A stretch of 64,000 bases of DNA from Spirochaetota bacterium (GCA_016214035.1 JACRPF010000003.1:62001-126000), one strand, 5' to 3'. Shown: positions 1-64,000, counted from the stretch's first letter. Notes: a model not told the origin generated them from the sequence alone. Made by a program: numbers and translations.

Positions 1-130
1 CGTGTGTGATGCTGTCTCCGATGAGCGCAACCCGGTCTCCATCACGGAACGGTTCGGCTTTTCCCGCCCCGGTGAGCGTGAACGCTGCGATGATAAGCAA
101 TGCTGCGGCGGATATGCGGTTAGATTTCAT
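1..130 (-). CDS. SGNH/GDSL-family hydrolase, N-terminal fragment
   Basis: Only the first 43 codons are inside the window; the gene runs off the left edge. The start ATG at 130 has an AGGAG ribosome site about ten bases upstream. The protein opens with a signal-peptide-like stretch (residues 1-25, ending near GAGKAEP) followed by GDRVALIGDSITH. That is the block I motif of SGNH/GDSL esterases, where the Ser of GDSI is the nucleophile. Exported members of this family deacetylate glycans or hydrolyse esters. The substrate cannot be guessed from this fragment. Confidence 0.75.
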   Translation of the reverse strand, partial: MKSNRISAAALLIIAAFTLTGAGKAEPFRDGDRVALIGDSITH

Positions 131-165
131 GGCGGCGCTCCTGTTATTCTTTGATGCGCTTGTGC

Positions 166-441
166 TTATTTGTATCGGCAGAGATAGGCGACATCGCCGT
201 TGGCGGTCACCGTGAATTTTGTGTTTGCGGGGACGATGAAGTGCTGACCGGCTTTGTACGCGCGCGTCTTCTGCCCCGGCACCGTAGCCGTGAGCACTCC
301 TTCGACTATCTCCATGCGCTCCTCGGTGGCGGTTGAGAACTCATAGGTGCCCGGAACGATGACGCCGACGGTGGCATTGCCGGTTTTTGCGGTGAGCGAG
401 AGGCTCTGTACGTTGCCGTCGAAATAGGTGTTGTGTTTCAT
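166..441 (-). CDS. ppnP: Pyrimidine/purine nucleoside phosphorylase (PpnP, DUF1255 cupin)
   Basis: A 91-residue small cupin that matches the E. coli PpnP (YaiE) pattern along its whole length: an N-terminal NTYFDGNVQSL block, VGVIVPGTYEFST, the EIVEGVLTATVPG strand pair, a GQHFIVPANTKF block and the C-terminal YLCRY. PpnP catalyses phosphorolysis of several nucleosides to free base and ribose-1-phosphate in the cytosol. An AAGGACA ribosome site precedes the ATG. It lies just upstream of, and on the same strand as, the SGNH hydrolase with a 35-bp gap, so the two could be co-transcribed. Confidence 0.92.
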   Translation of the reverse strand: MKHNTYFDGNVQSLSLTAKTGNATVGVIVPGTYEFSTATEERMEIVEGVLTATVPGQKTRAYKAGQHFIVPANTKFTVTANGDVAYLCRYK

Positions 442-549
442 AACGTGTCCTTCAGTGGATTCTCCGGCCGCAATTCGTGCGGCATACGGATGATGTTGCT
501 AGATACTATCGCGCCGCCGGGAAATGTCAATTATCCAACGCTGCGGCAA

Positions 550-577
550 TTGTTTTTTTTATTCAGCGGCATATAAT
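550..577 (+). promoter_or_regulatory. Sigma70-like promoter of the KASIII operon
   Basis: TTGTTT, a 16-bp spacer and a perfect TATAAT lie about 65 bp upstream of the KASIII start, in the 200-bp gap between divergent ppnP and KASIII. Confidence 0.55.
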
Positions 578-643
578 CTGAAAATCTGAGAAATGAGAGC
601 CGTCATGACTATTTTCGATTTCTGAAAACTGGAGTGGGACACG

Positions 644-1684
644 ATGGAATATGCTAAGATTATTGGAACGGGGTCCTATCTTCCCGATGAAGGGGTCAGT
701 AATGAGAAACTGCTTGGAAAGATACAGAACTTCGACGCCGACAAGGCCCGCGCATCACTCGAGCGGGGCGGCGTAGACGTAAGCAAGTTCACGATAAGCG
801 ACGTTTTTAAAACATGGGTGAAGGGCGTCACCGGCATTGTGCAGCGGTATTTTACCAAGGTGTCCACCGAAGAGATGGCGGCGATAGCCTCGCGCGAGGC
901 GCTGGCAGCGGCCAATATTCCGGCATCCGACATCGAATACATCATCTTCGCAAGCTTCACGCCGTTCCGTGAGATACCGAATCCCGCGTGCACGCTTGCC
1001 GGAACACTCGGCATCAATGCGGGCGGTATTCAGACGAACACGGCATGCTGCGGATTCGTGGATGCGCTCATCACCGCCGACGCATACATCAAGTCGCAGA
1101 AATATAAGACCATACTCGTCGTTGCCGCCGAGGCGCTTACCAAGAAAGTGAATTATAACGACCCCACCACCGCGATACTGTTCGGCGATGGTGCCGGTGC
1201 GGCGATACTGCAGGCGAGTAAGGCCCCGGGCATCATCAGCACGTTTCAGAAATCCAATTATGATCCGGGCAATATCACGCTCGAGGCTAACGGGACGATC
1301 AGGATGGGCGGAGGACCGCTCGTGCTCAAGAAAGCGGTGAACGCCATGAAGGAGTCCGCGCTGGCGGCTCTGGAAAAAGCAAAGACCCACGCGAAACATA
1401 AAAACGCCGAAGATGTCCTCATGCACGAAGTGGATTTCATCATCCCGCATCAGGCGAACGAACGCATCATCGACAGCCTGCGCGAGAATCTCGCGGTGCC
1501 GAAGGAGAAATTCTGCAAAACGATATCGGAGATCGGCAACGTTTCCGGCGCGTCGGGTGCCATAACGCTCGACAAACTCATACGGGGAAAACTCGCCGGA
1601 CAGACCGTGAAGCGCGGCAACCGGCTCCTCTTCACCTCGGTAGGCGGCGGGTATACGCTCGGCGCCGTGTACATGATTTACTGA
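644..1684 (+). CDS. 3-oxoacyl-ACP synthase III (FabH-like KASIII), copy 1
   Basis: A 346-residue thiolase-fold condensing enzyme. The KASIII catalytic triad is visible: Cys in NTACCGFVDAL, His in IIPHQANERI and Asn in GNVSGASGAI, with the C-terminal GGGYTLGAV glycine loop. It is longer than canonical FabH (about 317 residues) because of a helical insertion near residues 30-65, between the N-terminal GTGSYLP strand and the VTGI block. The paralogue at 28593-29633 has the same insertion. KASIII enzymes start fatty acid synthesis or make branched or specialised acyl chains. With no fab genes nearby, the substrate is open. It heads a co-directional run with the next two genes (gaps of 22 and 29 bp). 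Confidence 0.85.
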   Translation: MEYAKIIGTGSYLPDEGVSNEKLLGKIQNFDADKARASLERGGVDVSKFTISDVFKTWVKGVTGIVQRYFTKVSTEEMAAIASREALAAANIPASDIEYIIFASFTPFREIPNPACTLAGTLGINAGGIQTNTACCGFVDALITADAYIKSQKYKTILVVAAEALTKKVNYNDPTTAILFGDGAGAAILQASKAPGIISTFQKSNYDPGNITLEANGTIRMGGGPLVLKKAVNAMKESALAALEKAKTHAKHKNAEDVLMHEVDFIIPHQANERIIDSLRENLAVPKEKFCKTISEIGNVSGASGAITLDKLIRGKLAGQTVKRGNRLLFTSVGGGYTLGAVYMIY

Positions 1685-1706
1685 CACGGAGAAGAAGCGG
1701 AATAAA

Positions 1707-2714
1707 ATGTCAAACTACAATGTCGCGATAATCGGGACGGCGGGACACGGCGGATATGTGAAAAGTGTTTCCGCGGATAACGCGTTCCGCATAAATATCA
1801 CTGCCGTTTCGGGGAATGCGAATGAACTGACGGTACTCACCGCGTCGTATCCGGGAGCGGTGCCGTATGCGTCGCTTGTGGAACTCGTCGCCAAAGAGCG
1901 CATCCATATCGCGGTGGTCAATCCCGAATTCTCGCTTCTCGCCGAGACGGCGTCGCTCTTCATAAGGAACCGCATACCCGTGTTCATGGATAAGCCCTTT
2001 GCGCTTTCGTATGAAACACTCGCTGAGCTCGCGGCGCTTGCGAAGCAGTACCGCACACCGGTGTATCCGATGTTCGATATGCGCTACCGCGATGCATTCT
2101 ACACCGCACGCGCTCTCGTCAGGTCGGGCGCCATCGGTGAGACGGTGCTGATAAGCGCGCAGAAGTCGTACAAGCTCGGCGAACGCGCGCCGTTCTTCCG
2201 TTCACGAAAGACCTACGGCGGCACGATACCCTGGATAGCCATTCATGCGGTCGATTTCATCCGCTATGTAACCGATGTCCGCTATACATCCGTCAGCGCG
2301 CGGCATACGGTGCTGGGCAATGCGGGTCACGGCGAACTTGAAAGTGCCGCCGTGATGAACTTCACCACAGCGGGCGGTGCGCTTGTTTCGGTGACGGCTG
2401 ATTATCTGAGGCCCGGTGCGGCGCCGTCGCACGGTGATGACAGGCTCCGCGTGGCCGGAACGAAAGGCGTCATCGAGATACGCGGCGGTAAACTTTTCAT
2501 CATCGATGCGAAGGGCGAACGCGATGCCGCGCTTGATCATCCGCCGCGGCAGATATTCGACGATGTCATCGCCTGCGTCGAGGGAAATACCGATACGCTC
2601 ACGGATGCGTCCGACGGATTTTACGCCACCGCCGTTTCATTGGCCGCGCGCGACAGCGCCGACCGCGGAGAGACTGTATCGCTCGATGCGGCAGCGCAGT
2701 ATCTTGTTTCGTGA
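1707..2714 (+). CDS. Gfo/Idh/MocA-family oxidoreductase
   Basis: A 335-residue NAD(P)-dependent dehydrogenase. The N-terminal Rossmann fold (VAIIGTAGHGG) is followed by the family's EKP-like motif in the form MDKPFALS (near residue 95). The C-terminal alpha/beta domain carries the GGTIPWIAIHAVDFIRY stretch, where Gfo/Idh/MocA enzymes place their catalytic His/Asp. These enzymes oxidise sugars, inositols or sugar derivatives in the cytosol. It follows the KASIII gene by 22 bp and precedes the phosphoesterase-PHP fusion by 29 bp, so one transcript is likely. The substrate cannot be deduced. Confidence 0.88.
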   Translation: MSNYNVAIIGTAGHGGYVKSVSADNAFRINITAVSGNANELTVLTASYPGAVPYASLVELVAKERIHIAVVNPEFSLLAETASLFIRNRIPVFMDKPFALSYETLAELAALAKQYRTPVYPMFDMRYRDAFYTARALVRSGAIGETVLISAQKSYKLGERAPFFRSRKTYGGTIPWIAIHAVDFIRYVTDVRYTSVSARHTVLGNAGHGELESAAVMNFTTAGGALVSVTADYLRPGAAPSHGDDRLRVAGTKGVIEIRGGKLFIIDAKGERDAALDHPPRQIFDDVIACVEGNTDTLTDASDGFYATAVSLAARDSADRGETVSLDAAAQYLVS

Positions 2715-2743
2715 AAAAAAAGTAACCATCCGGTGATTATATA

Positions 2744-4240
2744 ATGAGCACATCCGTCTGCCGCGCAGCCGTCATCAGCGACATCCATTACGACGCTACA
2801 CCGAGTTCCGTAGCTTCACGGAAAAGCGAATATGGGGCGATACTGCTGCGGAAAGTAGTGTATCGACTTGCAACGCAGATACAACCCGATGTGGTCATCG
2901 TCCTCGGTGACCTTGTCGATAAACCTGCTGCACCTGACGCCGAAGAAAAGCTCCGGGAACTGAAATCAATCCTCGATATGCTCAAGCTTCCGGTCATCGT
3001 CATTCCCGGCAATCACGATCCCGACCGTGCGGTGTTCAATCGCGTGTTCGGGCCGCTCCCGGACTATGTGGACGTCAACGGCACGCGTTTCGTCTGTTTC
3101 GATGATGAGGAACGCCCCGGATACAACGCACATCGTTCTGCCGCTGACATCGCACGTATGCATGCGGCGCGTTCCGGATTTGACGGCAGACTTGTTGCAC
3201 TCTCGCATGTGCCGCTGTTCCCGGCCGGAGCACTTCCGTCGCCGTACCATTTTATCAATGACGCGGAAGTCGTTGCCGCACTTGAGATGGACCGATACAC
3301 GGCGGCAATCGGGGGGCATCATCATCCCGGTTCGGGGCCGTCAGAAGTGCGCGGTGTCACGTATGTCGGTGCTCCGGCAGTGTGTGAATCGCCGTTCCCG
3401 TTCCTGCTCGCGACGTTCGGTGATGACGTCAGCATTGCACGGCATGAACTGAAACTGCCGTCGACGCTGTCGGTATGGGATACGCATGTGCATACGCAGT
3501 TCGCGTACTGCTCGGAAAATATGGATGTGCGGCGCACACTCGATATCGCCGGTATGATGGGGCTTGCCGGTGTCTGTTTCACCGAGCATTCGCTGCATCT
3601 CTATCTCGATAAAAAAGCCCTTTCGTCGCGCGATGCGTACGCCCGCGGCCTTGAGAATCCGCTCTGTACGCGCACCCGCGCCGAAGGTTATTTCGAACTG
3701 CTCGACCGCGAACAGGTGGCATTGTCATCACGCGGTCTTGAGACTGATATTGATTTTAATGGCAAGCTCATCCTCGATTCCCGCGACCGTACGCGCGTAT
3801 CGCTTCTCATCGGGAGCGTGCATGAGATACCCGAAGGCATGAAGCCGCGTACGGAGCCTGTCGACACCGCGCGGTTCATCGATGAGTTCATGGCGACATC
3901 GAAAAAATTATGCGAAAGCGGCATTCAGATACTCGCGCATCCCTTGCGCATGTTCGACCGCAAGCATCTGCCGATACCCGAGTCCGTCATCCCCGGTCTT
4001 GTGGATATGATGAAGACGAACGGCGTTGCGGCGGAGATCAATTTTCACACGCATAATCCGCCGGTGTCCTATGTGCGCGAATGCATTCGTCAAAGCGTGC
4101 CGCTCGCGTTCGGTTCGGATGCGCATAATCTCTATGAAGTGGGCGAGTTCTCGCGGCATATCGCGGTGGTGCGGGAAGTGGGGTATGAGGGTAACATGGA
4201 AAAGGTTTTGTATCGGTTCCCGGACGCGGGCGTGGTGTGA
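2744..4240 (+). CDS. Calcineurin-like metallophosphoesterase fused to PHP-domain phosphoesterase
   Basis: A 498-residue two-domain protein. Residues 1-230 hold a complete metallophosphoesterase set: SDIHYD, GDLVD, GNHD, SHVPLF and GGHHHPG. Residues 245-498 hold a PHP domain with its metal ligands: WDTHVHTQ, FTEHS, the HP of LAHPLRMFD and FGSDAHN. Both metal centres look intact. Known relatives hydrolyse phosphomonoesters or phosphodiesters, including nucleotides and histidinol phosphate; no substrate can be named here. The ATG at 2744 has no clear ribosome site and TATAAT overlaps it, so an internal promoter or a coupled start is possible. No signal peptide, so cytosolic. Confidence 0.85.
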   Translation: MSTSVCRAAVISDIHYDATPSSVASRKSEYGAILLRKVVYRLATQIQPDVVIVLGDLVDKPAAPDAEEKLRELKSILDMLKLPVIVIPGNHDPDRAVFNRVFGPLPDYVDVNGTRFVCFDDEERPGYNAHRSAADIARMHAARSGFDGRLVALSHVPLFPAGALPSPYHFINDAEVVAALEMDRYTAAIGGHHHPGSGPSEVRGVTYVGAPAVCESPFPFLLATFGDDVSIARHELKLPSTLSVWDTHVHTQFAYCSENMDVRRTLDIAGMMGLAGVCFTEHSLHLYLDKKALSSRDAYARGLENPLCTRTRAEGYFELLDREQVALSSRGLETDIDFNGKLILDSRDRTRVSLLIGSVHEIPEGMKPRTEPVDTARFIDEFMATSKKLCESGIQILAHPLRMFDRKHLPIPESVIPGLVDMMKTNGVAAEINFHTHNPPVSYVRECIRQSVPLAFGSDAHNLYEVGEFSRHIAVVREVGYEGNMEKVLYRFPDAGVV

Positions 4241-4261
4241 TGGCGGCTGACAAGTGATTTG

Positions 4262-4333
4262 AACAAGGGGTCATCCCTCGACTTGCTTCGACTACGCTCA
4301 GCACAAGCCGCTCGGGAACCGTGACCCCTTGTT
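4262..4333 (+). repeat. Palindromic intergenic repeat (12-bp stem), copy 1
   Basis: AACAAGGGGTCA at 4262-4273 pairs perfectly with TGACCCCTTGTT at 4322-4333. The loop contains TCCCTCGAC, TACGCTC and GGGAACC blocks that recur, inverted, in the hairpin at 40086-40139, where the stem sequence is different. It sits 20 bp after the phosphoesterase-PHP gene and could also act as a transcript-end structure. Confidence 0.7.
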
Positions 4334-4593
4334 GCCCGAGACGTTGCGTTAGCATTCGTGTACTATCATCGCCCGCTGTATCTCACATCCCCTCAAGGCA
4401 GTCATGCATCCCTTCGGGGCAGTCATCTTTTGTACAATTACCGGGTTCAATCGAAGTGCATCGAATCTATCGTACCGATGACCGGCACACTCGTTACGGC
4501 GCGTCGGATGGCTGATATATTCGGGGTTGGCGGGCAAATACTGCTGCGGATACTTTTAAATTATTTTTCCGGCCTTTCTTTCCCATTTACTCA

Positions 4594-4772
4594 ACGCACG
4601 ATAACGAAGGAAAGAAATGTCTTTCGAGAAATCGGAGCATCTGTTTGAGCAGAGTATTCCTCAGCCGGAGCACGAACGTCTATTAGAAAAAATACTATAA
4701 ATTATACAAAACAGCATGCGAGTTATGCTCCGATTTCGAGAAAGACATTTCTTTCCGAGTTCCAACGTGCGA
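4594..4772 (+). repeat. Long inverted-repeat element, family 1, copy A
   Basis: Arms at 4609-4640 and 4725-4756 match at 30 of 32 positions. The two mismatches form a tandem G.A/A.G pair in the middle of the helix. Outside the arms lie GAAGG (left) and CCGAG (right) boxes and CGCACG/CGTGCG ends that the other copies share. It fills most of the 632-bp gap between the phosphoesterase-PHP gene and aroC. No credible ORF is present. Confidence 0.8.
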
Positions 4773-4809
4773 TCTCCTTCTCGCGCTCCGCGCCCGCAGT
4801 GCGCCCGCA

Positions 4810-4837
4810 TTGACGAAATTCCTTTTGCGCGTATAAT
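4810..4837 (+). promoter_or_regulatory. Sigma70-like promoter of aroC
   Basis: TTGACG, a 16-bp spacer and TATAAT, ending 35 bp before the aroC ATG. GAGGAG lies just ahead of the start codon. Confidence 0.75.
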
Positions 4838-4872
4838 TACTGCAGAATACAACACCAACGAGGAGCTCCTTC

Positions 4873-6009
4873 ATGTTCAAGTATATCACCAGCGGCGAAT
4901 CACATGGCCCGTGTCTCACAGCGATAATACAGGGCGTGCCGGCGGGTGTGGAGATTGACGAAGAGGATATCAATATCGATCTGAAGCGGCGGCAGTGCGG
5001 TTACGGCCGCGGCGCGCGCATGCAGATAGAATCCGATCAGGTGCTATTCCTCGGCGGCATACGCAACGGCCGCACCACGGGAGCGCCGGTGACATTGCAG
5101 ATTCAGAACCGCGACTGGGCGAACTGGCATAAGAAACATGTTGAGAAGTTCACCGTGCCCCGGCCCGGTCATGCCGATCTCATCGGTTCGCTGAAATATG
5201 AGACCGACGATATCCGTGATATCCTCGAGCGTTCATCCGCACGTGAAACGGCGATACGCGTTGCGGTGGGCGGACTTGCCAAGACCATTCTCGGTTATTT
5301 CGAGATAGCCATTCATTCGCACACGGTGGAACTCGGCGGCATAGCCGCGCGGAAAAAACCGGGCGACTTCAAGAAATTCGTTGACACGGTGGAGAAATCG
5401 GAATTGCGCTGCTACGACAAGGACGCCGAGAAGAAGATGGTGCGTCGTATCAAAGCGGCGCAGAAGCAGGGCGATTCGGTCGGCGGTATTATAGAAGTAA
5501 TCGTAAAGAACACGCCCATGTGTCTCGGCACCTATTCAACATGGAACGACAAGATCGATGCGCTGCTCGCGTATTCGCTCATGAGCATACAGGCCATTAA
5601 GGGTGTCGAGGTGGGCCTCGGATTCCGCGCAGCGCGTATGCTGGGTTCGCAGATGCACGATGAGATCTATTACAGCGAGGAAGGCAAGCGCTACTTCCGC
5701 GAGACGAACAACGCGGGCGGTATCGAGGGCGGCATGACGAACGGCGAAGACCTCATCGTCCGCGCCGCGATGAAGCCGATACCCACGCTCATGAAGCCGC
5801 TCAAAAGCGTCAACATCGACACCAAGAAACCATCGCTTGCAACCACCGAGCGGAGCGATGTCTGCGCGGTACCGGCGGCCGGCGTGGTCTGCGAAGCGGT
5901 GGTTGCCATCGAACTCGTGAACTCGCTCATCAAACGCTACGGCGGCGACAATATCAAGATGATGAAACGTCACATCGATATCGACGGGGACGCGATTCGC
6001 AAGAACTGA
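4873..6009 (+). CDS. aroC: Chorismate synthase
   Basis: A 378-residue enzyme that converts EPSP to chorismate with reduced FMN, the last step of the shikimate pathway. Family signatures run in order: SGESHGP at the N-terminus, GYGRGARMQIESD, GRTTGAPV, RPGHADL with KYETDDIRDILERSSARETA, GDSVGGIIEV, and the C-terminal ATTERSDVCAVPAAGVV. The length is typical. A GAGGAG ribosome site and a good promoter precede the ATG. The pflA-like gene starts ten bases after its stop, so they probably share a transcript, although no pathway link is evident. Confidence 0.97.
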   Translation: MFKYITSGESHGPCLTAIIQGVPAGVEIDEEDINIDLKRRQCGYGRGARMQIESDQVLFLGGIRNGRTTGAPVTLQIQNRDWANWHKKHVEKFTVPRPGHADLIGSLKYETDDIRDILERSSARETAIRVAVGGLAKTILGYFEIAIHSHTVELGGIAARKKPGDFKKFVDTVEKSELRCYDKDAEKKMVRRIKAAQKQGDSVGGIIEVIVKNTPMCLGTYSTWNDKIDALLAYSLMSIQAIKGVEVGLGFRAARMLGSQMHDEIYYSEEGKRYFRETNNAGGIEGGMTNGEDLIVRAAMKPIPTLMKPLKSVNIDTKKPSLATTERSDVCAVPAAGVVCEAVVAIELVNSLIKRYGGDNIKMMKRHIDIDGDAIRKN

Positions 6010-6019
6010 CGGATAGATC

Positions 6020-6757
6020 GTGACACTCAACGTACATTCGATAGAAAGTTTTTCCACGGTAGACGGACCCGGTGTCCGATATGTGGTATTCCTCAAGGGC
6101 TGCGCCTTCCGCTGCATGTACTGCCACAATGTCGACACCTGGGACAATGCCGGCGGGAAAGCGGTGCCGATTGCCGACATCGTCTGGGAAGTGAAGAAGA
6201 ACGTCGCGTATCTTACGCCGAACAGGGGCGGCATCACCGTTTCCGGCGGCGACCCGATGGAACAGCCGTCGGCGGTGCGCGATCTGTTCAGTGAGATAAA
6301 AGGACTCCCGATAACAACCTGCATTGACACGGCGGGGTATCGTCTTGACGATGACGTGAAATCGCTGCTGTCGGTAACCGATCTGGTGCTCCTCGACATG
6401 AAACAGCCCGATGCTGAACGGCATCGTGAGCTTACCGGTCACCGTAACGAGACGGTGCTCGCCTTTCAGGATTATCTTGACGCGATGAAGATAAAATACT
6501 GGCTCCGTTTCACCGTCGTAGAAGGCGTCAATGACGACGATGCGACACTGGCGCTTCTTCGCGAGCGCATTGCGAAACGTCCGATGCTGGAACGGTTTGA
6601 AGTGCTGCCGTATCATACGCTCGGTGCTTACAAATGGAAGGAGCTCGGTATCCCGTACCGGCTCAAAGACAAAAAGCCCGCATCCGCGGCGACCGTCGCC
6701 CGTGTCTGTGCGTCGATGAAAGATATCATCGATGCCGATGGAAAACCGCTTCCATAA
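6020..6757 (+). CDS. pflA: Pyruvate formate-lyase-activating-enzyme-like radical SAM protein
   Basis: A 245-residue radical SAM enzyme starting at GTG. The CxxxCxxC iron-sulfur motif is in GCAFRCMYCHN (about residues 28-38), preceded by the PFL-AE signature STVDGPGVRYVVFLKGC and followed by the GGITVSGGDP SAM-binding strand. PFL activases abstract a hydrogen from a glycine of a glycyl radical enzyme. No such enzyme is encoded in the window, so the partner must be elsewhere. It may activate PFL itself or another glycyl radical enzyme. It converges on the HhH-barrel gene with a six-base gap. Confidence 0.88.
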   Translation: MTLNVHSIESFSTVDGPGVRYVVFLKGCAFRCMYCHNVDTWDNAGGKAVPIADIVWEVKKNVAYLTPNRGGITVSGGDPMEQPSAVRDLFSEIKGLPITTCIDTAGYRLDDDVKSLLSVTDLVLLDMKQPDAERHRELTGHRNETVLAFQDYLDAMKIKYWLRFTVVEGVNDDDATLALLRERIAKRPMLERFEVLPYHTLGAYKWKELGIPYRLKDKKPASAATVARVCASMKDIIDADGKPLP

Positions 6758-6763
6758 TCGTCG

Positions 6764-8806
6764 TTACCACGAGAGTGCAATACGCGCTTTGAGCGTTTCG
6801 TCGGTGAGCATGCTGCCGCTGTCATACACCGCTTTCATCCGGTATTTGAGATTAACCTCCACTGCGGTGAATAGTTTTACGCGAAGTGTTACGAGTCCGA
6901 GCATGCCGTATCCGCTGAGTGCTGCCGACGCATACTCGCCGGGAATATCTTTTTCCGCGGTATATATCGTCCGTCCGCGGGCATCGAAGTACATATATTC
7001 CCCCGATACCGATATCCATGACGGCGGCAGTACCGTCACCTGTGCTATAGCCACATAACCATGCGTTGTATCAGCATCGACACCAAGCGAGTATATTCCT
7101 TTTACTTTCATGAGTACCAGATTGTTTTCGTACGCCGCACTCACCGCGGTGTCCGATGAGCTCACGATGGTTGCCGTATCGGATACTGCAACACGTTCGC
7201 GTATCTGTATGGTCATTTCGTGAAACGGCGAATAACTCAACGCGACGGCGGACAACGCCTTGCCGTCAGGAGTATCCTCCCCGTATCCCGGCCACAATTT
7301 CTGATACATATCGAGATACCACCGCAGCGAAAGCCCCCGGGCGATGTTCCAGTCAACCGCGTTATAGAGTCCGTATTCACCGCGCGGTTCAGCGGATGAG
7401 AACGCCTTATTATGGAAGACGGGCATCCGTTCATGGTAATAACGGACGGACGTCATCCAGGAGAATTTTCTTTTATCGAAGACGATGCCGCCCAGAAATC
7501 CCGGTGCTGCGGTAAGCGCCGCGCCGGTAACCCACGGGTGCTCTCCCTCGGGTATAATCGGAACTGCGAATTCGCCGAACAGCGTAAACGGATCCATCGA
7601 CCAGTTTCCGTGAAGCGAGATGCCGCCGTATGCGTTGCCGGAGAAATCAAACCGGTTATATGCGGCAGGCGCGGGTATCACCGGATACTGAAAGCGCGCG
7701 TACACTGCGGTGATGCCGATGCGTCGCGTCATGCCGGCATAGAAATCAATCGTGCCGCCGGCGATGGTTTCCACCTGCATGTTTCTGTTCGAACATGCGC
7801 TGCCGCTGTCGTGGAGCGGAGGATATTCCTCCATGCTGCGGACATGTTCTACCGGCGTGTCATAATATCCTGAAAGAACCTTCGCATCGCTTTGAAAGAG
7901 ACCCGCAAAGCATGACAATGTGATCGGGGCCGGAGCCGTCGCAACCACCATGCCGTTGAAGAATGTCTCGGCGCCGCCGCGGTCGGGCTGTATGCGGTGC
8001 TGCTTCTCATATTTCACGGGTGCGCTGTCGCCCGGTGATGACGCATAGCCCGTGGCGAACAGAAGTTTCTGGCCGAACGAAAGTGTCAGCGCACCCGCGC
8101 CGACGGTGCGTACCGGTCCCGCCGGTGTTGCGAATATGCTCATCTTTATCGTGTCGGCATAATCACGTTCACGCGCGTCATGTCCGATGAGCGCGTTCAT
8201 TTCCAGAATGCCGGGGACGGAAATGCCCAGGCGGTGCGTTATCGCGAACGGGTTGCCCGATGCACATTGTCTTGCTAGTCCGGTGAAATAGTCCTGTGCA
8301 ATCATCGCATGTGCGTTGTTGGTAGACCGCAGCGCCGCGGCTGCCGTTGTTGCCAGAAAAACACGCAACGGCATTTTGAAATCACGTTCATGTACGGTGA
8401 TGAACAAGCGCACTATCTCATAGGCATCTTCCGTTATAATGTTTGCATCGATGAGCTCATAGGTTGCGGTGAACGGTTTGACGGTGCGAAGCCGGATTAT
8501 TTCGGCAGCGGCGGCAGCGGAGATGAACGGAATATCGACAAGTATATCGAATGGTGCCGTGTTGATGTTCGCCGGCTCGTCGAACAGACGTTCTAGCTCG
8601 CGAAGGCGTTCCTCAGCATCGGATTCGTTGTTTATCAATACGTCACGGTAACGGTCGAGAACGGTTTCGAACGACAGCCCCGGAAGCAGCGGGATGCACA
8701 AAAGCAAGAGCATAACCGCATGAGCAGCGGTACGATGTGTGCGGAATGTATGGCATTTCTTATGTGCGGACAAGGTTCTGTGTTCAGTGATGATGAGACG
8801 TGTCAT
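6764..8806 (-). CDS. ComEA-like helix-hairpin-helix protein with predicted outer-membrane beta-barrel
   Basis: A 680-residue exported protein, last gene of a four-gene operon. A hydrophobic signal segment lies near residues 30-45 after an unusually long, His/Arg-rich start. Residues 70-140 carry a ComEA-type double helix-hairpin-helix: INTAPFDILVDIPFI, AAEIIRLR and a second FTATYELIDANII unit. HhH units of this type bind the DNA backbone non-specifically. The remaining 520 residues are rich in alternating aromatic beta-strands and end in RIALSW, typical of an outer-membrane barrel. The ATG overlaps the upstream stop as ATGA, with AAGG five bases ahead. A role in binding or passing extracellular DNA is an inference. 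Confidence 0.7.
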   Translation of the reverse strand: MTRLIITEHRTLSAHKKCHTFRTHRTAAHAVMLLLLCIPLLPGLSFETVLDRYRDVLINNESDAEERLRELERLFDEPANINTAPFDILVDIPFISAAAAAEIIRLRTVKPFTATYELIDANIITEDAYEIVRLFITVHERDFKMPLRVFLATTAAAALRSTNNAHAMIAQDYFTGLARQCASGNPFAITHRLGISVPGILEMNALIGHDARERDYADTIKMSIFATPAGPVRTVGAGALTLSFGQKLLFATGYASSPGDSAPVKYEKQHRIQPDRGGAETFFNGMVVATAPAPITLSCFAGLFQSDAKVLSGYYDTPVEHVRSMEEYPPLHDSGSACSNRNMQVETIAGGTIDFYAGMTRRIGITAVYARFQYPVIPAPAAYNRFDFSGNAYGGISLHGNWSMDPFTLFGEFAVPIIPEGEHPWVTGAALTAAPGFLGGIVFDKRKFSWMTSVRYYHERMPVFHNKAFSSAEPRGEYGLYNAVDWNIARGLSLRWYLDMYQKLWPGYGEDTPDGKALSAVALSYSPFHEMTIQIRERVAVSDTATIVSSSDTAVSAAYENNLVLMKVKGIYSLGVDADTTHGYVAIAQVTVLPPSWISVSGEYMYFDARGRTIYTAEKDIPGEYASAALSGYGMLGLVTLRVKLFTAVEVNLKYRMKAVYDSGSMLTDETLKARIALSW

Positions 8807-9633
8807 AATACCTTGCCGGCGCGGGCATCTGTTCCGGTATTCGCCGATGGGAAGACGAACGTTACTGCTGCTGAGATGACATGCGATATGCCGAGTTCCG
8901 GGTGTATGAGCATTGCATAATCGAATTGCGTCTGCCCTATGTGTATGCCGAATCCGAATCCCGCGGACATCGGTGCCGATGATGCGCCGACGCGAAGCGC
9001 AATGGCGTCGAACAATACATATTCAGCACCCGACCGTATCGAAAGTGTGTCAGCAGAGATGTCTATGGATGCGCATATGGCGAACGCCGGCGTAAGCGCA
9101 TACCGGCCGTCCGCTTTCAGTGAGACAGGAGTTGTTTCCAGGTCGCCGAATGATGCGCAGCGGCTCACTGCAATGCCGATTGATGATGCCTTTGAAAATC
9201 TGAACGATATTCCGGTGTCCAAAGAAAAACTTTCTGCCCGATAGTCATCGAGGGCAATGGCGTAACGGTGTACGGCGTATCCGAACGACAGCGACGGCGT
9301 TATCGCCAGCGCATGAACGAAATGTACGTTATCTTCCCTGTAAAACGGGAGCGCGAATGCGTCGTAGGAGATGCCGCCGGACGACCACGGCGTCCCGAAC
9401 GAAATCAAACCGCTGTACGTCATGACATCAGCGGTGTCCAGATACGGCAATCCCCATGACCCGAGGATGGAAATACCGTTCGTGAAAAAGCCGATGTCCG
9501 CGGGATTTGCGCTGTCAACGACGTTATTGCATGCTGAACCGCCGGGAACCAGCGCACATGCGGAGGTGAACCGGTGTGATTCGTACGCGGTAAGCATACA
9601 CGAAGTGAAAAGACATACCAGTGCAGCTCGCAT
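8803..9633 (-). CDS. Predicted outer-membrane beta-barrel protein (PorV/PorQ-like)
   Basis: A 276-residue protein with a short signal peptide (residues 1-16). A conserved-looking start follows: a DSANPADIGFF region, then strands of alternating hydrophobic residues ending near FGFGIHIGQTQFDYAMLIHPELGISHVISAAVTF. That closing pattern resembles the PorV/PorQ/UPF0164 barrels of Bacteroidota-like envelopes. Only one base separates it from the lamin-tail gene upstream, and it overlaps the HhH-barrel gene downstream by four bases. Its function in this operon is unknown; it could be an export or anchoring partner for the secreted proteins. Confidence 0.6.
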   Translation of the reverse strand: MRAALVCLFTSCMLTAYESHRFTSACALVPGGSACNNVVDSANPADIGFFTNGISILGSWGLPYLDTADVMTYSGLISFGTPWSSGGISYDAFALPFYREDNVHFVHALAITPSLSFGYAVHRYAIALDDYRAESFSLDTGISFRFSKASSIGIAVSRCASFGDLETTPVSLKADGRYALTPAFAICASIDISADTLSIRSGAEYVLFDAIALRVGASSAPMSAGFGFGIHIGQTQFDYAMLIHPELGISHVISAAVTFVFPSANTGTDARAGKVL

Positions 9634-9634
9634 G

Positions 9635-11581
9635 TCAGTCCCTTACGGCGAAATAGTATCGTGCGAAAGAGCTCGCGCCGGCGACGGCATCCACTGCCGA
9701 AATCTGAAAATAATAAAGATCAGGCTTCAATACCTGTGTACCGACAGCGCCGTTGAACGTAACTGACGCGGGCGTATTGCCGGCCGGACTGAGCGCCTGT
9801 GCGACAGCGCCGAGACAGCGGCCGTTTTTTGTGAACACGCGCACATCGCATGTCGCCGTGCCGGTGACGGTGAACGGTATGGTGAGCGGTCCCTGTCCTC
9901 GTGTGAAGACATATTTCGCGCGGGGTATGGTTACCGCAAGCGTCCCCGGCGATACAAGTGATATGCTGTTGCTTGCGCCGGGCGTTGCGTAGAGCTGTGA
10001 GGTATAGACGTTGGTGATACGTATGCCGGATTCCGTTTCAGAAGCGGTATAGGAAACCGGTGACGCGGTGCGCGCATTGCCCCAATTCTCCTTCATGAGC
10101 GCCGGTCTCCGGTATGATATCCGCTCCATCGAGATGAAGTCATTGTTGGTGATTGTTGCCGGTATTCCGTTCTTAGTTCCGCAGCGGGTTACCGCGGTGA
10201 TATACGTGTCCCGCGAATATGCGGCGGTATCGATGCTGTTTCCGCTCGCGTCGACGAGTGCGAGCGTCTGTTCCTGCGCGAGTCCGCCGAAGTCGCAGGT
10301 GATTACTGTCATGAGCGGTGAGCTCAGATTACCGTAGACGTTACGAAAATCATTCGATGAACGGGCGATGACACAGAAGCCGTTGGCCGGGATCACGCAG
10401 AACGGGATGTCATAGATGGAAGAATTCGGACTGCTTTCGCTCCATTTGTGCAGTTTGCACGATGATACTACGAACGGCGTGCTGCCGGTATTATGCAGTT
10501 CTATCCATTCGGTATAACGGTTGCTGATGCCCGCGGGGGCGAGTATGCGGAAGCTGTCGTTGATATACATGATTTCTGAGAAATATATCGTGCCGCTGCC
10601 GTGTCCGATGTTCCCCTTGACGGAAAACTCCGTTGCCAATGCGGGCAGCCTGTCGCCGGTCACTGAAGCTCGATGCGGTCCGGTGTGTCGTGTGCGGAAA
10701 TAAAATATTCCTGATCGCCCGCCGCTGATATCCATACTTATCGTATAGTCGCTTTTTGAATAGTTCTGAAGCTTTTGATAATGCATAATGTCGATGTCAT
10801 CCCGGATTGACACCGTCACACGCCCGCTATAACCGGGATCATACGTGCCTGCCGTGTTCATCGCGAAAACTTCCACCGGGAACGGGATGCCTGCGGTCGG
10901 CGTTATCTCCGGAAAACGCAGAGCAAATATTACTGCCGCGCCTTGTGTGAGCGACGCGGTGAGCGCATTGCTACATCCCGGCGTGCTGCCCGACGGTGCA
11001 GCCGTCGATGAACCCCAGTTCGAGACGCTGTCACACGCATACGGGTTGATGCGTTCTGTCGATATGCCGTATCGTATGCCGTAATCGGGAATGGCGTCCG
11101 GTATGCCCGGTGTGCCGTATGAATCAGCGATGACACCCGCCGGTGTTTTCAAAACGACGCATTTTTCGGAAGATATGTATGTGCTGCCTTCCACCAGCGA
11201 TGCCGCATTCACGGTCAGAAGTACCGTTCCTGAAGGAATATCGATTGTGTCTTCGCAGCGATAACCGCTGTCAAGTATGACGGCATAACCGTGCGCCGGG
11301 ATGACGGTCGTATTAGTGATGATGCCGGCTGCGATGTTCGTGAACGCTGTACTTTTTGCACCCCAGGGGATGATGCTCCGTCCGTTCGTGTCCGCATGGT
11401 TTGTGCTCAATTTATAGCCGGCAATATCTGCAGGCGTATCATCGCAGTTGTACAGTTCAACCCATTGATTGTAATAAAGACTTGCGCGGGACCGCTGATA
11501 GATTTCATTGATGACCACTGCCGCGTGTGTCATGCCGGACGCAAGAAGCAGTGCCGCCGCGAGTATTATCCTCAGGTTCAT
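9635..11581 (-). CDS. Exported protein with two lamin-tail domains and FlgD-like C-terminus
   Basis: A 648-residue protein with a clear signal peptide (residues 1-20). It has two lamin-tail (LTD) Ig-fold domains: one near residues 21-150 (VVINEIYQ, QWVELYN) and one near 335-460 (IYFSEIMYI, TEWIELHNTGS). The C-terminal 90 residues (VRVFTKNGRCLGAV ending with LKPDLYYFQISAVD) resemble FlgD-type Ig/sorting domains. Bacterial LTDs are known mainly in secreted or envelope proteins, often together with nucleases or phosphoesterases. The ATG overlaps the TGA of the PLD gene upstream, so the two are translationally coupled. It probably acts outside the inner membrane, binding a polymer or another protein. 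Confidence 0.8.
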   Translation of the reverse strand: MNLRIILAAALLLASGMTHAAVVINEIYQRSRASLYYNQWVELYNCDDTPADIAGYKLSTNHADTNGRSIIPWGAKSTAFTNIAAGIITNTTVIPAHGYAVILDSGYRCEDTIDIPSGTVLLTVNAASLVEGSTYISSEKCVVLKTPAGVIADSYGTPGIPDAIPDYGIRYGISTERINPYACDSVSNWGSSTAAPSGSTPGCSNALTASLTQGAAVIFALRFPEITPTAGIPFPVEVFAMNTAGTYDPGYSGRVTVSIRDDIDIMHYQKLQNYSKSDYTISMDISGGRSGIFYFRTRHTGPHRASVTGDRLPALATEFSVKGNIGHGSGTIYFSEIMYINDSFRILAPAGISNRYTEWIELHNTGSTPFVVSSCKLHKWSESSPNSSIYDIPFCVIPANGFCVIARSSNDFRNVYGNLSSPLMTVITCDFGGLAQEQTLALVDASGNSIDTAAYSRDTYITAVTRCGTKNGIPATITNNDFISMERISYRRPALMKENWGNARTASPVSYTASETESGIRITNVYTSQLYATPGASNSISLVSPGTLAVTIPRAKYVFTRGQGPLTIPFTVTGTATCDVRVFTKNGRCLGAVAQALSPAGNTPASVTFNGAVGTQVLKPDLYYFQISAVDAVAGASSFARYYFAVRD

Positions 11582-13356
11582 TGCCCGCTACGTGCATAGC
11601 CGGCGTTCAATGCGTCCCCCTCGCTTTTGAAATAGATGAGTTTATCCTGCGATGTACGTGCGAGAATACTGCGGTAGCGTACGTCACCCGGCAGATAGAA
11701 CTTCCGTGACGCGCGGTTGCCGATGAGACAACCCTCGTCATATGCGGCAAGAGCGATTGTGTTTTCGCGTTCGGCTTTAGCCATCGCTTCGTGCTTGATG
11801 CGTGCCGCGAATTCCTCGGGTGATTCTTTGAGCGTAAGTTCCGGTGACCATAATCCGCGCCGTTGCCGGGATGCGGTCATATATGCTTGTATCATTCCGG
11901 CATTGACTGTGTTTGATGTCATTCCCGTTGACGGAAGCGCAAATCCATCGGCAAGCATTTTCTCATTTATTGAAACGACGGTCCCCGGTACGTTGATGAT
12001 GCCCTCGCATGACAGGAAGCCGTTCGTACGGATGAAGCGTACCGTCACGGCGTGGCGCATAATCTCATGGGCGATGAACTGTCGTGTATACGCAAGCTGC
12101 GGATATTGCGAACGATATCCCTGATACGGAGCGCGTATGCCGTAGAGGCGGACGGTGCACAGTTCGTTCATATTCGATACGGCAATACGGACCGTGTCGC
12201 CCGATACGATTTCATGGACGATGCCGGAAAAAGCCCCTTTTTTGATAATGTCATCCATTGCCGTTGCGGCAAGTCGGTAACAGGCGCGTTTAGCCTCATC
12301 GTCAGGGGCTTCCTGCAGGAACTTCCTGAGCGGTATTTCCGATGCCTCGCGCCAGAGCTCCTCATAACGGCTTATGTATCTGCGTGCGACGTTTTTCGAC
12401 TTGATGATTACCGCGTTTTCGTCGTTGCGTTCAGCGTTGAGCGAGAAGTTGAACGAACCGGTGAGCACGGTGTCGTCATCGAGCATAATGCATTTATGAT
12501 GTATCTTTGCCGCATCGTTATCCTTGGCGATATAGGACAGCCGCTGGTCCTTTAAGATGTCATAAGGAAGCAGCCGTTTTGTCTTCGCGAGACCGTCGGT
12601 GAATGTGTCGTCGAATATACCGCTCACGATGACGCCGTCACGTTCACGTTCGTTCATAGCATAGGCGAGCGGTAATGATGAAAACGCAAAGCAGAGAAAT
12701 CGGATGCGGTCGCGCGCCTTTGCTACCGCCGCGGTATAATGCCCCGTGATGCCGTCCCCGGGCGAGAAATACACCTCGACCGGAACATCACCTACGGTGA
12801 ACCGGTTCTGCTTCGAGGCGAGCTGCCCGGGGAACGTGAGCGGGTCCACGAGCGAGAGATAGTGCTCGTAATACCTCCCGGCAACGACTGCATCCTCGAT
12901 AAGGATGCAGTCGTTGTAGTTATAGAAAAAACCGCGTTCGGTTATATTGGCGGACCCTATCCACACCCTTCGTATATCCACCAAAATGAACTTGTTATGC
13001 ATAAGACTGCCGCGCCGGTCGAAACGGACGGGAATGTTTGCCTTCGATAAAATTGACAGCGCGGCGCCGTTCCTCGGATTGTTCGTGGCATCGCTTTCCA
13101 TGAAGAGCGATACCTTCACGCCGTTCTGCTTTTTCGCGGCGAGCCGTGCGGCGACGTCGATGAGGTCCATCTCGTAGAGGCAGAGATGTATCGATTCCCG
13201 GGCGCTGTCGATGTACCGGATGAAATTGGTATACGCACCGTTCATGTCATTCGCCGCTGCCGGCGTAAAGTACACCGATATCGGCGCTGCGGATAGCATG
13301 GCGCACGATAGTGCGAGTATGCCCGCCCGTTTGACTGCTGATGTATATCGGAACAT
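11578..13356 (-). CDS. Exported phospholipase-D-family nuclease with C-terminal SNase-like domain
   Basis: A 592-residue protein, first gene of the operon, with a signal peptide (residues 1-24) and an AAGGA ribosome site. Two full HKD motifs are visible: HNKFILVD followed by GSANIT (about residues 120-140), and HHKCIMLD followed by GSFNFS (about 285-310). This is the arrangement of PLD-type nucleases and phospholipases. Residues 385-500 form a staphylococcal-nuclease-like OB fold starting IVHEIVSGDTVRI. It keeps the GDTV aspartate and the Arg of VRLYGI but lacks equivalents of the other catalytic Asp, Glu and Arg. That domain therefore probably binds nucleic acid rather than cutting it. Nuclease or phosphodiesterase activity at the cell surface or periplasm is likely. 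Confidence 0.85.
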   Translation of the reverse strand: MFRYTSAVKRAGILALSCAMLSAAPISVYFTPAAANDMNGAYTNFIRYIDSARESIHLCLYEMDLIDVAARLAAKKQNGVKVSLFMESDATNNPRNGAALSILSKANIPVRFDRRGSLMHNKFILVDIRRVWIGSANITERGFFYNYNDCILIEDAVVAGRYYEHYLSLVDPLTFPGQLASKQNRFTVGDVPVEVYFSPGDGITGHYTAAVAKARDRIRFLCFAFSSLPLAYAMNERERDGVIVSGIFDDTFTDGLAKTKRLLPYDILKDQRLSYIAKDNDAAKIHHKCIMLDDDTVLTGSFNFSLNAERNDENAVIIKSKNVARRYISRYEELWREASEIPLRKFLQEAPDDEAKRACYRLAATAMDDIIKKGAFSGIVHEIVSGDTVRIAVSNMNELCTVRLYGIRAPYQGYRSQYPQLAYTRQFIAHEIMRHAVTVRFIRTNGFLSCEGIINVPGTVVSINEKMLADGFALPSTGMTSNTVNAGMIQAYMTASRQRRGLWSPELTLKESPEEFAARIKHEAMAKAERENTIALAAYDEGCLIGNRASRKFYLPGDVRYRSILARTSQDKLIYFKSEGDALNAGYARSGQ

Positions 13357-13434
13357 CCGGAATCCTTACCGCGGCACGTCGCCGCTTTTTTTTTCGTCGC
13401 TCACATTATGCGCAGAAACGGCGGGAAAGTGTAG

Positions 13435-13482
13435 AGTATGAATATACTATTTTGCTGTTTTTCGATGAGTATATTTATACTC
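13435..13482. promoter_or_regulatory. Pair of AT-rich dyads between divergent PLD operon and glycosyltransferase
   Basis: AGTATGAATATACT (13435-13448) and GAGTATATTTATACTC (13467-13482) are both dyads of the AGTAT..ATACT type. Their centres are about 33 bp apart, near three helical turns. They lie about 80-125 bp upstream of the PLD gene start. A half copy (GTATACTC) occurs at 13553-13560. The arrangement looks like a two-site operator. Confidence 0.45.
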
Positions 13483-13560
13483 TAGGTGCCGATTAGTGAT
13501 ACATATTCTACAAAATGAAGCGTATCGTCTATTGAAAAATGATTTTTGGTGTGTATACTC

Positions 13561-13762
13561 TTAGCGCGGGACATAACCCGCAACCCAAAAGGATAAAATG
13601 ATAGCATACCAAGGAAAATACGCGCATGGATGCGCGGAGTATTACCTGGCTCCCGCGCTAACGCCGAGCGCAAGCGGTGGCGGATGCAGCGCGAGAGCGA
13701 CAAAAATGCAGTGGAAATATTTTGCGCAGAATGTGTAAACTATGAGAAGTAATAGTAAAAGG
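13561..13762 (+). repeat. Structured intergenic element, family 2, copy E1
   Basis: About 200 bp that align end to end with the reverse complement of 56172-56371, without gaps over the first 100 bp. Conserved parts are a GCGGG hairpin at the start, the hairpin CGCGCATGGATGCGCG (13621-13636), a CCCGCGCT block, a hairpin with a CGGAT loop (13674-13692), GAGAGCGAC, and a tail TTTGCGC..AATGTGTA..TATGA.AAGTAAT. The ATG start of the glycosyltransferase is eight bases beyond its end. A 46-codon frame from 13598 is present but not conserved in the other copies. Confidence 0.7.
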
Positions 13763-13770
13763 ACAACAAC

Positions 13771-15210
13771 ATGAGTTTTTCAGTAAAAGACATCACCAAA
13801 GCGATACCGCAGCGTGTTATTACCATAGCGCTTTTCGCGGTGCTCGGACTTTTGTTTTTCAATCAGATTGGCAATACGCTTATCAAGTTTTTCGACGATA
13901 CGTTCCATATTACAATCATCAAAGACTTCGCACTTCGCGGCGATATTCTCGATCTGCGCGATCCGTTCCTCGGGCTGATGTATTTCGAAAAGCCGCCGTT
14001 CATGATAGTCCTCTCTGCGGCGGGTCTCAAGCTTTTCGGATTTAATTCGTTCGGAGCAAAAATTTTCATCGTACTCTACTGCTTTTTGTCGCTGGTGATA
14101 GGCTATGTCGTTCTTCGGAAACATACCAGCGAACGTACTGCAATTCTCGCTACGATCATTACCGGTTGTGCGCAGCAGATACTTCATTTTTCGCGACGTG
14201 TTGGGTTTGACGGCGTGCTGGCGGCATCGCTCTATATTGCGTTTATTTTCTTTTATTTTGCACAGGAACGCCGCTGGTACTATTATATGTTCGGACTCAC
14301 GCTCGGCCTTGCCGCCATGACCAAAGGCGTGTCCGGCATCATTCCCGTGGCGGCACTCGGTATGTACCTGCTTGTATCACCCAACGGACGCGCGCGGTTC
14401 AGGCATCCGGAACTCTATCTGTCAGTCATTCCGTTTGCGCTGGTCGTTGCGCCGTGGCATATCGGCATGCTCATGCGGCACGGCGATTCCTTCGTCACCA
14501 TGTATTTCTGGCGGCGGCAGATGAGTTATTTTCTACCCGGCAACATGATAGTGCAGAATATGCCGTCCTGGGGCTGGGAAGTGAGCGCTAAAAAGATACT
14601 TGAGAATTACTGGCCCGCACTACCGCTGTTCATCTACGGCATCTATCGAACCATACGCGATATCGTCACAAAACGCTTCGACAACATTTCCGATCTCAGG
14701 CTGTATGCGCTGACATGGTTCGCCGTGATATTCGCTGTCTATCAGGCGGCAAGTGTCAAACGGTATGCGTATATACTTCCCGTGTACGGGGCTATGGGCG
14801 TGCTGGCCGCTGCCTCGCTTGCCGGGCGGAAGTATGAAAAGCAAGTCGTTATTTTCTTTTCAGTATGGGCGCTGCTTTTAGGTATCGTTTCATTCACGCC
14901 GCTCTGGAAGGAGATGGACGGCTCCGGATGGGAGGAACATCGTCCGGTGCTTGAACGTCTGGCAAAGGACGGTCAGCCGTATGCGCTGTTCCCCGCGTAT
15001 CCCGGCGGTGTTACCTGGCTCTATAATGGATACGCATTTCATGCGCCGTCGTTCACGAATGTGAGTGCTGACAGTCTTGTGCCGTTCTATACATCCTGCG
15101 GCAGGATAGTGCTCGCGACGAACGATATCGCATTGCTTCCCGCACCGATACGTGATAACGCGGTTGAGGTATTCAGAACGAACGGACTTGTGATAGTACA
15201 GAAAAAATAG
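13771..15210 (+). CDS. ArnT/PMT-type glycosyltransferase (GT39/GT83 family)
   Basis: A 479-residue integral membrane protein with about ten hydrophobic segments. It shows the pattern of polyprenyl-phosphate-sugar-dependent transferases: an acidic DDTFH motif in the first periplasmic loop (near residue 37), a YFEKPPF motif near residue 72, and SRRVGFDG around residue 145. Family members move a sugar from undecaprenyl phosphate onto lipid A, protein or another glycan at the outer face of the inner membrane. AAAAGGA precedes the ATG at a good distance. The upstream leader is the family 2 repeat. It ends exactly next to the RF-like gene on the other strand (no gap). Confidence 0.82.
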   Translation: MSFSVKDITKAIPQRVITIALFAVLGLLFFNQIGNTLIKFFDDTFHITIIKDFALRGDILDLRDPFLGLMYFEKPPFMIVLSAAGLKLFGFNSFGAKIFIVLYCFLSLVIGYVVLRKHTSERTAILATIITGCAQQILHFSRRVGFDGVLAASLYIAFIFFYFAQERRWYYYMFGLTLGLAAMTKGVSGIIPVAALGMYLLVSPNGRARFRHPELYLSVIPFALVVAPWHIGMLMRHGDSFVTMYFWRRQMSYFLPGNMIVQNMPSWGWEVSAKKILENYWPALPLFIYGIYRTIRDIVTKRFDNISDLRLYALTWFAVIFAVYQAASVKRYAYILPVYGAMGVLAAASLAGRKYEKQVVIFFSVWALLLGIVSFTPLWKEMDGSGWEEHRPVLERLAKDGQPYALFPAYPGGVTWLYNGYAFHAPSFTNVSADSLVPFYTSCGRIVLATNDIALLPAPIRDNAVEVFRTNGLVIVQKK

Positions 15211-15621
15211 CTATTCGTATGACGCGGCCGATCGGCCGGCCTTTTTCTGCGCGTGATGATGCTTGTCGTCGAGCATTTTATTCTTCGCGCGTTTCGAGCG
15301 CTTGCGTTTCTGCCGGCGTATCTTTTCCCGGCGCATCTGTTCTTCGGACAGCCGTCCGCTGATGCGTTCATCGAGCTTTTCCGCGATCATGCGGCGTGCG
15401 AGGTAGCGGTTGAGCGGCTGCGAGCGCGTGGTCTGGCATTTCACTTCTATGCCGCTCGGCAGGTGCTTGATATAGACCGCCGTGGATGTTTTATTGATGT
15501 TCTGGCCGCCATGTCCCTGCGCGCGGATGAAATGTTCTTCAAGGTCGTTCTCGCGCATGCCTACTTTCGCCATCAGCGCGGCGAGTGCCTGCGCTTTCTG
15601 TATACCGATACCGAAGTCCAT
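15211..15621 (-). CDS. Class-I release-factor-like ribosome rescue protein (RF-1 domain)
   Basis: A 136-residue protein consisting of an RF-1 catalytic domain and a basic tail. The GGQ motif is present in RAQGHGGQNINKTSTAV (about residues 33-49), followed by the family's HLPSGIEVKCQTTRSQPLNR. The C-terminal 50 residues are strongly Lys/Arg/His-rich, as in ArfB (YaeJ) and mitochondrial mtRF-R, which use such tails to reach into an empty mRNA channel or bind split 50S subunits. No codon-recognition domain is present, so it is not RF1 or RF2. It starts nine bases after the NFACT-R gene, which implies co-expression and a joint role in rescue of stalled ribosomes. Confidence 0.88.
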   Translation of the reverse strand: MDFGIGIQKAQALAALMAKVGMRENDLEEHFIRAQGHGGQNINKTSTAVYIKHLPSGIEVKCQTTRSQPLNRYLARRMIAEKLDERISGRLSEEQMRREKIRRQKRKRSKRAKNKMLDDKHHHAQKKAGRSAASYE

Positions 15622-15630
15622 ATCGCCTCC

Positions 15631-16020
15631 TCAGCCGTTGTCTTCCGGCGGAAGATGCGCGGATGCTTTTATCTGTTTTTCGTGTGAAATTGAAACGGAA
15701 CCGGCTTTTGCGCCGCATTCCTTGTGTACATCACGGGCGTGGCAGTATACCACCTGCGCGCTCGATGCATTCCTCATTTTTGAGTAATGCACGGCGACTC
15801 CGGCCGCTTCCTCGATGTCTTTCCGGTCAGGTTCAGTGTCGCCGCATTGCAGCACCACATGACTTCCGGGAAATCCGTGTACATGGAACCAGAGGTCGTT
15901 CTGTTTGGCGACGCGGAAGGTGAGGTGGTCGTTGCTGAAGTCGCTCTGACCGGCGAGTATGATAAGCCCGCCGGAACTCAGATATCGTTTGATCCGTATT
16001 GCGTTATTGTTACTGCTCAT
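15631..16020 (-). CDS. Stand-alone NFACT-R (DUF814) domain protein
   Basis: A 129-residue protein equal to the C-terminal NFACT-R domain of RqcH/Tae2/NEMF. The signature NDLWFHVHGFPGSHVVLQ is at residues 41-58, followed by the helix DIEEAAGVAVHYSKMRNASSAQVVY. In full-length RqcH this domain contacts tRNA and the obstructed 50S subunit. Here it lacks the NFACT-N, HhH and coiled-coil parts. It starts the two-gene unit with the RF-like rescue protein. A role in ribosome quality control is inferred from family and neighbour. Confidence 0.85.
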   Translation of the reverse strand: MSSNNNAIRIKRYLSSGGLIILAGQSDFSNDHLTFRVAKQNDLWFHVHGFPGSHVVLQCGDTEPDRKDIEEAAGVAVHYSKMRNASSAQVVYCHARDVHKECGAKAGSVSISHEKQIKASAHLPPEDNG

Positions 16021-16039
16021 AAATCAGAAAGATCCTGCG

Positions 16040-17020
16040 TTACGGTAATTTACTTCCGCGTCCCGCCTGATAGAGCGTGTACCACTCATCGCGGCTTATC
16101 GGCGTGTCGATAGCGGCTACACAGGCGCGTATGCGGTCAGGATCACGCGTGCCGATGACGGGCTGGAATTTTGCAGGGTGTTTCAGGAGCCACGCGATGA
16201 GTATCGTTTCAGGCTGAACGCCTTTGTCAGCGGCCATGGAACGTACTATCTGCGCTGTGGATTCGATGTGCGCGGCGCGCGGATCGTCCTGTCTGATCTC
16301 TCTGCCGCCTAGTAGGCCCTTCGCGAGCGGGCTCCACGGCTGAATGGTTATCTCATGCTTGCGGCAGTATTCGACTGTCCAGCCGCCGCCGGTGAGATGC
16401 GCATTGCCGCTGATGTTCCAGTTGACGCCGTCATCGAGCGGAGCGGTATGCAGAAGGCTCAGCTCGATCTGGTTGGCGACGAACGGTATCGGCACCTTGG
16501 TGGTCAGGAGTTCTATCTGCGCGGCACTGTGATTGCTCACGCCGAAATTGCGCACTTTGCCGGTCTGTTTCAGACGCATGAACGCCTCGGCAATCTCGTC
16601 CGGTTCGGCGAGTACGTCCGGGCGGTGCAGGAGCAGCACGTCAAGATAGTCGGTGCCGAGACGCGCAAGCGAACCGTCAACGGATGAGAATATCCACTCG
16701 CGGCTGAAGTTGAAGCGGGTGGGCATGGCGGCGCTTCCGGGCTGAATGCCGCACTTGGTTTGAATATGTATTCCCTTACGGTCGATCTTCCGTTCCTTCA
16801 TCCACTGACCGAATACGGTCTCGGATTTGCCTCTGCAGTAGATGTCGGCATGATCGAAAAAGCGCATTCCCGCTTCGTAGGCGGTGTCGAGCGCCGTGAA
16901 CGCGCGGGTGCGGATGTCGTCGGTTACCGGTGCGTCGTCCCAGCTTCCGCCGAGCGGCATGCAGCCGTAGGCGATGCGGCTGACGGTGAGTTTACTGGTG
17001 CCGAGCTGGATTGTGGACAT
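16040..17020 (-). CDS. Aldo/keto reductase (YdhF-like)
   Basis: A 326-residue TIM-barrel NADPH-dependent oxidoreductase. The start at 17020 is chosen because CCGGAG lies at the right distance and the protein then opens with the family's IQLGTSKLTVSRIAYGCMPLGG. The catalytic tetrad is visible as Asp and Tyr in FFDHADIYC, Lys in QTKCGI and His in LLHRPD. NFGVSNHSAAQIELL and the QPWSPLAKG block are also typical. It is closest in pattern to E. coli YdhF. The substrate is unknown. It is followed after 19 bp by the NFACT-R gene on the same strand, so read-through is possible. Confidence 0.9.
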   Translation of the reverse strand: MSTIQLGTSKLTVSRIAYGCMPLGGSWDDAPVTDDIRTRAFTALDTAYEAGMRFFDHADIYCRGKSETVFGQWMKERKIDRKGIHIQTKCGIQPGSAAMPTRFNFSREWIFSSVDGSLARLGTDYLDVLLLHRPDVLAEPDEIAEAFMRLKQTGKVRNFGVSNHSAAQIELLTTKVPIPFVANQIELSLLHTAPLDDGVNWNISGNAHLTGGGWTVEYCRKHEITIQPWSPLAKGLLGGREIRQDDPRAAHIESTAQIVRSMAADKGVQPETILIAWLLKHPAKFQPVIGTRDPDRIRACVAAIDTPISRDEWYTLYQAGRGSKLP

Positions 17021-17090
17021 GAAAATGCTCCGGAATAATGTTAGCGGAAATGTATGGGGAACGGGGGGAAATTGCAAGGGGCGGAAGGTT

Positions 17091-17292
17091 CGCGCGTCAA
17101 GGTACTCGGGGCAAAATGTATTTCTTCGCACCACGTGCGCTTCAGCCGTCCTTCCATGGACGGGTTCAGCGCGTGCGCGCCTTCGTGGCGCGCGTACGTA
17201 TGATTAAGATTCATATGTGCAGGAAATCATTATTAAGCGAAGGCTTTGTTAGTGGTGCTCAGAAACACATTTTGCCCCTCGTTTCTCGCGCG
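17091..17292. repeat. Long inverted-repeat element, family 1, copy F
   Basis: Arms at 17105-17135 and 17252-17283 pair through GGGGCAAAATGT and the following bases, with one G.U and a tandem G.A/A.G mismatch at the same place as in copies A, C and D. It lies in the opposite orientation to those copies, with CGCGCG at both ends. The interior carries two more perfect hairpins: GCGCGCC/GGCGCGC and CCGTCC/GGACGG. It occupies the middle of the 470-bp gap between the divergent aldo/keto reductase and GH20 genes. No gene is visible there. Confidence 0.78.
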
Positions 17293-17491
17293 GTAGAGTA
17301 AAAATACTAAGTGAATGTTGTGTAACGTAGTTACATGGTACATCTGCTGTATCTTCAAGCACGTCCTTGTGCGGGCGGTACGCATCATTTTTACGCGGTA
17401 CGGATGACTTCGCAGGCGATGATATTTATCCTCGCCTATGTATTGGTATACTTGAGATTTCACTCGGGGAAACCCGATAATAGTGTTGTAT

Positions 17492-19060
17492 ATGAAAAAA
17501 TCATCCGCTCGGCCATGGATACTGATCGCCGCCAGCCTGGTGCTTTCTGCTGCAATGTACGCCCAGTTCAGCATCATCCCGCAGCCGCAGAGTATTGTTA
17601 CAGGAAGCGGTGTGTTTACACTCACCGGCAATTCGGTGATAATCGCATCGGGCGCGGGTCTCAAAGCGGCACGTTATTGTACCGCGATGATAGCGCGAAA
17701 CACCGGTATACGCATGGTCATCACGAATGATGGATCGCCGGATGCGGGTGTGATTCTGTTTCAAATTACGAACGGTTCAGCGTTTGGTGCTGAAGGTTAT
17801 TCGCTTGCAGTGGATGAGCGTGTTATCCGTATCGCCGCCGCAACTGAGGCCGGTTTATTCTACGGTGCACAGACGTTCGGGATGCTCCTTCCTTCCGATG
17901 CTGTTCATCAAAGGTCAGCGCAGGGTGCTGTGAACATTCCCGGATGCCGAATTATAGACTCGCCCCGCATGCCCTGGCGCGGGCTCATGGTGGATGCCGC
18001 ACGGCATTTTTTTACGGTGGATGAACTCAAGCAGTTCATACGTGTCATGGCGCTGCATAAGTTGAACATGCTGCATCTGCATCTTACCGACGACGAGGCA
18101 TGGCGTATCGAGATAAAAAAGTACCCCTTGCTTGTGAAGAAGGGCGCCTGGCGTTCATCAATCGGTTTCGGTTTTCCGGCTGATGCATCAACTGCTTACG
18201 GAGCGGACGGAAAATACGGCGGATACTATTCAGCGTCAGACATCAAAGATCTGGTGGCATTCGCCGCGGAGCATTGTGTCACGATAATACCCGAGATCGA
18301 CATTCCGGCGCATTCGCGGGCGGCACTTGCAGCGTACCCGTCGTTATCCTGCAAGTCCCGCGATGGTCTCTGGTGTCCGGGGAATGAGGCGACGTATGCG
18401 ATGCTTACCAACGTGCTTGCCGAGGTCGTCGATATGTTTCCGTCGAAGTATGTGCACATCGGCGGTGACGAGATAGGCCGTCCGCAGTGGTGGCTGTGCC
18501 CGAGCTGTAAACGGCATGTCCTGGAAGCCCGGCGCATGCGCGATGACGACAATCTGCAGCGGTATTTTCACTGGCGTATCGGCAGATATCTGGTCTCGCG
18601 CGGACGAATACCGCTCGGCTGGGATGAGATAGCCGATGGCGATATATCGGTTCCGGCGGCGGTGATGGGATGGCGCAGCGCTGAACACGGGTACCGCGCC
18701 GCACAAAACGGACACGATGTCATCCTTACACCGCAGGAGTACTGCTATTTTGATTACTATCAATCACCATACGGAGAACCCAAAGCGAACGGTGATGTTC
18801 TGTCGTTGAAAACCGTATACGGGTTCGATCCAGTGCCGTGGTTATTGGAGAGCATCGGTCCGCGTATTCTCGGTGTCAGCGGGAATTTATGGAGCGAATA
18901 CATCCCGAATTACCGCCATCTCGAATATATGGCCTTTCCGCGGGCGATAGCGCTTGCCGAGGTGGGGTGGAGCGTGAAACGTGATTGGGACGACTTCCAG
19001 CGGAGACTTGCCGTGCACCGGATACGGCTTGATGTAATTGGTGTCAATTACCGCAGATGA
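17492..19060 (+). CDS. Exported glycoside hydrolase family 20 beta-N-acetylhexosaminidase
   Basis: A 522-residue protein with a signal peptide (residues 1-25, MKKSS to AMYAQ). A GH20b-like N-terminal domain (IIPQPQSIV) precedes the catalytic barrel: MPWRGLMVDAARHFF, KLNMLHLHLTDDEAWRIEI, and the catalytic Asp-Glu pair in HIGGDEIG. LGWDEI and the Trp-rich VMGWRS block follow. GH20 enzymes remove terminal GlcNAc or GalNAc by substrate-assisted catalysis. Together with the GH29 fucosidase it points to use of host or environmental glycoconjugates. The ribosome site is weak. A TTGAGA/GATAAT pair (17452-17481) ends ten bases before the ATG, so the leader may be very short. Confidence 0.93.
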   Translation: MKKSSARPWILIAASLVLSAAMYAQFSIIPQPQSIVTGSGVFTLTGNSVIIASGAGLKAARYCTAMIARNTGIRMVITNDGSPDAGVILFQITNGSAFGAEGYSLAVDERVIRIAAATEAGLFYGAQTFGMLLPSDAVHQRSAQGAVNIPGCRIIDSPRMPWRGLMVDAARHFFTVDELKQFIRVMALHKLNMLHLHLTDDEAWRIEIKKYPLLVKKGAWRSSIGFGFPADASTAYGADGKYGGYYSASDIKDLVAFAAEHCVTIIPEIDIPAHSRAALAAYPSLSCKSRDGLWCPGNEATYAMLTNVLAEVVDMFPSKYVHIGGDEIGRPQWWLCPSCKRHVLEARRMRDDDNLQRYFHWRIGRYLVSRGRIPLGWDEIADGDISVPAAVMGWRSAEHGYRAAQNGHDVILTPQEYCYFDYYQSPYGEPKANGDVLSLKTVYGFDPVPWLLESIGPRILGVSGNLWSEYIPNYRHLEYMAFPRAIALAEVGWSVKRDWDDFQRRLAVHRIRLDVIGVNYRR

Positions 19061-19200
19061 ATACGTATCGTCGTGACGTTTTTATACGTTCGGCATTGTC
19101 GCGTCCAATGTGCCGCAATAAACCATTTTTCCGTTTCATCGTATAATAAAGTGTAGGAACAATTCCGCCGATATGGCCGGCGAACGGGAGCGTAACTGAC

Positions 19201-19737
19201 GTGACGGACCTGAACGTACTCTGGTACAAAGCCGCATATCCCGAACGCTGGCGTGAGGCGCTCATGGATAACGTCTGGCGGGAGTATTACCGGAAGATCG
19301 TCGTGTTCATCAGTGTGTCATATGGACTGTCCGGTGCGGCGGATGACCTGGCGCAGGAGGTGATGATGAAAGCGTATGAAGGGCTTGATTCATACGACCG
19401 TCGGTATGCGCTTTCCACGTGGCTGTACACCATAGCGCGAAATCACTGCATCGATTATCTCAAGCGCCGCCGTGTGCAGACCGTTACCGTGTCCGGAAAC
19501 GAGTATGGAACAGCCGATACCGAACGGGATGCGATGCGGCAGGCGTTGGATGACGCTGTCACCCGGTCGCTGTCACGGTGCGGCGTCGACGACCGCGGCA
19601 TCGCCTATCTCGCGTTGTATGAGCGTGCATCGTATAAGCGTATCGCGGCAGTGTTCGGTATGTCGATTGCGTCAGTAAAAAACCGTGTTCACGCATTGCG
19701 TGTCATGCTGAGGAACGATCTCAAGGAGTGGTTATGA
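19201..19737 (+). CDS. ECF-type RNA polymerase sigma factor
   Basis: A 178-residue sigma-70-family protein beginning at GTG with GGGAG upstream. Region 2 is visible around residues 45-95 (DLAQEVMMKAYEGLDSYDRRYALSTWLYTIARNHCIDYLKRR). Region 4 lies at the C-terminus (RASYKRIAAVFGMSIASVKNRVHALRVMLRNDL). Its stop overlaps the ATG of the following small membrane protein gene (ATGA), so the two are translationally coupled. That is the normal arrangement for a sigma factor and its membrane regulator. A TATAAT-like box sits about 60 bp upstream. Confidence 0.9.
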   Translation: MTDLNVLWYKAAYPERWREALMDNVWREYYRKIVVFISVSYGLSGAADDLAQEVMMKAYEGLDSYDRRYALSTWLYTIARNHCIDYLKRRRVQTVTVSGNEYGTADTERDAMRQALDDAVTRSLSRCGVDDRGIAYLALYERASYKRIAAVFGMSIASVKNRVHALRVMLRNDLKEWL

Positions 19738-20003
19738 AAACGGATGCACATTTTCGCCGGTATGTAGACAGGCGTGTCCGGGCATCCCCGACGCCGCCGT
19801 CTCCCTGGCAGGCGCAACGGCCGAATATTCTTGCCGACATTGTTGTATATGCCTCGTTTGCCGTGCTGACTGCCGGGGCATTATTCTTTGTGCAGCCTGA
19901 AACACCGCTTTCGGCGGAACTGTCCCGATGGCTTGCGCAGGATTCGGTACAGACTTCATTGCATGATATCTCCGCAACATTGCGGAGGATACACATAAAA
20001 TAG
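19734..20003 (+). CDS. Small single-span membrane protein, candidate anti-sigma factor
   Basis: An 89-residue protein with a basic N-terminal region (residues 1-28), one hydrophobic segment (about 30-54, ILADIVVYASFAVLTAGALFF) and a short external tail. I recognise no domain; there is no visible ZAS zinc motif (HxxxCxxC). Its four-base overlap with the ECF sigma gene suggests it regulates that factor from the membrane, but it is short for an anti-sigma factor. The MotA/TolQ-like gene follows after a GGAGG site. Confidence 0.6.
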   Translation: MKTDAHFRRYVDRRVRASPTPPSPWQAQRPNILADIVVYASFAVLTAGALFFVQPETPLSAELSRWLAQDSVQTSLHDISATLRRIHIK

Positions 20004-20016
20004 CGGAGGAATGTTT

Positions 20017-20457
20017 ATGAAAAAGTTCTTCATCATCCCGCTGCTCGCCAGTATGGCGCTTACGGCAGGTGTTATCGCGCTTGAAGGCGGCAGTCTTATG
20101 AGCTACCTGGGAATTTCAGCCGCGCTGCTCACCTGCGGCGTGTCATTTCTGGTGCTGCTCACCCAGTATACGCCGGGTGAAATGGGTTCGGCGTTCGCCG
20201 CCGCTACTGGTAATGCCGCAGTCTCAGATATGAAAAAGGCGCTTGTGTTCTTTGAAACGATGCAGCGTACGGTCATTGCCGCCGGAATACTGGGGACGAT
20301 GATCGGTTTTATCTATGTGCTTTCAAAGTTGAGCGATATATCGAAAACGGGCGTCGGCATCGCGCTTTCGCTCATCACGCTGCTCTATGCCGTTGTCATA
20401 GTGACATTCATCACCGTACCGTTCATCGGCGCGATACGGAAGAAGCTCGCGGCGTGA
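20017..20457 (+). CDS. MotA/TolQ/ExbB-like membrane protein
   Basis: A 146-residue protein with four hydrophobic segments. The last two (AAGILGTMIGFIYVLSKL and GVGIALSLITLLYAVVIVTFITVPF) follow the pattern of the conserved TM pair of MotA/TolQ proton-channel subunits. The start at 20017 is preferred over the ATG six bases earlier because GGAGGA directly abuts that one. It is third in the sigma-factor operon. No MotB/TolR/ExbD partner is next to it, so it may be a channel-like relative with another role, perhaps as the membrane sensor of the sigma system. Confidence 0.65.
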   Translation: MKKFFIIPLLASMALTAGVIALEGGSLMSYLGISAALLTCGVSFLVLLTQYTPGEMGSAFAAATGNAAVSDMKKALVFFETMQRTVIAAGILGTMIGFIYVLSKLSDISKTGVGIALSLITLLYAVVIVTFITVPFIGAIRKKLAA

Positions 20458-20479
20458 TGGCGATATAGAAAAAATAAGG

Positions 20480-22363
20480 TCACGCCCGTTCAGCGAGCTT
20501 TTCCCATTTCGCGGTTTCTTTAGCGATTGCTTTTTCCACGACAGTATGACGGGTGGTCTTTTCAGCCAACGCCTCGCGTGTGATATCCGGTGCGGCGAAC
20601 GCGGCCTCTATCTCTACTTTTTCTTTTTCCAGTTTTGCGATCTTTTCCTCAAGCTGCTTCATTTCACGCTGCTCGTTGAACGTCAATCCCTTTCGCTCGC
20701 GCTCTTTCTCGGCAACCTTCGCGCTTTTGCGTTCCTTCGCATGGAGCTCACGGCGTTCATCCGCCCGCTGCTGTCTGCTTTCGGCGAGATATTCGGTGTA
20801 ACTGCCGTTGTAGCGTATGATGTCGCCCTCGACGTCGAAAATGAAGAGTTCATCCACGACGCGGTCCATGAAATAGCGGTCGTGGGAGACTACGATGAGA
20901 TTGCCGTCGAACGTCTGCAGGAAATCCTCGAGTATGGACAGTGTCTTGATGTCAAGGTCATTCGTCGGTTCGTCGAATATGAGAAAGTTCGGTGAGCTCA
21001 TGAGCACGGCGAGGAGATTCAGGCGCCGCTTTTCACCGCCGGAGAGTTCGGCGATACGCGAATAATGCTGCGACGACGGAAAGAGGAAACGCGTGAGCAT
21101 CTCGGATACGCCCACTTTTTCACCGTCGGTGAGCGTCACATATTCGCCGGACTCGCGTATGAACTGAAGTATCCGCATGTCGTCGTTGAGCGCCCGGTTC
21201 GTCTGGTCGAAGTAGCCGAAGCGCGTGTTCAGGCCGATATCGGATTCACCGCTGTCGGGTGCGAGTCTGCCGCTGATGAGGTTGAGGAGCGTGGTCTTCC
21301 CGCTGCCGTTCCCGCCCACAATGCCGACACGTTCGCGTTTTCTGAACTTATGCGAGAACTTCTTGACGATGGTCCTGCCGTTATATGATTTTGAGAGATT
21401 GATGCAGTCGACGATCTTGCCGCCCTGACGTGACGCCGCGAGCGCGATATCGACGGTGGCGTCCGCTTCATAGAACTCATGTTCCATTATCTTATGCGCC
21501 CGGTCTATGTGCGCCTTCTGCTTCGTGGTGCGGGCGCGGGGGCCGCGTTTGAGCCAGTCGAGTTCACGCCGGAGCACCGATGCAACACGCTCGTCCTCGC
21601 GCATGATGCTCTGTTCCAGTTCGCCTTTTTTTTCAAGATAATACGAGTAGTTGCCGTTATAGCGGTAAATCCCTCCGCGCCAGAGCTCGATGATGCCGTT
21701 GGCGATGGCGTCAAGGAAATAACGGTCGTGGCTCACCATGATAATGGTCTTCGACAGGTTTACGAGATAGTCCTCAAGCCAGAGTATCGTATCCACGTCG
21801 AGATGGTTCGTCGGTTCGTCGAGCATGAGCACGTCGGCGTCGGCGATGAGTGCCTCGGCTATGGCTACTTTCTTCGCCATGCCGCCGGAAAGTGTACCCA
21901 TCTTCAACGACAGGTCCGTGATGCCCAGTTCATCGAGTATGGCCTTGATGCGGTGCTCATGATCCCATGCTCCGTACCGTTCCACTTCCTCGATGGCATG
22001 CGCGAGCGCTTCATGCGCCGCCTCGTCGTTGGTGTGTTCAAGCGCGGCCACCGCGGCTTCATATGCCTTGATTGCCGCCACCGCCGGTGTGGCTCCGCTG
22101 AAGACGTGTTCAATCACGGTGTCTTCGGGCGCGAATTGCGGCGTCTGCGGCAGAAAACTCACGGTGATCGAGCGGTCCATCACCACGTTTCCCTCGTCCG
22201 GTATTTCTTTTCCGGCGAGTATTTTCAGAAGTGTGCTTTTGCCCGTGCCGTTCACGCCGATGAGCGCTATCTTTTCGCCGCGGTCAACGCCGAAGGTTAT
22301 CTTTTCGAACAGTTTTTTTTCTTGAAAGGCCTTTGAAAGCCCGTTTACGGATATTATATTCAT
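20480..22363 (-). CDS. uup: ABC-F ATPase, Uup-like
   Basis: A 627-residue cytosolic protein with two ABC domains. Walker A is GVNGTGKSTLL in the first and GGNGSGKTTLL in the second. The signature motifs are LSGGMAKKVAIA and LSGGEKRRLNLL, with Walker B ADVLMLDEPTNHLD and NFLIFDEPTNDLD. A linker between the domains carries the ABC-F Lys/Arg-rich segment. The C-terminal 85 residues form the coiled coil typical of Uup. ABC-F proteins act on ribosomes. The start is placed at 22363 rather than 22372 because the -10 box covers the latter; the message would be leaderless. It converges on the MotA-like gene. Confidence 0.9.
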   Translation of the reverse strand: MNIISVNGLSKAFQEKKLFEKITFGVDRGEKIALIGVNGTGKSTLLKILAGKEIPDEGNVVMDRSITVSFLPQTPQFAPEDTVIEHVFSGATPAVAAIKAYEAAVAALEHTNDEAAHEALAHAIEEVERYGAWDHEHRIKAILDELGITDLSLKMGTLSGGMAKKVAIAEALIADADVLMLDEPTNHLDVDTILWLEDYLVNLSKTIIMVSHDRYFLDAIANGIIELWRGGIYRYNGNYSYYLEKKGELEQSIMREDERVASVLRRELDWLKRGPRARTTKQKAHIDRAHKIMEHEFYEADATVDIALAASRQGGKIVDCINLSKSYNGRTIVKKFSHKFRKRERVGIVGGNGSGKTTLLNLISGRLAPDSGESDIGLNTRFGYFDQTNRALNDDMRILQFIRESGEYVTLTDGEKVGVSEMLTRFLFPSSQHYSRIAELSGGEKRRLNLLAVLMSSPNFLIFDEPTNDLDIKTLSILEDFLQTFDGNLIVVSHDRYFMDRVVDELFIFDVEGDIIRYNGSYTEYLAESRQQRADERRELHAKERKSAKVAEKERERKGLTFNEQREMKQLEEKIAKLEKEKVEIEAAFAAPDITREALAEKTTRHTVVEKAIAKETAKWEKLAERA

Positions 22364-22370
22364 GGCGGGC

Positions 22371-22399
22371 ATTATTCTTTGTACTGGTGTTTATGTCAA
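22371..22399 (-). promoter_or_regulatory. Promoter of uup predicting a leaderless mRNA
   Basis: On the minus strand TTGACA (22399-22394), a 17-bp spacer and AATAAT (22376-22371). The expected transcription start, six to eight bases further on, falls at or within two bases of the ATG at 22363. No ribosome site is present. Confidence 0.6.
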
Positions 22400-22411
22400 G
22401 AGCAAAAATGC

Positions 22412-22439
22412 TTGACGTATTGTTATTCACCGATATACT
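22412..22439 (+). promoter_or_regulatory. Promoter of the CsgG/P13-like gene
   Basis: TTGACG, a 16-bp spacer and TATACT, ending 63 bp before the ATG at 22503. Confidence 0.65.
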
Positions 22440-22502
22440 GTTGATCTGAGAAGACTTAAAAATAAAAAACCTTGTTCCATTCTATTGTGGACGGGAAGTA
22501 CT

Positions 22503-23699
22503 ATGAATAAAAGCATTGTACTGGGATTATTACTAACCGTTATTGCGGCAAGTGCGGTATTTTCCGCGAGCCGCAAGGCCCGCGTCGCCGTGCTGGAGTT
22601 TGCAGCAAAAAGCAGCGTTTCCCGCGGGGAATCCGAAGCGGTGGGCGAATTATTCAGAAATGCGCTGGTGAACTCCGGCGAGTTTGATGTGGTCGATCGC
22701 GAGAACATGAACGAACTCCTCAAGGAACAGACACTGCAGCAGACCGGATGCACTGAAACGGCATGTGCGGTGAAGCTGGGACGCATACTCAACGTGCAGT
22801 ACATGTTCTACGGAACGCTCATGAAACTCGGAAACAGCTATTATATCACCGCCGGCATGGTCAATGTCGAGACATCGCAGATCGTGAAAAGTGCACAGGA
22901 ACAGACGCCGAATCTTGATAACGTGCTCGATATTATTCAGAAAATGATCGGCACGCTGACGGGGAATCCGGTGACGACAGGCGACAAGCCGCATACGGAT
23001 GCGGGATTGTCCGCAGCTAAAAACGCAGATGCGGAACCGGTGCGTACCGTAACGGCAGATCGGTTCAATCTCACCCGTTTCATCGCAGGTACCGACAGCG
23101 GCGGACATGCGTTTGCCGCTTATGCATGGCAGAGCGATGATGATATCCGCGGATATATCAATGACCGCGGCGGAGCGTATCCGGCCGGCAGGACTTTTTA
23201 TGAGTATGCGAACGCGGCGAAGGCGCTCGGTGCAGATGAGCGGAATGCGCTCTATAAGAAATACGCGAAGGATCCGTCGCTCGGTGTTACCGCAGGCATC
23301 ATCAACTGGCTGCCGCTCGGCACCGGATTCGCCATCGGCATGCTGGGCGACACCGGTGATAATGTGGTTATGGCAAGCGTGCTCGATATCGCCGCAACCG
23401 GTGTTCTCATTGCCGGTATCGCGGGTACGGCGATGAAAAGCAATCAGCCGGGTGCAGTATCGACGAATACGGAGATCGATCTTCCTACGGGGGCGCTCAT
23501 CGGCGGCGGCGCGCTCCTGCTCGCCGTGAAAATACTCGGCGCAGTACAGTCATCGTTCTGGGTGGACAGTTTCAATACCAAGCTTGAATATCTGCTTTTC
23601 GGTTCACCGCTGCCGAAAACGCCGGTACGCATCCGTCCCGAAGCGGGACTCAAAGGATATGATCTGCGCATGGGTGTGCATCTGAGCGCAGCTTTCTGA
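22503..23699 (+). CDS. Exported CsgG-like protein with P13-like C-terminal membrane segment
   Basis: A 398-residue protein with a signal peptide (residues 1-23). Residues 25-150 look like the CsgG/LpoB-type domain: RVAVLEFAAKS, FDVVDRENMNELLKEQ, YMFYGTLMKLGNSYYI and GMVNVETSQIVKSA. Residues 260-385 contain glycine-rich hydrophobic stretches (GIINWLPLGTGFAIGMLGD, DIAATGVLIAGIAG, GALIGGGALLLAVKIL) that resemble the Borrelia P13 channel family. This combination fits the envelope of spirochaetes. It could be an outer-membrane pore or assembly protein. The P13 assignment is by pattern only. Confidence 0.68.
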   Translation: MNKSIVLGLLLTVIAASAVFSASRKARVAVLEFAAKSSVSRGESEAVGELFRNALVNSGEFDVVDRENMNELLKEQTLQQTGCTETACAVKLGRILNVQYMFYGTLMKLGNSYYITAGMVNVETSQIVKSAQEQTPNLDNVLDIIQKMIGTLTGNPVTTGDKPHTDAGLSAAKNADAEPVRTVTADRFNLTRFIAGTDSGGHAFAAYAWQSDDDIRGYINDRGGAYPAGRTFYEYANAAKALGADERNALYKKYAKDPSLGVTAGIINWLPLGTGFAIGMLGDTGDNVVMASVLDIAATGVLIAGIAGTAMKSNQPGAVSTNTEIDLPTGALIGGGALLLAVKILGAVQSSFWVDSFNTKLEYLLFGSPLPKTPVRIRPEAGLKGYDLRMGVHLSAAF

Positions 23700-23757
23700 A
23701 CGTAGAAAACATAAACAGAATCACTCCGGGCTGCATCTGCGGCTCCGGTAACAATAA

Positions 23758-23812
23758 CACCCCGCAATCCGGTATACTCCTGTGCGCCGGAGCATACCAT
23801 GACTGCGGGGTG
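23758..23812. terminator. Large hairpin between convergent genes
   Basis: CACCCCGCA at the left pairs with TGCGGGGTG at the right, and an inner stem GGTATACTCC/GGAGCATACC is nested in it, with one mismatch. It lies between the convergent CsgG/P13-like gene and the 121-residue protein gene. There is no U-run, so it may be a bidirectional transcript-end or processing structure rather than a classic terminator. Confidence 0.5.
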
Positions 23813-23834
23813 CATCGTTCACCACGCGGGAACA

Positions 23835-24200
23835 TCATGCCGCTTTCGTATCGACGCGGGCTTTTTTCGCCCGGCGGTTGACGGCGCTGCGGAGACGTGC
23901 GGCCTGTATCGAGGCTTCGTTCCTGTTGCCGAGCGTACCCATCACTCCGTTGAGCATGGATGACGCCTCCACATACGCCCCGTCAAGGGCCGCAACCGAC
24001 ATCGCGGTCATCTCGCGCAGACGGGCTTTTTGAGCCTGCTGCTCGGCGTTCACCTTGAGCGCATTGGTCGTTACCGAACGCAGACGTGCATGCCAGCCAT
24101 CTACGTTCAATCCTCTGCCTGCAAGCACGTCCCTGTGCTGTGCGAGGAGTTCGATGACTCCTTCACAGAATCCTATCGTCTCAGTCGTTGTGTGTGCCAT
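23835..24200 (-). CDS. Conserved-looking 121-residue helical protein, function unknown
   Basis: The ATG at 24200 has a strong AAGGAGGTG ribosome site. The frame continues open upstream into the tandem-repeat region, but that part is not considered coding. The protein is almost wholly alpha-helical and Ala/Glu/Arg-rich (ETIGFCEGVIELLAQHRDVL, NAEQQAQKARLREMTAMSVAALDGAYVEASSML), with a basic C-terminus (NRRAKKARVDTKAA). There is no signal peptide or membrane segment. I do not recognise the family. Confidence 0.65.
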   Translation of the reverse strand: MAHTTTETIGFCEGVIELLAQHRDVLAGRGLNVDGWHARLRSVTTNALKVNAEQQAQKARLREMTAMSVAALDGAYVEASSMLNGVMGTLGNRNEASIQAARLRSAVNRRAKKARVDTKAA

Positions 24201-24328
24201 AAAGCACCTCCTTATTTTATTTGTAGGCTCCACGGTCCATCCCCCGGCGCGCTTCGGTTTCTGTCCGGTGGTGCTTACACTATCGTATACGAAAAGGTGT
24301 TGCATTGCGGCGAGTGCAGAATAATAAT

Positions 24329-24601
24329 ATCCGTATGCAGAAGTTTTATTTCTGCATACCGCGGGATTATTTCCGCGCTCAGATGGAATCCATCTGCATG
24401 TATCGCTTTTCATTCCAGACTCGGATGATGATGCGCCGCATACGGCGGAAAGGTATCTGCATGCAGCGGCCGGTATTCCGAATTCAGAAGGACTGCCGCG
24501 GCATATATCGGCGGGCATTCCGCATTCGGCGGTTCTGTTTCCGGGTACAGCGTCTGTTCTGCTGCATGTATCGCAAGGACTGCGGCGGTTCCCGGAGTTA
24601 T
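24329..24601. repeat. Array of thirteen degenerate 21-bp repeats, CCGC..GCGG type
   Basis: The interval divides into thirteen consecutive units of exactly 21 bp, starting at 24329, 24350, 24371 and so on to 24581. A rough consensus is TTCCGCATNCRGCGG plus six variable bases. Many units show a CCGC..GCGG dyad, for example 24434-24454 and 24518-24538. Units vary at more than half the positions. It fills most of the 457-bp gap between the helical protein and AraC genes and ends 20 bp before the AraC promoter. Because 21 is divisible by three, frames stay open on both strands and translate to heptapeptide repeats. Confidence 0.85.
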
Positions 24602-24621
24602 ATGGAAGAAACAATAATAGC

Positions 24622-24650
24622 TTGACGCGCTGAATATGCTGCGTTACACT
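24622..24650 (+). promoter_or_regulatory. Promoter of AraC gene predicting a leaderless mRNA
   Basis: TTGACG, a 17-bp spacer and TACACT, then seven bases to the ATG at 24658. Transcription should start at or next to the A of the ATG. No ribosome site can be seen. Confidence 0.6.
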
Positions 24651-24657
24651 ATATGCA

Positions 24658-25569
24658 ATGCAAAACGGCGCAAAAAAAAAGTCTTACCCGTATATCGGCG
24701 GCGGTAAACCGGCTGCGGGCATGCAGATATTCAGGCCTGAGGCGCGTTCACGTCACGGTATACGGATACATGCGGTCAAACGGGTTGAAGCAAACCCTGC
24801 AGCGGTCCATCTGCACAGCGGTGTGGAACTTCTCTATATACGATCCGGCTCCGGAACCACCATGATCGGCGGTGTGGCCTATCCGATGACCAAAGGAACG
24901 CTCTGTGTTATCCCCGAGGGTGTTACGCACGAATATACATCGGAGAAGCCGTTCTCGCTGTATAACATCCTTTTCGGTTTCGACGTATTCTCGCGCGCCG
25001 AACAGCGCGAGCTTCTGTCGCTGCCGAAGATGAAGGAGCTTTTCATTGCAAAGAAGCGGAATGCCGTGCGGATACTCTCGCTCATCCCGGGATGTTATGA
25101 GACATTTGAGACGGCAGCTGATGCGCTTGCAGCCGAGGTTAATGCGGCCGACGGGTATGCGCCGGCGGCAAGCAAAGCGCTCCTGAAAACGGTGCTCATC
25201 ATCGTCGCACGCGCAGCCGCATCGGAACGCAGCGTTATCGCCGGAGAGGCGACGGGAACGTTCAGCAGTATGCTCGGATATATCCATGAACATTACACTG
25301 AAAAGATAACGCTCGCGTCCGTGGCCGCTGCGGGAGGATTGTCCGGCAGTTACGCCGCGGTCTATTTCAGGAAATATGCCGGCGTGTCGGTCATCGAATA
25401 TGTCAATATGCTCCGCGTGGAAAAGGCGATGCATCTTCTTGCGGGAACGGAGCTTTCCGTGAGCGAGATCGCGTTCCGCCTGGGGTTCGAGGACGCAAGC
25501 TATTTTACGCTTATGTTCAGGCGTGCCGCCGGCAAAACGCCGCGAGTGTTCCGGGAAGCAGTGCGATAA
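24658..25569 (+). CDS. AraC-family transcriptional regulator, copy 1
   Basis: A 303-residue regulator. Residues 35-110 form a cupin-type sensor (VHLHSGVELLYIRSGSGT, GTLCVIPEGVTHEYTS). Residues 200-303 carry the double helix-turn-helix of AraC proteins, with HYTEKITLASVAAAGGLSGSYAAVYFRKYAG and SVSEIAFRLGFEDASYFTLMFRRAAGKTPRVFR. Such regulators usually sense sugars and activate nearby catabolic genes. The ADP-ribosylglycohydrolase-like gene follows on the same strand after 142 bp and is a likely target. The 21-bp repeat array lies just upstream of its promoter. Confidence 0.9.
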   Translation: MQNGAKKKSYPYIGGGKPAAGMQIFRPEARSRHGIRIHAVKRVEANPAAVHLHSGVELLYIRSGSGTTMIGGVAYPMTKGTLCVIPEGVTHEYTSEKPFSLYNILFGFDVFSRAEQRELLSLPKMKELFIAKKRNAVRILSLIPGCYETFETAADALAAEVNAADGYAPAASKALLKTVLIIVARAAASERSVIAGEATGTFSSMLGYIHEHYTEKITLASVAAAGGLSGSYAAVYFRKYAGVSVIEYVNMLRVEKAMHLLAGTELSVSEIAFRLGFEDASYFTLMFRRAAGKTPRVFREAVR

Positions 25570-25711
25570 ACCGTACTTTTCCTGTAAACGCAGAACACTA
25601 TCCCTCAGGTAATCGATGTATTTTCATAGTTTTCAAACGCATTGTCATAGCGTCTGTCAGACCCATGCAGTAGTATATCAACAGCGTAAAAAACGGCGCA
25701 AGGAGCTTCAT

Positions 25712-27199
25712 ATGAAAAAGATCGTCATCAACCGTGCGGAATATATCGATAAGGTCTACGGCTGCTGGATAGGGAAGAACATCGGCGGAACGCTCGGTAC
25801 ACCGTTCGAGGGCAGACGCGAGATACTCGATGTTACCGGCTACACATCGCCCGCCGGATCACCGCTTCCCAACGACGACCTCGACCTTCAGCTTGTGTGG
25901 CTCAAGGCAGTCATCGAGCACGGCGTGAAGAATATCACCGCGTCGCTGTTAAGCGAATACTGGATCGATTTTATTCCGCCGCCGTGGGGCGAGTACGGCA
26001 TCGGAAAGATGAACATACGCGCGGGACTGCTGCCGCCGCTTTCCGGCATGCATAACAATGAGATACTCAGGCATTCGAACGGTGCGTGGATACGTTCGGA
26101 GATCTGGGCGTGCCTGTTCCCCGCGGCTCCCGATGCGGCGATACGGCTTGCCTACGAAGACGCGTCCGTCGATCACGGCAGCGGCGAGGGGATGTATGCG
26201 GAGCTTTTTACCGCGGCTGTCGAGAGCGCGGCGTTCGTGATATCCGATGTGCGCGAGCTCATACGCATAGGTCTCTCAAAGATTCCGCCGGACTGCCGTG
26301 TTGCGCGTGCGGTGAACATAGCCGTCACTGCATACGATGCAAAACGCACCTGGCAGGAAGCACGCGGTCTCGTGGTTGCCGACAGCGTGCCGGAGATCGG
26401 CTGGTTCCAGGCTCCGGCGAATGTGGGTTTTGTCATCATCGGCTGGCTCTACGGTGAGGGTGATTTCGGCAGGTCGCTTCTCATCGCCACCAACTGCGGC
26501 GACGACACCGACTGCACCGCAGCGACACTCGGCGCTGTCATGGGCATCATACGCGGCGCGAAAAATATTCCCGCGGAATGGATAAAACCCATCGGCGACA
26601 GCATCGTCACGGTTGCCATCAACCGGGGACCCGCGCAGGGCTTCTGGCCGAAGACGCTTGCCGAGCTTACCGAGAAGACGATAGCTCAGACGCCGCTTGC
26701 GCTTGCGGCATTCGGTACTCCGGTGGAGATAAACGACGGCGCAACGGATGTCACCGCACTTTCCGGCATGGACTTCGCCGCAAAAGCGACAGCGGAAAAG
26801 ATATGCGCCCGGTCGCCGTATGCGGTACGCGTATCGTCGCCCAATGCCGTCATCACACTCGACTATCAGCGGTCGCCGGTGCTCCGCGCCGGTGAGCCGT
26901 TCACCGTCCGTGTCGATATCGAAAGCGTCACGGCGGATCATTGTCAGTTCGACATCACCTGGTATCTGCCGGATAATATCCGTGTCCTTGAAGGGAAGAC
27001 GCGTACGGCGTTGATGCTGCAGCGGTGGGTGGAGTCGGGGCTTATCAGCCGGGGAAGCGGTAAGCCGCATGAGCCGTTCACCTTCACGCTCGTCGCCGAC
27101 AGACTCGATACGGGAACGATTCGCGGCGTGCTTGAGGTCCGCGCGCAGGGACGTGCGAATGCCGGTTATATCCCGGTCGTATTCCTGAACGAAGGCTGA
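25712..27199 (+). CDS. ADP-ribosylglycohydrolase-family protein, copy 1
   Basis: A 495-residue protein; the ATG at 25712 has AAGGAG upstream. Residues 1-360 form the DraG/ADP-ribosylglycohydrolase fold: GCWIGKNIGGTLGTPFEG at the start, a first metal motif in the unusual form PNDDLDLQLVWLK, and a second in TNCGDDTDCTAATLGAVMG. Residues 390-495 look like a beta-sandwich (VRVDIESVTADHCQFDITWYLP). The replacement of the usual TDDT-type first motif suggests a substrate other than ADP-ribosyl-arginine. Its neighbours point to glycan or glycoside use. The paralogue is at 34613-36388. Confidence 0.87.
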   Translation: MKKIVINRAEYIDKVYGCWIGKNIGGTLGTPFEGRREILDVTGYTSPAGSPLPNDDLDLQLVWLKAVIEHGVKNITASLLSEYWIDFIPPPWGEYGIGKMNIRAGLLPPLSGMHNNEILRHSNGAWIRSEIWACLFPAAPDAAIRLAYEDASVDHGSGEGMYAELFTAAVESAAFVISDVRELIRIGLSKIPPDCRVARAVNIAVTAYDAKRTWQEARGLVVADSVPEIGWFQAPANVGFVIIGWLYGEGDFGRSLLIATNCGDDTDCTAATLGAVMGIIRGAKNIPAEWIKPIGDSIVTVAINRGPAQGFWPKTLAELTEKTIAQTPLALAAFGTPVEINDGATDVTALSGMDFAAKATAEKICARSPYAVRVSSPNAVITLDYQRSPVLRAGEPFTVRVDIESVTADHCQFDITWYLPDNIRVLEGKTRTALMLQRWVESGLISRGSGKPHEPFTFTLVADRLDTGTIRGVLEVRAQGRANAGYIPVVFLNEG

Positions 27200-27298
27200 A
27201 TATGTCGGTGAGTTCGTCGAGCCGTCGAGTTGATATGCCGCATTAAATTATAGGTAATGACATGCTACGGCAAAAGAAACTGCTTTCATGGTATCCTT

Positions 27299-28522
27299 CT
27301 ATTCGGACAGCGTCAGAATGTCGTATGTCGCAAGCCCCGCTGTCGTTTCGATATACGAATCTTCGTTTATTTTTGCGGCAACGCCCGGAGCGCATACGCC
27401 GTCGCGTGCGGTGAAAAGCTTATAATCGTGAAGCTCGCGTTTCAGGTAATCGCGGCCGATGGCGGTCAGCGTCATGCCGTCGGTAATAGTGTTATATATT
27501 TTGATGCGCGCCCGTGTCCCGCCCTCGGTAACCATAGCCATGAGCTTGCGCCCGGGAAGGTAGGACTGCATGGTCGGCTGAATGCCGCGACTCGACGTCT
27601 CGCGGAAGAAAAAGCCTGTGTCATATTCGCGATGACTCACCTGTGACAGTTCATCGATATAATCGCGTACGTTCTTCTCTGCGATGAAGTTCTGAAACAT
27701 TACACCGCTTTTTAATCCATCGATAAGCTTCCGGTATACGCGCACAACCGTAGCGACGTAGTACACGCTCTTGATGCGTCCCTCAATCTTCACCGCATCA
27801 ACCCCGGCGTCGCGGAGCTTGTCGAGATGTTCCGCCATATTGAGGTCTTTGGAGCTTAACACCGATGTGAATCCGTCTCCGTCGATGACCGGGAACAGTT
27901 CCCCCGGCCGGGAGCGCTCCTCAAGGAGCCTGTAGTCCCACCGGCACGGCTGCGTGCAATCGCCGCGGTTCGCGTCGCGTCCGGTAAGATAGTTCGATAT
28001 GAGACAGCGTCCCGAATACGCCACGCACATGGCCCCGTGGGCGAATACCTCAAGCGAAACGGTGACATTGTCGCGTATGCGTTTGATATCGTCGAGGGAC
28101 AGTTCGCGGGCAAGGATGACGCGTTTAACGCCGAGGCGTTCCCAGAACCGCACGGCATCGGTGTTTCCCACATTCGCCTGTGTGCTCACGTGCACCGCGG
28201 CATTCGGTATGACATCCTTGAGTATCGAGAACATGCCGACATCGGCGATGATGAAGCCGTCGAACGGGATGTCGCGGATTTCCATGAGCATGGAACGGAG
28301 TGCTGCGGTATCGTTGTCATGGATGAACGCGTTGAGCGTGAGGTATGTTTTTCTGCCCATCGAATGAGCCGTTGTAACGGCCTGCCGAATCTCATCCTGC
28401 GAGAAATTATCCGCCTGTGTGCGAAGATTGAACGCGTCAAGGCCGAGATACACCGCGTCGGCGCCGTAATGAAGCGCTACTGAAAATTTTTCCGCGTTTC
28501 CCGCGGGAGCGACTAATTCCAT
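27299..28522 (-). CDS. trhP: U32-family tRNA hydroxylation protein, TrhP (YegQ)-like
   Basis: A 407-residue protein with the U32 opening ELVAPAGNAEKFSVALHYGADAVYLGLDAFNLR. The four-cysteine iron-sulfur motif (about residues 165-195: GAMCVAYSGRCLISN, then GDCTQPCRW) matches E. coli TrhP (YegQ), which helps form 5-hydroxyuridine at tRNA position 34. DAVKIEGRIKSVYYVATVVRVYR is also typical. Annotation as collagenase-like peptidase is historical. The ATG has no ribosome site, and its promoter predicts a leaderless message. Confidence 0.85.
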   Translation of the reverse strand: MELVAPAGNAEKFSVALHYGADAVYLGLDAFNLRTQADNFSQDEIRQAVTTAHSMGRKTYLTLNAFIHDNDTAALRSMLMEIRDIPFDGFIIADVGMFSILKDVIPNAAVHVSTQANVGNTDAVRFWERLGVKRVILARELSLDDIKRIRDNVTVSLEVFAHGAMCVAYSGRCLISNYLTGRDANRGDCTQPCRWDYRLLEERSRPGELFPVIDGDGFTSVLSSKDLNMAEHLDKLRDAGVDAVKIEGRIKSVYYVATVVRVYRKLIDGLKSGVMFQNFIAEKNVRDYIDELSQVSHREYDTGFFFRETSSRGIQPTMQSYLPGRKLMAMVTEGGTRARIKIYNTITDGMTLTAIGRDYLKRELHDYKLFTARDGVCAPGVAAKINEDSYIETTAGLATYDILTLSE

Positions 28523-28528
28523 CGCGGT

Positions 28529-28556
28529 ATTATCTTAATACTGCTGTTAATGTCAA
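28529..28556 (-). promoter_or_regulatory. Promoter of trhP-like gene predicting a leaderless mRNA
   Basis: On the minus strand TTGACA (28556-28551), a 16-bp spacer and GATAAT (28534-28529), then six bases to the ATG at 28522. Confidence 0.62.
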
Positions 28557-28592
28557 GAGCGTCGATTGATGTGCGACCGGAGCGTGTGTCCG

Positions 28593-29633
28593 CTACAATG
28601 TGCAGGATACACCCGCAATCGTGTAACCGCCGGCAACCGACGTCAGCATCAGTTTCGAGCCGCGGGAATACGTGTAGTCCGGGAGCCGCCCTTTCCGGAG
28701 CAGGTCGAGCGTCACGGGGATGCTCGCGCATGACATATTGCCGCAGGTGTGTATGCATGCGGGCATTTTTGTCTCGGGGATTTCCATTTTCTTGGCAAGC
28801 TCGCTCATTATCCTGCCGTTCGCCTGATGCGGTATGATGTAATCGTAATCGGCGAGCGTGCGGCTCGCCTGGGCGCCCGCGGCGGTGGCGGCGTCGAACA
28901 TGGCGTTCACGGCGTTGCGCTGTACGAGCGGTCCGCCGCCCATGACCACGCAGCCGCCGGCTTGCATGGTGATATGTTCAGCGGAATACCGCGCCTGTGT
29001 GAATACGCCGTCGATGCGGTCTTTCGTATCCGACCTGGTCAGTACGCATGCGCCAGCGCCGTCGCCGAAAAGTATGGCGGTCGTCGGGTCGTTGTAGTCT
29101 ATCGTGCGCGACATGTGCTCCGCCGATGTCACGAGCACGGTTTTGCAGATGCCGGCGCGTATTTTCGCATACCCGTCGATGAGCGCATCGAGAAAACCGC
29201 TGCATGCGGTATTGATGGTCACGCCGCCCGCATGCGGTATACCGAGCATATTGGTGAGTTTACAGGCAGGATTCGGAATGATGGTGCGCGCGGTGAATGT
29301 CGCAACGACCACATGGTCTATCGTATCCGCCGCAATACCTGCGTCGGCAATTGCTGCGCGTGAGGCCTCGCATGCCATAGTTTCCACCTCGGAACCTTCG
29401 GGAAGCGCATCCGCGGCGCTGATGTGCCGGCGGCTCACGATGCCGGTCACCCGCTGCACCCAGAGGTCGAAGAGTTCCGCATCGCTTTTCGAGGCGCAGG
29501 GGATATTCCGCTTTTCGCAGAACCCGCGGATACGGGCGATATCGACATTCTTTACGTTATCGAAAAAATCAGTGTTCGTTATTCCGGTGCGCGGAAGGAA
29601 CGAGCCGGTTCCGGCAATTGCCACTTCGTACAT
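28593..29633 (-). CDS. 3-oxoacyl-ACP synthase III (FabH-like KASIII), copy 2
   Basis: A 346-residue paralogue of the protein at 644-1684, equal in length. It has Cys in NTACSGFLDAL, His in IIPHQANGRI and Asn in CGNMSCASIPV, plus the same helical insertion near residues 30-65. AGGAG precedes the ATG. In this copy the residue after the catalytic Cys is Ser, as in common FabH (CSG/CAG), whereas copy 1 has CCG. It may extend a different acyl primer. No other lipid gene is adjacent; it stands between trhP and the LuxR-type regulator on the same strand. Confidence 0.85.
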   Translation of the reverse strand: MYEVAIAGTGSFLPRTGITNTDFFDNVKNVDIARIRGFCEKRNIPCASKSDAELFDLWVQRVTGIVSRRHISAADALPEGSEVETMACEASRAAIADAGIAADTIDHVVVATFTARTIIPNPACKLTNMLGIPHAGGVTINTACSGFLDALIDGYAKIRAGICKTVLVTSAEHMSRTIDYNDPTTAILFGDGAGACVLTRSDTKDRIDGVFTQARYSAEHITMQAGGCVVMGGGPLVQRNAVNAMFDAATAAGAQASRTLADYDYIIPHQANGRIMSELAKKMEIPETKMPACIHTCGNMSCASIPVTLDLLRKGRLPDYTYSRGSKLMLTSVAGGYTIAGVSCTL

Positions 29634-29772
29634 CGATTATTGCTCCTATGCTGATTTTCGATTGTGCACGTGTATCGTAGCAGTAATGCCGCCGGTTGTA
29701 TATAGTGTGAAACCACTATTTTTTCATGCGGCGGAGAAATAGTTAATACTAACTATATGATTTTTGGAGGCG

Positions 29773-30663
29773 CTATGACAACAGATTCATCAGCTCGATG
29801 CGGTTTTTCACCTTCGCCTTCTGGTAGATGCTTGCGATATGATTATTGACGGTGTTCGGGGAGATGGTGAGCAGATCGCTTATCTCTTTCGCGGTACGAC
29901 CGTCGATGAGAAGGTCTACGATGTCCTCTTCACGCCGGGTGATGCCGTGTACACGCAGAAAGCTCTGGATGACGCGGCGATTTCGCGGTTTCGAGAGATA
30001 GTAGATAAGATAGATCACGAGCGTCATATTCCACCACAGATGATAGAGCGGCAGCAGCAGCATGCCGAAGGGGAATTGGAGCGTCTGTACGCCGAAAAGA
30101 CGGTCTAAAAACGAATTCAGAAGTATGAGCGGGAAGAACACGGCCGAGAGTATCATGAATATACGGACGGCCTGCTTGATGGCGCGTTCCTTGATATTGG
30201 TGAGCGACAGAAGGCATATGACGATGCAGAAGATGACATCGGCGAAAAAGATGCCGTTGAGAATGCTGAAGAAAACGATATTGTAGTTGAACACAAGATA
30301 GAGCACGACGAGTGCGATATACGCCGCGTCGACTGCGAGGAATATAAGGTTCTCCCGGGCACCCCAGGCGCGGCGTATCATATGGAATACGATGAACGGG
30401 ATGAAATAGATGAGCAGTGCAATATTCGCGAACGAGATTGTTACTATGACCTTGATGGCGACGTCGTTGACATTGAAAAAACTGATGTAATCGTAGATGC
30501 GCAGCGCGTACATGAACAGCAGGAAGAGAACGACGAGCTGGAAAAAAATGTAATAACCGAACCACCGTATCCGTTCGCGGATATAGAACAGTATCGACAG
30601 TGTTATCGCCGATACGCCGACGGCGAATGTCAGCACATAGAGCAGAAATACGATATGTTTCAT
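29773..30663 (-). CDS. Seven-TM membrane-anchored LuxR-type regulator
   Basis: A 296-residue protein from the ATG at 30663; a TTG start at 30720 is also possible, but that TTGACT reads better as a -35 box. Residues 1-215 contain seven hydrophobic segments. Residues 225-296 are a LuxR/GerE helix-turn-helix: ITRREEDIVDLLIDGRTAKEISDLLTISPNTVNNHIASIYQKAKVKNRIELMNLL. No kinase or receiver domain is present, so DNA binding appears to be coupled directly to the membrane part. It lies 98 bp downstream of the LysM solute-binding gene on the same strand and may sense or regulate that system. Confidence 0.82.
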   Translation of the reverse strand: MKHIVFLLYVLTFAVGVSAITLSILFYIRERIRWFGYYIFFQLVVLFLLFMYALRIYDYISFFNVNDVAIKVIVTISFANIALLIYFIPFIVFHMIRRAWGARENLIFLAVDAAYIALVVLYLVFNYNIVFFSILNGIFFADVIFCIVICLLSLTNIKERAIKQAVRIFMILSAVFFPLILLNSFLDRLFGVQTLQFPFGMLLLPLYHLWWNMTLVIYLIYYLSKPRNRRVIQSFLRVHGITRREEDIVDLLIDGRTAKEISDLLTISPNTVNNHIASIYQKAKVKNRIELMNLLS

Positions 30664-30761
30664 ACGGGAATCATCGTTACTGGCATATTTGCATTTTCTA
30701 CGAAAGTGCCAATAAGTCAAATATCCTGCCGGGGTATGTCGCCGCGAATACGATAGCTCTG

Positions 30762-32792
30762 TTACCGCCGCTGTTTGATACGCGCGAGCGCCTCCGGAGT
30801 GAAACTGTACGGCGGATATTCGGGATTGAAGCGCGACGCGGTGCCGTTCTTCTCGATATCATCCATCCAGTTTCTCGTGCGGTAGTAGCCGAGCGAGCTG
30901 CCGGTGCAGCGCCGTGTGGAGTAGCGGTACTTCATGAAATAATCCTCACGCGCGTTGCTGTCGCCGGCGGTGAACGCCTTGGCGCGTATCATGGCGAGCG
31001 CCTTCTCGCTGTTCTGCATGCCGAGCTGCGCGTTCTTGTACCAGTTCTCGATGTCCTTCACGCTCTGCGACAGATAGAAGGGCTGAAAGTCCTTCACAAG
31101 TTTGTCGTACGTTATCTGGCCTACAAGGAAGAGATTGTACATCTGATTCCATTTTATCGACGTCTCGCCGCCGAATGCGCTCCAGTTCATCACGCCCGGA
31201 ACACCGTCGAGGCGCTGGTTGAACTGCGCCAGTATGCCTTTGGCCTCGATGTTCCGTATCGACGGCATCCAGCCAATCTGCGCATTGAGCCGTTCATTGT
31301 TGCGTTTCGATGAGAGAAACAGCAGAAAGTCGATGGCCGCTTTTTTCCGCTCGGGGGCGTTATGCGGCGTGGGACAGGCGAACGGGAAACCCTGTGATGC
31401 GCGGTCCTGCGCCGGTCCCTGCATGAACTTCCCGAATTCAGGATCGTTATCTGCAGGTATCGGGAAATCGATGACCGATATTTCAAATCCGTTCTCGTTG
31501 GCATATTTCTGGACATACGAGACATCCCATGTCCCCATGGCGTAGAACACCGCGCGCTGCTGCACGAACATGAGCGGACCGTCGTCGTAATTAAGCCCGA
31601 TGAATCCTTCGATCAGTGCGGTCGCCGACATGTTCGAAAGCATCGAGAACGCGGCATTATAGGCCGGATGGTGCATGTCGAATTTTTTCAGGCGCATGGC
31701 GAAATACGCCTCGTCGCCGGGCGTCGTGCCGTCACGGTTGAGGTCGGCGTCATAACGTACGGTCGTCGTTACCGGGTCGATGATATACTGGCGTGTCATA
31801 TTGAAATAGCCGCCGGTATTCGCGAGCGGTACGTAGTTGGGGCTCCGTCCGATGATGCCGTCTATCTCCTTCTGGATGCTGGCGACGGTGACGTTCACGT
31901 CCGACGCGCGGGCGGCAGCATCCGCTGTCGAAAGCGAGCTCTTCAGTTCGTCGATGCGTTTACGGAGTTTTGTGACGGTTGCGGCGTCCGATGAGCGCAC
32001 GTATTTCTGTTTGCGTATCTCCCGGCATGCGGCCATGAACTCGCGCCAGTCTTTCGGCGGTGTATCCCTGCCGGTCAGTTTCTGGTAGAGCTTTTTATTG
32101 TAGAAGAGCCGTATCATGAAGAACGAGAGCGGCACGGTCATGTATTCCTGAACTTCGTCGACATAGGCGGTGCGCATTCCGTCACGCATCGTGTCCTTGA
32201 GCGGCACGTTCGCGAACTCGTTGTCGGCGTTGTACGGGTTGGGCTGCGAGACATATTCGGTGAGCGGGTGAAAATATCTGAGATAGTACTGGATGAGGAT
32301 GTTGTACGGAACACCCTGTCCCACCTCGATGAGATCGGGCGGATTGCCGCCCACCATCTGCGTGACGAACCACTGTCCGTAGGTCTGCGACGGCATCGCA
32401 TTCTGGACGACACGCACGTTCGGGTGCAGTTTCTCATATTCGCGGGCCATGAAATCGACGCTTTCACGGACGCCGGGTTCCACCTGCCAGTGCACGATCA
32501 TGATGGTGGTGCGTTTTCCGGAAGCGTTCCGGGGCACGGAGATGCGTGTGCCGGGCGTGATCACCGTTGACGGTGTGATATCGGGATAATTCAGGTCATA
32601 GATCTCTTTCGGCGTTACGCCGTAATTACTCGCGATGGCCGTGATGGTATCGCCCTGCTCGGCGACATACGATCCCGAGACCATCGGCAGGCTCATGTTG
32701 TTGAACATCACGATACCCGCCGCGACGATGAACGCGAGCGCGATTATCAGGATCCCGAAATACTTTTTTATGATTGCTCCGATGGGCTGCAT
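30762..32792 (-). CDS. Membrane-tethered LysM plus family-1 extracellular solute-binding protein
   Basis: A 676-residue protein. An uncleaved-looking hydrophobic segment (residues 13-32) is followed by a LysM domain (about 42-88: YVAEQGDTITAIASNYGV, then PSTVITPGTRISVP). A full sugar-type substrate-binding domain comes next (from about residue 95: MIVHWQVEPGVRESVDFMAREYEKLHPNVRV, with NPPDLIEVGQG and the AIDFLLFLSS region). A coiled insertion lies near residues 250-300. LysM domains bind peptidoglycan or chitin-like glycans, so the receptor may be held at the cell wall. No permease or ATPase genes are adjacent. AAGGAG precedes the ATG; the TPR lipoprotein gene ends ten bases upstream. Confidence 0.85.
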   Translation of the reverse strand: MQPIGAIIKKYFGILIIALAFIVAAGIVMFNNMSLPMVSGSYVAEQGDTITAIASNYGVTPKEIYDLNYPDITPSTVITPGTRISVPRNASGKRTTIMIVHWQVEPGVRESVDFMAREYEKLHPNVRVVQNAMPSQTYGQWFVTQMVGGNPPDLIEVGQGVPYNILIQYYLRYFHPLTEYVSQPNPYNADNEFANVPLKDTMRDGMRTAYVDEVQEYMTVPLSFFMIRLFYNKKLYQKLTGRDTPPKDWREFMAACREIRKQKYVRSSDAATVTKLRKRIDELKSSLSTADAAARASDVNVTVASIQKEIDGIIGRSPNYVPLANTGGYFNMTRQYIIDPVTTTVRYDADLNRDGTTPGDEAYFAMRLKKFDMHHPAYNAAFSMLSNMSATALIEGFIGLNYDDGPLMFVQQRAVFYAMGTWDVSYVQKYANENGFEISVIDFPIPADNDPEFGKFMQGPAQDRASQGFPFACPTPHNAPERKKAAIDFLLFLSSKRNNERLNAQIGWMPSIRNIEAKGILAQFNQRLDGVPGVMNWSAFGGETSIKWNQMYNLFLVGQITYDKLVKDFQPFYLSQSVKDIENWYKNAQLGMQNSEKALAMIRAKAFTAGDSNAREDYFMKYRYSTRRCTGSSLGYYRTRNWMDDIEKNGTASRFNPEYPPYSFTPEALARIKQRR

Positions 32793-32802
32793 GTGCTGCT
32801 CC

Positions 32803-33732
32803 TTATTGGACGATGCCGGTGCGTTCGATGCGTTCGATGCGCTTAAGCTCGATAGCGGCGAGCGGTGCGCGGAAGTCGTACGGATAGCGCTTTACCAGAT
32901 CGTTGAGGTAGTTCTTTGCGAGGGGAAGATCGCCGAGATTGAGCTCAGCGCTCGTGCCGAGTGTCCAGAGCATGGCGGCTATGTCGTTGGCTACGGGGTT
33001 TTTCGTGTCGGCTTCGAGGAGCTTCAGCCGTTCACGGCCGATGTCAAATCCCTTTTTTCGAATTTCCATGCGCTCCGCAATCGTCATCTTTGCGTTGAGG
33101 TTCATGGTGATGTTATTGTAGGCGTTCGCCAGTATGTCGTAGAGACGTTCTTTATAGAGCGTCGTCGGCCGGTTTTTGATGTACGTCTCTATTTCAACGA
33201 GCGCTTTCCGCGCATCGTCGATGTTGTAGGTTATGAGATACGTCGTTGAAAGATAGAGGAACGCCTCTTCGGCGGCCGGGTGATTCGGAAAACGCGCCAT
33301 AACCGCGCGATATTCTTTCCGCGCCGCTTCATAATCCGGCTTCTGTCCCATGGGAACCACTTCATAGAGGCGTGCACGCGCGAGCATCGCCCATGCGGCC
33401 ATGTCGTTCGTGCCGCCGACGGCAACCGCCCGTTCATAGAACTGCACCGCTTTCGACCGGTCGATGCGGTCGCCGAAATTGTAGATGATGCCGAGGCCGT
33501 AGAGTGCGCTCGCAAGGCTCGCCGACTGCGACTTGTCAGTCTCAGTTCCCTGAACGACCGTCAGAAATTCCTTCTCTGCGCCGCGAAAAAAACCGCGGGA
33601 GAATGATGTCCATGCGGATTTACAGAGGCGCGACGCCTCATCCGGTGCGAGCGCGCTGCCGCGTGCCGCGCATCCGGTGACGGTGAGCGCCGCGGCTGCT
33701 GTCAATGATAGTAGTGCAATTTTAAAACGCAT
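32803..33732 (-). CDS. TPR-repeat lipoprotein
   Basis: A 309-residue protein starting at 33732 (GGAGGA upstream). A lipoprotein signal ends in LTVTGC, with the Cys near residue 21. The mature part is a helical repeat protein with TPR-like units (ASALYGLGIIYNFGDRIDRSKAVQFYERAVAVGG; AARKEYRAVMARFPNHPAAEEAFLYLSTTY; AKNYLNDLVKRYPYDFRAPLAAI). It resembles BamD/YfgC-type scaffolds in layout only. It is co-transcribed with the LysM solute-binding protein (10-bp gap) and may organise that receptor at the membrane. Confidence 0.82.
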   Translation of the reverse strand: MRFKIALLSLTAAAALTVTGCAARGSALAPDEASRLCKSAWTSFSRGFFRGAEKEFLTVVQGTETDKSQSASLASALYGLGIIYNFGDRIDRSKAVQFYERAVAVGGTNDMAAWAMLARARLYEVVPMGQKPDYEAARKEYRAVMARFPNHPAAEEAFLYLSTTYLITYNIDDARKALVEIETYIKNRPTTLYKERLYDILANAYNNITMNLNAKMTIAERMEIRKKGFDIGRERLKLLEADTKNPVANDIAAMLWTLGTSAELNLGDLPLAKNYLNDLVKRYPYDFRAPLAAIELKRIERIERTGIVQ

Positions 33733-33874
33733 GCTGTTCCTCCATGCGGGCGGGTCGTGCAACAATTTCTGCTGCGGGAGATGGATGTAGTATAGGCACT
33801 GCGGGAGGAATTGTCCATGGAGATTTCTGCAGAATGGATGGATTTTTATGCGAAACGGCGTGCCGATGAAAATG

Positions 33875-34441
33875 TCAGTTCGTGATGATACCCGCGATGG
33901 TCATCCGCTTGAGAATACCTATGCCGTGGTGCGTGTCGGATTTCAATCGTTCGCTAAAGTCGCTCCCGGGCGCGTCCGTACTGTGGCAGAGCGCACACGA
34001 CGGTTTACTCACCGCTGAGAACCTGCGCATGTCGCGTATCTCAAACACGACATTATCGACGATGATGCATGCCGGCTGTCCGTCGCCTCCCGTACAACCT
34101 GCGGCTTCGGCTGCGCTGTAATACCGTTTAGCGAGACGTCCGGCAACGGGCAATGACTTGATGAGCATAAGTTCATTGGTCATGGACCTTGTTATGCGCG
34201 AAGTGACATCGGTTCCCGGAACGCAGGAGAGAACCGCGGAGAATCGTTCCCACGCCGGTGACTGCGCCGCATTGTATACGTTGCCGGAATGGAGAATATA
34301 TGCGGGACGCCCGTCCTGACCGTCAGCACGGGCAAAATCCTCACGCATGATGATGGGAATTGTCGTCCCCGGCACAACGACTTTCGGCAGATCGGCTGCG
34401 ATGAGCAATGGGAAGATGAGCAGTAAAAGCTTTGATTTCAT
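33875..34441 (-). CDS. Exported protein with one CxxCH heme-binding motif
   Basis: A 188-residue protein; the start at 34441 follows GAGGAAAACG and gives a signal peptide MKSKLLLLIFPLLIAADLP. A single c-type heme motif CALCH lies at about residue 155, with two further Cys pairs earlier (SCVPGTD; AAGCTGGDGQPAC). I do not recognise the rest; it resembles DUF3365-like periplasmic heme proteins in general layout. Met or His residues that could be the distal ligand are present after the motif (THHGIGILKRMT). It sits alone, upstream of the TPR lipoprotein on the same strand. Confidence 0.65.
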   Translation of the reverse strand: MKSKLLLLIFPLLIAADLPKVVVPGTTIPIIMREDFARADGQDGRPAYILHSGNVYNAAQSPAWERFSAVLSCVPGTDVTSRITRSMTNELMLIKSLPVAGRLAKRYYSAAEAAGCTGGDGQPACIIVDNVVFEIRDMRRFSAVSKPSCALCHSTDAPGSDFSERLKSDTHHGIGILKRMTIAGIITN

Positions 34442-34612
34442 CGTTTTCCTCATATCTATTCTCATACTCCGCTTACTATATGAAATTCAGCTGTAAATGC
34501 AAGCGACCCGATTTTTAGGTATAATATCCACCGGATAAATCTTAATTTCCGCAAAGCCTGCCCATAGATGATATGCTATATTATGCGCATCTTGATCGCT
34601 AAGGATTGACCA

Positions 34613-36388
34613 ATGAAATCGAAGAAACCGGTATCGAAGATAACGGACACACAGCGTGTCCTCGGATGTCTCAAGGGCAAGGCCATCGGCGGAACGCTCG
34701 GCACGCCGCATGAAGGCAAGATGAAGCTCATGGACCTCACGTTCTACGATCCGGTACCGACGGGCATACTCCCGAACGACGATTTCGACCTGCAGCTCCT
34801 GTTCCTTGAAGCGGTGGAGAACGCGGGCGGCGTTGTCGACACCATGACGCTTGCGCGCACGTGGATTGAAAAAGTGCAGTTCCCCTGGGACGAATACGGC
34901 GTTGCGAATCTCAACATCCGCCGCGGTTTCAAGCCGCCGGTTACCGGCTGGTTCGACAATCCGTTCAAGCATTGCATGGGAAGCCCCATACGCAGTGAGA
35001 TGTGGGCGCTGTTAGCTCCGCGCCGACCGGCACTTGCGGCATATTTCGCCATGCAGGACGCGATGATAGACCACAGCACCGAAGGCATGGCAGGCGAGAT
35101 GTTCTTCGCGGCGTTCGAGTCCGCGGCCTTCGACGGCGGCAGCATGGACGACCTCATCGCCACCGGTCTTGCGTATACGCCGAAGAACAGCATCACCTAC
35201 CGCGCGGTGCGTTTCGCGCTCGATAACTACAAGAAGTTCGACTGGCCGGTGCTCCGCGAGAAGATCCTCGAGCAGTTCGGTCACCCCAATTTTACCGAAG
35301 CCCCGCAGAATATAGCGTTTACCATCATCGGGCTGCTGTATTTCCCGAACGATTTTGACAAAGCGCTTCTATCCACCACCAACTGCGGTTACGATACTGA
35401 CTGCACCGCGGCCACCATCGGCGCGATGTGGGGAGTGATGTACGGCGATAATTTCCCCGAACGCTGGCTCAAACCCATCGGTGAGAACGTGCTCGCAAGC
35501 CACGGCGTCGTTGATATGAGCGTTGCGGCTACACTTACCAAACTCGCGGTGGACATCGAACGCGTGCGCGGCATTGTCGCGAAACGGTATGCGAAAGTCA
35601 CCGACGCAAAACTCAAGGCGATGACGCAGGCCACGCTTGCGGAACCCGGCAAGATGAAGATAGACCAGAACAGCGATATTACCATCGATTACGGCAAGTC
35701 GCCCGTTTTGAACGGCACGAAAAAGATCCCGTTCACCGGCGCGATAAAAAAAGTATTTACCAAACAGCCGTTCAGCGCATCCATCAAAGGCAAGGCCATA
35801 CTTCTCAACCTCGATAAAAAAGCCCCGTTCTATCCCACGCACGTGAAAGTCACCGCCGAGACCGCCGACGGGTCGCAGTACGAATTCGCACTTGTCACTG
35901 CTCATGAAATGTGGATAGGCACACCCGCGTCGCCCGATGCGTTCGCGTCGCTCGCTTCATCGCCCTTCGATGCGCTTGCTAAGGATGGGAAAGTAAAGCC
36001 CTTCACGCTCGATGAACGGCTGTTCCTGCTCAAGGATCTTCCGGACGCCGAATGGCTGCATCTTGGCGGACATATTCATCTCGGTTCATACGGCAAATAT
36101 CGTCTCGCCGCATATGCCGAATGTCCGGTACAGGGCTTTCTTGACGGGGTTCAGGTCATGAACGAAGCAGAAGGCGCCGCATGCATTCCCGCCCCCCACC
36201 GCGGCGGCAAGCCCGGCATGATTCACGACGCGGAGCTCAAAGGCGGCTGGCACCGCTGGGATGTTTTCCTGAACAAGAAGAAAGCGATTCGCGAAGGCAA
36301 GGTGACGCTCGTGCTTGCGTATGCATATGACAAACAGCTCATCGACTTCAAGTTTCGCAGAAGCAATGCGGGGGTTTACGCGCACTGA
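34613..36388 (+). CDS. ADP-ribosylglycohydrolase-family protein, copy 2
   Basis: A 591-residue paralogue of the protein at 25712-27199. It has the same opening (GCLKGKAIGGTLGTPHEG), the same variant first metal motif (PNDDFDLQLLFLE), and TNCGYDTDCTAATIGAMWG as the second. The middle region differs. The C-terminal 220 residues are extended beta-sandwich-like sequence (VTAETADGSQYEFALVTAH, WLHLGGHIHLGSYGKYRLAAYAECPVQGFLDGV) that may bind carbohydrate. AAGGA precedes the ATG. It converges on the fucosidase gene. Probable cytosolic hydrolase of an unknown N- or O-glycoside. Confidence 0.85.
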   Translation: MKSKKPVSKITDTQRVLGCLKGKAIGGTLGTPHEGKMKLMDLTFYDPVPTGILPNDDFDLQLLFLEAVENAGGVVDTMTLARTWIEKVQFPWDEYGVANLNIRRGFKPPVTGWFDNPFKHCMGSPIRSEMWALLAPRRPALAAYFAMQDAMIDHSTEGMAGEMFFAAFESAAFDGGSMDDLIATGLAYTPKNSITYRAVRFALDNYKKFDWPVLREKILEQFGHPNFTEAPQNIAFTIIGLLYFPNDFDKALLSTTNCGYDTDCTAATIGAMWGVMYGDNFPERWLKPIGENVLASHGVVDMSVAATLTKLAVDIERVRGIVAKRYAKVTDAKLKAMTQATLAEPGKMKIDQNSDITIDYGKSPVLNGTKKIPFTGAIKKVFTKQPFSASIKGKAILLNLDKKAPFYPTHVKVTAETADGSQYEFALVTAHEMWIGTPASPDAFASLASSPFDALAKDGKVKPFTLDERLFLLKDLPDAEWLHLGGHIHLGSYGKYRLAAYAECPVQGFLDGVQVMNEAEGAACIPAPHRGGKPGMIHDAELKGGWHRWDVFLNKKKAIREGKVTLVLAYAYDKQLIDFKFRRSNAGVYAH

Positions 36389-36402
36389 AGTGCTGGGAAG
36401 GT

Positions 36403-36574
36403 GTCGCGCATAAAAGCTCGGAGGGGATATCTTTTTCATATGCGCACCGCTCGGTGCGCATCATCCTAATGCATCGCTCGCTCTCGCCGCCCGTTCGCAC
36501 GAAATACGTGCTCAGCAACGCCGGGCGGCTCGTGCGCATATGAAAAAGATATCCCCTCCTTCGCATTCGCGCGT
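36403..36574. repeat. Long inverted-repeat element, family 1, copy B
   Basis: Arms at 36420-36447 and 36532-36559 are a perfect 28-bp match. This is the only copy without the tandem G.A mismatch. It is inverted relative to copies A, C and D. Inside are a perfect GCGCACC/GGTGCGC hairpin and a GCCGCCCG/CGGGCGGC stem enclosing GCACG/CGTGC. It fills the 266-bp gap between convergent genes. Confidence 0.82.
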
Positions 36575-36654
36575 CATGGAAAAAATAAATGTCTGAAACA
36601 AGGATTTACTTTCGTTGTCGGTTTGCTCTCGTCTGTGTTGATGTATTGTCGTAA

Positions 36655-38022
36655 TCAGCAGGCAGCGTAGATGCTCACGCCGCTCAGTATCGGAGCCGAC
36701 TGGCTTGCCAGAATGCGGATGCGGACGTAACGGCCGCGGGCCTGATTGAGCTTCACGATGCGCTGAGCGCCTACGGTGGTCCCGCGGAACACTTCGGTCC
36801 ACGACTGCCATATGCGCACCTCCACTGAGAACGCCTCGATGCGCTGACCGAACTGCACGGCCTCGTCGATACGGAATCCGCCGATACGCTCCTCGGTGCC
36901 GATGTCGATCTCGATTGCCGCGGTGTTCTCCGCGGCACCCCAGTAGGTATCCGGATTGTCGTCGATGAGATATGATGCCTCGCCGCAGGCGGTCGATGAA
37001 ACTGTCACCGGGCGTTTCTTTGCGAGATCGAGTGCCGTGAACGATTCAACGAGATGCCGGAACCGGTGAAGCGACGCGACATCCTCCGACGGGATTAAGC
37101 CGCGACGGTCGGGCGCGAGATTGAGCAGCAGTCCCGCGTTCTGCCCCACGCTCGAAAGCCATATTGAAAACAGTTCATCGCCGGTCTTCGGCCGTTCGTG
37201 CTGATGAAAGAACCAGCCCGGACGTATACTCACATCAACCTCTACGGGACGCCACATGCTGCCGTCCGCTTCTCCGAGCGGGAGCCGTGAATAATTATCG
37301 AGGGATCCTACATGCGCACCGGCGGGATTGAACCGGCACCACGAGGTGAAGCCCGCGTAGCCGCTTTCATTGCCGCACCAGCGCAGGTCCGGTCCCGCGT
37401 CGCTGAAGAGCACCGCGTGCGGCTGATGTTTGCGGCACAGCGCGCGCAGTTCGTCGAAACGGTAATATGTCTTCGCGTCGATGGAGCGCTTTTCCTTTGC
37501 GCCGCCGTAGTAGCCGTCACCGCCGTTGGCCCCGTCGAACCAGAGCTCCACGAGCGGTCCGTAGCCGGTAAGAAGTTCCTTCCACTGTGCGTGGTATACA
37601 TCGACATAGGCATCCCGTCCGTACTCGGGATGATTGCGGTCCCATGGCGAGCAGTAAACACCGAACCCTATGCCGCCCTCGCGGCATGCGTCGGAGAGTT
37701 CGCGGACCACATCGCCTTTGCCGCCGCGGAAGGGCGAGCGTGATACATTGTGCGTGGTTGTGGCCGTCGGCCAGAGACAGAATCCGTCATGATGTTTCGC
37801 CGTGAGTATGAGCGCGGTAAGTCCGCCCGCTTTCGCCGCGGCAACCCACTGCCGGCAGTCGAGTTCGGCGGGATTGAAGCCGGCGGGGGTTTCGTCGCCG
37901 TAACCCCATTCACGGTCGGTGAAGGTGTTCTGCGTGAAATGAATGAATCCGTATGTGTTGCGCCGGTGCCAGGCAAGCTGATCGGGAGTGGGTACAGGGC
38001 CGTGTGATGCGGGATGTGACAT
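36655..38022 (-). CDS. Glycoside hydrolase family 29 alpha-L-fucosidase
   Basis: A 455-residue enzyme; the start at 38022 is chosen for AAGGAG upstream. GH29 landmarks are WHRRNTYGFIHFTQNTFTDREWGYG, GGLTALILTAKHHDGFCLWPT, and the nucleophile Asp in LVELWFDGANGG. The last 130 residues form an F5/8-type (discoidin-like) carbohydrate-binding domain. There is no signal peptide, so it may act on imported oligosaccharides in the cytosol. It is divergent from an AraC regulator at 38087, which probably controls it. Confidence 0.93.
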   Translation of the reverse strand: MSHPASHGPVPTPDQLAWHRRNTYGFIHFTQNTFTDREWGYGDETPAGFNPAELDCRQWVAAAKAGGLTALILTAKHHDGFCLWPTATTTHNVSRSPFRGGKGDVVRELSDACREGGIGFGVYCSPWDRNHPEYGRDAYVDVYHAQWKELLTGYGPLVELWFDGANGGDGYYGGAKEKRSIDAKTYYRFDELRALCRKHQPHAVLFSDAGPDLRWCGNESGYAGFTSWCRFNPAGAHVGSLDNYSRLPLGEADGSMWRPVEVDVSIRPGWFFHQHERPKTGDELFSIWLSSVGQNAGLLLNLAPDRRGLIPSEDVASLHRFRHLVESFTALDLAKKRPVTVSSTACGEASYLIDDNPDTYWGAAENTAAIEIDIGTEERIGGFRIDEAVQFGQRIEAFSVEVRIWQSWTEVFRGTTVGAQRIVKLNQARGRYVRIRILASQSAPILSGVSIYAAC

Positions 38023-38086
38023 GATTTTTTCGCTCCTTGGGTATATCATATGCCGATAAAGATACGAAAACAAGGTCCGGTAATCT

Positions 38087-38959
38087 ATGGCGAAAATACT
38101 CACGCATGTGTCGTTTCCGCTCCAGGGAGAATCGCCGATGCTGCATGTCAGGGATCGTTTTCCCCTCAGGCTGTTCTCACTCGGCGGCTGCGTCATCGAC
38201 GAACGATGGGGCGGCGGTTCGAGCGATATGTCTTCGCCGTTCTGGCGGCTCTACTTTAATCTTGATGACGGCGCCGAGGTGCACACGCAGGGCACTATCG
38301 TGCTCCCGCTTGCCGCCGGCGCGCTTGTAGTCGTTCCCGCGTGGCTTTCGTGGCGCGCGCACTGCCGCGGAAACGTGCGGCACGGCAACGCGTTTTTCGA
38401 TCTGCCCGCGTTACGCCGTGAACGCGTCCGTGAACATATGCCCCGTCCGCTCGTGCTTGCCGCTCCCGGTGAACCGCTTGCCGCCGCGTGGGCGCGTTTC
38501 TTCCGCGACATTGCCGCAGCCCCGGCACTGACGGTGAAGCTTGAGTCGCAGGGGCATGCGCTCATCTGGTCGGCGCTTGAAGTAATGTTCGAGCGCACCG
38601 CGCCGGAGCTCTCCGTCACCGCCCGCGACACAACCGACGCCGGACTCGCGCAGGCGCTCTACTGGGCCGAGACCAATCTCGATCAGCGCATCGGACGGCG
38701 CGAACTCGCAGAACACGCGAATCTCAGCGAGGCTGAACTGGCACGGCGCTTTCAGGAGGAGCTCGGCACCTCGCCGGCACGGTGGGTGCGGGAACGGAGG
38801 ATATCGTTCGCTGCGGAGCTTCTGCGGCAGACCGATGAACCGGTGGAACGCATCGCCGAACGCACCGGTCTCGGCGACCGCGCCCATTTCAGCCGTGTCT
38901 TCGCGCGCTGGTGCGGTCAGGGTCCGGCGTCATGGCGCAAGGCGCAGCGGTCGGTCTGA
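38087..38959 (+). CDS. AraC-family transcriptional regulator, copy 2
   Basis: A 290-residue regulator with an N-terminal cupin-like half (residues 30-110) and a C-terminal AraC double helix-turn-helix (LDQRIGRRELAEHANLSEAELARRFQEELGTSPARWVRERR, then PVERIAERTGLGDRAHFSRVFARWCGQGPASWRK). It is divergent from the GH29 fucosidase with 64 bp between starts, the usual layout for a local sugar-responsive regulator. It is more GC- and Arg-rich than AraC copy 1. Confidence 0.88.
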   Translation: MAKILTHVSFPLQGESPMLHVRDRFPLRLFSLGGCVIDERWGGGSSDMSSPFWRLYFNLDDGAEVHTQGTIVLPLAAGALVVVPAWLSWRAHCRGNVRHGNAFFDLPALRRERVREHMPRPLVLAAPGEPLAAAWARFFRDIAAAPALTVKLESQGHALIWSALEVMFERTAPELSVTARDTTDAGLAQALYWAETNLDQRIGRRELAEHANLSEAELARRFQEELGTSPARWVRERRISFAAELLRQTDEPVERIAERTGLGDRAHFSRVFARWCGQGPASWRKAQRSV

Positions 38960-38980
38960 ACGGTCCGGCCGCAGTGACGC

Positions 38981-40027
38981 TTACTTCCGTAAAAAATCGC
39001 CTACGATCTTCTCGAATTCTTCCGGCTGTTCTTCAAACGGCCAGTGTCCGCATTGCGGTATTGTAAATACCGCTGCGTTTTTCATGTTGTCGCTGTAGTG
39101 GCGTATCATCTTTTCGGTACAGATATCCCTGTCTCCGTACACGATGATCGCCGGAGCGGTAATGGCTGACAATGAACGTGTCCAGTCATAGGTCTCAGGA
39201 ACGCTCATGCCGTATGCCTGCGGCAGCCATCCCCCGATATTATCCATGTCAACCAGATCTCTGATCTTCTGAACCGATTCCTGCAGACCGATGTTCGTCA
39301 GATACTCAAAGTAATATCTGAAGAACCGTTTGTTCTGCAGCGCCAGACTTTTTTCGTCCTTTGTGAAAATGTCGTTAAGGTCATAGAGTCTGCTGTATTC
39401 GTCCTTCGACGCCGGGCTCAATTGTCCGTAAATAATAGAAAAGAGCTGCTGGTCTTTCGGCAGCGGTGACCGCAGCAGCGGCGCAGGTGATACCAATATC
39501 ACTTTTGCGACATTATCCGGATATTCAACCGCATACAAAGCCGCCAGGAAACCGCCGAATGAATGGCCCATGATGATGATCTTCTCGCGATGCAATACCT
39601 GTCATATCCTTTCGATATCATCGATGTTTTCCCGTAATCCCAGGTTCCGTATCAGTGCCTCCCTGTTGTCATGCCGGTTCGCCGCCGGGAATCTGTCAAT
39701 CGGCCTTGTCGATTTCCCGCAGCCGCGCTGATCGTAATACACGAACTGATTGCTTCCATTCAAATGTCTCAGTCCTTCCCACGGTTTTTTATACGGCTCG
39801 CCCGGCCCGCCGTGTATTATCAGTACCGGTGTCCCGACGCCGTCTATAAAATGATGTATCCGGATATCGCCCGTCACCCACGCGCCGTTTTCAACATGTA
39901 TATTTCGTTCCGGGTAATTATTGTTGGTGCGCCGCATTTTTTTGATATCGCCGACAGTGTAATGTGTGTCGGTGGTGCATGAGATTAGGGACAGCAACAC
40001 GAATGGGATACAGTATTTATAGTGCAT
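38981..40027 (-). pseudogene. S33-type alpha/beta-hydrolase (prolyl-aminopeptidase-like) lipoprotein, broken by one in-frame TGA
   Basis: One reading frame of about 348 codons interrupted only by a TGA at 39602-39604. The first part has a lipoprotein signal (LLSLISC), the HGGPG oxyanion motif and DQRGCGKS. The second part holds the nucleophile GHSFGG, the catalytic Asp region YGDRDI and the catalytic His in CGHWPFEEQ. The halves join as DDIERI-stop-QVLHREK with nothing missing. A CGA-to-TGA change is the simplest cause. The 5' half looks richer in A/T and ACA/ATA codons than its neighbours, which may mean a recent acquisition. Sequencing error or read-through cannot be excluded. Confidence 0.8.
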
Positions 40028-40085
40028 TGATTGTCTGCCTGTTGCGGCGGGTTTGAGACACTTTATCGTATCCTTCATCGTTTGT

Positions 40086-40139
40086 GCGGACAAGGGAGCA
40101 CGGTTCCCGAGCGTAGTCGAGGGATGCTTCCTTGTCCGC
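40086..40139. repeat. Palindromic intergenic repeat, copy 2
   Basis: GCGGACAAGGGAGCA pairs with TGCTTCCTTGTCCGC at 14 of 15 positions. The loop (CGGTTCCCGAGCGTAGTCGAGGGA, given here in two parts: CGGTTCCCGAGCG, TAGTCGAGGGA) is the inverse of the loop blocks at 4274-4321. Confidence 0.7.
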
Positions 40140-40324
40140 TGCTGTAATCAGATAATATTAATTCTCAAAAGACCAACTGCAAAAACGATGATACCGTCTC
40201 AAGTGAAATTGTCAAGCAAAAAGTTTTACAACGGCGGATTGAAACTACGATGATACCGATTGGATTGTCGTTATTCGACTGTGGCAATGCTAAAAACGTA
40301 TATGGATGCGCCCCTATCCTCCGA

Positions 40325-40353
40325 CTCCTTTCCCCGTTACACAGGGAAAGGAG
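40325..40353. repeat. Hairpin CTCCTTTCCC/GGGAAAGGAG
   Basis: A perfect 10-bp stem with a 9-base loop in the 648-bp gap between the S33 pseudogene and guaB. Such palindromes are common as dispersed units. No other copy is seen in this window. The stretch 40140-40320 around it shows nothing else I can name. Confidence 0.5.
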
Positions 40354-40492
40354 AGCGCTGGTTGCAAGATGAAAGTCGATTCTCTTTTTTCTCATTTGCT
40401 TTCAGTCGCATGCATACAAAATGACGCACCGGCGCTCGAGCGTTGGATCTTCTATAATAGCATTATTCCATTTCATCATTCATTTATCACAT

Positions 40493-40634
40493 CGCGCGAT
40501 ATGCGAAGGAGGGGAAGTGTTTTTCTGAGCCGCACGAGCGGCACGGATGCCGCGAGAGCGAGTGATTCATCAGGAAGATGAGCGCCGAGCGGTGCGGTGA
40601 AGAAAAATACTTCCCCTCCGAGCCGGAACGCGCG
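40493..40634 (+). repeat. Long inverted-repeat element, family 1, copy C
   Basis: Arms at 40508-40535 and 40592-40619 match at 24 of 28 positions, and the mismatches include the tandem G.A/A.G. Ends are CGCGCG, with GAAGG and CCGAG boxes. The interior contains the perfect hairpin GCGGCACGGATGCCGC (40538-40553) followed by GAGAGCGAG, a motif shared with the family 2 elements. Confidence 0.82.
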
Positions 40635-40675
40635 CCCACTTTCCGCCCCGAGCCGGAACTCGCGCTTATTTTCCC

Positions 40676-42184
40676 TCAGTCATCCACATCCACATTCTGC
40701 TCTTTCTGTATCACATCATGCGCGCCGCCCTCGACAATACTCGTCGACGACACCGCCGTCAGCCGCGCGGTCTTCTGCAGTTCGGGGATGGACAGCGCTC
40801 CGCAGTTGCACATCGTCGACTTCACCTTGGTGAGTGTGATGTCCACGTTGTCCTTGAGCTTGCCCGCGTACGGTACGTATGAGTCCACGCCCTCTTCGAA
40901 AGCGAGACGGTTCCTGCCGCCCATGTCGTAGCGCTGCCAGTTGCGCGCCCGGTTAGAACCTTCGCCCCAGTATTCCTTCACGTAGGTGCCGTTCACCTGA
41001 AGTTTTCTGGTGGGGCTTTCGTCGCAGCGTGCGAAGTAGCGCCCCATCATGACGAAGTCGGCACCCATCGCGAGCGCAAGGACGATGTGATAATCGTGCA
41101 CCAGTCCGCCGTCCGAGCAGAGCGGTATATACATGCCGGTTTTTTCGTAATATTCATTGCGTGCAGCGGCCACTTCCATCACGGACGTCGCCTGTCCGCG
41201 GCCGATGCCTTTCTGTTCACGGGTGATGCAGATAGAGCCGCCGCCGATGCCCACCTTGATGAAATCGGCGCCCGCTTCGGCGAGATAGAGGAATCCCTCG
41301 CGGTCAACGACGTTGCCTGCGCCTATCCTGACCTTCTCGCCGTACTTTCTGCGTACGAAGTCAATCGTTTCCTTCTGCCATTCGGAATAGCCGTCGGATG
41401 AATCCATGCAGAGTATGTCGGCGCCCGCCTCGACGAGGGCGGGGATGCGGTCGCTGTAATCGCGTGTGTTGATACCGGCACCTGTCATGAGGCGCTTGGC
41501 AGAATCGAGGAGCTCATGCGGATTCTCCGCGTGTGCGTCGTAGTCCTTCCGGAATACGATGTGGATGAGCCTATTGTTGTTATCGATGATGGGCAGTACG
41601 TTCAGTTTGCGTTCCCAGATCAGGTCGTTCGCCTCGGTGAGCGTAATGCCTTCCTTGCCGTAGACGAGTGAGGTGAACGGCGTCATGAATGATGCTACCG
41701 GCGTGTCGGGCTTCATCCGGTCAACGCGGTAATCCTTGCTGCCGATGATGCCGAGGAGTTTTCCGTTCGCCGTGCCGTCGTCGGTGACCGCGGCTGTGGA
41801 ATGTCCGGTGCGTTCCTTGAGCGCAAGCGCGTCGGCGAGTGTCGACTTCGGCCCGAGGTTCGAATCGCTCACCACGAATCCCGCTTTGTATTTCTTGACG
41901 CGGGCAACCATCGCCGCCTCTTCCTCGATGCTCTGCGAACAGTAGATGAACGACAATCCGCCGGAACGCGCCAGCGCAATGGCCATCGTGTCGTTCGATA
42001 CCGACTGCATGATGGACGATACGAGCGGTATGTTGAGCGACAGGGGGCTTGTCGTTCCTTTTTTAAATTTCACCAGCGGTGTGACAAGCCGCACGTTCTG
42101 CGGTACGCACGATTTCGCGGTAAGGTTGGGGATTAAGAGAAACTCGTTGAAGGTACGGGACGGCTCGTCGTAGATAACGGCCAT
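40676..42184 (-). CDS. guaB: Inosine-5'-monophosphate dehydrogenase
   Basis: A 502-residue enzyme; the start at 42184 follows AGGAGT. It oxidises IMP to XMP with NAD, the committed step of GMP synthesis. The barrel begins [11 protein letters not shown]. Two CBS domains lie between residues 100 and 210. The catalytic Cys loop is [21 protein letters not shown], given here for its Cys, and the flap region [13 protein letters not shown] follows. The CIxR type of Cys loop and the C-terminal extension with [14 protein letters not shown] are those of the approximately 500-residue branch. A good promoter is upstream. Confidence 0.95.
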
Positions 42185-42210
42185 GGGGAAACTCCTATGC
42201 ACTTTTCGGG

Positions 42211-42238
42211 ATTCTACCCCAATGCAAAAAAATGTCAA
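42211..42238 (-). promoter_or_regulatory. Promoter of guaB
   Basis: On the minus strand TTGACA (42238-42233), a 16-bp spacer and TAGAAT (42216-42211), 26 bp before the ATG. Confidence 0.7.
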
Positions 42239-42273
42239 ATGAATAATAGAAATCCATTATTCATTATTCACAT

Positions 42274-42449
42274 CGCGCGATATGCGAAGGGAAGAAAAGT
42301 CTTTCGAGAAATCGTCAAAGCTGTGCGAGCAAAACCGGCAATAACGTAGCGTTTACAAATATCAGCGATGTATCAATATCGGGCAGAAGGTCGCAGCGAG
42401 TTCTTTGACGATTTTGAGAAAGATTTTTCTTTCCGAGCAGCAACGCGCG
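42274..42449 (+). repeat. Long inverted-repeat element, family 1, copy D
   Basis: Arms at 42289-42320 and 42403-42434 match at 27 of 32 positions, with the tandem G.A/A.G next to a G.U. Ends are CGCGCG, with GAAGG and CCGAG boxes. It lies between guaB and the DUF975-like gene and occupies nearly the whole gap. Confidence 0.8.
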
Positions 42450-42456
42450 AACCCCT

Positions 42457-43032
42457 TTACCCCCGCGCTTTCAACTCATTATAGAAAATCGCTCCCGATA
42501 TATAGATCCGCGGCAGCACCCAGATGAACAGTATGCCGAGTGTCAGGAACGAGAGCAGTATCCAGCCGATGTAGGAAAAATAGAGTGAGAACAGCCGTCC
42601 CTTGTGCCCCATCATCATCGCCTTGCTCTTGCGCAGCGCCTCCGCGGGCGGCATATCCGGATTTTCGAGCATGATGTAGAACGTCATGCTGTATCCGAGC
42701 GCGGCGATAATACCGGGTATGATGAGCAGCAGCGACCAGAGCACGACATAGAGCACCATCATGAGATACGCCGCGAGTGTTTTGCCGAACAGATTGAATC
42801 CGATGAACATCTCTTCAAACCGCACCGGCTCTTTACGGGACAGTTTGATGAACACCGACGCCATGCCGTACGCGAGCGGACCGCCGAGTATCAGACTGGC
42901 GATGGTCCCAAGTACCGGAATGGAATTACAGAGTGAGGGGATGAGTATCCCCAGAAACACTACGCCGAAGCCGAGGCCGTAGTTGCCGATCAGTAATTCG
43001 CGCGCTTTGAGCCGGTTGTCCTGTGCGGTCAT
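42457..43032 (-). CDS. DUF975-like integral membrane protein
   Basis: A 191-residue protein starting at 43032 (AAAAGGAG upstream). After a short KARELLIGNYGLG opening there are about four to five hydrophobic segments. The central motif GKTLAAYLMMVLYVVLWSLLLIIPGIIAALGYSMTFYI (quoted only to name its LLIIPGI and YSM parts) and the following NPDMPPAEALRKSKAMMMGHKGRLF are characteristic of DUF975 proteins. Their function is not known. It stands alone, downstream of the MORN-like protein gene on the same strand. Confidence 0.8.
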   Translation of the reverse strand: MTAQDNRLKARELLIGNYGLGFGVVFLGILIPSLCNSIPVLGTIASLILGGPLAYGMASVFIKLSRKEPVRFEEMFIGFNLFGKTLAAYLMMVLYVVLWSLLLIIPGIIAALGYSMTFYIMLENPDMPPAEALRKSKAMMMGHKGRLFSLYFSYIGWILLSFLTLGILFIWVLPRIYISGAIFYNELKARG

Positions 43033-43131
43033 GGTAACTCCTTTTGTTGAGCATTGAGGCTGCAGGTATTCATTATAGTATAACACCGGATGCAGTGGAA
43101 TGTGTCACCATAATGCAATCTTACGACGTAT

Positions 43132-44361
43132 CTATTGTTTTTGCTTACCAAGGATTGCTTCGAGCATGCGATAGGTCATCGTTTCACCGCGCTTGATGAT
43201 GATGTCGTTGCCGAAGAGGATGTCCTCCGCCGGAGTTATATTCCAGAGCACCGCCGCATCATTGACCTGTTCAAGTCTGGTCGCGCGATAGAGGAGAAGC
43301 TCCTTGCCGGCGACGGTGAATGGAATATTCTCTTTCAAAAGTCCGTTCGTGCCCGCGCCGTAGCAGCGGTTTATCGTTCCCGACGGATGATACACATAGA
43401 GACGTTCGCCGGGTTCGAGCACCATCGTTACGCGTGTGCTTTCGTTGAGCGTCTTTTCATAGGCAAAGCGTTTCGCTATCGTTCCCCACACCGGTGTGCC
43501 GTCCGCATGGAATACCGCCATCGCGGGTGCGAGGGTGAATGTGTCGGCTCCGACCGTGAATATCGTCTCTGCCGACAGGAAACCGCTTTCAAGCGCGCCG
43601 TTCGTATGGAATGAGATGTATGACTGTTTTTTCGGATCGAATGCGCTGAAGGATATCGAGCGTTTGCCCACCGGCATCAGCGTGTTTTTCAACAGGAATC
43701 CCGTGCGAAGCATCCCGTTGCTGTGAAAGGTGATAAGCGTATCCGCTTTCACAATCGATGTCCCTGCCGGGGTTTTTATCGGCATGTCCTTGGCGCAGTA
43801 TCCGCTTTCGGGCATACCGTTCTCGTAAAAGCTGATACGGCGTCCCGCATGAAAACCGACTTTTTCTTTGCCGACGGTAAGCGTTGCATCCTTTTCAAGC
43901 ATACCGCTTTTGAATATGCCGTTCGCGTGAAATGCCAGCGTGTAATGTTCCTTTGCACCTGCCGCGGCAAAGAGCATTCGATACGGACCCACGGCGAGTG
44001 TAACATCCCTGGCCGCCGACGGATAACCCTCATCCACCGAGCCGTTTTCGTGAAAATAAATCTCGCTCCCCGCAGCGAAGGTTACCGTATATACGCCGAT
44101 GACGAGCGTAGTGTCTTTAACGAGTGTGGCGCTTCGCACCGAGAGCGAAGGATAGAGCAACAGCGGTTTCTGGGAAGAGAACGGGATTGTGTATTTCCCG
44201 ACGGGGATGATTGCGTCTGCAGCAAGCGTTACGCGGATGATGTCGATGCCCGGAGTACGTACTGCATCGGCACATGCGGTTGCTTTGCCGCCGATGACAA
44301 GATTCGTTTCCGCGCACAATGCGCCCGCGAGGCCGGCGATTATCATGATCCGTTTGAGCAT
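43132..44361 (-). CDS. Exported repeat protein with MORN-like FHxNGxLxSGxL units
   Basis: A 409-residue protein with a signal peptide (residues 1-16). At least seven imperfect units of 35-50 residues follow, each with an aromatic-x-NG-x-(x)-SG core and a xTLxVG segment, for example FYENGMPESGYC, FHSNGMLRTGFL and FHTNGALESGFL. Such FYxNG/SG units resemble MORN or WG-type beta-hairpin repeats of envelope proteins. The function is unknown. GGGAG precedes the ATG. It is divergent from the ankyrin protein gene. Confidence 0.72.
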   Translation of the reverse strand: MLKRIMIIAGLAGALCAETNLVIGGKATACADAVRTPGIDIIRVTLAADAIIPVGKYTIPFSSQKPLLLYPSLSVRSATLVKDTTLVIGVYTVTFAAGSEIYFHENGSVDEGYPSAARDVTLAVGPYRMLFAAAGAKEHYTLAFHANGIFKSGMLEKDATLTVGKEKVGFHAGRRISFYENGMPESGYCAKDMPIKTPAGTSIVKADTLITFHSNGMLRTGFLLKNTLMPVGKRSISFSAFDPKKQSYISFHTNGALESGFLSAETIFTVGADTFTLAPAMAVFHADGTPVWGTIAKRFAYEKTLNESTRVTMVLEPGERLYVYHPSGTINRCYGAGTNGLLKENIPFTVAGKELLLYRATRLEQVNDAAVLWNITPAEDILFGNDIIIKRGETMTYRMLEAILGKQKQ

Positions 44362-44395
44362 GCGGTGTTTCTCCCGTGTACGAGGTGTTTCTTCT

Positions 44396-44423
44396 ATTGT
44401 ACTCCATCCATTCTATTTCGCAA
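44396..44423 (-). promoter_or_regulatory. Promoter of the MORN-like gene
   Basis: On the minus strand TTGCGA (44423-44418), a 16-bp spacer and TACAAT (44401-44396). Confidence 0.55.
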
Positions 44424-44457
44424 TTGCCGTTTTATGAGCCGTATTTCCTGCGCAGAT

Positions 44458-44486
44458 TTGACTATACGCGCGGAATGGCATATACT
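44458..44486 (+). promoter_or_regulatory. Promoter of the ankyrin gene
   Basis: TTGACT, a 17-bp spacer and TATACT, 33 bp before the ATG at 44520. Confidence 0.7.
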
Positions 44487-44519
44487 ATCGTGAGTTACGT
44501 CGAAAAAGGAGTGCTCAGT

Positions 44520-47117
44520 ATGAGAAATGCACGGTTTCTCACCGTCATCATTGTATTATCCTTCATCTTTTCCTTTTTGAATGCTCAGGACAGCCTTATC
44601 GACGCACTGGACAAAGGTGATGTACGGGCGATAGAACAGCAGCTTGCCAAAGGCGCCGATGTGAACGCCAAGGATGTGGATGGATATACCGTGTTTATGT
44701 ATGCCGCTGCGTTCGGCAATGGAGATATTCTCAAGAGTATCATCGCCAAGGGTGCGGAAACAAACACAAAAGCAAACAAGGGCATGAGCTATTTCATGGC
44801 GCTTGCCGCCTGTGGACTCACCAATGAAATGGTGCCGCTTATCGATAAAGAGAATGTGAATGCGGTGCGTTTTGACGGACGTACCGCGCTTATGTACGCT
44901 GCGATGAACAATCAGCTGCAGGCGGTGAATATGCTTGTGGCAAAAGGCGCCTCCATCGCTGCAGAAGACAGCGACGGCTGGACGGCGCTCATGTTCACCT
45001 GTGCAAACGACAAACGGGCATCGAAGCGGGTGTCGTTAGGGCGATTTAAAGTGCGCACACAGGCGTTCGTTGATGCTGGACTTGATATTGTCAAGTTACT
45101 CGTATCAAAGGGAGCCGACGCGAAAGCGAAGACCCCCGATCGGTTCACGACGCTGATGTACGCTTCTCTCAATAATAATGTGGCGATGGCGGAATATCTT
45201 ATCGGCAAGGGCGTTGAGGTCGACGCGCTCAATGATGAGGACCGCACGGCGCTCATGTATGCAGCCATGAATAATAATGTAGAACTCGTGAAACTCCTTC
45301 TCGGCAAGGATGCCGATGTCAATATCCGCAATACCGACGACTGGAACGCGCTCATGTATGCGTGCGCAACCGATAAGCAGATGCTCAAAGCGGACGCCAC
45401 CGCGCGCGGAAAGGCGACGAGTTCGCTTCAGAATAACATCCGCACGGTGACGATACTGCTGAACAGCGGCGCCGATGTTTTCCTCCGCAACCGTCAGGGC
45501 GGAACGGCGCTCATGTATGCCGCCGCGAATGATAACACCGCTGCCATCGAGATGATCCTTGCTAAAGCCGCGGCGAGTCCGGCGCGCGACGCATTGAATC
45601 TGGTTGTCAACGCCAAGAACTTCGACGGCTGGACGGCGCTCATGTATGCCGCCGCCAATGAGAACCGCGATGCGGCGCAGCTTCTGCTTGAAAAAGGGGC
45701 CGATGCAAATGCGCAGAATATCGACGGCTGGACGCCGCTCATGTTCGCTGCGTTCAACGGCGACCGCGCCACAATAGGGTCTATTCTGTCATTTTTTCCC
45801 AATGTGAATGCGGAAAGTCTCCATGGACAATCGGCGCTTGAATATGCGGTACAGCAGAAACACTATGAGGCTGCCGCCGATCTTCTCGCGAAAAACACCA
45901 TACCGCCGGCCGATTTTATCCGCAGTCAATTCGATATCGGCGCGACGAACATCCTGAAAATGATTACCGACGGCGCATTTTATAAGGAACGGTATCGTTT
46001 CATCAAGGCCAAATACGGCAGGGTGAACGATAAGATACTGCAGAAGTACGCGCTTGGTATTATCAGCGAGGACGATGTTCTGCCGCTGTCAAAGCTCGGG
46101 ACGCTGTTTGAATCTCCGTATATCGATTATTGGGTGTATGGCGCGGTGAATACCGACGTCATACGCTGTATCATCGATGTTGCGCATATGACCGGCGGAA
46201 AGACGATGACGCTTACGGCGCTGGTCACACAGCTTATGCCCACCAATGCCGATTATGATTCGCTGCTCGGCGCATTTTACCGCGGTGCCGGCATGCTTCT
46301 GTTCGATAACAGGGTCCGTTCAACACTCACGACAAAAGTGCAGCCGGGCTTCGGCGATACGTTCACTACAATGCTGAAACAGCGACTGGTTGCCGTGGGT
46401 GATTCCCGCCGAGCACGCCGCGACCTGTACCGCGCCAATGTAATAGAGCGTATCGCATATGAATACAGCGGTATGATCAGCGACACCGACATAATGAAGA
46501 TGCGTGCTGAAAAACGGCCCATGGATATTGTAGCGCTGTTTTCTAAAAAATATCCATTGCTGGACACGGCGGTCCGGGGTCTTGTCGCCGCCGCGACGAA
46601 TGCCATCCCGCTCGTTGAGGACCGGGAATGGCGTCAGTGTTTTCTCTATGACGCGGCGCTGTATGTGCTCGGCAACAGTGCGCTCAGCAATACAACCCCC
46701 GAAGCGTTTCAGAGCGCGCTGGATGCATATCGCGCGTATGTCAGGGATGAGTTCGCGCTTGAAGAACTCGCCCTTGACCGCATTGTCCGCGACGTCCGGC
46801 GTTTCGGTGCCGCCGCCGGCAGCTATGCGATGATCAGGAAAAGCCCCCATGTGAACAACCCTTCGTATGAACGCATACTGACCGATGTCGGTGTCTATCT
46901 GATGACGAACGTACGTCCGAAGCAGATAGTTGATGCGCTTATATCCTGTGTACCCGCTGCGGGTATGACGAGGGCCGAAGTGAAACTTATCGCGCCGACG
47001 AATGCGGGGGCGGTAAAAGCGATGAATTCGAATACAACAAATGAGATATGGGTAATTGACGGCAGGACGTTCGTTCAGTTCTCGGGCGACACGGTTTCCG
47101 CGGTCAAGGATCGATAA
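44520..47117 (+). CDS. Exported ankyrin-repeat protein with large unknown C-terminal domain
   Basis: An 865-residue protein with a signal peptide (residues 1-22, ending FLNAQ). AAGGAG precedes the ATG. Residues 30-485 form about ten ankyrin repeats with the recurring core DGWTALMYAAxN. Some repeats are enlarged by loops of 15-25 residues. The last 380 residues are helical and show no domain I recognise. Periplasmic or surface ankyrin proteins usually act as binding scaffolds. It precedes the sugar nucleotidyltransferase gene by 37 bp. Confidence 0.88.
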   Translation: MRNARFLTVIIVLSFIFSFLNAQDSLIDALDKGDVRAIEQQLAKGADVNAKDVDGYTVFMYAAAFGNGDILKSIIAKGAETNTKANKGMSYFMALAACGLTNEMVPLIDKENVNAVRFDGRTALMYAAMNNQLQAVNMLVAKGASIAAEDSDGWTALMFTCANDKRASKRVSLGRFKVRTQAFVDAGLDIVKLLVSKGADAKAKTPDRFTTLMYASLNNNVAMAEYLIGKGVEVDALNDEDRTALMYAAMNNNVELVKLLLGKDADVNIRNTDDWNALMYACATDKQMLKADATARGKATSSLQNNIRTVTILLNSGADVFLRNRQGGTALMYAAANDNTAAIEMILAKAAASPARDALNLVVNAKNFDGWTALMYAAANENRDAAQLLLEKGADANAQNIDGWTPLMFAAFNGDRATIGSILSFFPNVNAESLHGQSALEYAVQQKHYEAAADLLAKNTIPPADFIRSQFDIGATNILKMITDGAFYKERYRFIKAKYGRVNDKILQKYALGIISEDDVLPLSKLGTLFESPYIDYWVYGAVNTDVIRCIIDVAHMTGGKTMTLTALVTQLMPTNADYDSLLGAFYRGAGMLLFDNRVRSTLTTKVQPGFGDTFTTMLKQRLVAVGDSRRARRDLYRANVIERIAYEYSGMISDTDIMKMRAEKRPMDIVALFSKKYPLLDTAVRGLVAAATNAIPLVEDREWRQCFLYDAALYVLGNSALSNTTPEAFQSALDAYRAYVRDEFALEELALDRIVRDVRRFGAAAGSYAMIRKSPHVNNPSYERILTDVGVYLMTNVRPKQIVDALISCVPAAGMTRAEVKLIAPTNAGAVKAMNSNTTNEIWVIDGRTFVQFSGDTVSAVKDR

Positions 47118-47154
47118 CCGGGATAACCCGGAACTCAAAAGGAACAAGCACGAA

Positions 47155-48126
47155 ATGAAAATCATCATTCCCGCCGCCGGTGTCGGGACACGTCTCCGGC
47201 CGCATACGCTTACCAAACCGAAACCGCTGCTGCCGGTCGCCGGGCACCGGATGATCGATCTTATCATGGCGGAGATAATTGCGCTGCCGCATGTAGACGA
47301 GATCATATTCATCATCGGTTACCGCGGGGATATGATCCGTGAATACATCACGAAATCATATCCGGATGTCCCCTGCTCATTCGTGGAGCAGAAGGAATAT
47401 AAAGGGCTCGGTCACGCCGTATCGCTGGTTGAGGAACACGTGCATCCCGATGATGATATCCTCATCATCCTCTCCGACACGATATTCAAAGCCGACCTTG
47501 CGTCGGTCATCGCGAAAAAGCAGAACGCGCTCGGCGTCTGCCACGTCGATGATCCGCGGCGCTTCGGCGTTGCGGTGATGCAGGGCGACCGTGTGACGGG
47601 ACTCATTGAAAAACCGGAAACCCCCGTGTCAAATCTCGCGCTGGTGGGCATCTACTACATTGCCAACGGCCCGCATCTGTTCGATCAGCTCGATCACCTC
47701 ATCAAAAACGACATTACCACAAAAAACGAGATACAGCTTACCGACGCGCTTTCGCGCATGCTTGACGCCGGTGAGCCGTTCACCGTATTCCCGGTAACGC
47801 AGTGGTTCGACTGCGGCACGAAGGACGCCACACTCGACACCAACCGCACGCTTATCAAACACCGGGTGGGAAAGGCGACGGTGACCGACTCGGTTATCAT
47901 ACCGCCGGTCGTCATCGATGATGATGCGATCATAGAACGTTCCGTAGTCGGTCCGTATGTGTATATCTGTTCCGGCGCGGAGGTCCGCTCAAGCGTGGTG
48001 TCCAATTCCATCATCGGCGAGGCCGTGGTGGAGCATGCGGTGCTTGACGGCGCATTTCTTGACGATAACAGCGTTTTCCGCGGCAGACCGAAGGCCCCGG
48101 ATCTCGGCATGTCCGCGTCGGTTTGA
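47155..48126 (+). CDS. Sugar-phosphate nucleotidyltransferase
   Basis: A 323-residue enzyme; the start at 47155 gives the canonical MKIIIPAAGVGTRLRPHTLTKPKPLLPVAG. The nucleotide-binding GxGTRLRP and KPxxPV motifs are intact. GYRGDMIREYI, ILSDTIFK, GLIEKPETP and VTQWFDCGTKDATLDTN follow. The last 60 residues are a left-handed beta-helix (VVGPYVYICSGAEVRSSVVSNSIIG). It makes an NDP-sugar from a sugar-1-phosphate, similar to RmlA/GlmU-type enzymes. The sugar cannot be decided. AAAAGG lies upstream. Confidence 0.88.
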   Translation: MKIIIPAAGVGTRLRPHTLTKPKPLLPVAGHRMIDLIMAEIIALPHVDEIIFIIGYRGDMIREYITKSYPDVPCSFVEQKEYKGLGHAVSLVEEHVHPDDDILIILSDTIFKADLASVIAKKQNALGVCHVDDPRRFGVAVMQGDRVTGLIEKPETPVSNLALVGIYYIANGPHLFDQLDHLIKNDITTKNEIQLTDALSRMLDAGEPFTVFPVTQWFDCGTKDATLDTNRTLIKHRVGKATVTDSVIIPPVVIDDDAIIERSVVGPYVYICSGAEVRSSVVSNSIIGEAVVEHAVLDGAFLDDNSVFRGRPKAPDLGMSASV

Positions 48127-48150
48127 CTTTTTCGCATATGCAAATATAAT
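48123..48150 (+). promoter_or_regulatory. Promoter of the PpiD/SurA-like gene
   Basis: TTGACT, overlapping the preceding stop codon, then a 16-bp spacer and a perfect TATAAT. The transcript leader would be about 27 bases with an AAAGG site. Confidence 0.7.
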
Positions 48151-48183
48151 CTCGCACACTATAACGCAAAGGTATCACTAATC

Positions 48184-49650
48184 ATGGAAGAAGTAAAAAA
48201 GACAAAACCCCTCGGGCAGGTCCTGAAAGGCGCAGGTGTGTTCGTCATCTCTGCGATGCTCGTCATGTATTTCGTATTCATGGACCAGTCGCGTATCGGC
48301 GGACAGTCGCCGGTCGCGGGAAGCGTTGACGGTAAAGACGTTTATTATTCGAAAACCAGCACCTTCGGCAGGAATTATGAAAAACGCGAGGAGTACTACC
48401 GCGAGAACGGTGTAGAGATAACCGATGCGGTGCGCAAACGCATCGAGCGTTACGCGTTCGACCGCGCCGTTGAGGAGCTTCTCATCCAGGACCGCGCAAA
48501 ACGTGCCGGTATTTTTGTGAGCGATGAGAATGTGGTCGGCAATATCAAAGGCGCTTATTTCACGGACAGCAACGGCTTTAACGAGCAGGGATATCGCTCC
48601 TATGTGTCGCGTGCACCGCGTTCACAGAAGATGCAGATGGAACGCGAGGTGCGCAGCAGTCTTATCACCGAGACGTTCAAGTTCGAGCTTTTTCAGAACA
48701 TCAAGGTTAACCCGCTTGAGGTTGAGGAAGAGATGCTGCGGAAGAACAACCGTCGCAAAGTCCGCCTGGTGTTCGCCGATGCGTATGAGCGCGTTGCCCG
48801 CGCCGAGATAGCGTCAAATACGCTGCATGATTATTTCGTCCGTGAATCGAGCAACTTTATGCAGTATGAGATAGCCGCCATATCCGTATCGAGTATGAGC
48901 AAGGCGGAGAATATTTACAGGACACTCGTCAAGAATCCCGGCGCCTTTGCGCAGACCGCAAAAGAGAAGAGCGATGACGCGGAGACAAAGGCCAACGGCG
49001 GTGTTGTGGGTTTCTTCACCAAGGGCGACCTGCCGTCGACATTCCTGCGTCAGCTTTCGGCGATTAAGATGAAGCCCAATACCGTCGCCGAGCCGCTGAT
49101 GCACGATAAGAAATACTATATACTGCTCATCAAAAGCACCCGTATGCCGGCGTTCAGTGATGTGCCGCTGGCTACCGTCAAACGTGCGTATCTTGAGGCA
49201 AAAACGGATTATCTTACGGCTCAGGAAAAGGGAAAGCTCCGTGCTGAACTTGAAAAACAATATGGCGCGACAAAGAAATTCTCCGATGTCGCGCGGCTTG
49301 ACGGCTTCTCGCTCTACGAATCGGACTATTTCTCGTTCGGCGAATCGGTAAGCGATGCGAAGAACGGTCAGCTTCCGCCGTCATCGGAAAACGTCTTTCA
49401 TGTGTCGGCGTTCTCGCTCGGCAAGGGCGGCGTAAGCCCGGTCATCGATTTTGAATCCGGCGTGGGAATGCTCGAAGTCGTTGATGCGCAGGCGGCATCG
49501 CTTACGAACGCCGCAACCAACGATGTGCAGACGCTGGCGTATCGGCTTATGTCGCAGAAAGTCAACCTTATCGGCAACGCGTGGTATGAAGGCGAATATG
49601 CGAAAGCCCGTATTGTGTATAAACTCGAGAAAATGCGCGGCGGAAGATAA
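48184..49650 (+). CDS. PpiD/SurA-like peptidyl-prolyl isomerase
   Basis: A 488-residue protein with one N-terminal membrane anchor (residues 15-33, VFVISAMLVMYFVFM). A SurA_N-type helical domain (about 60-185: RKRIERYAFDRAVEELLIQDRAKRAGIFVSDENV) is followed by a parvulin-type rotamase domain (near 225-320: AENIYRTLVKNPGAFAQTAKEKS, GGVVGFFTKGDLPSTF). It would be anchored in the inner membrane and help exported proteins fold. The many barrels and lipoproteins in this window are possible clients. The DUF115 gene follows after 17 bp. Confidence 0.83.
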   Translation: MEEVKKTKPLGQVLKGAGVFVISAMLVMYFVFMDQSRIGGQSPVAGSVDGKDVYYSKTSTFGRNYEKREEYYRENGVEITDAVRKRIERYAFDRAVEELLIQDRAKRAGIFVSDENVVGNIKGAYFTDSNGFNEQGYRSYVSRAPRSQKMQMEREVRSSLITETFKFELFQNIKVNPLEVEEEMLRKNNRRKVRLVFADAYERVARAEIASNTLHDYFVRESSNFMQYEIAAISVSSMSKAENIYRTLVKNPGAFAQTAKEKSDDAETKANGGVVGFFTKGDLPSTFLRQLSAIKMKPNTVAEPLMHDKKYYILLIKSTRMPAFSDVPLATVKRAYLEAKTDYLTAQEKGKLRAELEKQYGATKKFSDVARLDGFSLYESDYFSFGESVSDAKNGQLPPSSENVFHVSAFSLGKGGVSPVIDFESGVGMLEVVDAQAASLTNAATNDVQTLAYRLMSQKVNLIGNAWYEGEYAKARIVYKLEKMRGGR

Positions 49651-49667
49651 GTCGCCTGCATCCGCGT

Positions 49668-51479
49668 ATGTCGTTGTTTGAAACGAACACGGCGCTTTTT
49701 CATTTATCACCCGGACGCGGCATACGTGAGTCAGTTCCGGAACAACTGCCTGACGGCTATAAACTGTCATCATCCGAAGCCGGACTGCTGACGCTTTCCG
49801 TCAACGGACGGTATCTGCACAGCAGACGCGATCCACTGCGAGAAGCTGAAACGACACTGTCATCATTTTATGAGCCGAAGAAGAATCTTGTTCTTTTTTT
49901 CGGCATCGGCCTCGGTTATCAGCTGCTCACGTTCGCCCGTGATAAAGAGCTCCGCGTCGGCAAGCGCGATACATCGAAGATTACACTCGTCATTTTTGAG
50001 GATGACCCCGTCATACTATCACTTGCGCTTTCAACGGTCGATTTCTCTCCGCTCGCGTGTTTTTCCGTGTATGCGTTCTGTGCGGCTGACGGCAATGACG
50101 CCGTCGGGCGCGTGTCGCAGGTTATTGGACCGGAATCGGTAAAAGGGATCGCCGCCGTGCAGCTTCCGGGACTCGACCGCGCGGCAAAGACACGGGCCAC
50201 GGCGGTGCGCGATGCGCTGCTCGGATGGGTGGAGCGTGAGTATTCAGACATGCTCACCCGTTTTCATTTCGAATCGATATGGACGCGGAATATCATCATG
50301 AATGCGCGGCAGCTGACTCGCGCCGCAGACGTTACGGATTTCAGGAATGCATGTTCCGGTCCGGCCGTCATCGCCGCCGGCGGGCCCACACTTTCGCGTT
50401 CGTTCGACGCGCTCCGTGAACATCGGGAAGGATATACACTCATCGCGGTTGATACCGCCTATGCGCCGCTCGTGAAGGCCGGCATCATTCCCGATTTCGT
50501 CGTCGCCGTGGACGCGGGATTCTATAATTATCTCGATTTTGTCTTCGATACTGCGCCGTTTCCCTATCTTGTGGCGGAGGTTGCGGCATATCCGGCGATA
50601 CTGCGTCTTTCCCGGGCGAAGTGCATCGTGTTCTCGCGTGCGTCGCAGGATGAGCGATCGCTCTACGGGCCGCTCATGCGCGCCGCCGGCGGACCGCTCG
50701 GCACGCTTGCGTGTTCGAACACCGTTTCGTCAAGCGCTGTCGACTTTGCGGTGCATGCCGGGTTCGAGACGCTTGTACTCGCCGGTCACGATCTTTCGTA
50801 TCCCGATTTTGAAACGCACTGCGTTCACGCGAACGCCTATGAACACTGTCTTGCCGCATCGTCGCGGCTCAAACCGCTTGCGTCGCAGGCGTTCGACCGC
50901 ATCGCGTCGCGGCTGCTCAGGGATGCCGCAGCGTCATATCCGCCGGCGGATTTCATACTGTCACGTCAGTCCTCCTGGTATGAGGATATTCCCGCGCGTT
51001 ATCCATCGGTGACGGTGCGGCGGATCACGGCGAATGCGCTGCCGATGCCGTCCATTGCGAGCGGCGATATCGATTCAATCGCAGTGCCGGGTGCCCGTGC
51101 TAAGACACTCGCCTCGGCTTCATCGCGTTTTCATCCCGTCGTCGCTGACGCCGCTTCCATCCGGATGTTTTTCACCGATACGGCGGAACGACTGACGCAT
51201 ATCATCAGCGATCTTGATCTGATACGGACGGAACTGTCGGGACGTACGGCGGCAGACGATGCGTTTACCGAGTCACTGCTTGCACGCGTGCAGACGGTCG
51301 CATCACGGGCGGCACATGAACTTCCGTTTCTCGCCGGGGCGAACGCGTACATCATGTTCTCGGTGAACAGGCGTGAAGGCGACGGCGCGGCAGTCACCGC
51401 TTCGGTCATCGCATCGGAGCTTATGAAACTGGCGGTGTTTTTTAAAACGCGATTGCTGCAGGAACTTACACGGCTATAA
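49668..51479 (+). CDS. DUF115/MptE-like protein (motility accessory factor family)
   Basis: A 603-residue cytosolic protein. The DUF115 core is at residues 225-400: CSGPAVIAAGGPTLSRSFDAL, YTLIAVDTAYAPLVKAGIIPDFVVAVDAG, and the later VLAGHDLSY, which is the Rossmann-like nucleotide-binding part related to MptE. Relatives are the Maf flagellin glycosylation proteins of Campylobacter and Helicobacter; spirochaetes carry several. A role in transferring a nonulosonic acid or other sugar to flagellin or another protein is plausible. The nucleotidyltransferase two genes upstream fits that. No flagellar gene is in the window. Its 3' end overlaps bioF by 14 bases. Confidence 0.82.
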   Translation: MSLFETNTALFHLSPGRGIRESVPEQLPDGYKLSSSEAGLLTLSVNGRYLHSRRDPLREAETTLSSFYEPKKNLVLFFGIGLGYQLLTFARDKELRVGKRDTSKITLVIFEDDPVILSLALSTVDFSPLACFSVYAFCAADGNDAVGRVSQVIGPESVKGIAAVQLPGLDRAAKTRATAVRDALLGWVEREYSDMLTRFHFESIWTRNIIMNARQLTRAADVTDFRNACSGPAVIAAGGPTLSRSFDALREHREGYTLIAVDTAYAPLVKAGIIPDFVVAVDAGFYNYLDFVFDTAPFPYLVAEVAAYPAILRLSRAKCIVFSRASQDERSLYGPLMRAAGGPLGTLACSNTVSSSAVDFAVHAGFETLVLAGHDLSYPDFETHCVHANAYEHCLAASSRLKPLASQAFDRIASRLLRDAAASYPPADFILSRQSSWYEDIPARYPSVTVRRITANALPMPSIASGDIDSIAVPGARAKTLASASSRFHPVVADAASIRMFFTDTAERLTHIISDLDLIRTELSGRTAADDAFTESLLARVQTVASRAAHELPFLAGANAYIMFSVNRREGDGAAVTASVIASELMKLAVFFKTRLLQELTRL

Positions 51480-52626
51480 TATCGCGGACGGCTTCGGTAA
51501 GACGCGCGATGTCGTCACCGGTGTGTCCGCGGCAGATAGAAAAACGTATACGGCCTTCGCCTTTGGGTACCGTAGGCGGTCTCATGCCGACGGCGAAAAT
51601 GCCCCGTTCGCGAAGCGCGCGTGCGGCGGCGAGTGTTGCCTCATTGCTGCCGGTACGTACCGGTATTATCTGGCTTGTCGTTCCGTAGACGATGTATCCG
51701 GCGGCGGCAAGCGTTGATGCGAAACCGGTGCAGCGCTCCCGGAATGCCTGCCGTTCCTTCGTCATGCGTTCAATGATATCTATTGCGTCATGTGCAACAG
51801 ACAGTGCAGCCGGCGGCAGTGCTGTTGTATACATAAGCGAACGCGCACGGTTGCGAATGACATCGATGATGACCGGTGATGCGGCAATATAACCGCCCGC
51901 GGAGGGGATTGCCTTGCTGAGCGTTCCTATTTCGATGTCGGCCCGTACGCCGGACTCTTCAAGCATGCCGCTGCCCCGGGCGCCGAATATGCCCGTTGCG
52001 TGGGCTTCATCCACCATGAGAAGACAATCGTACTCGTCGCGGATGCGTGTAAGTTCGGCGAGGTCGGCAGCGTCGCCGTCCATGCTGAAAATACTTTCGG
52101 TGATGATAAGCACGGTACGGTATGTCTTTCTTGTGTCGGCAAGAAGCGCGCGGAGCCTCCGGTAATCGCGGTGCGGGAATGTGCGGAACGGAACGCCGGC
52201 GAGACGTATGCCGTCGATGATGCTCGCGTGATCGAGCTTGTCAATGATGACGAGGTCCTGTTTATCGACCAGCGACATGACGGCGCCGAGGTTGGCGGTA
52301 TAGCCCGAGCCGAATACGAGCGCCCGTTCGAAGCCCTTGAACCGGGCGATGCGTTCCTCAAGCGCGGTGTAAAGCTCATTGCTGCCGCAGACGTACCGTG
52401 ACGAAGTTCCGCCGGTGCCGTGGCGGGTTGCCGCCTGCCGCGCCGTGTTTATCAGGCCGGGATGAAATGACAGCGAAAGATAATTATTTGATGAAAAATT
52501 CAGGTACGCGGTGCCGTTGATGGTTATATGCGTGTCGTCTACCGTTTCGGCCGTCGTGAATTCGCGGTACAAATGCTCATCGCGGATACCGGCAAGATAA
52601 TCCGTAAAATGCTTCAGGTCCGCCAT
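51466..52626 (-). CDS. bioF: 8-amino-7-oxononanoate synthase-like PLP enzyme
   Basis: A 386-residue alpha-oxoamine synthase. GTGGTSSRYVCGSNELYTALEERIARFKG, the DEAHATGIFG motif, the PLP lysine in GTLSKAIPSAGGY and the C-terminal RPPTVPKGEGRIRFSICRGHT match BioF better than Kbl or SPT. It condenses pimeloyl-ACP/CoA with alanine in biotin synthesis. Other bio genes are not in the window, so a different acyl-CoA is possible. The start at 52626 has no strong ribosome site. The PPC lipoprotein gene ends 13 bases upstream on the same strand. Confidence 0.85.
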   Translation of the reverse strand: MADLKHFTDYLAGIRDEHLYREFTTAETVDDTHITINGTAYLNFSSNNYLSLSFHPGLINTARQAATRHGTGGTSSRYVCGSNELYTALEERIARFKGFERALVFGSGYTANLGAVMSLVDKQDLVIIDKLDHASIIDGIRLAGVPFRTFPHRDYRRLRALLADTRKTYRTVLIITESIFSMDGDAADLAELTRIRDEYDCLLMVDEAHATGIFGARGSGMLEESGVRADIEIGTLSKAIPSAGGYIAASPVIIDVIRNRARSLMYTTALPPAALSVAHDAIDIIERMTKERQAFRERCTGFASTLAAAGYIVYGTTSQIIPVRTGSNEATLAAARALRERGIFAVGMRPPTVPKGEGRIRFSICRGHTGDDIARLTEAVRDIIAV

Positions 52627-52639
52627 GCATCGTTCGCCG

Positions 52640-54190
52640 TTATTTCGGTGAGCCGACCGCGGTGACGATGCGGTACGGGTTCTTCGGATTGTACTGCTCT
52701 TTTGAAGAGACTTCGAGATACCACACGCCTTTATCGAGTGTGTGCTCAACGGCCTCGTTGCGTCCCTTGCCGTTCCGGTCCGCGGTGAGCGCGAGCGCAG
52801 TGCCTTTGTACAGACGAAGTACCACGTCGATATTTGACGGGGGCAGCGCCTCGATGGAAAGCGTTGTGGACGCGTCGTCAACCGATATCCGGTAATAGTC
52901 CTTATCTCCATCCCAGCCGATGTAACCGCGCATCGCCGTGCCGCCGGGCATAAGGCGGTTCGCCTTTTCCGGCGAGTCATTCATCTCCCATTCCGCATCG
53001 CTGCGTTTTCCCAGCGACTCGGCCGTGAACGTGTAGCGGCGGTCACAGGAGAAAAACCGGTTCGTCGTGTTCAGATAAAAATAATAGATGCCCTGCGGCA
53101 GGAACAGATTGGGCACCGCCTCGCCCTCGCCGGCACCGCCATTATTGATGCCGAGGATATCACGGTCGAACATATCGGTGATGCGGAGTACCGGATCGGC
53201 CCGTTCAACAGCCGAAACCGCGATATGCACATTTGCCCCCTCGTTCTCGATGACGATCATTTTATAGATGTCGACATCGCCGTGATAATCGTATTTCCCC
53301 TGCACGGAGTCGTTGTAGGCCGCTTCTTTTGCGCGTTCCTTGCGGTCATTGGGCTCGTTCTCATTCTTTTCATCATACCGCTGCGTGCTGAATGCCAGTT
53401 GATACGGCAGCGCCGATGTTTTTCTGTTCTTGTTGATGACGGCGAGATAATATCTGCTTTCCGGCGGAAAAAGAAATTGGCGCAGTTCCTCGCGGGCGCC
53501 CGCGGCCCCGTTATCGATGACAGCGATCTGTTCGCGGGAGCCGTCGAAGAGCGCAAGCGCCGTATCGACACCGGGCATTGCGGAGAGCGAAATGCTGAAC
53601 ATGCCCATGATGTCGGTGGGGTTCTCGAAATAATAGTAATCAGCCTCGCTGCGGTTCTCACGCGTAGGATCGCCTGCGGGCAGATAATACCCCTCGGTGT
53701 TCGTCATCGGCTCAAGACGTGTCGCCGTCTCGAACATGTCATTGGGCTCGCGTTCGGCAAATTCCTTCACTGGCGAAAAAACTACGACAAGCTTGTAGGT
53801 GCATGCATTTTTTGCCGTGACACGGATGGCGATATGTTCTCCGCCGATGTACAAGTTCCGAATCTCTTCCCGGGACATGCTGTTTTTTTCAACCACCGCG
53901 TCGTCGATAGTTTTTATGAGCTTCTGGTCGAAGTCATAGATCTCGATCTGCATATCGGCTGTGCTTTCGAGCGTCAGCTGCACAAAAGCGCGTTCCGTAC
54001 CTGCGGGTTTCAACCGGTAGAAATCCTCATCACTATTATCTTTTATGCTGCCGTTAATGATCACGGTGCGGTTGAGCACCTGCGCCTCGGCGAAGCTGCC
54101 GTTGAATTCAATTTCCTGTACCACGGGGAATCGGTTACAGGAGATGACTGCTGATAATACCAAAGCAATGATTAACGCGCAGAATTTCAT
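52640..54190 (-). CDS. Lipoprotein with four PPC-type beta-sandwich domains
   Basis: A 516-residue protein with a lipobox (VLSAVISC, Cys at about residue 18). About four repeats of the bacterial pre-peptidase C-terminal (PPC) fold follow, marked by EPNDMFETATRL, ENEPNDRKERAKEA and EMNDSPEKANRL openings and DxDxYxI strands (DKDYYRISVDD, DVDIYKMIV, EADYYYFEN). PPC domains normally accompany secreted peptidases. Here they stand alone, so the protein may be a surface binding or scaffold lipoprotein. It lies just upstream of bioF on the same strand. Confidence 0.8.
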   Translation of the reverse strand: MKFCALIIALVLSAVISCNRFPVVQEIEFNGSFAEAQVLNRTVIINGSIKDNSDEDFYRLKPAGTERAFVQLTLESTADMQIEIYDFDQKLIKTIDDAVVEKNSMSREEIRNLYIGGEHIAIRVTAKNACTYKLVVVFSPVKEFAEREPNDMFETATRLEPMTNTEGYYLPAGDPTRENRSEADYYYFENPTDIMGMFSISLSAMPGVDTALALFDGSREQIAVIDNGAAGAREELRQFLFPPESRYYLAVINKNRKTSALPYQLAFSTQRYDEKNENEPNDRKERAKEAAYNDSVQGKYDYHGDVDIYKMIVIENEGANVHIAVSAVERADPVLRITDMFDRDILGINNGGAGEGEAVPNLFLPQGIYYFYLNTTNRFFSCDRRYTFTAESLGKRSDAEWEMNDSPEKANRLMPGGTAMRGYIGWDGDKDYYRISVDDASTTLSIEALPPSNIDVVLRLYKGTALALTADRNGKGRNEAVEHTLDKGVWYLEVSSKEQYNPKNPYRIVTAVGSPK

Positions 54191-54255
54191 AGAATTTCCT
54201 ACTGTCGGATGATGATGGAATTATACAGAATACGGGGTGGTTGTCAATCACAGCG

Positions 54256-54303
54256 AGGGATATGTCCTGCAGGCCCAATAGGATAAAATGACAGCATACT
54301 AAG
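54256..54303 (+). repeat. Fragment of family 2 element, copy E3
   Basis: CCCAATAGGATAAAATGACA and the following GCATACTAAG match 13584-13613 at all but three positions. The GGGATATGTCCTGC before it is a weaker match to the hairpin start of E1. The rest of the element is missing or too changed to see. Confidence 0.6.
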
Positions 54304-54319
54304 TTTAGCACGCGGCGTA

Positions 54320-54347
54320 TTGACGATGCGCCAGAACAGGTTATATT
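54320..54347 (+). promoter_or_regulatory. Promoter of GPH symporter gene predicting a leaderless mRNA
   Basis: TTGACG, a 16-bp spacer and TATATT, then six bases (AGGGGT) to the ATG at 54354. Transcription should start at or beside the A of the ATG. The AGGGG lies too close to act as a ribosome site. Confidence 0.6.
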
Positions 54348-54353
54348 AGGGGT

Positions 54354-55748
54354 ATGAACAAGAATGAAAGGCTTTCACTCGGGACAAAAATAGGGTTCGG
54401 CGTATGCGATCTCGGCGGGAATCTTTTTTTCACCGTCGGTGCGTTCATCATCATGAAATACCTTACGGATACCGTTGGTCTCAATCCCTGGCTAGCGGGT
54501 GTGGCGCTTTCCATCGGCCGTGTTCTCGATGCGATCTCCGACCCCATCATCGGCAGTATATCCGACCGGACGCGGACGCGTTTCGGCAGACGCAGACCGT
54601 TCATATTCGTCGGTGCCATCCTGTTATTCGCGGCGATGGTGTTCTTTTTCAACAATCCCCACTGGAAAGACCAGACGGCCCTGTTCATTTGGGCTGCTAT
54701 AGGGTATACAATCCTTGCCGTGGTCTATTCGCTGGTGAGCATACCGTATTCGTCGTTGACGCCGGAGATTACTCAGGATTACAATGAACGGACTGCGCTC
54801 AACGGTTTCCGTTTCACCTTCGCCATCGTCGGAACCCTTCTCGGTGCCGGTGTGGCGCTCCCGCTCGTTGCCGGTGTTTCCGGTGCAACGATCGTTGATA
54901 ATAAATGGGTGGGCGATCCGAGCGGCGGGTATGCGGTCATGGGATTGATATTCGGCGCGGCGATGGCCGTAACCGCGCTCATAACCGTGTTGTCAGTTCG
55001 TGAGAAGAGCATGAATGTCGTACTGCCCAAACGCGGCATAAAAAATATCATGAAGGACTATCTGGGGACGTTCACCAACAAACCGTTCCTGCTGATACTG
55101 CTGCCGTGGACGCTCAATATCACCGGTATCACCGTGCTGAGTACGATACTTCAGTATTATTTCACCAATGTCAGGAATCAGACGGAGCAGATTACCATCG
55201 CCATGCTGATACTCCTGGCAGTCGCCATCGTTTTCATCCCGATTTGGACGATACTGTCGAAGTTCATTGGAAAGAAATGGTGCTATATCATCGGCCTTCT
55301 GATAGTCGCAACAAGCGTTGTCATCATATATCTCATCGGACCCGGCGCATCGCTTACCACACTGTTCGTGCTGATCGGCATTTGCGGTATGGGCTTTTCC
55401 ACCGGCTATGTGCTGCCCTGGGCTATAGTCCCCGACGCGATAGATTACGGTGTGCTCAAAACGGGAGAGAATCACGAGGGCGTGTATTACGGAATATGGA
55501 CGTTCTGTTCCAAGGTCGGACAATCGCTGTCGGCGCTTATCATCGGCGGTATGCTGAGTATGGCAAAATATGACGGCGCGGTGGTGGTGCAGAACATGGA
55601 TGCACAGAATGTCATCCGTCTTCTATTCGGGCCTATCGGCGCTGTGTTTTACGTCGCTGCGGCCCTCGTGCTTGTCTTTTATCCCATCACCGCGAAAAAA
55701 CACGCCGAGATACGGGCACAGATTGCCGCGATGAAGCCCGGGAAATAG
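54354..55748 (+). CDS. GPH-family (MelB-like) sugar:cation symporter
   Basis: A 464-residue major-facilitator protein with about twelve membrane segments. The GPH signature is clear in the first third: GFGVCDLGGNLFFTVGAFIIMKYLTD, then GRVLDAISDPIIGSISDRTRTRFGRRRPFIF, with the cation-site aspartates of the DAISDPxxG helix. Members import melibiose, glucuronides, xylosides or similar with sodium or protons. With the GH20 and GH29 enzymes it suggests glycoside uptake. No regulator is adjacent. The second 21-bp array begins 51 bp after its stop codon. Confidence 0.9.
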   Translation: MNKNERLSLGTKIGFGVCDLGGNLFFTVGAFIIMKYLTDTVGLNPWLAGVALSIGRVLDAISDPIIGSISDRTRTRFGRRRPFIFVGAILLFAAMVFFFNNPHWKDQTALFIWAAIGYTILAVVYSLVSIPYSSLTPEITQDYNERTALNGFRFTFAIVGTLLGAGVALPLVAGVSGATIVDNKWVGDPSGGYAVMGLIFGAAMAVTALITVLSVREKSMNVVLPKRGIKNIMKDYLGTFTNKPFLLILLPWTLNITGITVLSTILQYYFTNVRNQTEQITIAMLILLAVAIVFIPIWTILSKFIGKKWCYIIGLLIVATSVVIIYLIGPGASLTTLFVLIGICGMGFSTGYVLPWAIVPDAIDYGVLKTGENHEGVYYGIWTFCSKVGQSLSALIIGGMLSMAKYDGAVVVQNMDAQNVIRLLFGPIGAVFYVAAALVLVFYPITAKKHAEIRAQIAAMKPGK

Positions 55749-55798
55749 TGATTGTATCCCGCAGCTTGACTCTATCATAGAGGGCGAGTGAGCAACTA

Positions 55799-56130
55799 GT
55801 ACCGGATTTTCCGCTTTAGTACCGGCAAAAAATACGACCGTATACTTTTTGGGTACGACTGTACCGGCGTCAGAACGATTGTACCTGCCCCGTGTACAGC
55901 GGTACCGGCCGTGTATACCGTTGTACCGCGTGCGGGTACCGTCGTCCACGCACCGGAACGGCTGTACTCGCTTCCGGTACAACCGTTCAGGTCCTGAGTA
56001 CCATCGTTCCCTGCTCCGGTACACACCTACCGCCTCCCGGTACAGCCGTACAGCGATGAGTACCGTCGTACCTGTTCATGGTACAACTGATGCAGTAGCG
56101 GGTACATCGACTGGTACCGATGATAGTAAG
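55799..56130. repeat. Array of about fifteen degenerate 21-bp repeats, GTACC..GGTAC type
   Basis: Units begin with GTAC or a close variant at 55799, 55819, 55840, 55861, 55881, 55902, 55923, 55944, 55964, 55985, 56006, 56027, 56048, 56068 and 56089. Spacing is 20 or 21 bp throughout. A second GGTAC box sits 13 bp after the first in many units, giving a dyad GTACC-N7-GGTAC. Open frames on both strands through it translate to low-complexity heptads and are not credible genes. The flanks up to 56171 show nothing else. Confidence 0.85.
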
Positions 56131-56171
56131 TATTTCCGTATGCATCCCAATAGACAAAAAAAAACCTCAAT

Positions 56172-56371
56172 CCCATTATACGATTACTTTTCATATTATA
56201 CACATTTGGCGCAAATATTTTCACACCATGTTGTCGCTCTCGCGGTGCGTCCGGCACCGCTGGCGCTAGCAAAGCGCGGGAAATCATCATGATTCCGCAC
56301 ATCCATGTGCGTGCTTTTTCTGGGGTACCACTTTTCAAACTATTTTGTTTGCGGGACATCTCCCGCGCTAA
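56172..56371 (-). repeat. Structured intergenic element, family 2, copy E2
   Basis: On the minus strand it starts 20 bases after the end of tRNA-Ala with a perfect GCGGGA/TCCCGC hairpin (56351-56366). It contains CGCACATGGATGTGCG (56296-56311), a perfect GCGGTGC/GCACCGC hairpin with CGGAC loop (56242-56260), and then GAGAGCGAC. It ends near a run of nine T (minus strand, 56164-56156), which could terminate transcription. It aligns with 13561-13762 along its full length. Confidence 0.7.
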
Positions 56372-56391
56372 GGAATCGAAGGTTTCTACTA

Positions 56392-56464
56392 TGGAGCTGA
56401 ACGGGATCGAACCGTCTGCCTCTTGAATGCCATTCAAGCGCTCTACCAGGTGAGCTACAGCCCC
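56392..56464 (-). tRNA. tRNA-Ala (GGC)
   Basis: 73 bases on the minus strand fold into a full cloverleaf: acceptor GGGGCTG/CAGCTCC with one G.U, D-stem GCTC/GAGC, anticodon stem CTTGA/TCAAG with loop ATGGCAT (anticodon GGC), T-loop TTCGATC and discriminator A. The CCA end is not encoded. A strong promoter lies just upstream and a hairpin follows about 25 bases downstream. Confidence 0.96.
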
Positions 56465-56483
56465 GCCTTTTCACTGACGGCGC

Positions 56484-56512
56484 ATTCTATACTTTCTTCG
56501 GAGAAAATGCAA
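56484..56512 (-). promoter_or_regulatory. Promoter of tRNA-Ala
   Basis: On the minus strand TTGCAT (56512-56507), a 17-bp spacer and TAGAAT (56489-56484), 19 bases before the mature 5' end. Confidence 0.7.
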
Positions 56513-56648
56513 ATAAAAAACATGGCAATGGACCGCGTATGAATACCGGTTGACCCATAGTCCTGCATGGAAACGGAAATCGCTTGCCCTAATCGAGCAA
56601 GTTGTTATCTTTAAGTATATAAAATAGATTTGTATGGAGGTATTTAAG

Positions 56649-57179
56649 ATGAAAAAAGTATTATTGACAGCCGGGATTATCATTGGTGTACTTATTCTGG
56701 CGTTGGCAGTTACACCCGCGTTCCTTCCGGCGTCCTACACGCTGAAACGGAGCATCACGATTGAGGCGCCTGCGAAGACGATATACCGCGCGCTCGGTGA
56801 TTTCAACGAGTTCAATAAATGGCAGCCGTGGATACGGTATGAGCCGACGGCAAAGCAGGAGTTCACCGGTAAACCGTTTACCGTGGGCGCCCGCTATGCG
56901 TGGACGGGCAAAGTCATCGGCAGCGGTTCGATGACCATAACCGCGCTCAAGGAAAACGAGTTCGTCACCACGGCGCTTGAGTTCGGCATGAAAAAGAATT
57001 CCGCCGCGCGCAACACCATATCGCTTGCCGGCGAGGGCGGAAAGACCGTCGTCACCTGGGCGATGACCGGAGACCAGGAATATTTCGGCCGGTATTTCGG
57101 ACTGATGATGGATACGATGATGGGCAGAGACTTTGAGTCGGGGCTGAAAAACCTGAAAGCGTACAGCGAGAAGAAATAG
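56649..57179 (+). CDS. Membrane-anchored SRPBCC (polyketide cyclase-like) protein
   Basis: A 176-residue protein with an N-terminal hydrophobic anchor (residues 4-27) and GGAGG nine bases before the ATG. The rest is an SRPBCC/START-like lipid-binding fold: LKRSITIEAPAKTIYRALGDFNEFNKWQPWIRYEPTAK opening (recognisable by APAxxIYxALxDFNxFxxWQPW) and a GKTVVTWAMTGD strand near the end. Proteins of this kind bind hydrophobic ligands. The specific role is unknown. It converges on the subtilase gene with one base between the stops. Confidence 0.82.
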   Translation: MKKVLLTAGIIIGVLILALAVTPAFLPASYTLKRSITIEAPAKTIYRALGDFNEFNKWQPWIRYEPTAKQEFTGKPFTVGARYAWTGKVIGSGSMTITALKENEFVTTALEFGMKKNSAARNTISLAGEGGKTVVTWAMTGDQEYFGRYFGLMMDTMMGRDFESGLKNLKAYSEKK

Positions 57180-57180
57180 A

Positions 57181-60100
57181 TTATCGGCGACGCGTCACCA
57201 TCACCCGTACCGTTTCCTGTTTTATGCCGTCGGCCATAGTGACGGCAAAATAGACTCCGGGTGATACCTTTCTGCCTGATGTGTCGGTGCCGTCCCATAC
57301 AGCCGTCGTGTTCACTTCACGCAGTGTGGTCACCAGTTTTCCGGATACGGAATAGATGTTCACCACGGCGTCCCTCACAACATTGAGGAATGTGATATCG
57401 CCTTCGCCCCGGTACGGGTTCGGTACCGGTAGAAGACCATGCTGCATGGAGAATACGGTGAACACGAGCTCCTGTGTCGCTTTGTTACCTTCAAAGTCGA
57501 TTGCGGTGAGCATCAGGGAATTGCTTCCAAGCCGGTTAAAGGATATCGCCAATGAAAGTGTGTTTGTATACGGTGATGCGGAAACCGTGACCGGCGCACC
57601 GCCGTTTGTAATATAAGTGAATGATACAAGTGACAGATCCGTTGCGGAAACACGTACGTTCGTACTTGTCGATACGACAAAATTCGTGGGGTATATAAAC
57701 GCAGGCTTCATGGTGTCCGCATTGGACAGCGCGATATACTGGGTTGATGATGTATTGTCGCCGCGGTCTATTACGAAAACGCCGATGTTGGTGTATTGCG
57801 AGATAAAGCCCGGCACGGCAAGCCCCGATAGCAGTGAACTGTAGGGATAGATCGCAGGGGTGCTTCCGTTCGAGACGATGAGTCCGACCCTGTCTATGCC
57901 GGATATCAGATCATTCGTTCCGTTGATGACGACGCCGTATGCTTTGCCATTCGTCGCCGACGGTGTACCTGAGAGTGATGTGTATGTTGGCGGCAGTTTA
58001 TCCACGTTCGAAATGGAGATGTACTGCGTGACCGATGAGTTCGTGGCGTGGTCGAGCGCATACACGCCGATATTCGTCGTTGAGGTGACCAGTTGTATGA
58101 ACGGTCCGTTGATGATGTTGGCTGGGCCGTTCGTTATCGATATGCCGCCGTTACTGACAAAGCAGACCGTGTTCATAACGCCGTAGCCGAAATCGCCGAG
58201 GCCGTTAAGCAGGAGCCCGTACAGCGTGCCGTTGGTTGCGATGCCGCCGGACAGCGAGAATGTCGGCGCCTGTGTGTCGACATGTGCAACGCTGATATAT
58301 TGTGTGACGGATGAATTCATAGCGCCGTCAAGCAGATAGACGCCGATATTGGTGGTGCGTGAGGTGAATGCGGAGACATACACACCGTTGAGCGCATTGG
58401 CGGGCGGGTTCGTGACCATGATGGCGCTGTTGGAAACAAAACATACAGTGTACAGTATACCGCTGCCGATATCATTGGTGCCGTTGATGCTGATGCCGTA
58501 GAGCGTGCTGTTCGTGGCCGCAGATGTACCGGAAAGCGATGTGTATGCCGGCGGTGACATGTCAACGACACACCCGCCGCTCCATGCTGTCCATGCTCCG
58601 GCGCCCCAGTCGTTGCTGGCGCGTACGCGCGTGTAATAGTATTTTCCGTCGATACCGGTGAACGAATGGCGGTTTGAACTGAGGTTTGTGATGACGAGCG
58701 TATCGATCTTGTTGGAGCTGACCTCAAGCAGGTAAACCACGCCGGCATTGATGAGCGAACCTTTGGACCAGGAAAAGTGTACGGTGTTTGAAGCGGCTAT
58801 TGCCGTTGATGCAACGGGTGTCACGGGAGTGCCGCTGATTGCGAACGACAGATTCGTTACTTTTCCGCAGCCGAATTCGTTGTCGACACCTGCGGTGCCC
58901 ATATCGACTGCATTGCTGATAAGATGATTCCTGACGTCGGTTGCGGTATACGACCCGAGATACGCGCCCCAGATTACCGCTGCATGTCCGGCGATGCTCG
59001 GTGATGCCGAGGATGTGCCCGCGAATTTGCCGTACGTCCAGTTCGTCATGTACGAATATCCGCTGATGTCGGGTTTGATGCGTCCGTCCGCCGTCGGCCC
59101 CTGCGAACTGTACCATGCGCTCGGGCCGGACATCCAGTTGCTTGCATCGATAGCGCCGACGGATAGTGCACCGGTGGCGCATGCGGGTGCGACAATGCTG
59201 CCGGCTTTCACCGAATACTGGAGATTCTGAGCCGTTGCTATCAGGCGCAGGTTCTTTGCGACTCCCGAATATTTTCCGATGATGCAGCCGTAGGTTCCGG
59301 TTGCGGCTGCGGTGTATGAGATCGATTCCACGGGATAGTCGTCGCCGTTCTGTATATTCCATGACAAAGCGACATTTGACCATGCGGAACCCGTCCAGTA
59401 ATACAGTTCAAGGTCGTAGTCATTGGCGCTGCCGCCCCAGGTGTCGTCCCAGCAGAGGTAGAGCCGTATGGATGTCCCGCTTGATACTGTACCGAGCTGA
59501 TTGATCTCGCCGGTAGTGCCGGAAAATTCATGCACGTAGTCCGCGTCGGTATCGGCAAACATACCCTGCCAGTGGCCGCGTGCATAATTTCCCGCCGAGT
59601 TAACCCAGAGAATACCGTTGGCCGCAGCATCGTTGACGATGGCGGATATGGGGCCGTCCCCGCGCCCGAATTCGGTGTTGAGCCAACCCATGGAGTGGTT
59701 GACGATGTTGATGCCGTTCGCTTTGCAGTAGTTTTTCGCCGTGCCGAGCTGCGCGCTCGTTTCTATCTTCATCAGATACAGCGTGGCGTCCGGCGCCGCT
59801 TCATAAACAACTTCAGCGACCGCGGTGCCGTGTGTTGTCCCTGTTTCCATTCCCGCGCCGCTGAAGTCAACGTTCACTGCTGATGCGGGTACTTCTCCGG
59901 CCCCTTGCGCGCTTGCAAGGCCGATAAACCCGCCGTCGATGACGGCTGCCTTAACCCCGCTGCCGCGACTTCCTTTTATATGAAGATTGGTGACCCCGTT
60001 CGAGATGATTTCCTCGCCGGTAATAGCGAGTTCTTCCGGACGAAGCGGTGCTTCAACGCGAATGCCGGCGATGCCGTCAAGCATGGCGATAGTGCCGAGC

Positions 60101-60453
60101 GGTATTTCAAACTCAACGGTATCACCGTACCGGTGTGTAATACGTCCGCCGGCTGATGCCACCGATGCGTCCAGACTCGATATATTTCCGCGTGCATGCA
60201 GAACGATGCTTCCGTTGTTTCTGACGATGTGACCCTGCTCCAGCGCTTTGGCGCGTTTTTCCGCCGCCGAACAATTCGACAGACTTTCAACGAACGATAC
60301 CATCCGGGGTGATAATGCCTTGCCTATACGTTTTTGTTTATGCTTTCCCGCCGCATGCTGTATCTGCTGCTCGTCCGGAAAATATGACGGCGGGGCGGCC
60401 AGCGCGACTGTCGTTACTGCGAATGCCGTTGCAATGATGTGTTTTGTCTGCAT
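57181..60453 (-). CDS. Exported S8 subtilisin-like serine peptidase with repeat region and FlgD-like C-terminus
   Basis: A 1090-residue protein with a signal peptide (residues 1-20). The catalytic triad is visible: Asp in VKAAVIDGGF (about 170), His in GTTHGTAVAE (about 205) and Ser in GTSSASPSIAGHA (about 478), with the oxyanion Asn in NSAGN. After a fibronectin-like segment come three or four beta-rich units of about 100 residues, marked by LYGISINGTNDIGSGI and TTNIGVYLLDGAMNSSVTQYIS. The last 80 residues (VVNIYSVSGKLVTTL, WDGTDTSGRKVSPGVYFAV) are FlgD-like and may be a sorting or anchoring signal. Surface or secreted peptidase. Confidence 0.92.
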   Translation of the reverse strand: MQTKHIIATAFAVTTVALAAPPSYFPDEQQIQHAAGKHKQKRIGKALSPRMVSFVESLSNCSAAEKRAKALEQGHIVRNNGSIVLHARGNISSLDASVASAGGRITHRYGDTVEFEIPLGTIAMLDGIAGIRVEAPLRPEELAITGEEIISNGVTNLHIKGSRGSGVKAAVIDGGFIGLASAQGAGEVPASAVNVDFSGAGMETGTTHGTAVAEVVYEAAPDATLYLMKIETSAQLGTAKNYCKANGINIVNHSMGWLNTEFGRGDGPISAIVNDAAANGILWVNSAGNYARGHWQGMFADTDADYVHEFSGTTGEINQLGTVSSGTSIRLYLCWDDTWGGSANDYDLELYYWTGSAWSNVALSWNIQNGDDYPVESISYTAAATGTYGCIIGKYSGVAKNLRLIATAQNLQYSVKAGSIVAPACATGALSVGAIDASNWMSGPSAWYSSQGPTADGRIKPDISGYSYMTNWTYGKFAGTSSASPSIAGHAAVIWGAYLGSYTATDVRNHLISNAVDMGTAGVDNEFGCGKVTNLSFAISGTPVTPVASTAIAASNTVHFSWSKGSLINAGVVYLLEVSSNKIDTLVITNLSSNRHSFTGIDGKYYYTRVRASNDWGAGAWTAWSGGCVVDMSPPAYTSLSGTSAATNSTLYGISINGTNDIGSGILYTVCFVSNSAIMVTNPPANALNGVYVSAFTSRTTNIGVYLLDGAMNSSVTQYISVAHVDTQAPTFSLSGGIATNGTLYGLLLNGLGDFGYGVMNTVCFVSNGGISITNGPANIINGPFIQLVTSTTNIGVYALDHATNSSVTQYISISNVDKLPPTYTSLSGTPSATNGKAYGVVINGTNDLISGIDRVGLIVSNGSTPAIYPYSSLLSGLAVPGFISQYTNIGVFVIDRGDNTSSTQYIALSNADTMKPAFIYPTNFVVSTSTNVRVSATDLSLVSFTYITNGGAPVTVSASPYTNTLSLAISFNRLGSNSLMLTAIDFEGNKATQELVFTVFSMQHGLLPVPNPYRGEGDITFLNVVRDAVVNIYSVSGKLVTTLREVNTTAVWDGTDTSGRKVSPGVYFAVTMADGIKQETVRVMVTRRR

Positions 60454-60534
60454 ACCTTATTCCATGATGTTATCCGTAATATAACATAGCATACGGCAAA
60501 AACGTGAAATAGGCAAACGGACCGGTGTCTTTTT

Positions 60535-60563
60535 TTGACTTGCGACCGGTTCTGTGGTATGAT
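60535..60563 (+). promoter_or_regulatory. Promoter of serS
   Basis: TTGACT, a 17-bp spacer and TATGAT, ending 29 bp before the ATG at 60593. Confidence 0.75.
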
Positions 60564-60571
60564 GCCTTTGA

Positions 60572-61870
<1,299 letters not shown>

Positions 61871-61877
61871 CGCAGTC

Positions 61878-61905
61878 TTGACTTTTAAAAAATAAATGCT
61901 AAACT
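61878..61905 (+). promoter_or_regulatory. Promoter of rny
   Basis: TTGACT, a 16-bp spacer and TAAACT. The leader then contains a perfect seven-bp hairpin (61917-61932). Confidence 0.65.
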
Positions 61906-61916
61906 GAATTTATAAA

Positions 61917-61932
61917 GCGGGAGAACTCCCGC
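61917..61932 (+). promoter_or_regulatory. 5'-leader hairpin of the rny mRNA
   Basis: GCGGGAG and CTCCCGC separated by AA, 15 bases before the rny ATG and immediately ahead of its AAGGAG site. The position near the expected 5' end suggests an effect on message stability or on access to the ribosome site. It could also be a weak terminator for serS. Confidence 0.5.
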
Positions 61933-61947
61933 ATATCAAAGGAGAAG

Positions 61948-63480
61948 ATGATGACGACGGTGATAATCATCGTCTTTTCCCTGGTAGCGTTCATTGCAGG
62001 CTTTCTTGTGCGATGGCTTTTCGCGCGGACACAGTTGAAGTCCGCGGAAAGCATGAGCAAAGGTATCGTTGCCGAGGCCAAGAACAAGGCCGAAGCCGAA
62101 AAGAAAGCATTGCTATTGGAAACTCGTGATCAGATTTCGAAGGAACGGAACAATTTAGAAAATGAGACCCGTGAAAGAAGAGCAGAACTCGGGCAATTCG
62201 AGAAACGTCTCCATCAGAAAGAGGAGAATCTCGACCGAAAAGTCGAACTCTTAGATCAACGAGACCAGGAACTCGCGAACAGGGAAAAGCGAATCAAACA
62301 GCAGGAAGCCGATCTGTCGACCACGATGGAGAAGCATCGCAAGGAATTGGAACGAATTTCAGGCCTTTCCGCCGAAGAGGCGAAAAAGGCGCTCATAACC
62401 GGACTTGAAGAGGACGCGAAGCGCGCGGCATCACGCACCATCGATAATATCGAAAAGGGCGCGATGGAGACCGGTGAGAAGAAGGCGCGCGAGATAATCA
62501 TCCAGGCTATCCAGCGCGTGGCGGGAGAAGTGACACAGGATGTGTCCGTGTCGTCGGTGTCGCTCCCCAGCGAAGAAATGAAAGGACGCATCATCGGGCG
62601 CGAGGGGCGCAACATCCGCACGCTCGAGACGCTCACGGGCGTCGATATTATCATCGACGACACCCCCGAAGCGGTCATCATTTCATGCTTCGACCCCGTA
62701 CGGCGCGAAATCGCCAAACGGTCGCTTGAAAAACTCATCCTTGACGGGCGCATACATCCGGCCCGCATCGAGGAAGTCGTCGACCGTACCGGCAAAGAGA
62801 TAGAACATGTGATGGCCGAAGAGGGCGAACGGGCGCGCGTCGATATGAACATCACCACGGTGCACCCCGAGATCATCCGCTACATCGGCAGACTGCATTT
62901 CCGCACGAGCTACGGCCAGAATGTGCTGCAGCACGTACGCGAAGTGTCGAATATTTCCGGCATGATAGCCGCGGAGCTGGGCGCGAACGTCGTGCTCGCA
63001 CGCCGCGGCGGTTTCCTCCATGACATCGGCAAGGCAATCGAGGTTGAAGGCGAGGGCTCGCATGCCATCGTCGGCGCCGAGATGGCGAAACGCTATGGTG
63101 AATCCGAGACTATCGTCAATATAATCCGTGCGCACCACGGTGACGTTGACGCGCTCTCTCCCGAAGCGGTCATCGTCAAGGCCGCCGATGCCATCAGCGC
63201 CGCCAGGCCCGGTGCCCGTCGCGAGAGCTTTGAGAATTACGTCAAACGACTTGAGAATCTCGAACATATCGCCGACAGTTTTGCCGGTGTTGAGAAATCG
63301 TTCGCCATTCAGGCCGGTCGCGAGATCCGCGTGATGGTGAAGAACGAGACGGTTGATGACGCCAAAGCCAAAGACCTCGCACGCGACATCGCGCGTAAGA
63401 TCGAAGAAGAACTGAAGTATCCGGGCATCATCCGGGTGACGGTCATACGCGAAATGAGGGCAACAGAGATCGCGCGGTAA
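61948..63480 (+). CDS. rny: Ribonuclease Y
   Basis: A 510-residue membrane-anchored endoribonuclease that starts mRNA decay. It has an N-terminal membrane helix (residues 1-22) and a long charged coiled coil (about 28-180). A KH domain follows around residues 200-260 ([24 protein letters not shown]). The HD domain has its metal ligands in FLHDIGKA and RAHHGD. Order and length are typical. AAGGAG precedes the ATG. The ymdB-like gene starts four bases after the stop, the conserved rny-ymdB pair. Confidence 0.96.
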
Positions 63481-63484
63481 CGCA

Positions 63485-64000
63485 ATGGCGAAACTACTGA
63501 CGATACTCTGCCTCGGCGACATTATCGGCGAGGGCGGACGTTCCGCGATTGCGGCAAAGCTTACGGCGCTCAAAGCGGCGTATACGGTTGATTTTACCAT
63601 CGCCAACGGCGAGAACGCCGCGGGCGGTTTCGGCATCACACGTGATGTTGCCAACGAGCTCTTTACGGTTGGTATTGACGCGATTACGAGCGGCAATCAC
63701 ATCTGGAAATCGAAGGATGTGTTTGCGATGATCGCCGAAGAGAAGCGATTGCTCCGTCCGTTCAATTATCCCGAAGGCGCTCCCGGCAACGGGTTTACCG
63801 TGTTCACCGTGGGCGAATACAAGATAGGCGTGCTTAATCTGCTCGGCCGCACGTTCATGGATCCGGTCGATTGTCCATTCAGGCGCGGCGCGCATGCGGT
63901 ACGCCTCATCCAGCGCGAGACGAATATTATCATCGTTGATTTTCATGCCGAGGCTACCGCTGAAAAGCAGGCGCTCGGCTATCACCTTGACGGCACGGTA
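63485..64000 (+). CDS. ymdB: YmdB-family metallophosphodiesterase, cut by window end
   Basis: 172 codons are present and the frame is open at the right edge. It begins LTILCLGDIIGEGGRSAI, with the family's GDIxGxxGR metal motif, followed by the ANGENAAGGFGIT and GIDAITSGNHIWKSKD blocks that carry the Asn-Glu-Asn and GNH ligands. YmdB proteins (TIGR00282) hydrolyse 2',3'-cyclic nucleotides and affect RNase Y and motility or biofilm decisions in Bacillus. The four-base spacing to rny means one transcript. Confidence 0.93.
   Translation, partial: MAKLLTILCLGDIIGEGGRSAIAAKLTALKAAYTVDFTIANGENAAGGFGITRDVANELFTVGIDAITSGNHIWKSKDVFAMIAEEKRLLRPFNYPEGAPGNGFTVFTVGEYKIGVLNLLGRTFMDPVDCPFRRGAHAVRLIQRETNIIIVDFHAEATAEKQALGYHLDGTV

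Follow-up and report, generated by a model that had tools for sequence, protein, structure and literature searches.

The window, a stretch of 64,000 nucleotides from a Spirochaetota genome (G000), carries on one strand four genes in the order PLD nuclease, LTD protein, PorV/FadL-like barrel of 14 strands and HhH-headed barrel of about 24 strands (Table 1). The open reading frames of all four are present where the initial annotation placed them, and its description of an overlapping or abutting cluster was verified both in the coordinates and in the junctions (ATGA overlaps at two of them, a single base at the third). Signal peptides of the four proteins were assessed by eye, and that of the large barrel has an unusually long n-region. 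Scans of the cluster for promoters and terminators gave counts no higher than in shuffles. Because homologous clusters recur in several phyla, the cluster is more than a chance arrangement. In agreement with what had been expected of the locus, conserved neighbourhoods of the barrel pair were found in several phyla, and the AlphaFold models contain both HhH helices and barrels.

Table 1. Features of the four-gene cluster, in positions of the window
Feature	Position	Strand	Basis
PLD-family nuclease gene, 592 aa	11578..13356	-	ORF
First HKD motif, residues 119-141, MHNKFILVD...GSANIT	12934..13002	-	Pfam PLDc active site 5.9e-6
Second HKD motif, residues ~286-308, HHKCIMLDDDTVLTGSFNFS	12433..12501	-	aligned to Nuc active site (residues 286-338)
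SNase-like domain, residues 401-504	11845..12156	-	Pfam SNase 0.0036, below cut-off
Sunset-like small C-terminal domain, residues 546-590	11587..11721	-	NCBIfam sunset 0.002, below its cut-off
ATGA stop/start overlap, PLD/LTD genes	11578..11581	-	sequence
LTD protein gene, 648 aa	9635..11581	-	ORF
1-bp gap TGA-C-ATG, LTD/PorV-like genes	9634	-	sequence
PorV/FadL-like barrel gene, 276 aa	8803..9633	-	ORF
ATGA stop/start overlap, PorV-like/HhH-barrel genes	8803..8806	-	sequence
HhH-headed large barrel gene, 680 aa	6764..8806	-	ORF
N-terminal HHH_3 domain, residues 79-137, degenerate hairpin (DIPFISAAA, ANIIT)	8396..8572	-	Pfam HHH_3 3.9e-6
Barrel region, residues 156-680	6767..8341	-	predicted strands

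The first protein has two PLDc_2 domains (Pfam 3.7e-39, two stretches) and the two HxKxxxxD motifs of the PLD superfamily. Its profile matches in NCBIfam are NucT (7e-15) and DrmC (1.3e-17), its sequence matches in the PDB are Nuc (1byr, 2e-12) and NucT (6ehi, 9e-7), and Zucchini-type nuclease/hydrolases are also among its closest relatives. Judged by sequence, it is nearest to nucleases (Nuc, NucT) and nuclease-type PLDs and not to lipases, which agrees with the earlier view of a nuclease rather than a lipid-only enzyme. The protein resembles NucT, Nuc and DrmC in its HKD motifs, its export (by eye) and the significance of profile and sequence matches; however, it joins two PLD domains with an SNase-like and a sunset-like domain in one chain and falls below the equivalog cut-offs (55 bits versus 297 for NucT). 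The SNase-like domain scores 18.2 bits against a Pfam cut-off of 21 and does not qualify as a nuclease domain. By eye, the equivalents of D40, E43 and R87 are lost, and GIRAPYQG stands in place of GIDAPE. Since these catalytic positions are lost, the domain is probably a non-catalytic OB fold.

The LTD protein contains two lamin tail domains (Pfam LTD 5.1e-20, two stretches; 72 bits against a cut-off of 34.3), and its C-terminus is an Ig-like region homologous to the FlgD_ig/T9SS-type tails of relatives. The family match extends through this C-terminus to L039 (1469-2761, 1.3e-17). FlgD_ig and Por_Secre_tail ends are often found on LTD proteins of relatives, and LTD genes lie just upstream of the barrel pair in many loci of Spirochaetota, Elusimicrobiota and Mcinerneyibacteriota. 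Secreted DNases are known to contain LTD domains (PMC6085458, PMC4486849, PMC8289736). As in ExeM and its relatives, which are such DNases, we see an exported LTD protein in a context of DNA degradation, but in the window the LTD and the nuclease are encoded by two genes beside outer-membrane barrels (a fusion of the two, in G479, is described below).

The small barrel has no Pfam match, and its match to the PorV/PorQ profile is weak (0.026; 14.1 bits against the 90-bit cut-off of family NF033709). AlphaFold models of both barrels were built with alignments of 14-15 relatives and have moderate confidence (pLDDT 71 for each). The model of the small barrel has 14 strands, and its best PDB match by Foldseek is 6h3i_F (7.9e-8), PorV of the T9SS translocon, followed by FadL (6.7e-7). 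Strand number and structural matches thus place it, as modelled, in the PorV/FadL fold. It differs from this family in being much shorter, in scoring below family cut-offs and in being paired with a large HhH barrel. The PorV-like barrel of the window itself has no HhH. Its relatives in Spirochaetota, Elusimicrobiota and Mcinerneyibacteriota have a C-terminal ComEA-type HhH (alignments A2 and A7) with canonical ComEA hairpins (LPRIGPKTA, LPGIGPKKA), and the A2 profile matches the ComEA structures 8dfk and 8dss at 1e-20 to 1e-21.

The model of the large barrel begins with N-terminal helices (residues 46-132), which are followed by about 24 strands. Its Foldseek neighbours are MtrB (5e-12), FimD (4e-10) and TonB receptors. 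Because TM-scores to these PDB neighbours are low (about 0.38), the large protein is, on its model, a big barrel outside any specific known family. An MtrB-like electron conduit, the top Foldseek match (6r2q_B), was set aside for its low TM-score (0.38), and the genes beside the cluster included no identified cytochrome. We found no paper describing the large barrel in the literature searched, and libraries name only its HhH domain, which passes the HHH_3 cut-off narrowly (27.3 bits versus 27). In ComEA, the G-h-G hairpin contacts the DNA backbone. The large barrel lacks this hairpin (DIPFIS in the window), and its second glycine is replaced by S, T, D or N in 14 of 14 aligned large barrels. 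The HhH of the large barrel is therefore not retained as the DNA-binding ComEA domain of the initial annotation; with the DNA-contact glycine gone from every aligned member, the domain is probably an HhH-derived helical plug or docking domain. Hence, from the domain set first proposed, PLD, double LTD, barrels and HHH_3 stand, whereas the SNase-like domain is below threshold and the HhH hairpin is degenerate. The window genome encodes ComEC and a separate exported ComEA-like ORF with LPGIG. Orphan HhH-less barrels of families f5 and f24 (L075-L080, L082) were without module neighbours and were set aside.

The adjacent barrel pair is the core of the module and recurs in Spirochaetota, Bacteroidota, Ignavibacteria, Elusimicrobiota and Mcinerneyibacteriota. 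Of the 98 loci examined, 69 have the PorV-like gene immediately upstream of the large barrel, including 20/20 loci when the first Bacteroidota set is taken by itself. With the large-barrel profile, we found nine full-length members among 296 Spirochaetota genomes, members at E <= 1e-50 in about three quarters of sampled Bacteroidota (133/178), members in 13 of 80 Elusimicrobiota genomes and in all seven genomes (7/7) from the phylum of L086, which was taken to be Mcinerneyibacteriota. A first contig search queried with the window pair gave no match, and an alignment of eight rows showed no segment conserved well enough to serve as a query. In the reduced SprA-less Bacteroidota genomes inspected, the large barrel occurs without a PorV-like partner.

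The PLD gene is an optional but recurrent partner of the barrel pair, because it lies beside some clusters and elsewhere in other genomes. Full-length orthologues of the window PLD are present in G000, G001, G040 and G070. The gene follows the barrel in G040, where gene order differs from that of the window, and it is unlinked to the barrels in G070 and in G001, the nearest relative; calling the exported PLD 'dedicated' to the cluster was hence too strong. Two Elusimicrobiota (G526 and G487) encode a two-domain PLD with T9SS-type tails 3-4 genes upstream of the barrel. In G479, a 2726-aa fusion of three LTDs and a PLD domain lies directly upstream of LTD, PorV-like and HhH-barrel genes, the same order as in the window. 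Five genomes from three phyla thus have a PLD gene next to the module (the window genome, G040, G526, G487 and G479), and none was seen in any Bacteroidota locus examined.

Genes of known DNA-uptake systems adjoin the pair in several lineages. Each of the four Mcinerneyibacteriota pair clusters for which a downstream flank was available (L086, L193, L194, L195) has comEC as its next gene on the same strand (Pfam Competence 2e-37 to 4e-39 for the three tested). In one Bacteroidota genome (G302), comEC is next to the pair with overlapping reading frames (2.5e-57); in two Elusimicrobiota (G489 and G492) it lies 6-7 genes downstream, and in three Endomicrobia (L089, L201, L202) the pair is directly followed by genes for a type IV pilin and a prepilin peptidase. 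At position +1, about 0.03 comEC genes would be expected among 98 loci, by a rough estimate with some 3000 genes per genome, versus five seen in two independent lineages; since these lineages are related within themselves, the comparison gives no formal p-value. Adjacency to comEC was seen in only one Bacteroidota locus, about 1 of 46 retrieved with wide flanking regions, and the nine Spirochaetota clusters have no such neighbour. Mere presence of ComEC is uninformative, as nearly every genome of the phylum has it (284 of 296 Spirochaetota genomes), and it was dropped as a discriminator. Among the literature searched, only an archaeal biofilm paper names both the lamin tail domain and comEC. 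The neighbouring comEC, pilin and prepilin peptidase genes support the idea of DNA import put forward in the initial annotation, whereas no evidence was found for phospholipid or teichoic polymers, its other suggested substrates.

To our knowledge, the mechanism by which DNA passes the outer membrane in Bacteroidota and neighbouring phyla is largely unknown, and the context of the barrel pair makes it a direct candidate for this step, together with associated DNA-handling surface proteins. We think it fairly probable that the cluster encodes an outer-membrane module for catching extracellular DNA, shortening it and delivering it to the periplasm, probably to ComEC. Points against this reading are the scarcity of comEC neighbours in Bacteroidota and Spirochaetota loci, the degenerate HhH of the large barrel, the separate location of the PLD orthologue in G001, the moderate confidence of the barrel models and the recovery of another HhH protein and another barrel by a transformation screen in Riemerella (PMC8459023). 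In such a scheme, the LTD protein, which has a T9SS-type tail in relatives, would be displayed on the surface and bind DNA or extracellular matrix. The PLD protein would nick or cut DNA into ends or short pieces, and its SNase-like domain would serve only for binding. The PorV-like barrel may anchor or shuttle tailed surface proteins and partner the large barrel; the barrel of about 24 strands would be the conduit, with the N-terminal HhH-derived helical domain plugging it on the periplasmic side or providing a docking site there. A canonical ComEA-type HhH, located on the PorV-like barrel of many relatives or encoded by the separate exported gene of the window genome, would then pull the strand in, and ComEC would carry it across the inner membrane, for use in transformation or in feeding on DNA.

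The conserved module is probably a variant of transformation machinery with barrels in place of the secretin, and its relatives, some of them located next to comEC or pilus genes, suggest that a bacterial route of DNA intake has been overlooked. Like ComEA/ComEC machinery, it involves a ComEA-type HhH_3, which many relatives have joined to the partner barrel, and in some lineages its immediate neighbours are comEC or genes for a type IV pilin and a prepilin peptidase. However, the candidate for passage through the outer membrane here is the barrels and not the PilQ secretin, and the HhH of the large barrel itself is degenerate. More tentatively, and as a possibility that we would not yet call probable, the pair may be a widespread outer-membrane DNA channel in Bacteroidota, Spirochaetota, Elusimicrobiota and relatives, in which a barrel of about 24 strands with HhH-derived plug and its PorV-like partner replace or supplement PilQ, with the LTD protein as receptor and the PLD protein as nuclease.

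Other functions could also be consistent with parts of these data. Surface LTD and PLD proteins might degrade DNA for nutrition, with the barrels acting as oligonucleotide porins and no transformation involved; the likeness of the PLD protein to NucT and Nuc, the LTD domains of secreted DNases cited above and the restriction of comEC linkage to some lineages fit such scavenging. We regard it as rather unlikely, because the neighbouring genes for ComEC, a type IV pilin and a prepilin peptidase point to import of strands over salvage of nucleotides, and genes directly flanking the window cluster include no nucleotidase or nucleoside transporter. That the PLD and LTD proteins are only loosely associated with a barrel pair of unrelated housekeeping role in the outer membrane, with PLD adjacency due to chance, appears very unlikely to us: although the PLD gene is unlinked in two genomes and absent from the Bacteroidota loci, its presence next to the module in five genomes from three phyla, in differing gene orders and once as an LTD-PLD fusion, is far beyond chance. 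A FadL-like barrel next to a phospholipase D may also suggest transport of lipids or hydrophobic compounds, and FadL indeed ranks second among the structural matches of the small barrel. This seems extremely improbable, since the closest relatives of the PLD protein are nucleases and Zucchini-type nuclease/hydrolases, and both the ComEA-type HhH fusions and the adjacent comEC genes are at odds with it.

The link to T9SS needs a separate consideration, because the barrels could help to export or anchor LTD and PLD proteins bearing CTDs, with nucleic acid not being the cargo. PorV as the best structural match of the small barrel and the T9SS-type tails on neighbouring LTD and PLD proteins agree with this function. 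The window genome also encodes a 2205-aa SprA homologue, which qualifies as a SprA/Sov translocon component, and SprA occurs in 7 of 9 Spirochaetota carriers versus 79 of 287 other genomes (p=0.003, with kinship ignored and a SprA profile built partly from carriers). Dependence of the pair on T9SS, attractive in Spirochaetota, fails in Bacteroidota, where the HhH barrel is present in 39/39 sampled SprA-negative genomes (20 listed explicitly and 19 by difference) and either missing or weakly matched in many genomes that have SprA, so that the co-occurrence of pair and T9SS does not extend across phyla. Thus, dependence on T9SS cannot be what the pair is mainly for there, and an accessory role in T9SS seems quite improbable as the explanation of the module; T9SS is likely the route for its LTD and PLD surface partners. 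We keep DNA capture and import as the preferred function.

A comparable combination of proteins is found in Riemerella anatipestifer. A transposon screen showed that transformation of this bacterium needs ComEC, DprA, ComF and RecA together with four functionally uncharacterized proteins, and only the four named proteins resemble known transformation machinery (PMC8459023). Besides a surface protein, transformation requires a predicted barrel and an HhH protein, both among the uncharacterized four (RA0C_RS04915/RS04920/RS02645), of which RA0C_RS04915 has a carboxypeptidase-regulatory domain and RA0C_RS02645 is predicted to be periplasmic with its HhH at 236-301 (PMC8459023). Because of this location and HhH position, which differ from an HhH placed N-terminally on a barrel, RA0C_RS02645 was set aside as a homologue of the large barrel. 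With its barrel, surface protein and HhH protein, the Riemerella set is instead taken as an analogue of the module of the window.

Relatives of the large outer-membrane barrel that lack the HhH head occur as solitary barrels in seven genomes of families f5 and f24 (loci L075-L080 and L082). At these loci a conserved gene of about 370 aa adjoins the barrel gene, and in most of them a DnaQ-like exonuclease gene adjoins it as well. A second, paralogous copy of the cluster of lamin tail domain protein, PorV-like barrel and HhH-barrel was observed at L197-L199 (genomes G479, G480 and G481); G479 and G481 carry besides it the cluster in which comEC follows the barrel pair.

At loci of Ignavibacteria, and at some of Bacteroidota, a gene of about 295 aa lies divergent from the PorV-like gene (L090, L091, L095-L097 and several within L124-L134). 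The L096 copy, the sole one tested, matched DUF4835 (1e-71), a family also named PorD of the T9SS. A homologue of the T9SS translocon SprA/Sov is encoded in the Spirochaetota genome studied here (G000), and related matches occur in 86 of the 296 genomes of this phylum.

Among the other genes of the window, the two of the ADP-ribosylglycohydrolase family lie no more than about 10 kb apart.

Coordinates of further genes in G000
Feature	Location	Strand
ADP-ribosylglycohydrolase family, first	window 25616-27199	+
LysM domain fused to extracellular solute-binding protein	window 30762-32792	-
ADP-ribosylglycohydrolase family, second	window 34613-36388	+
Ankyrin-repeat protein, 913 aa	window 44376-47117	+
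Subtilase (S8) domain protein, 1090 aa	window 57181-60453	-
SprA/Sov homologue, 2205 aa	contig C22, about 126881-133498 (= L102:6882-13499)
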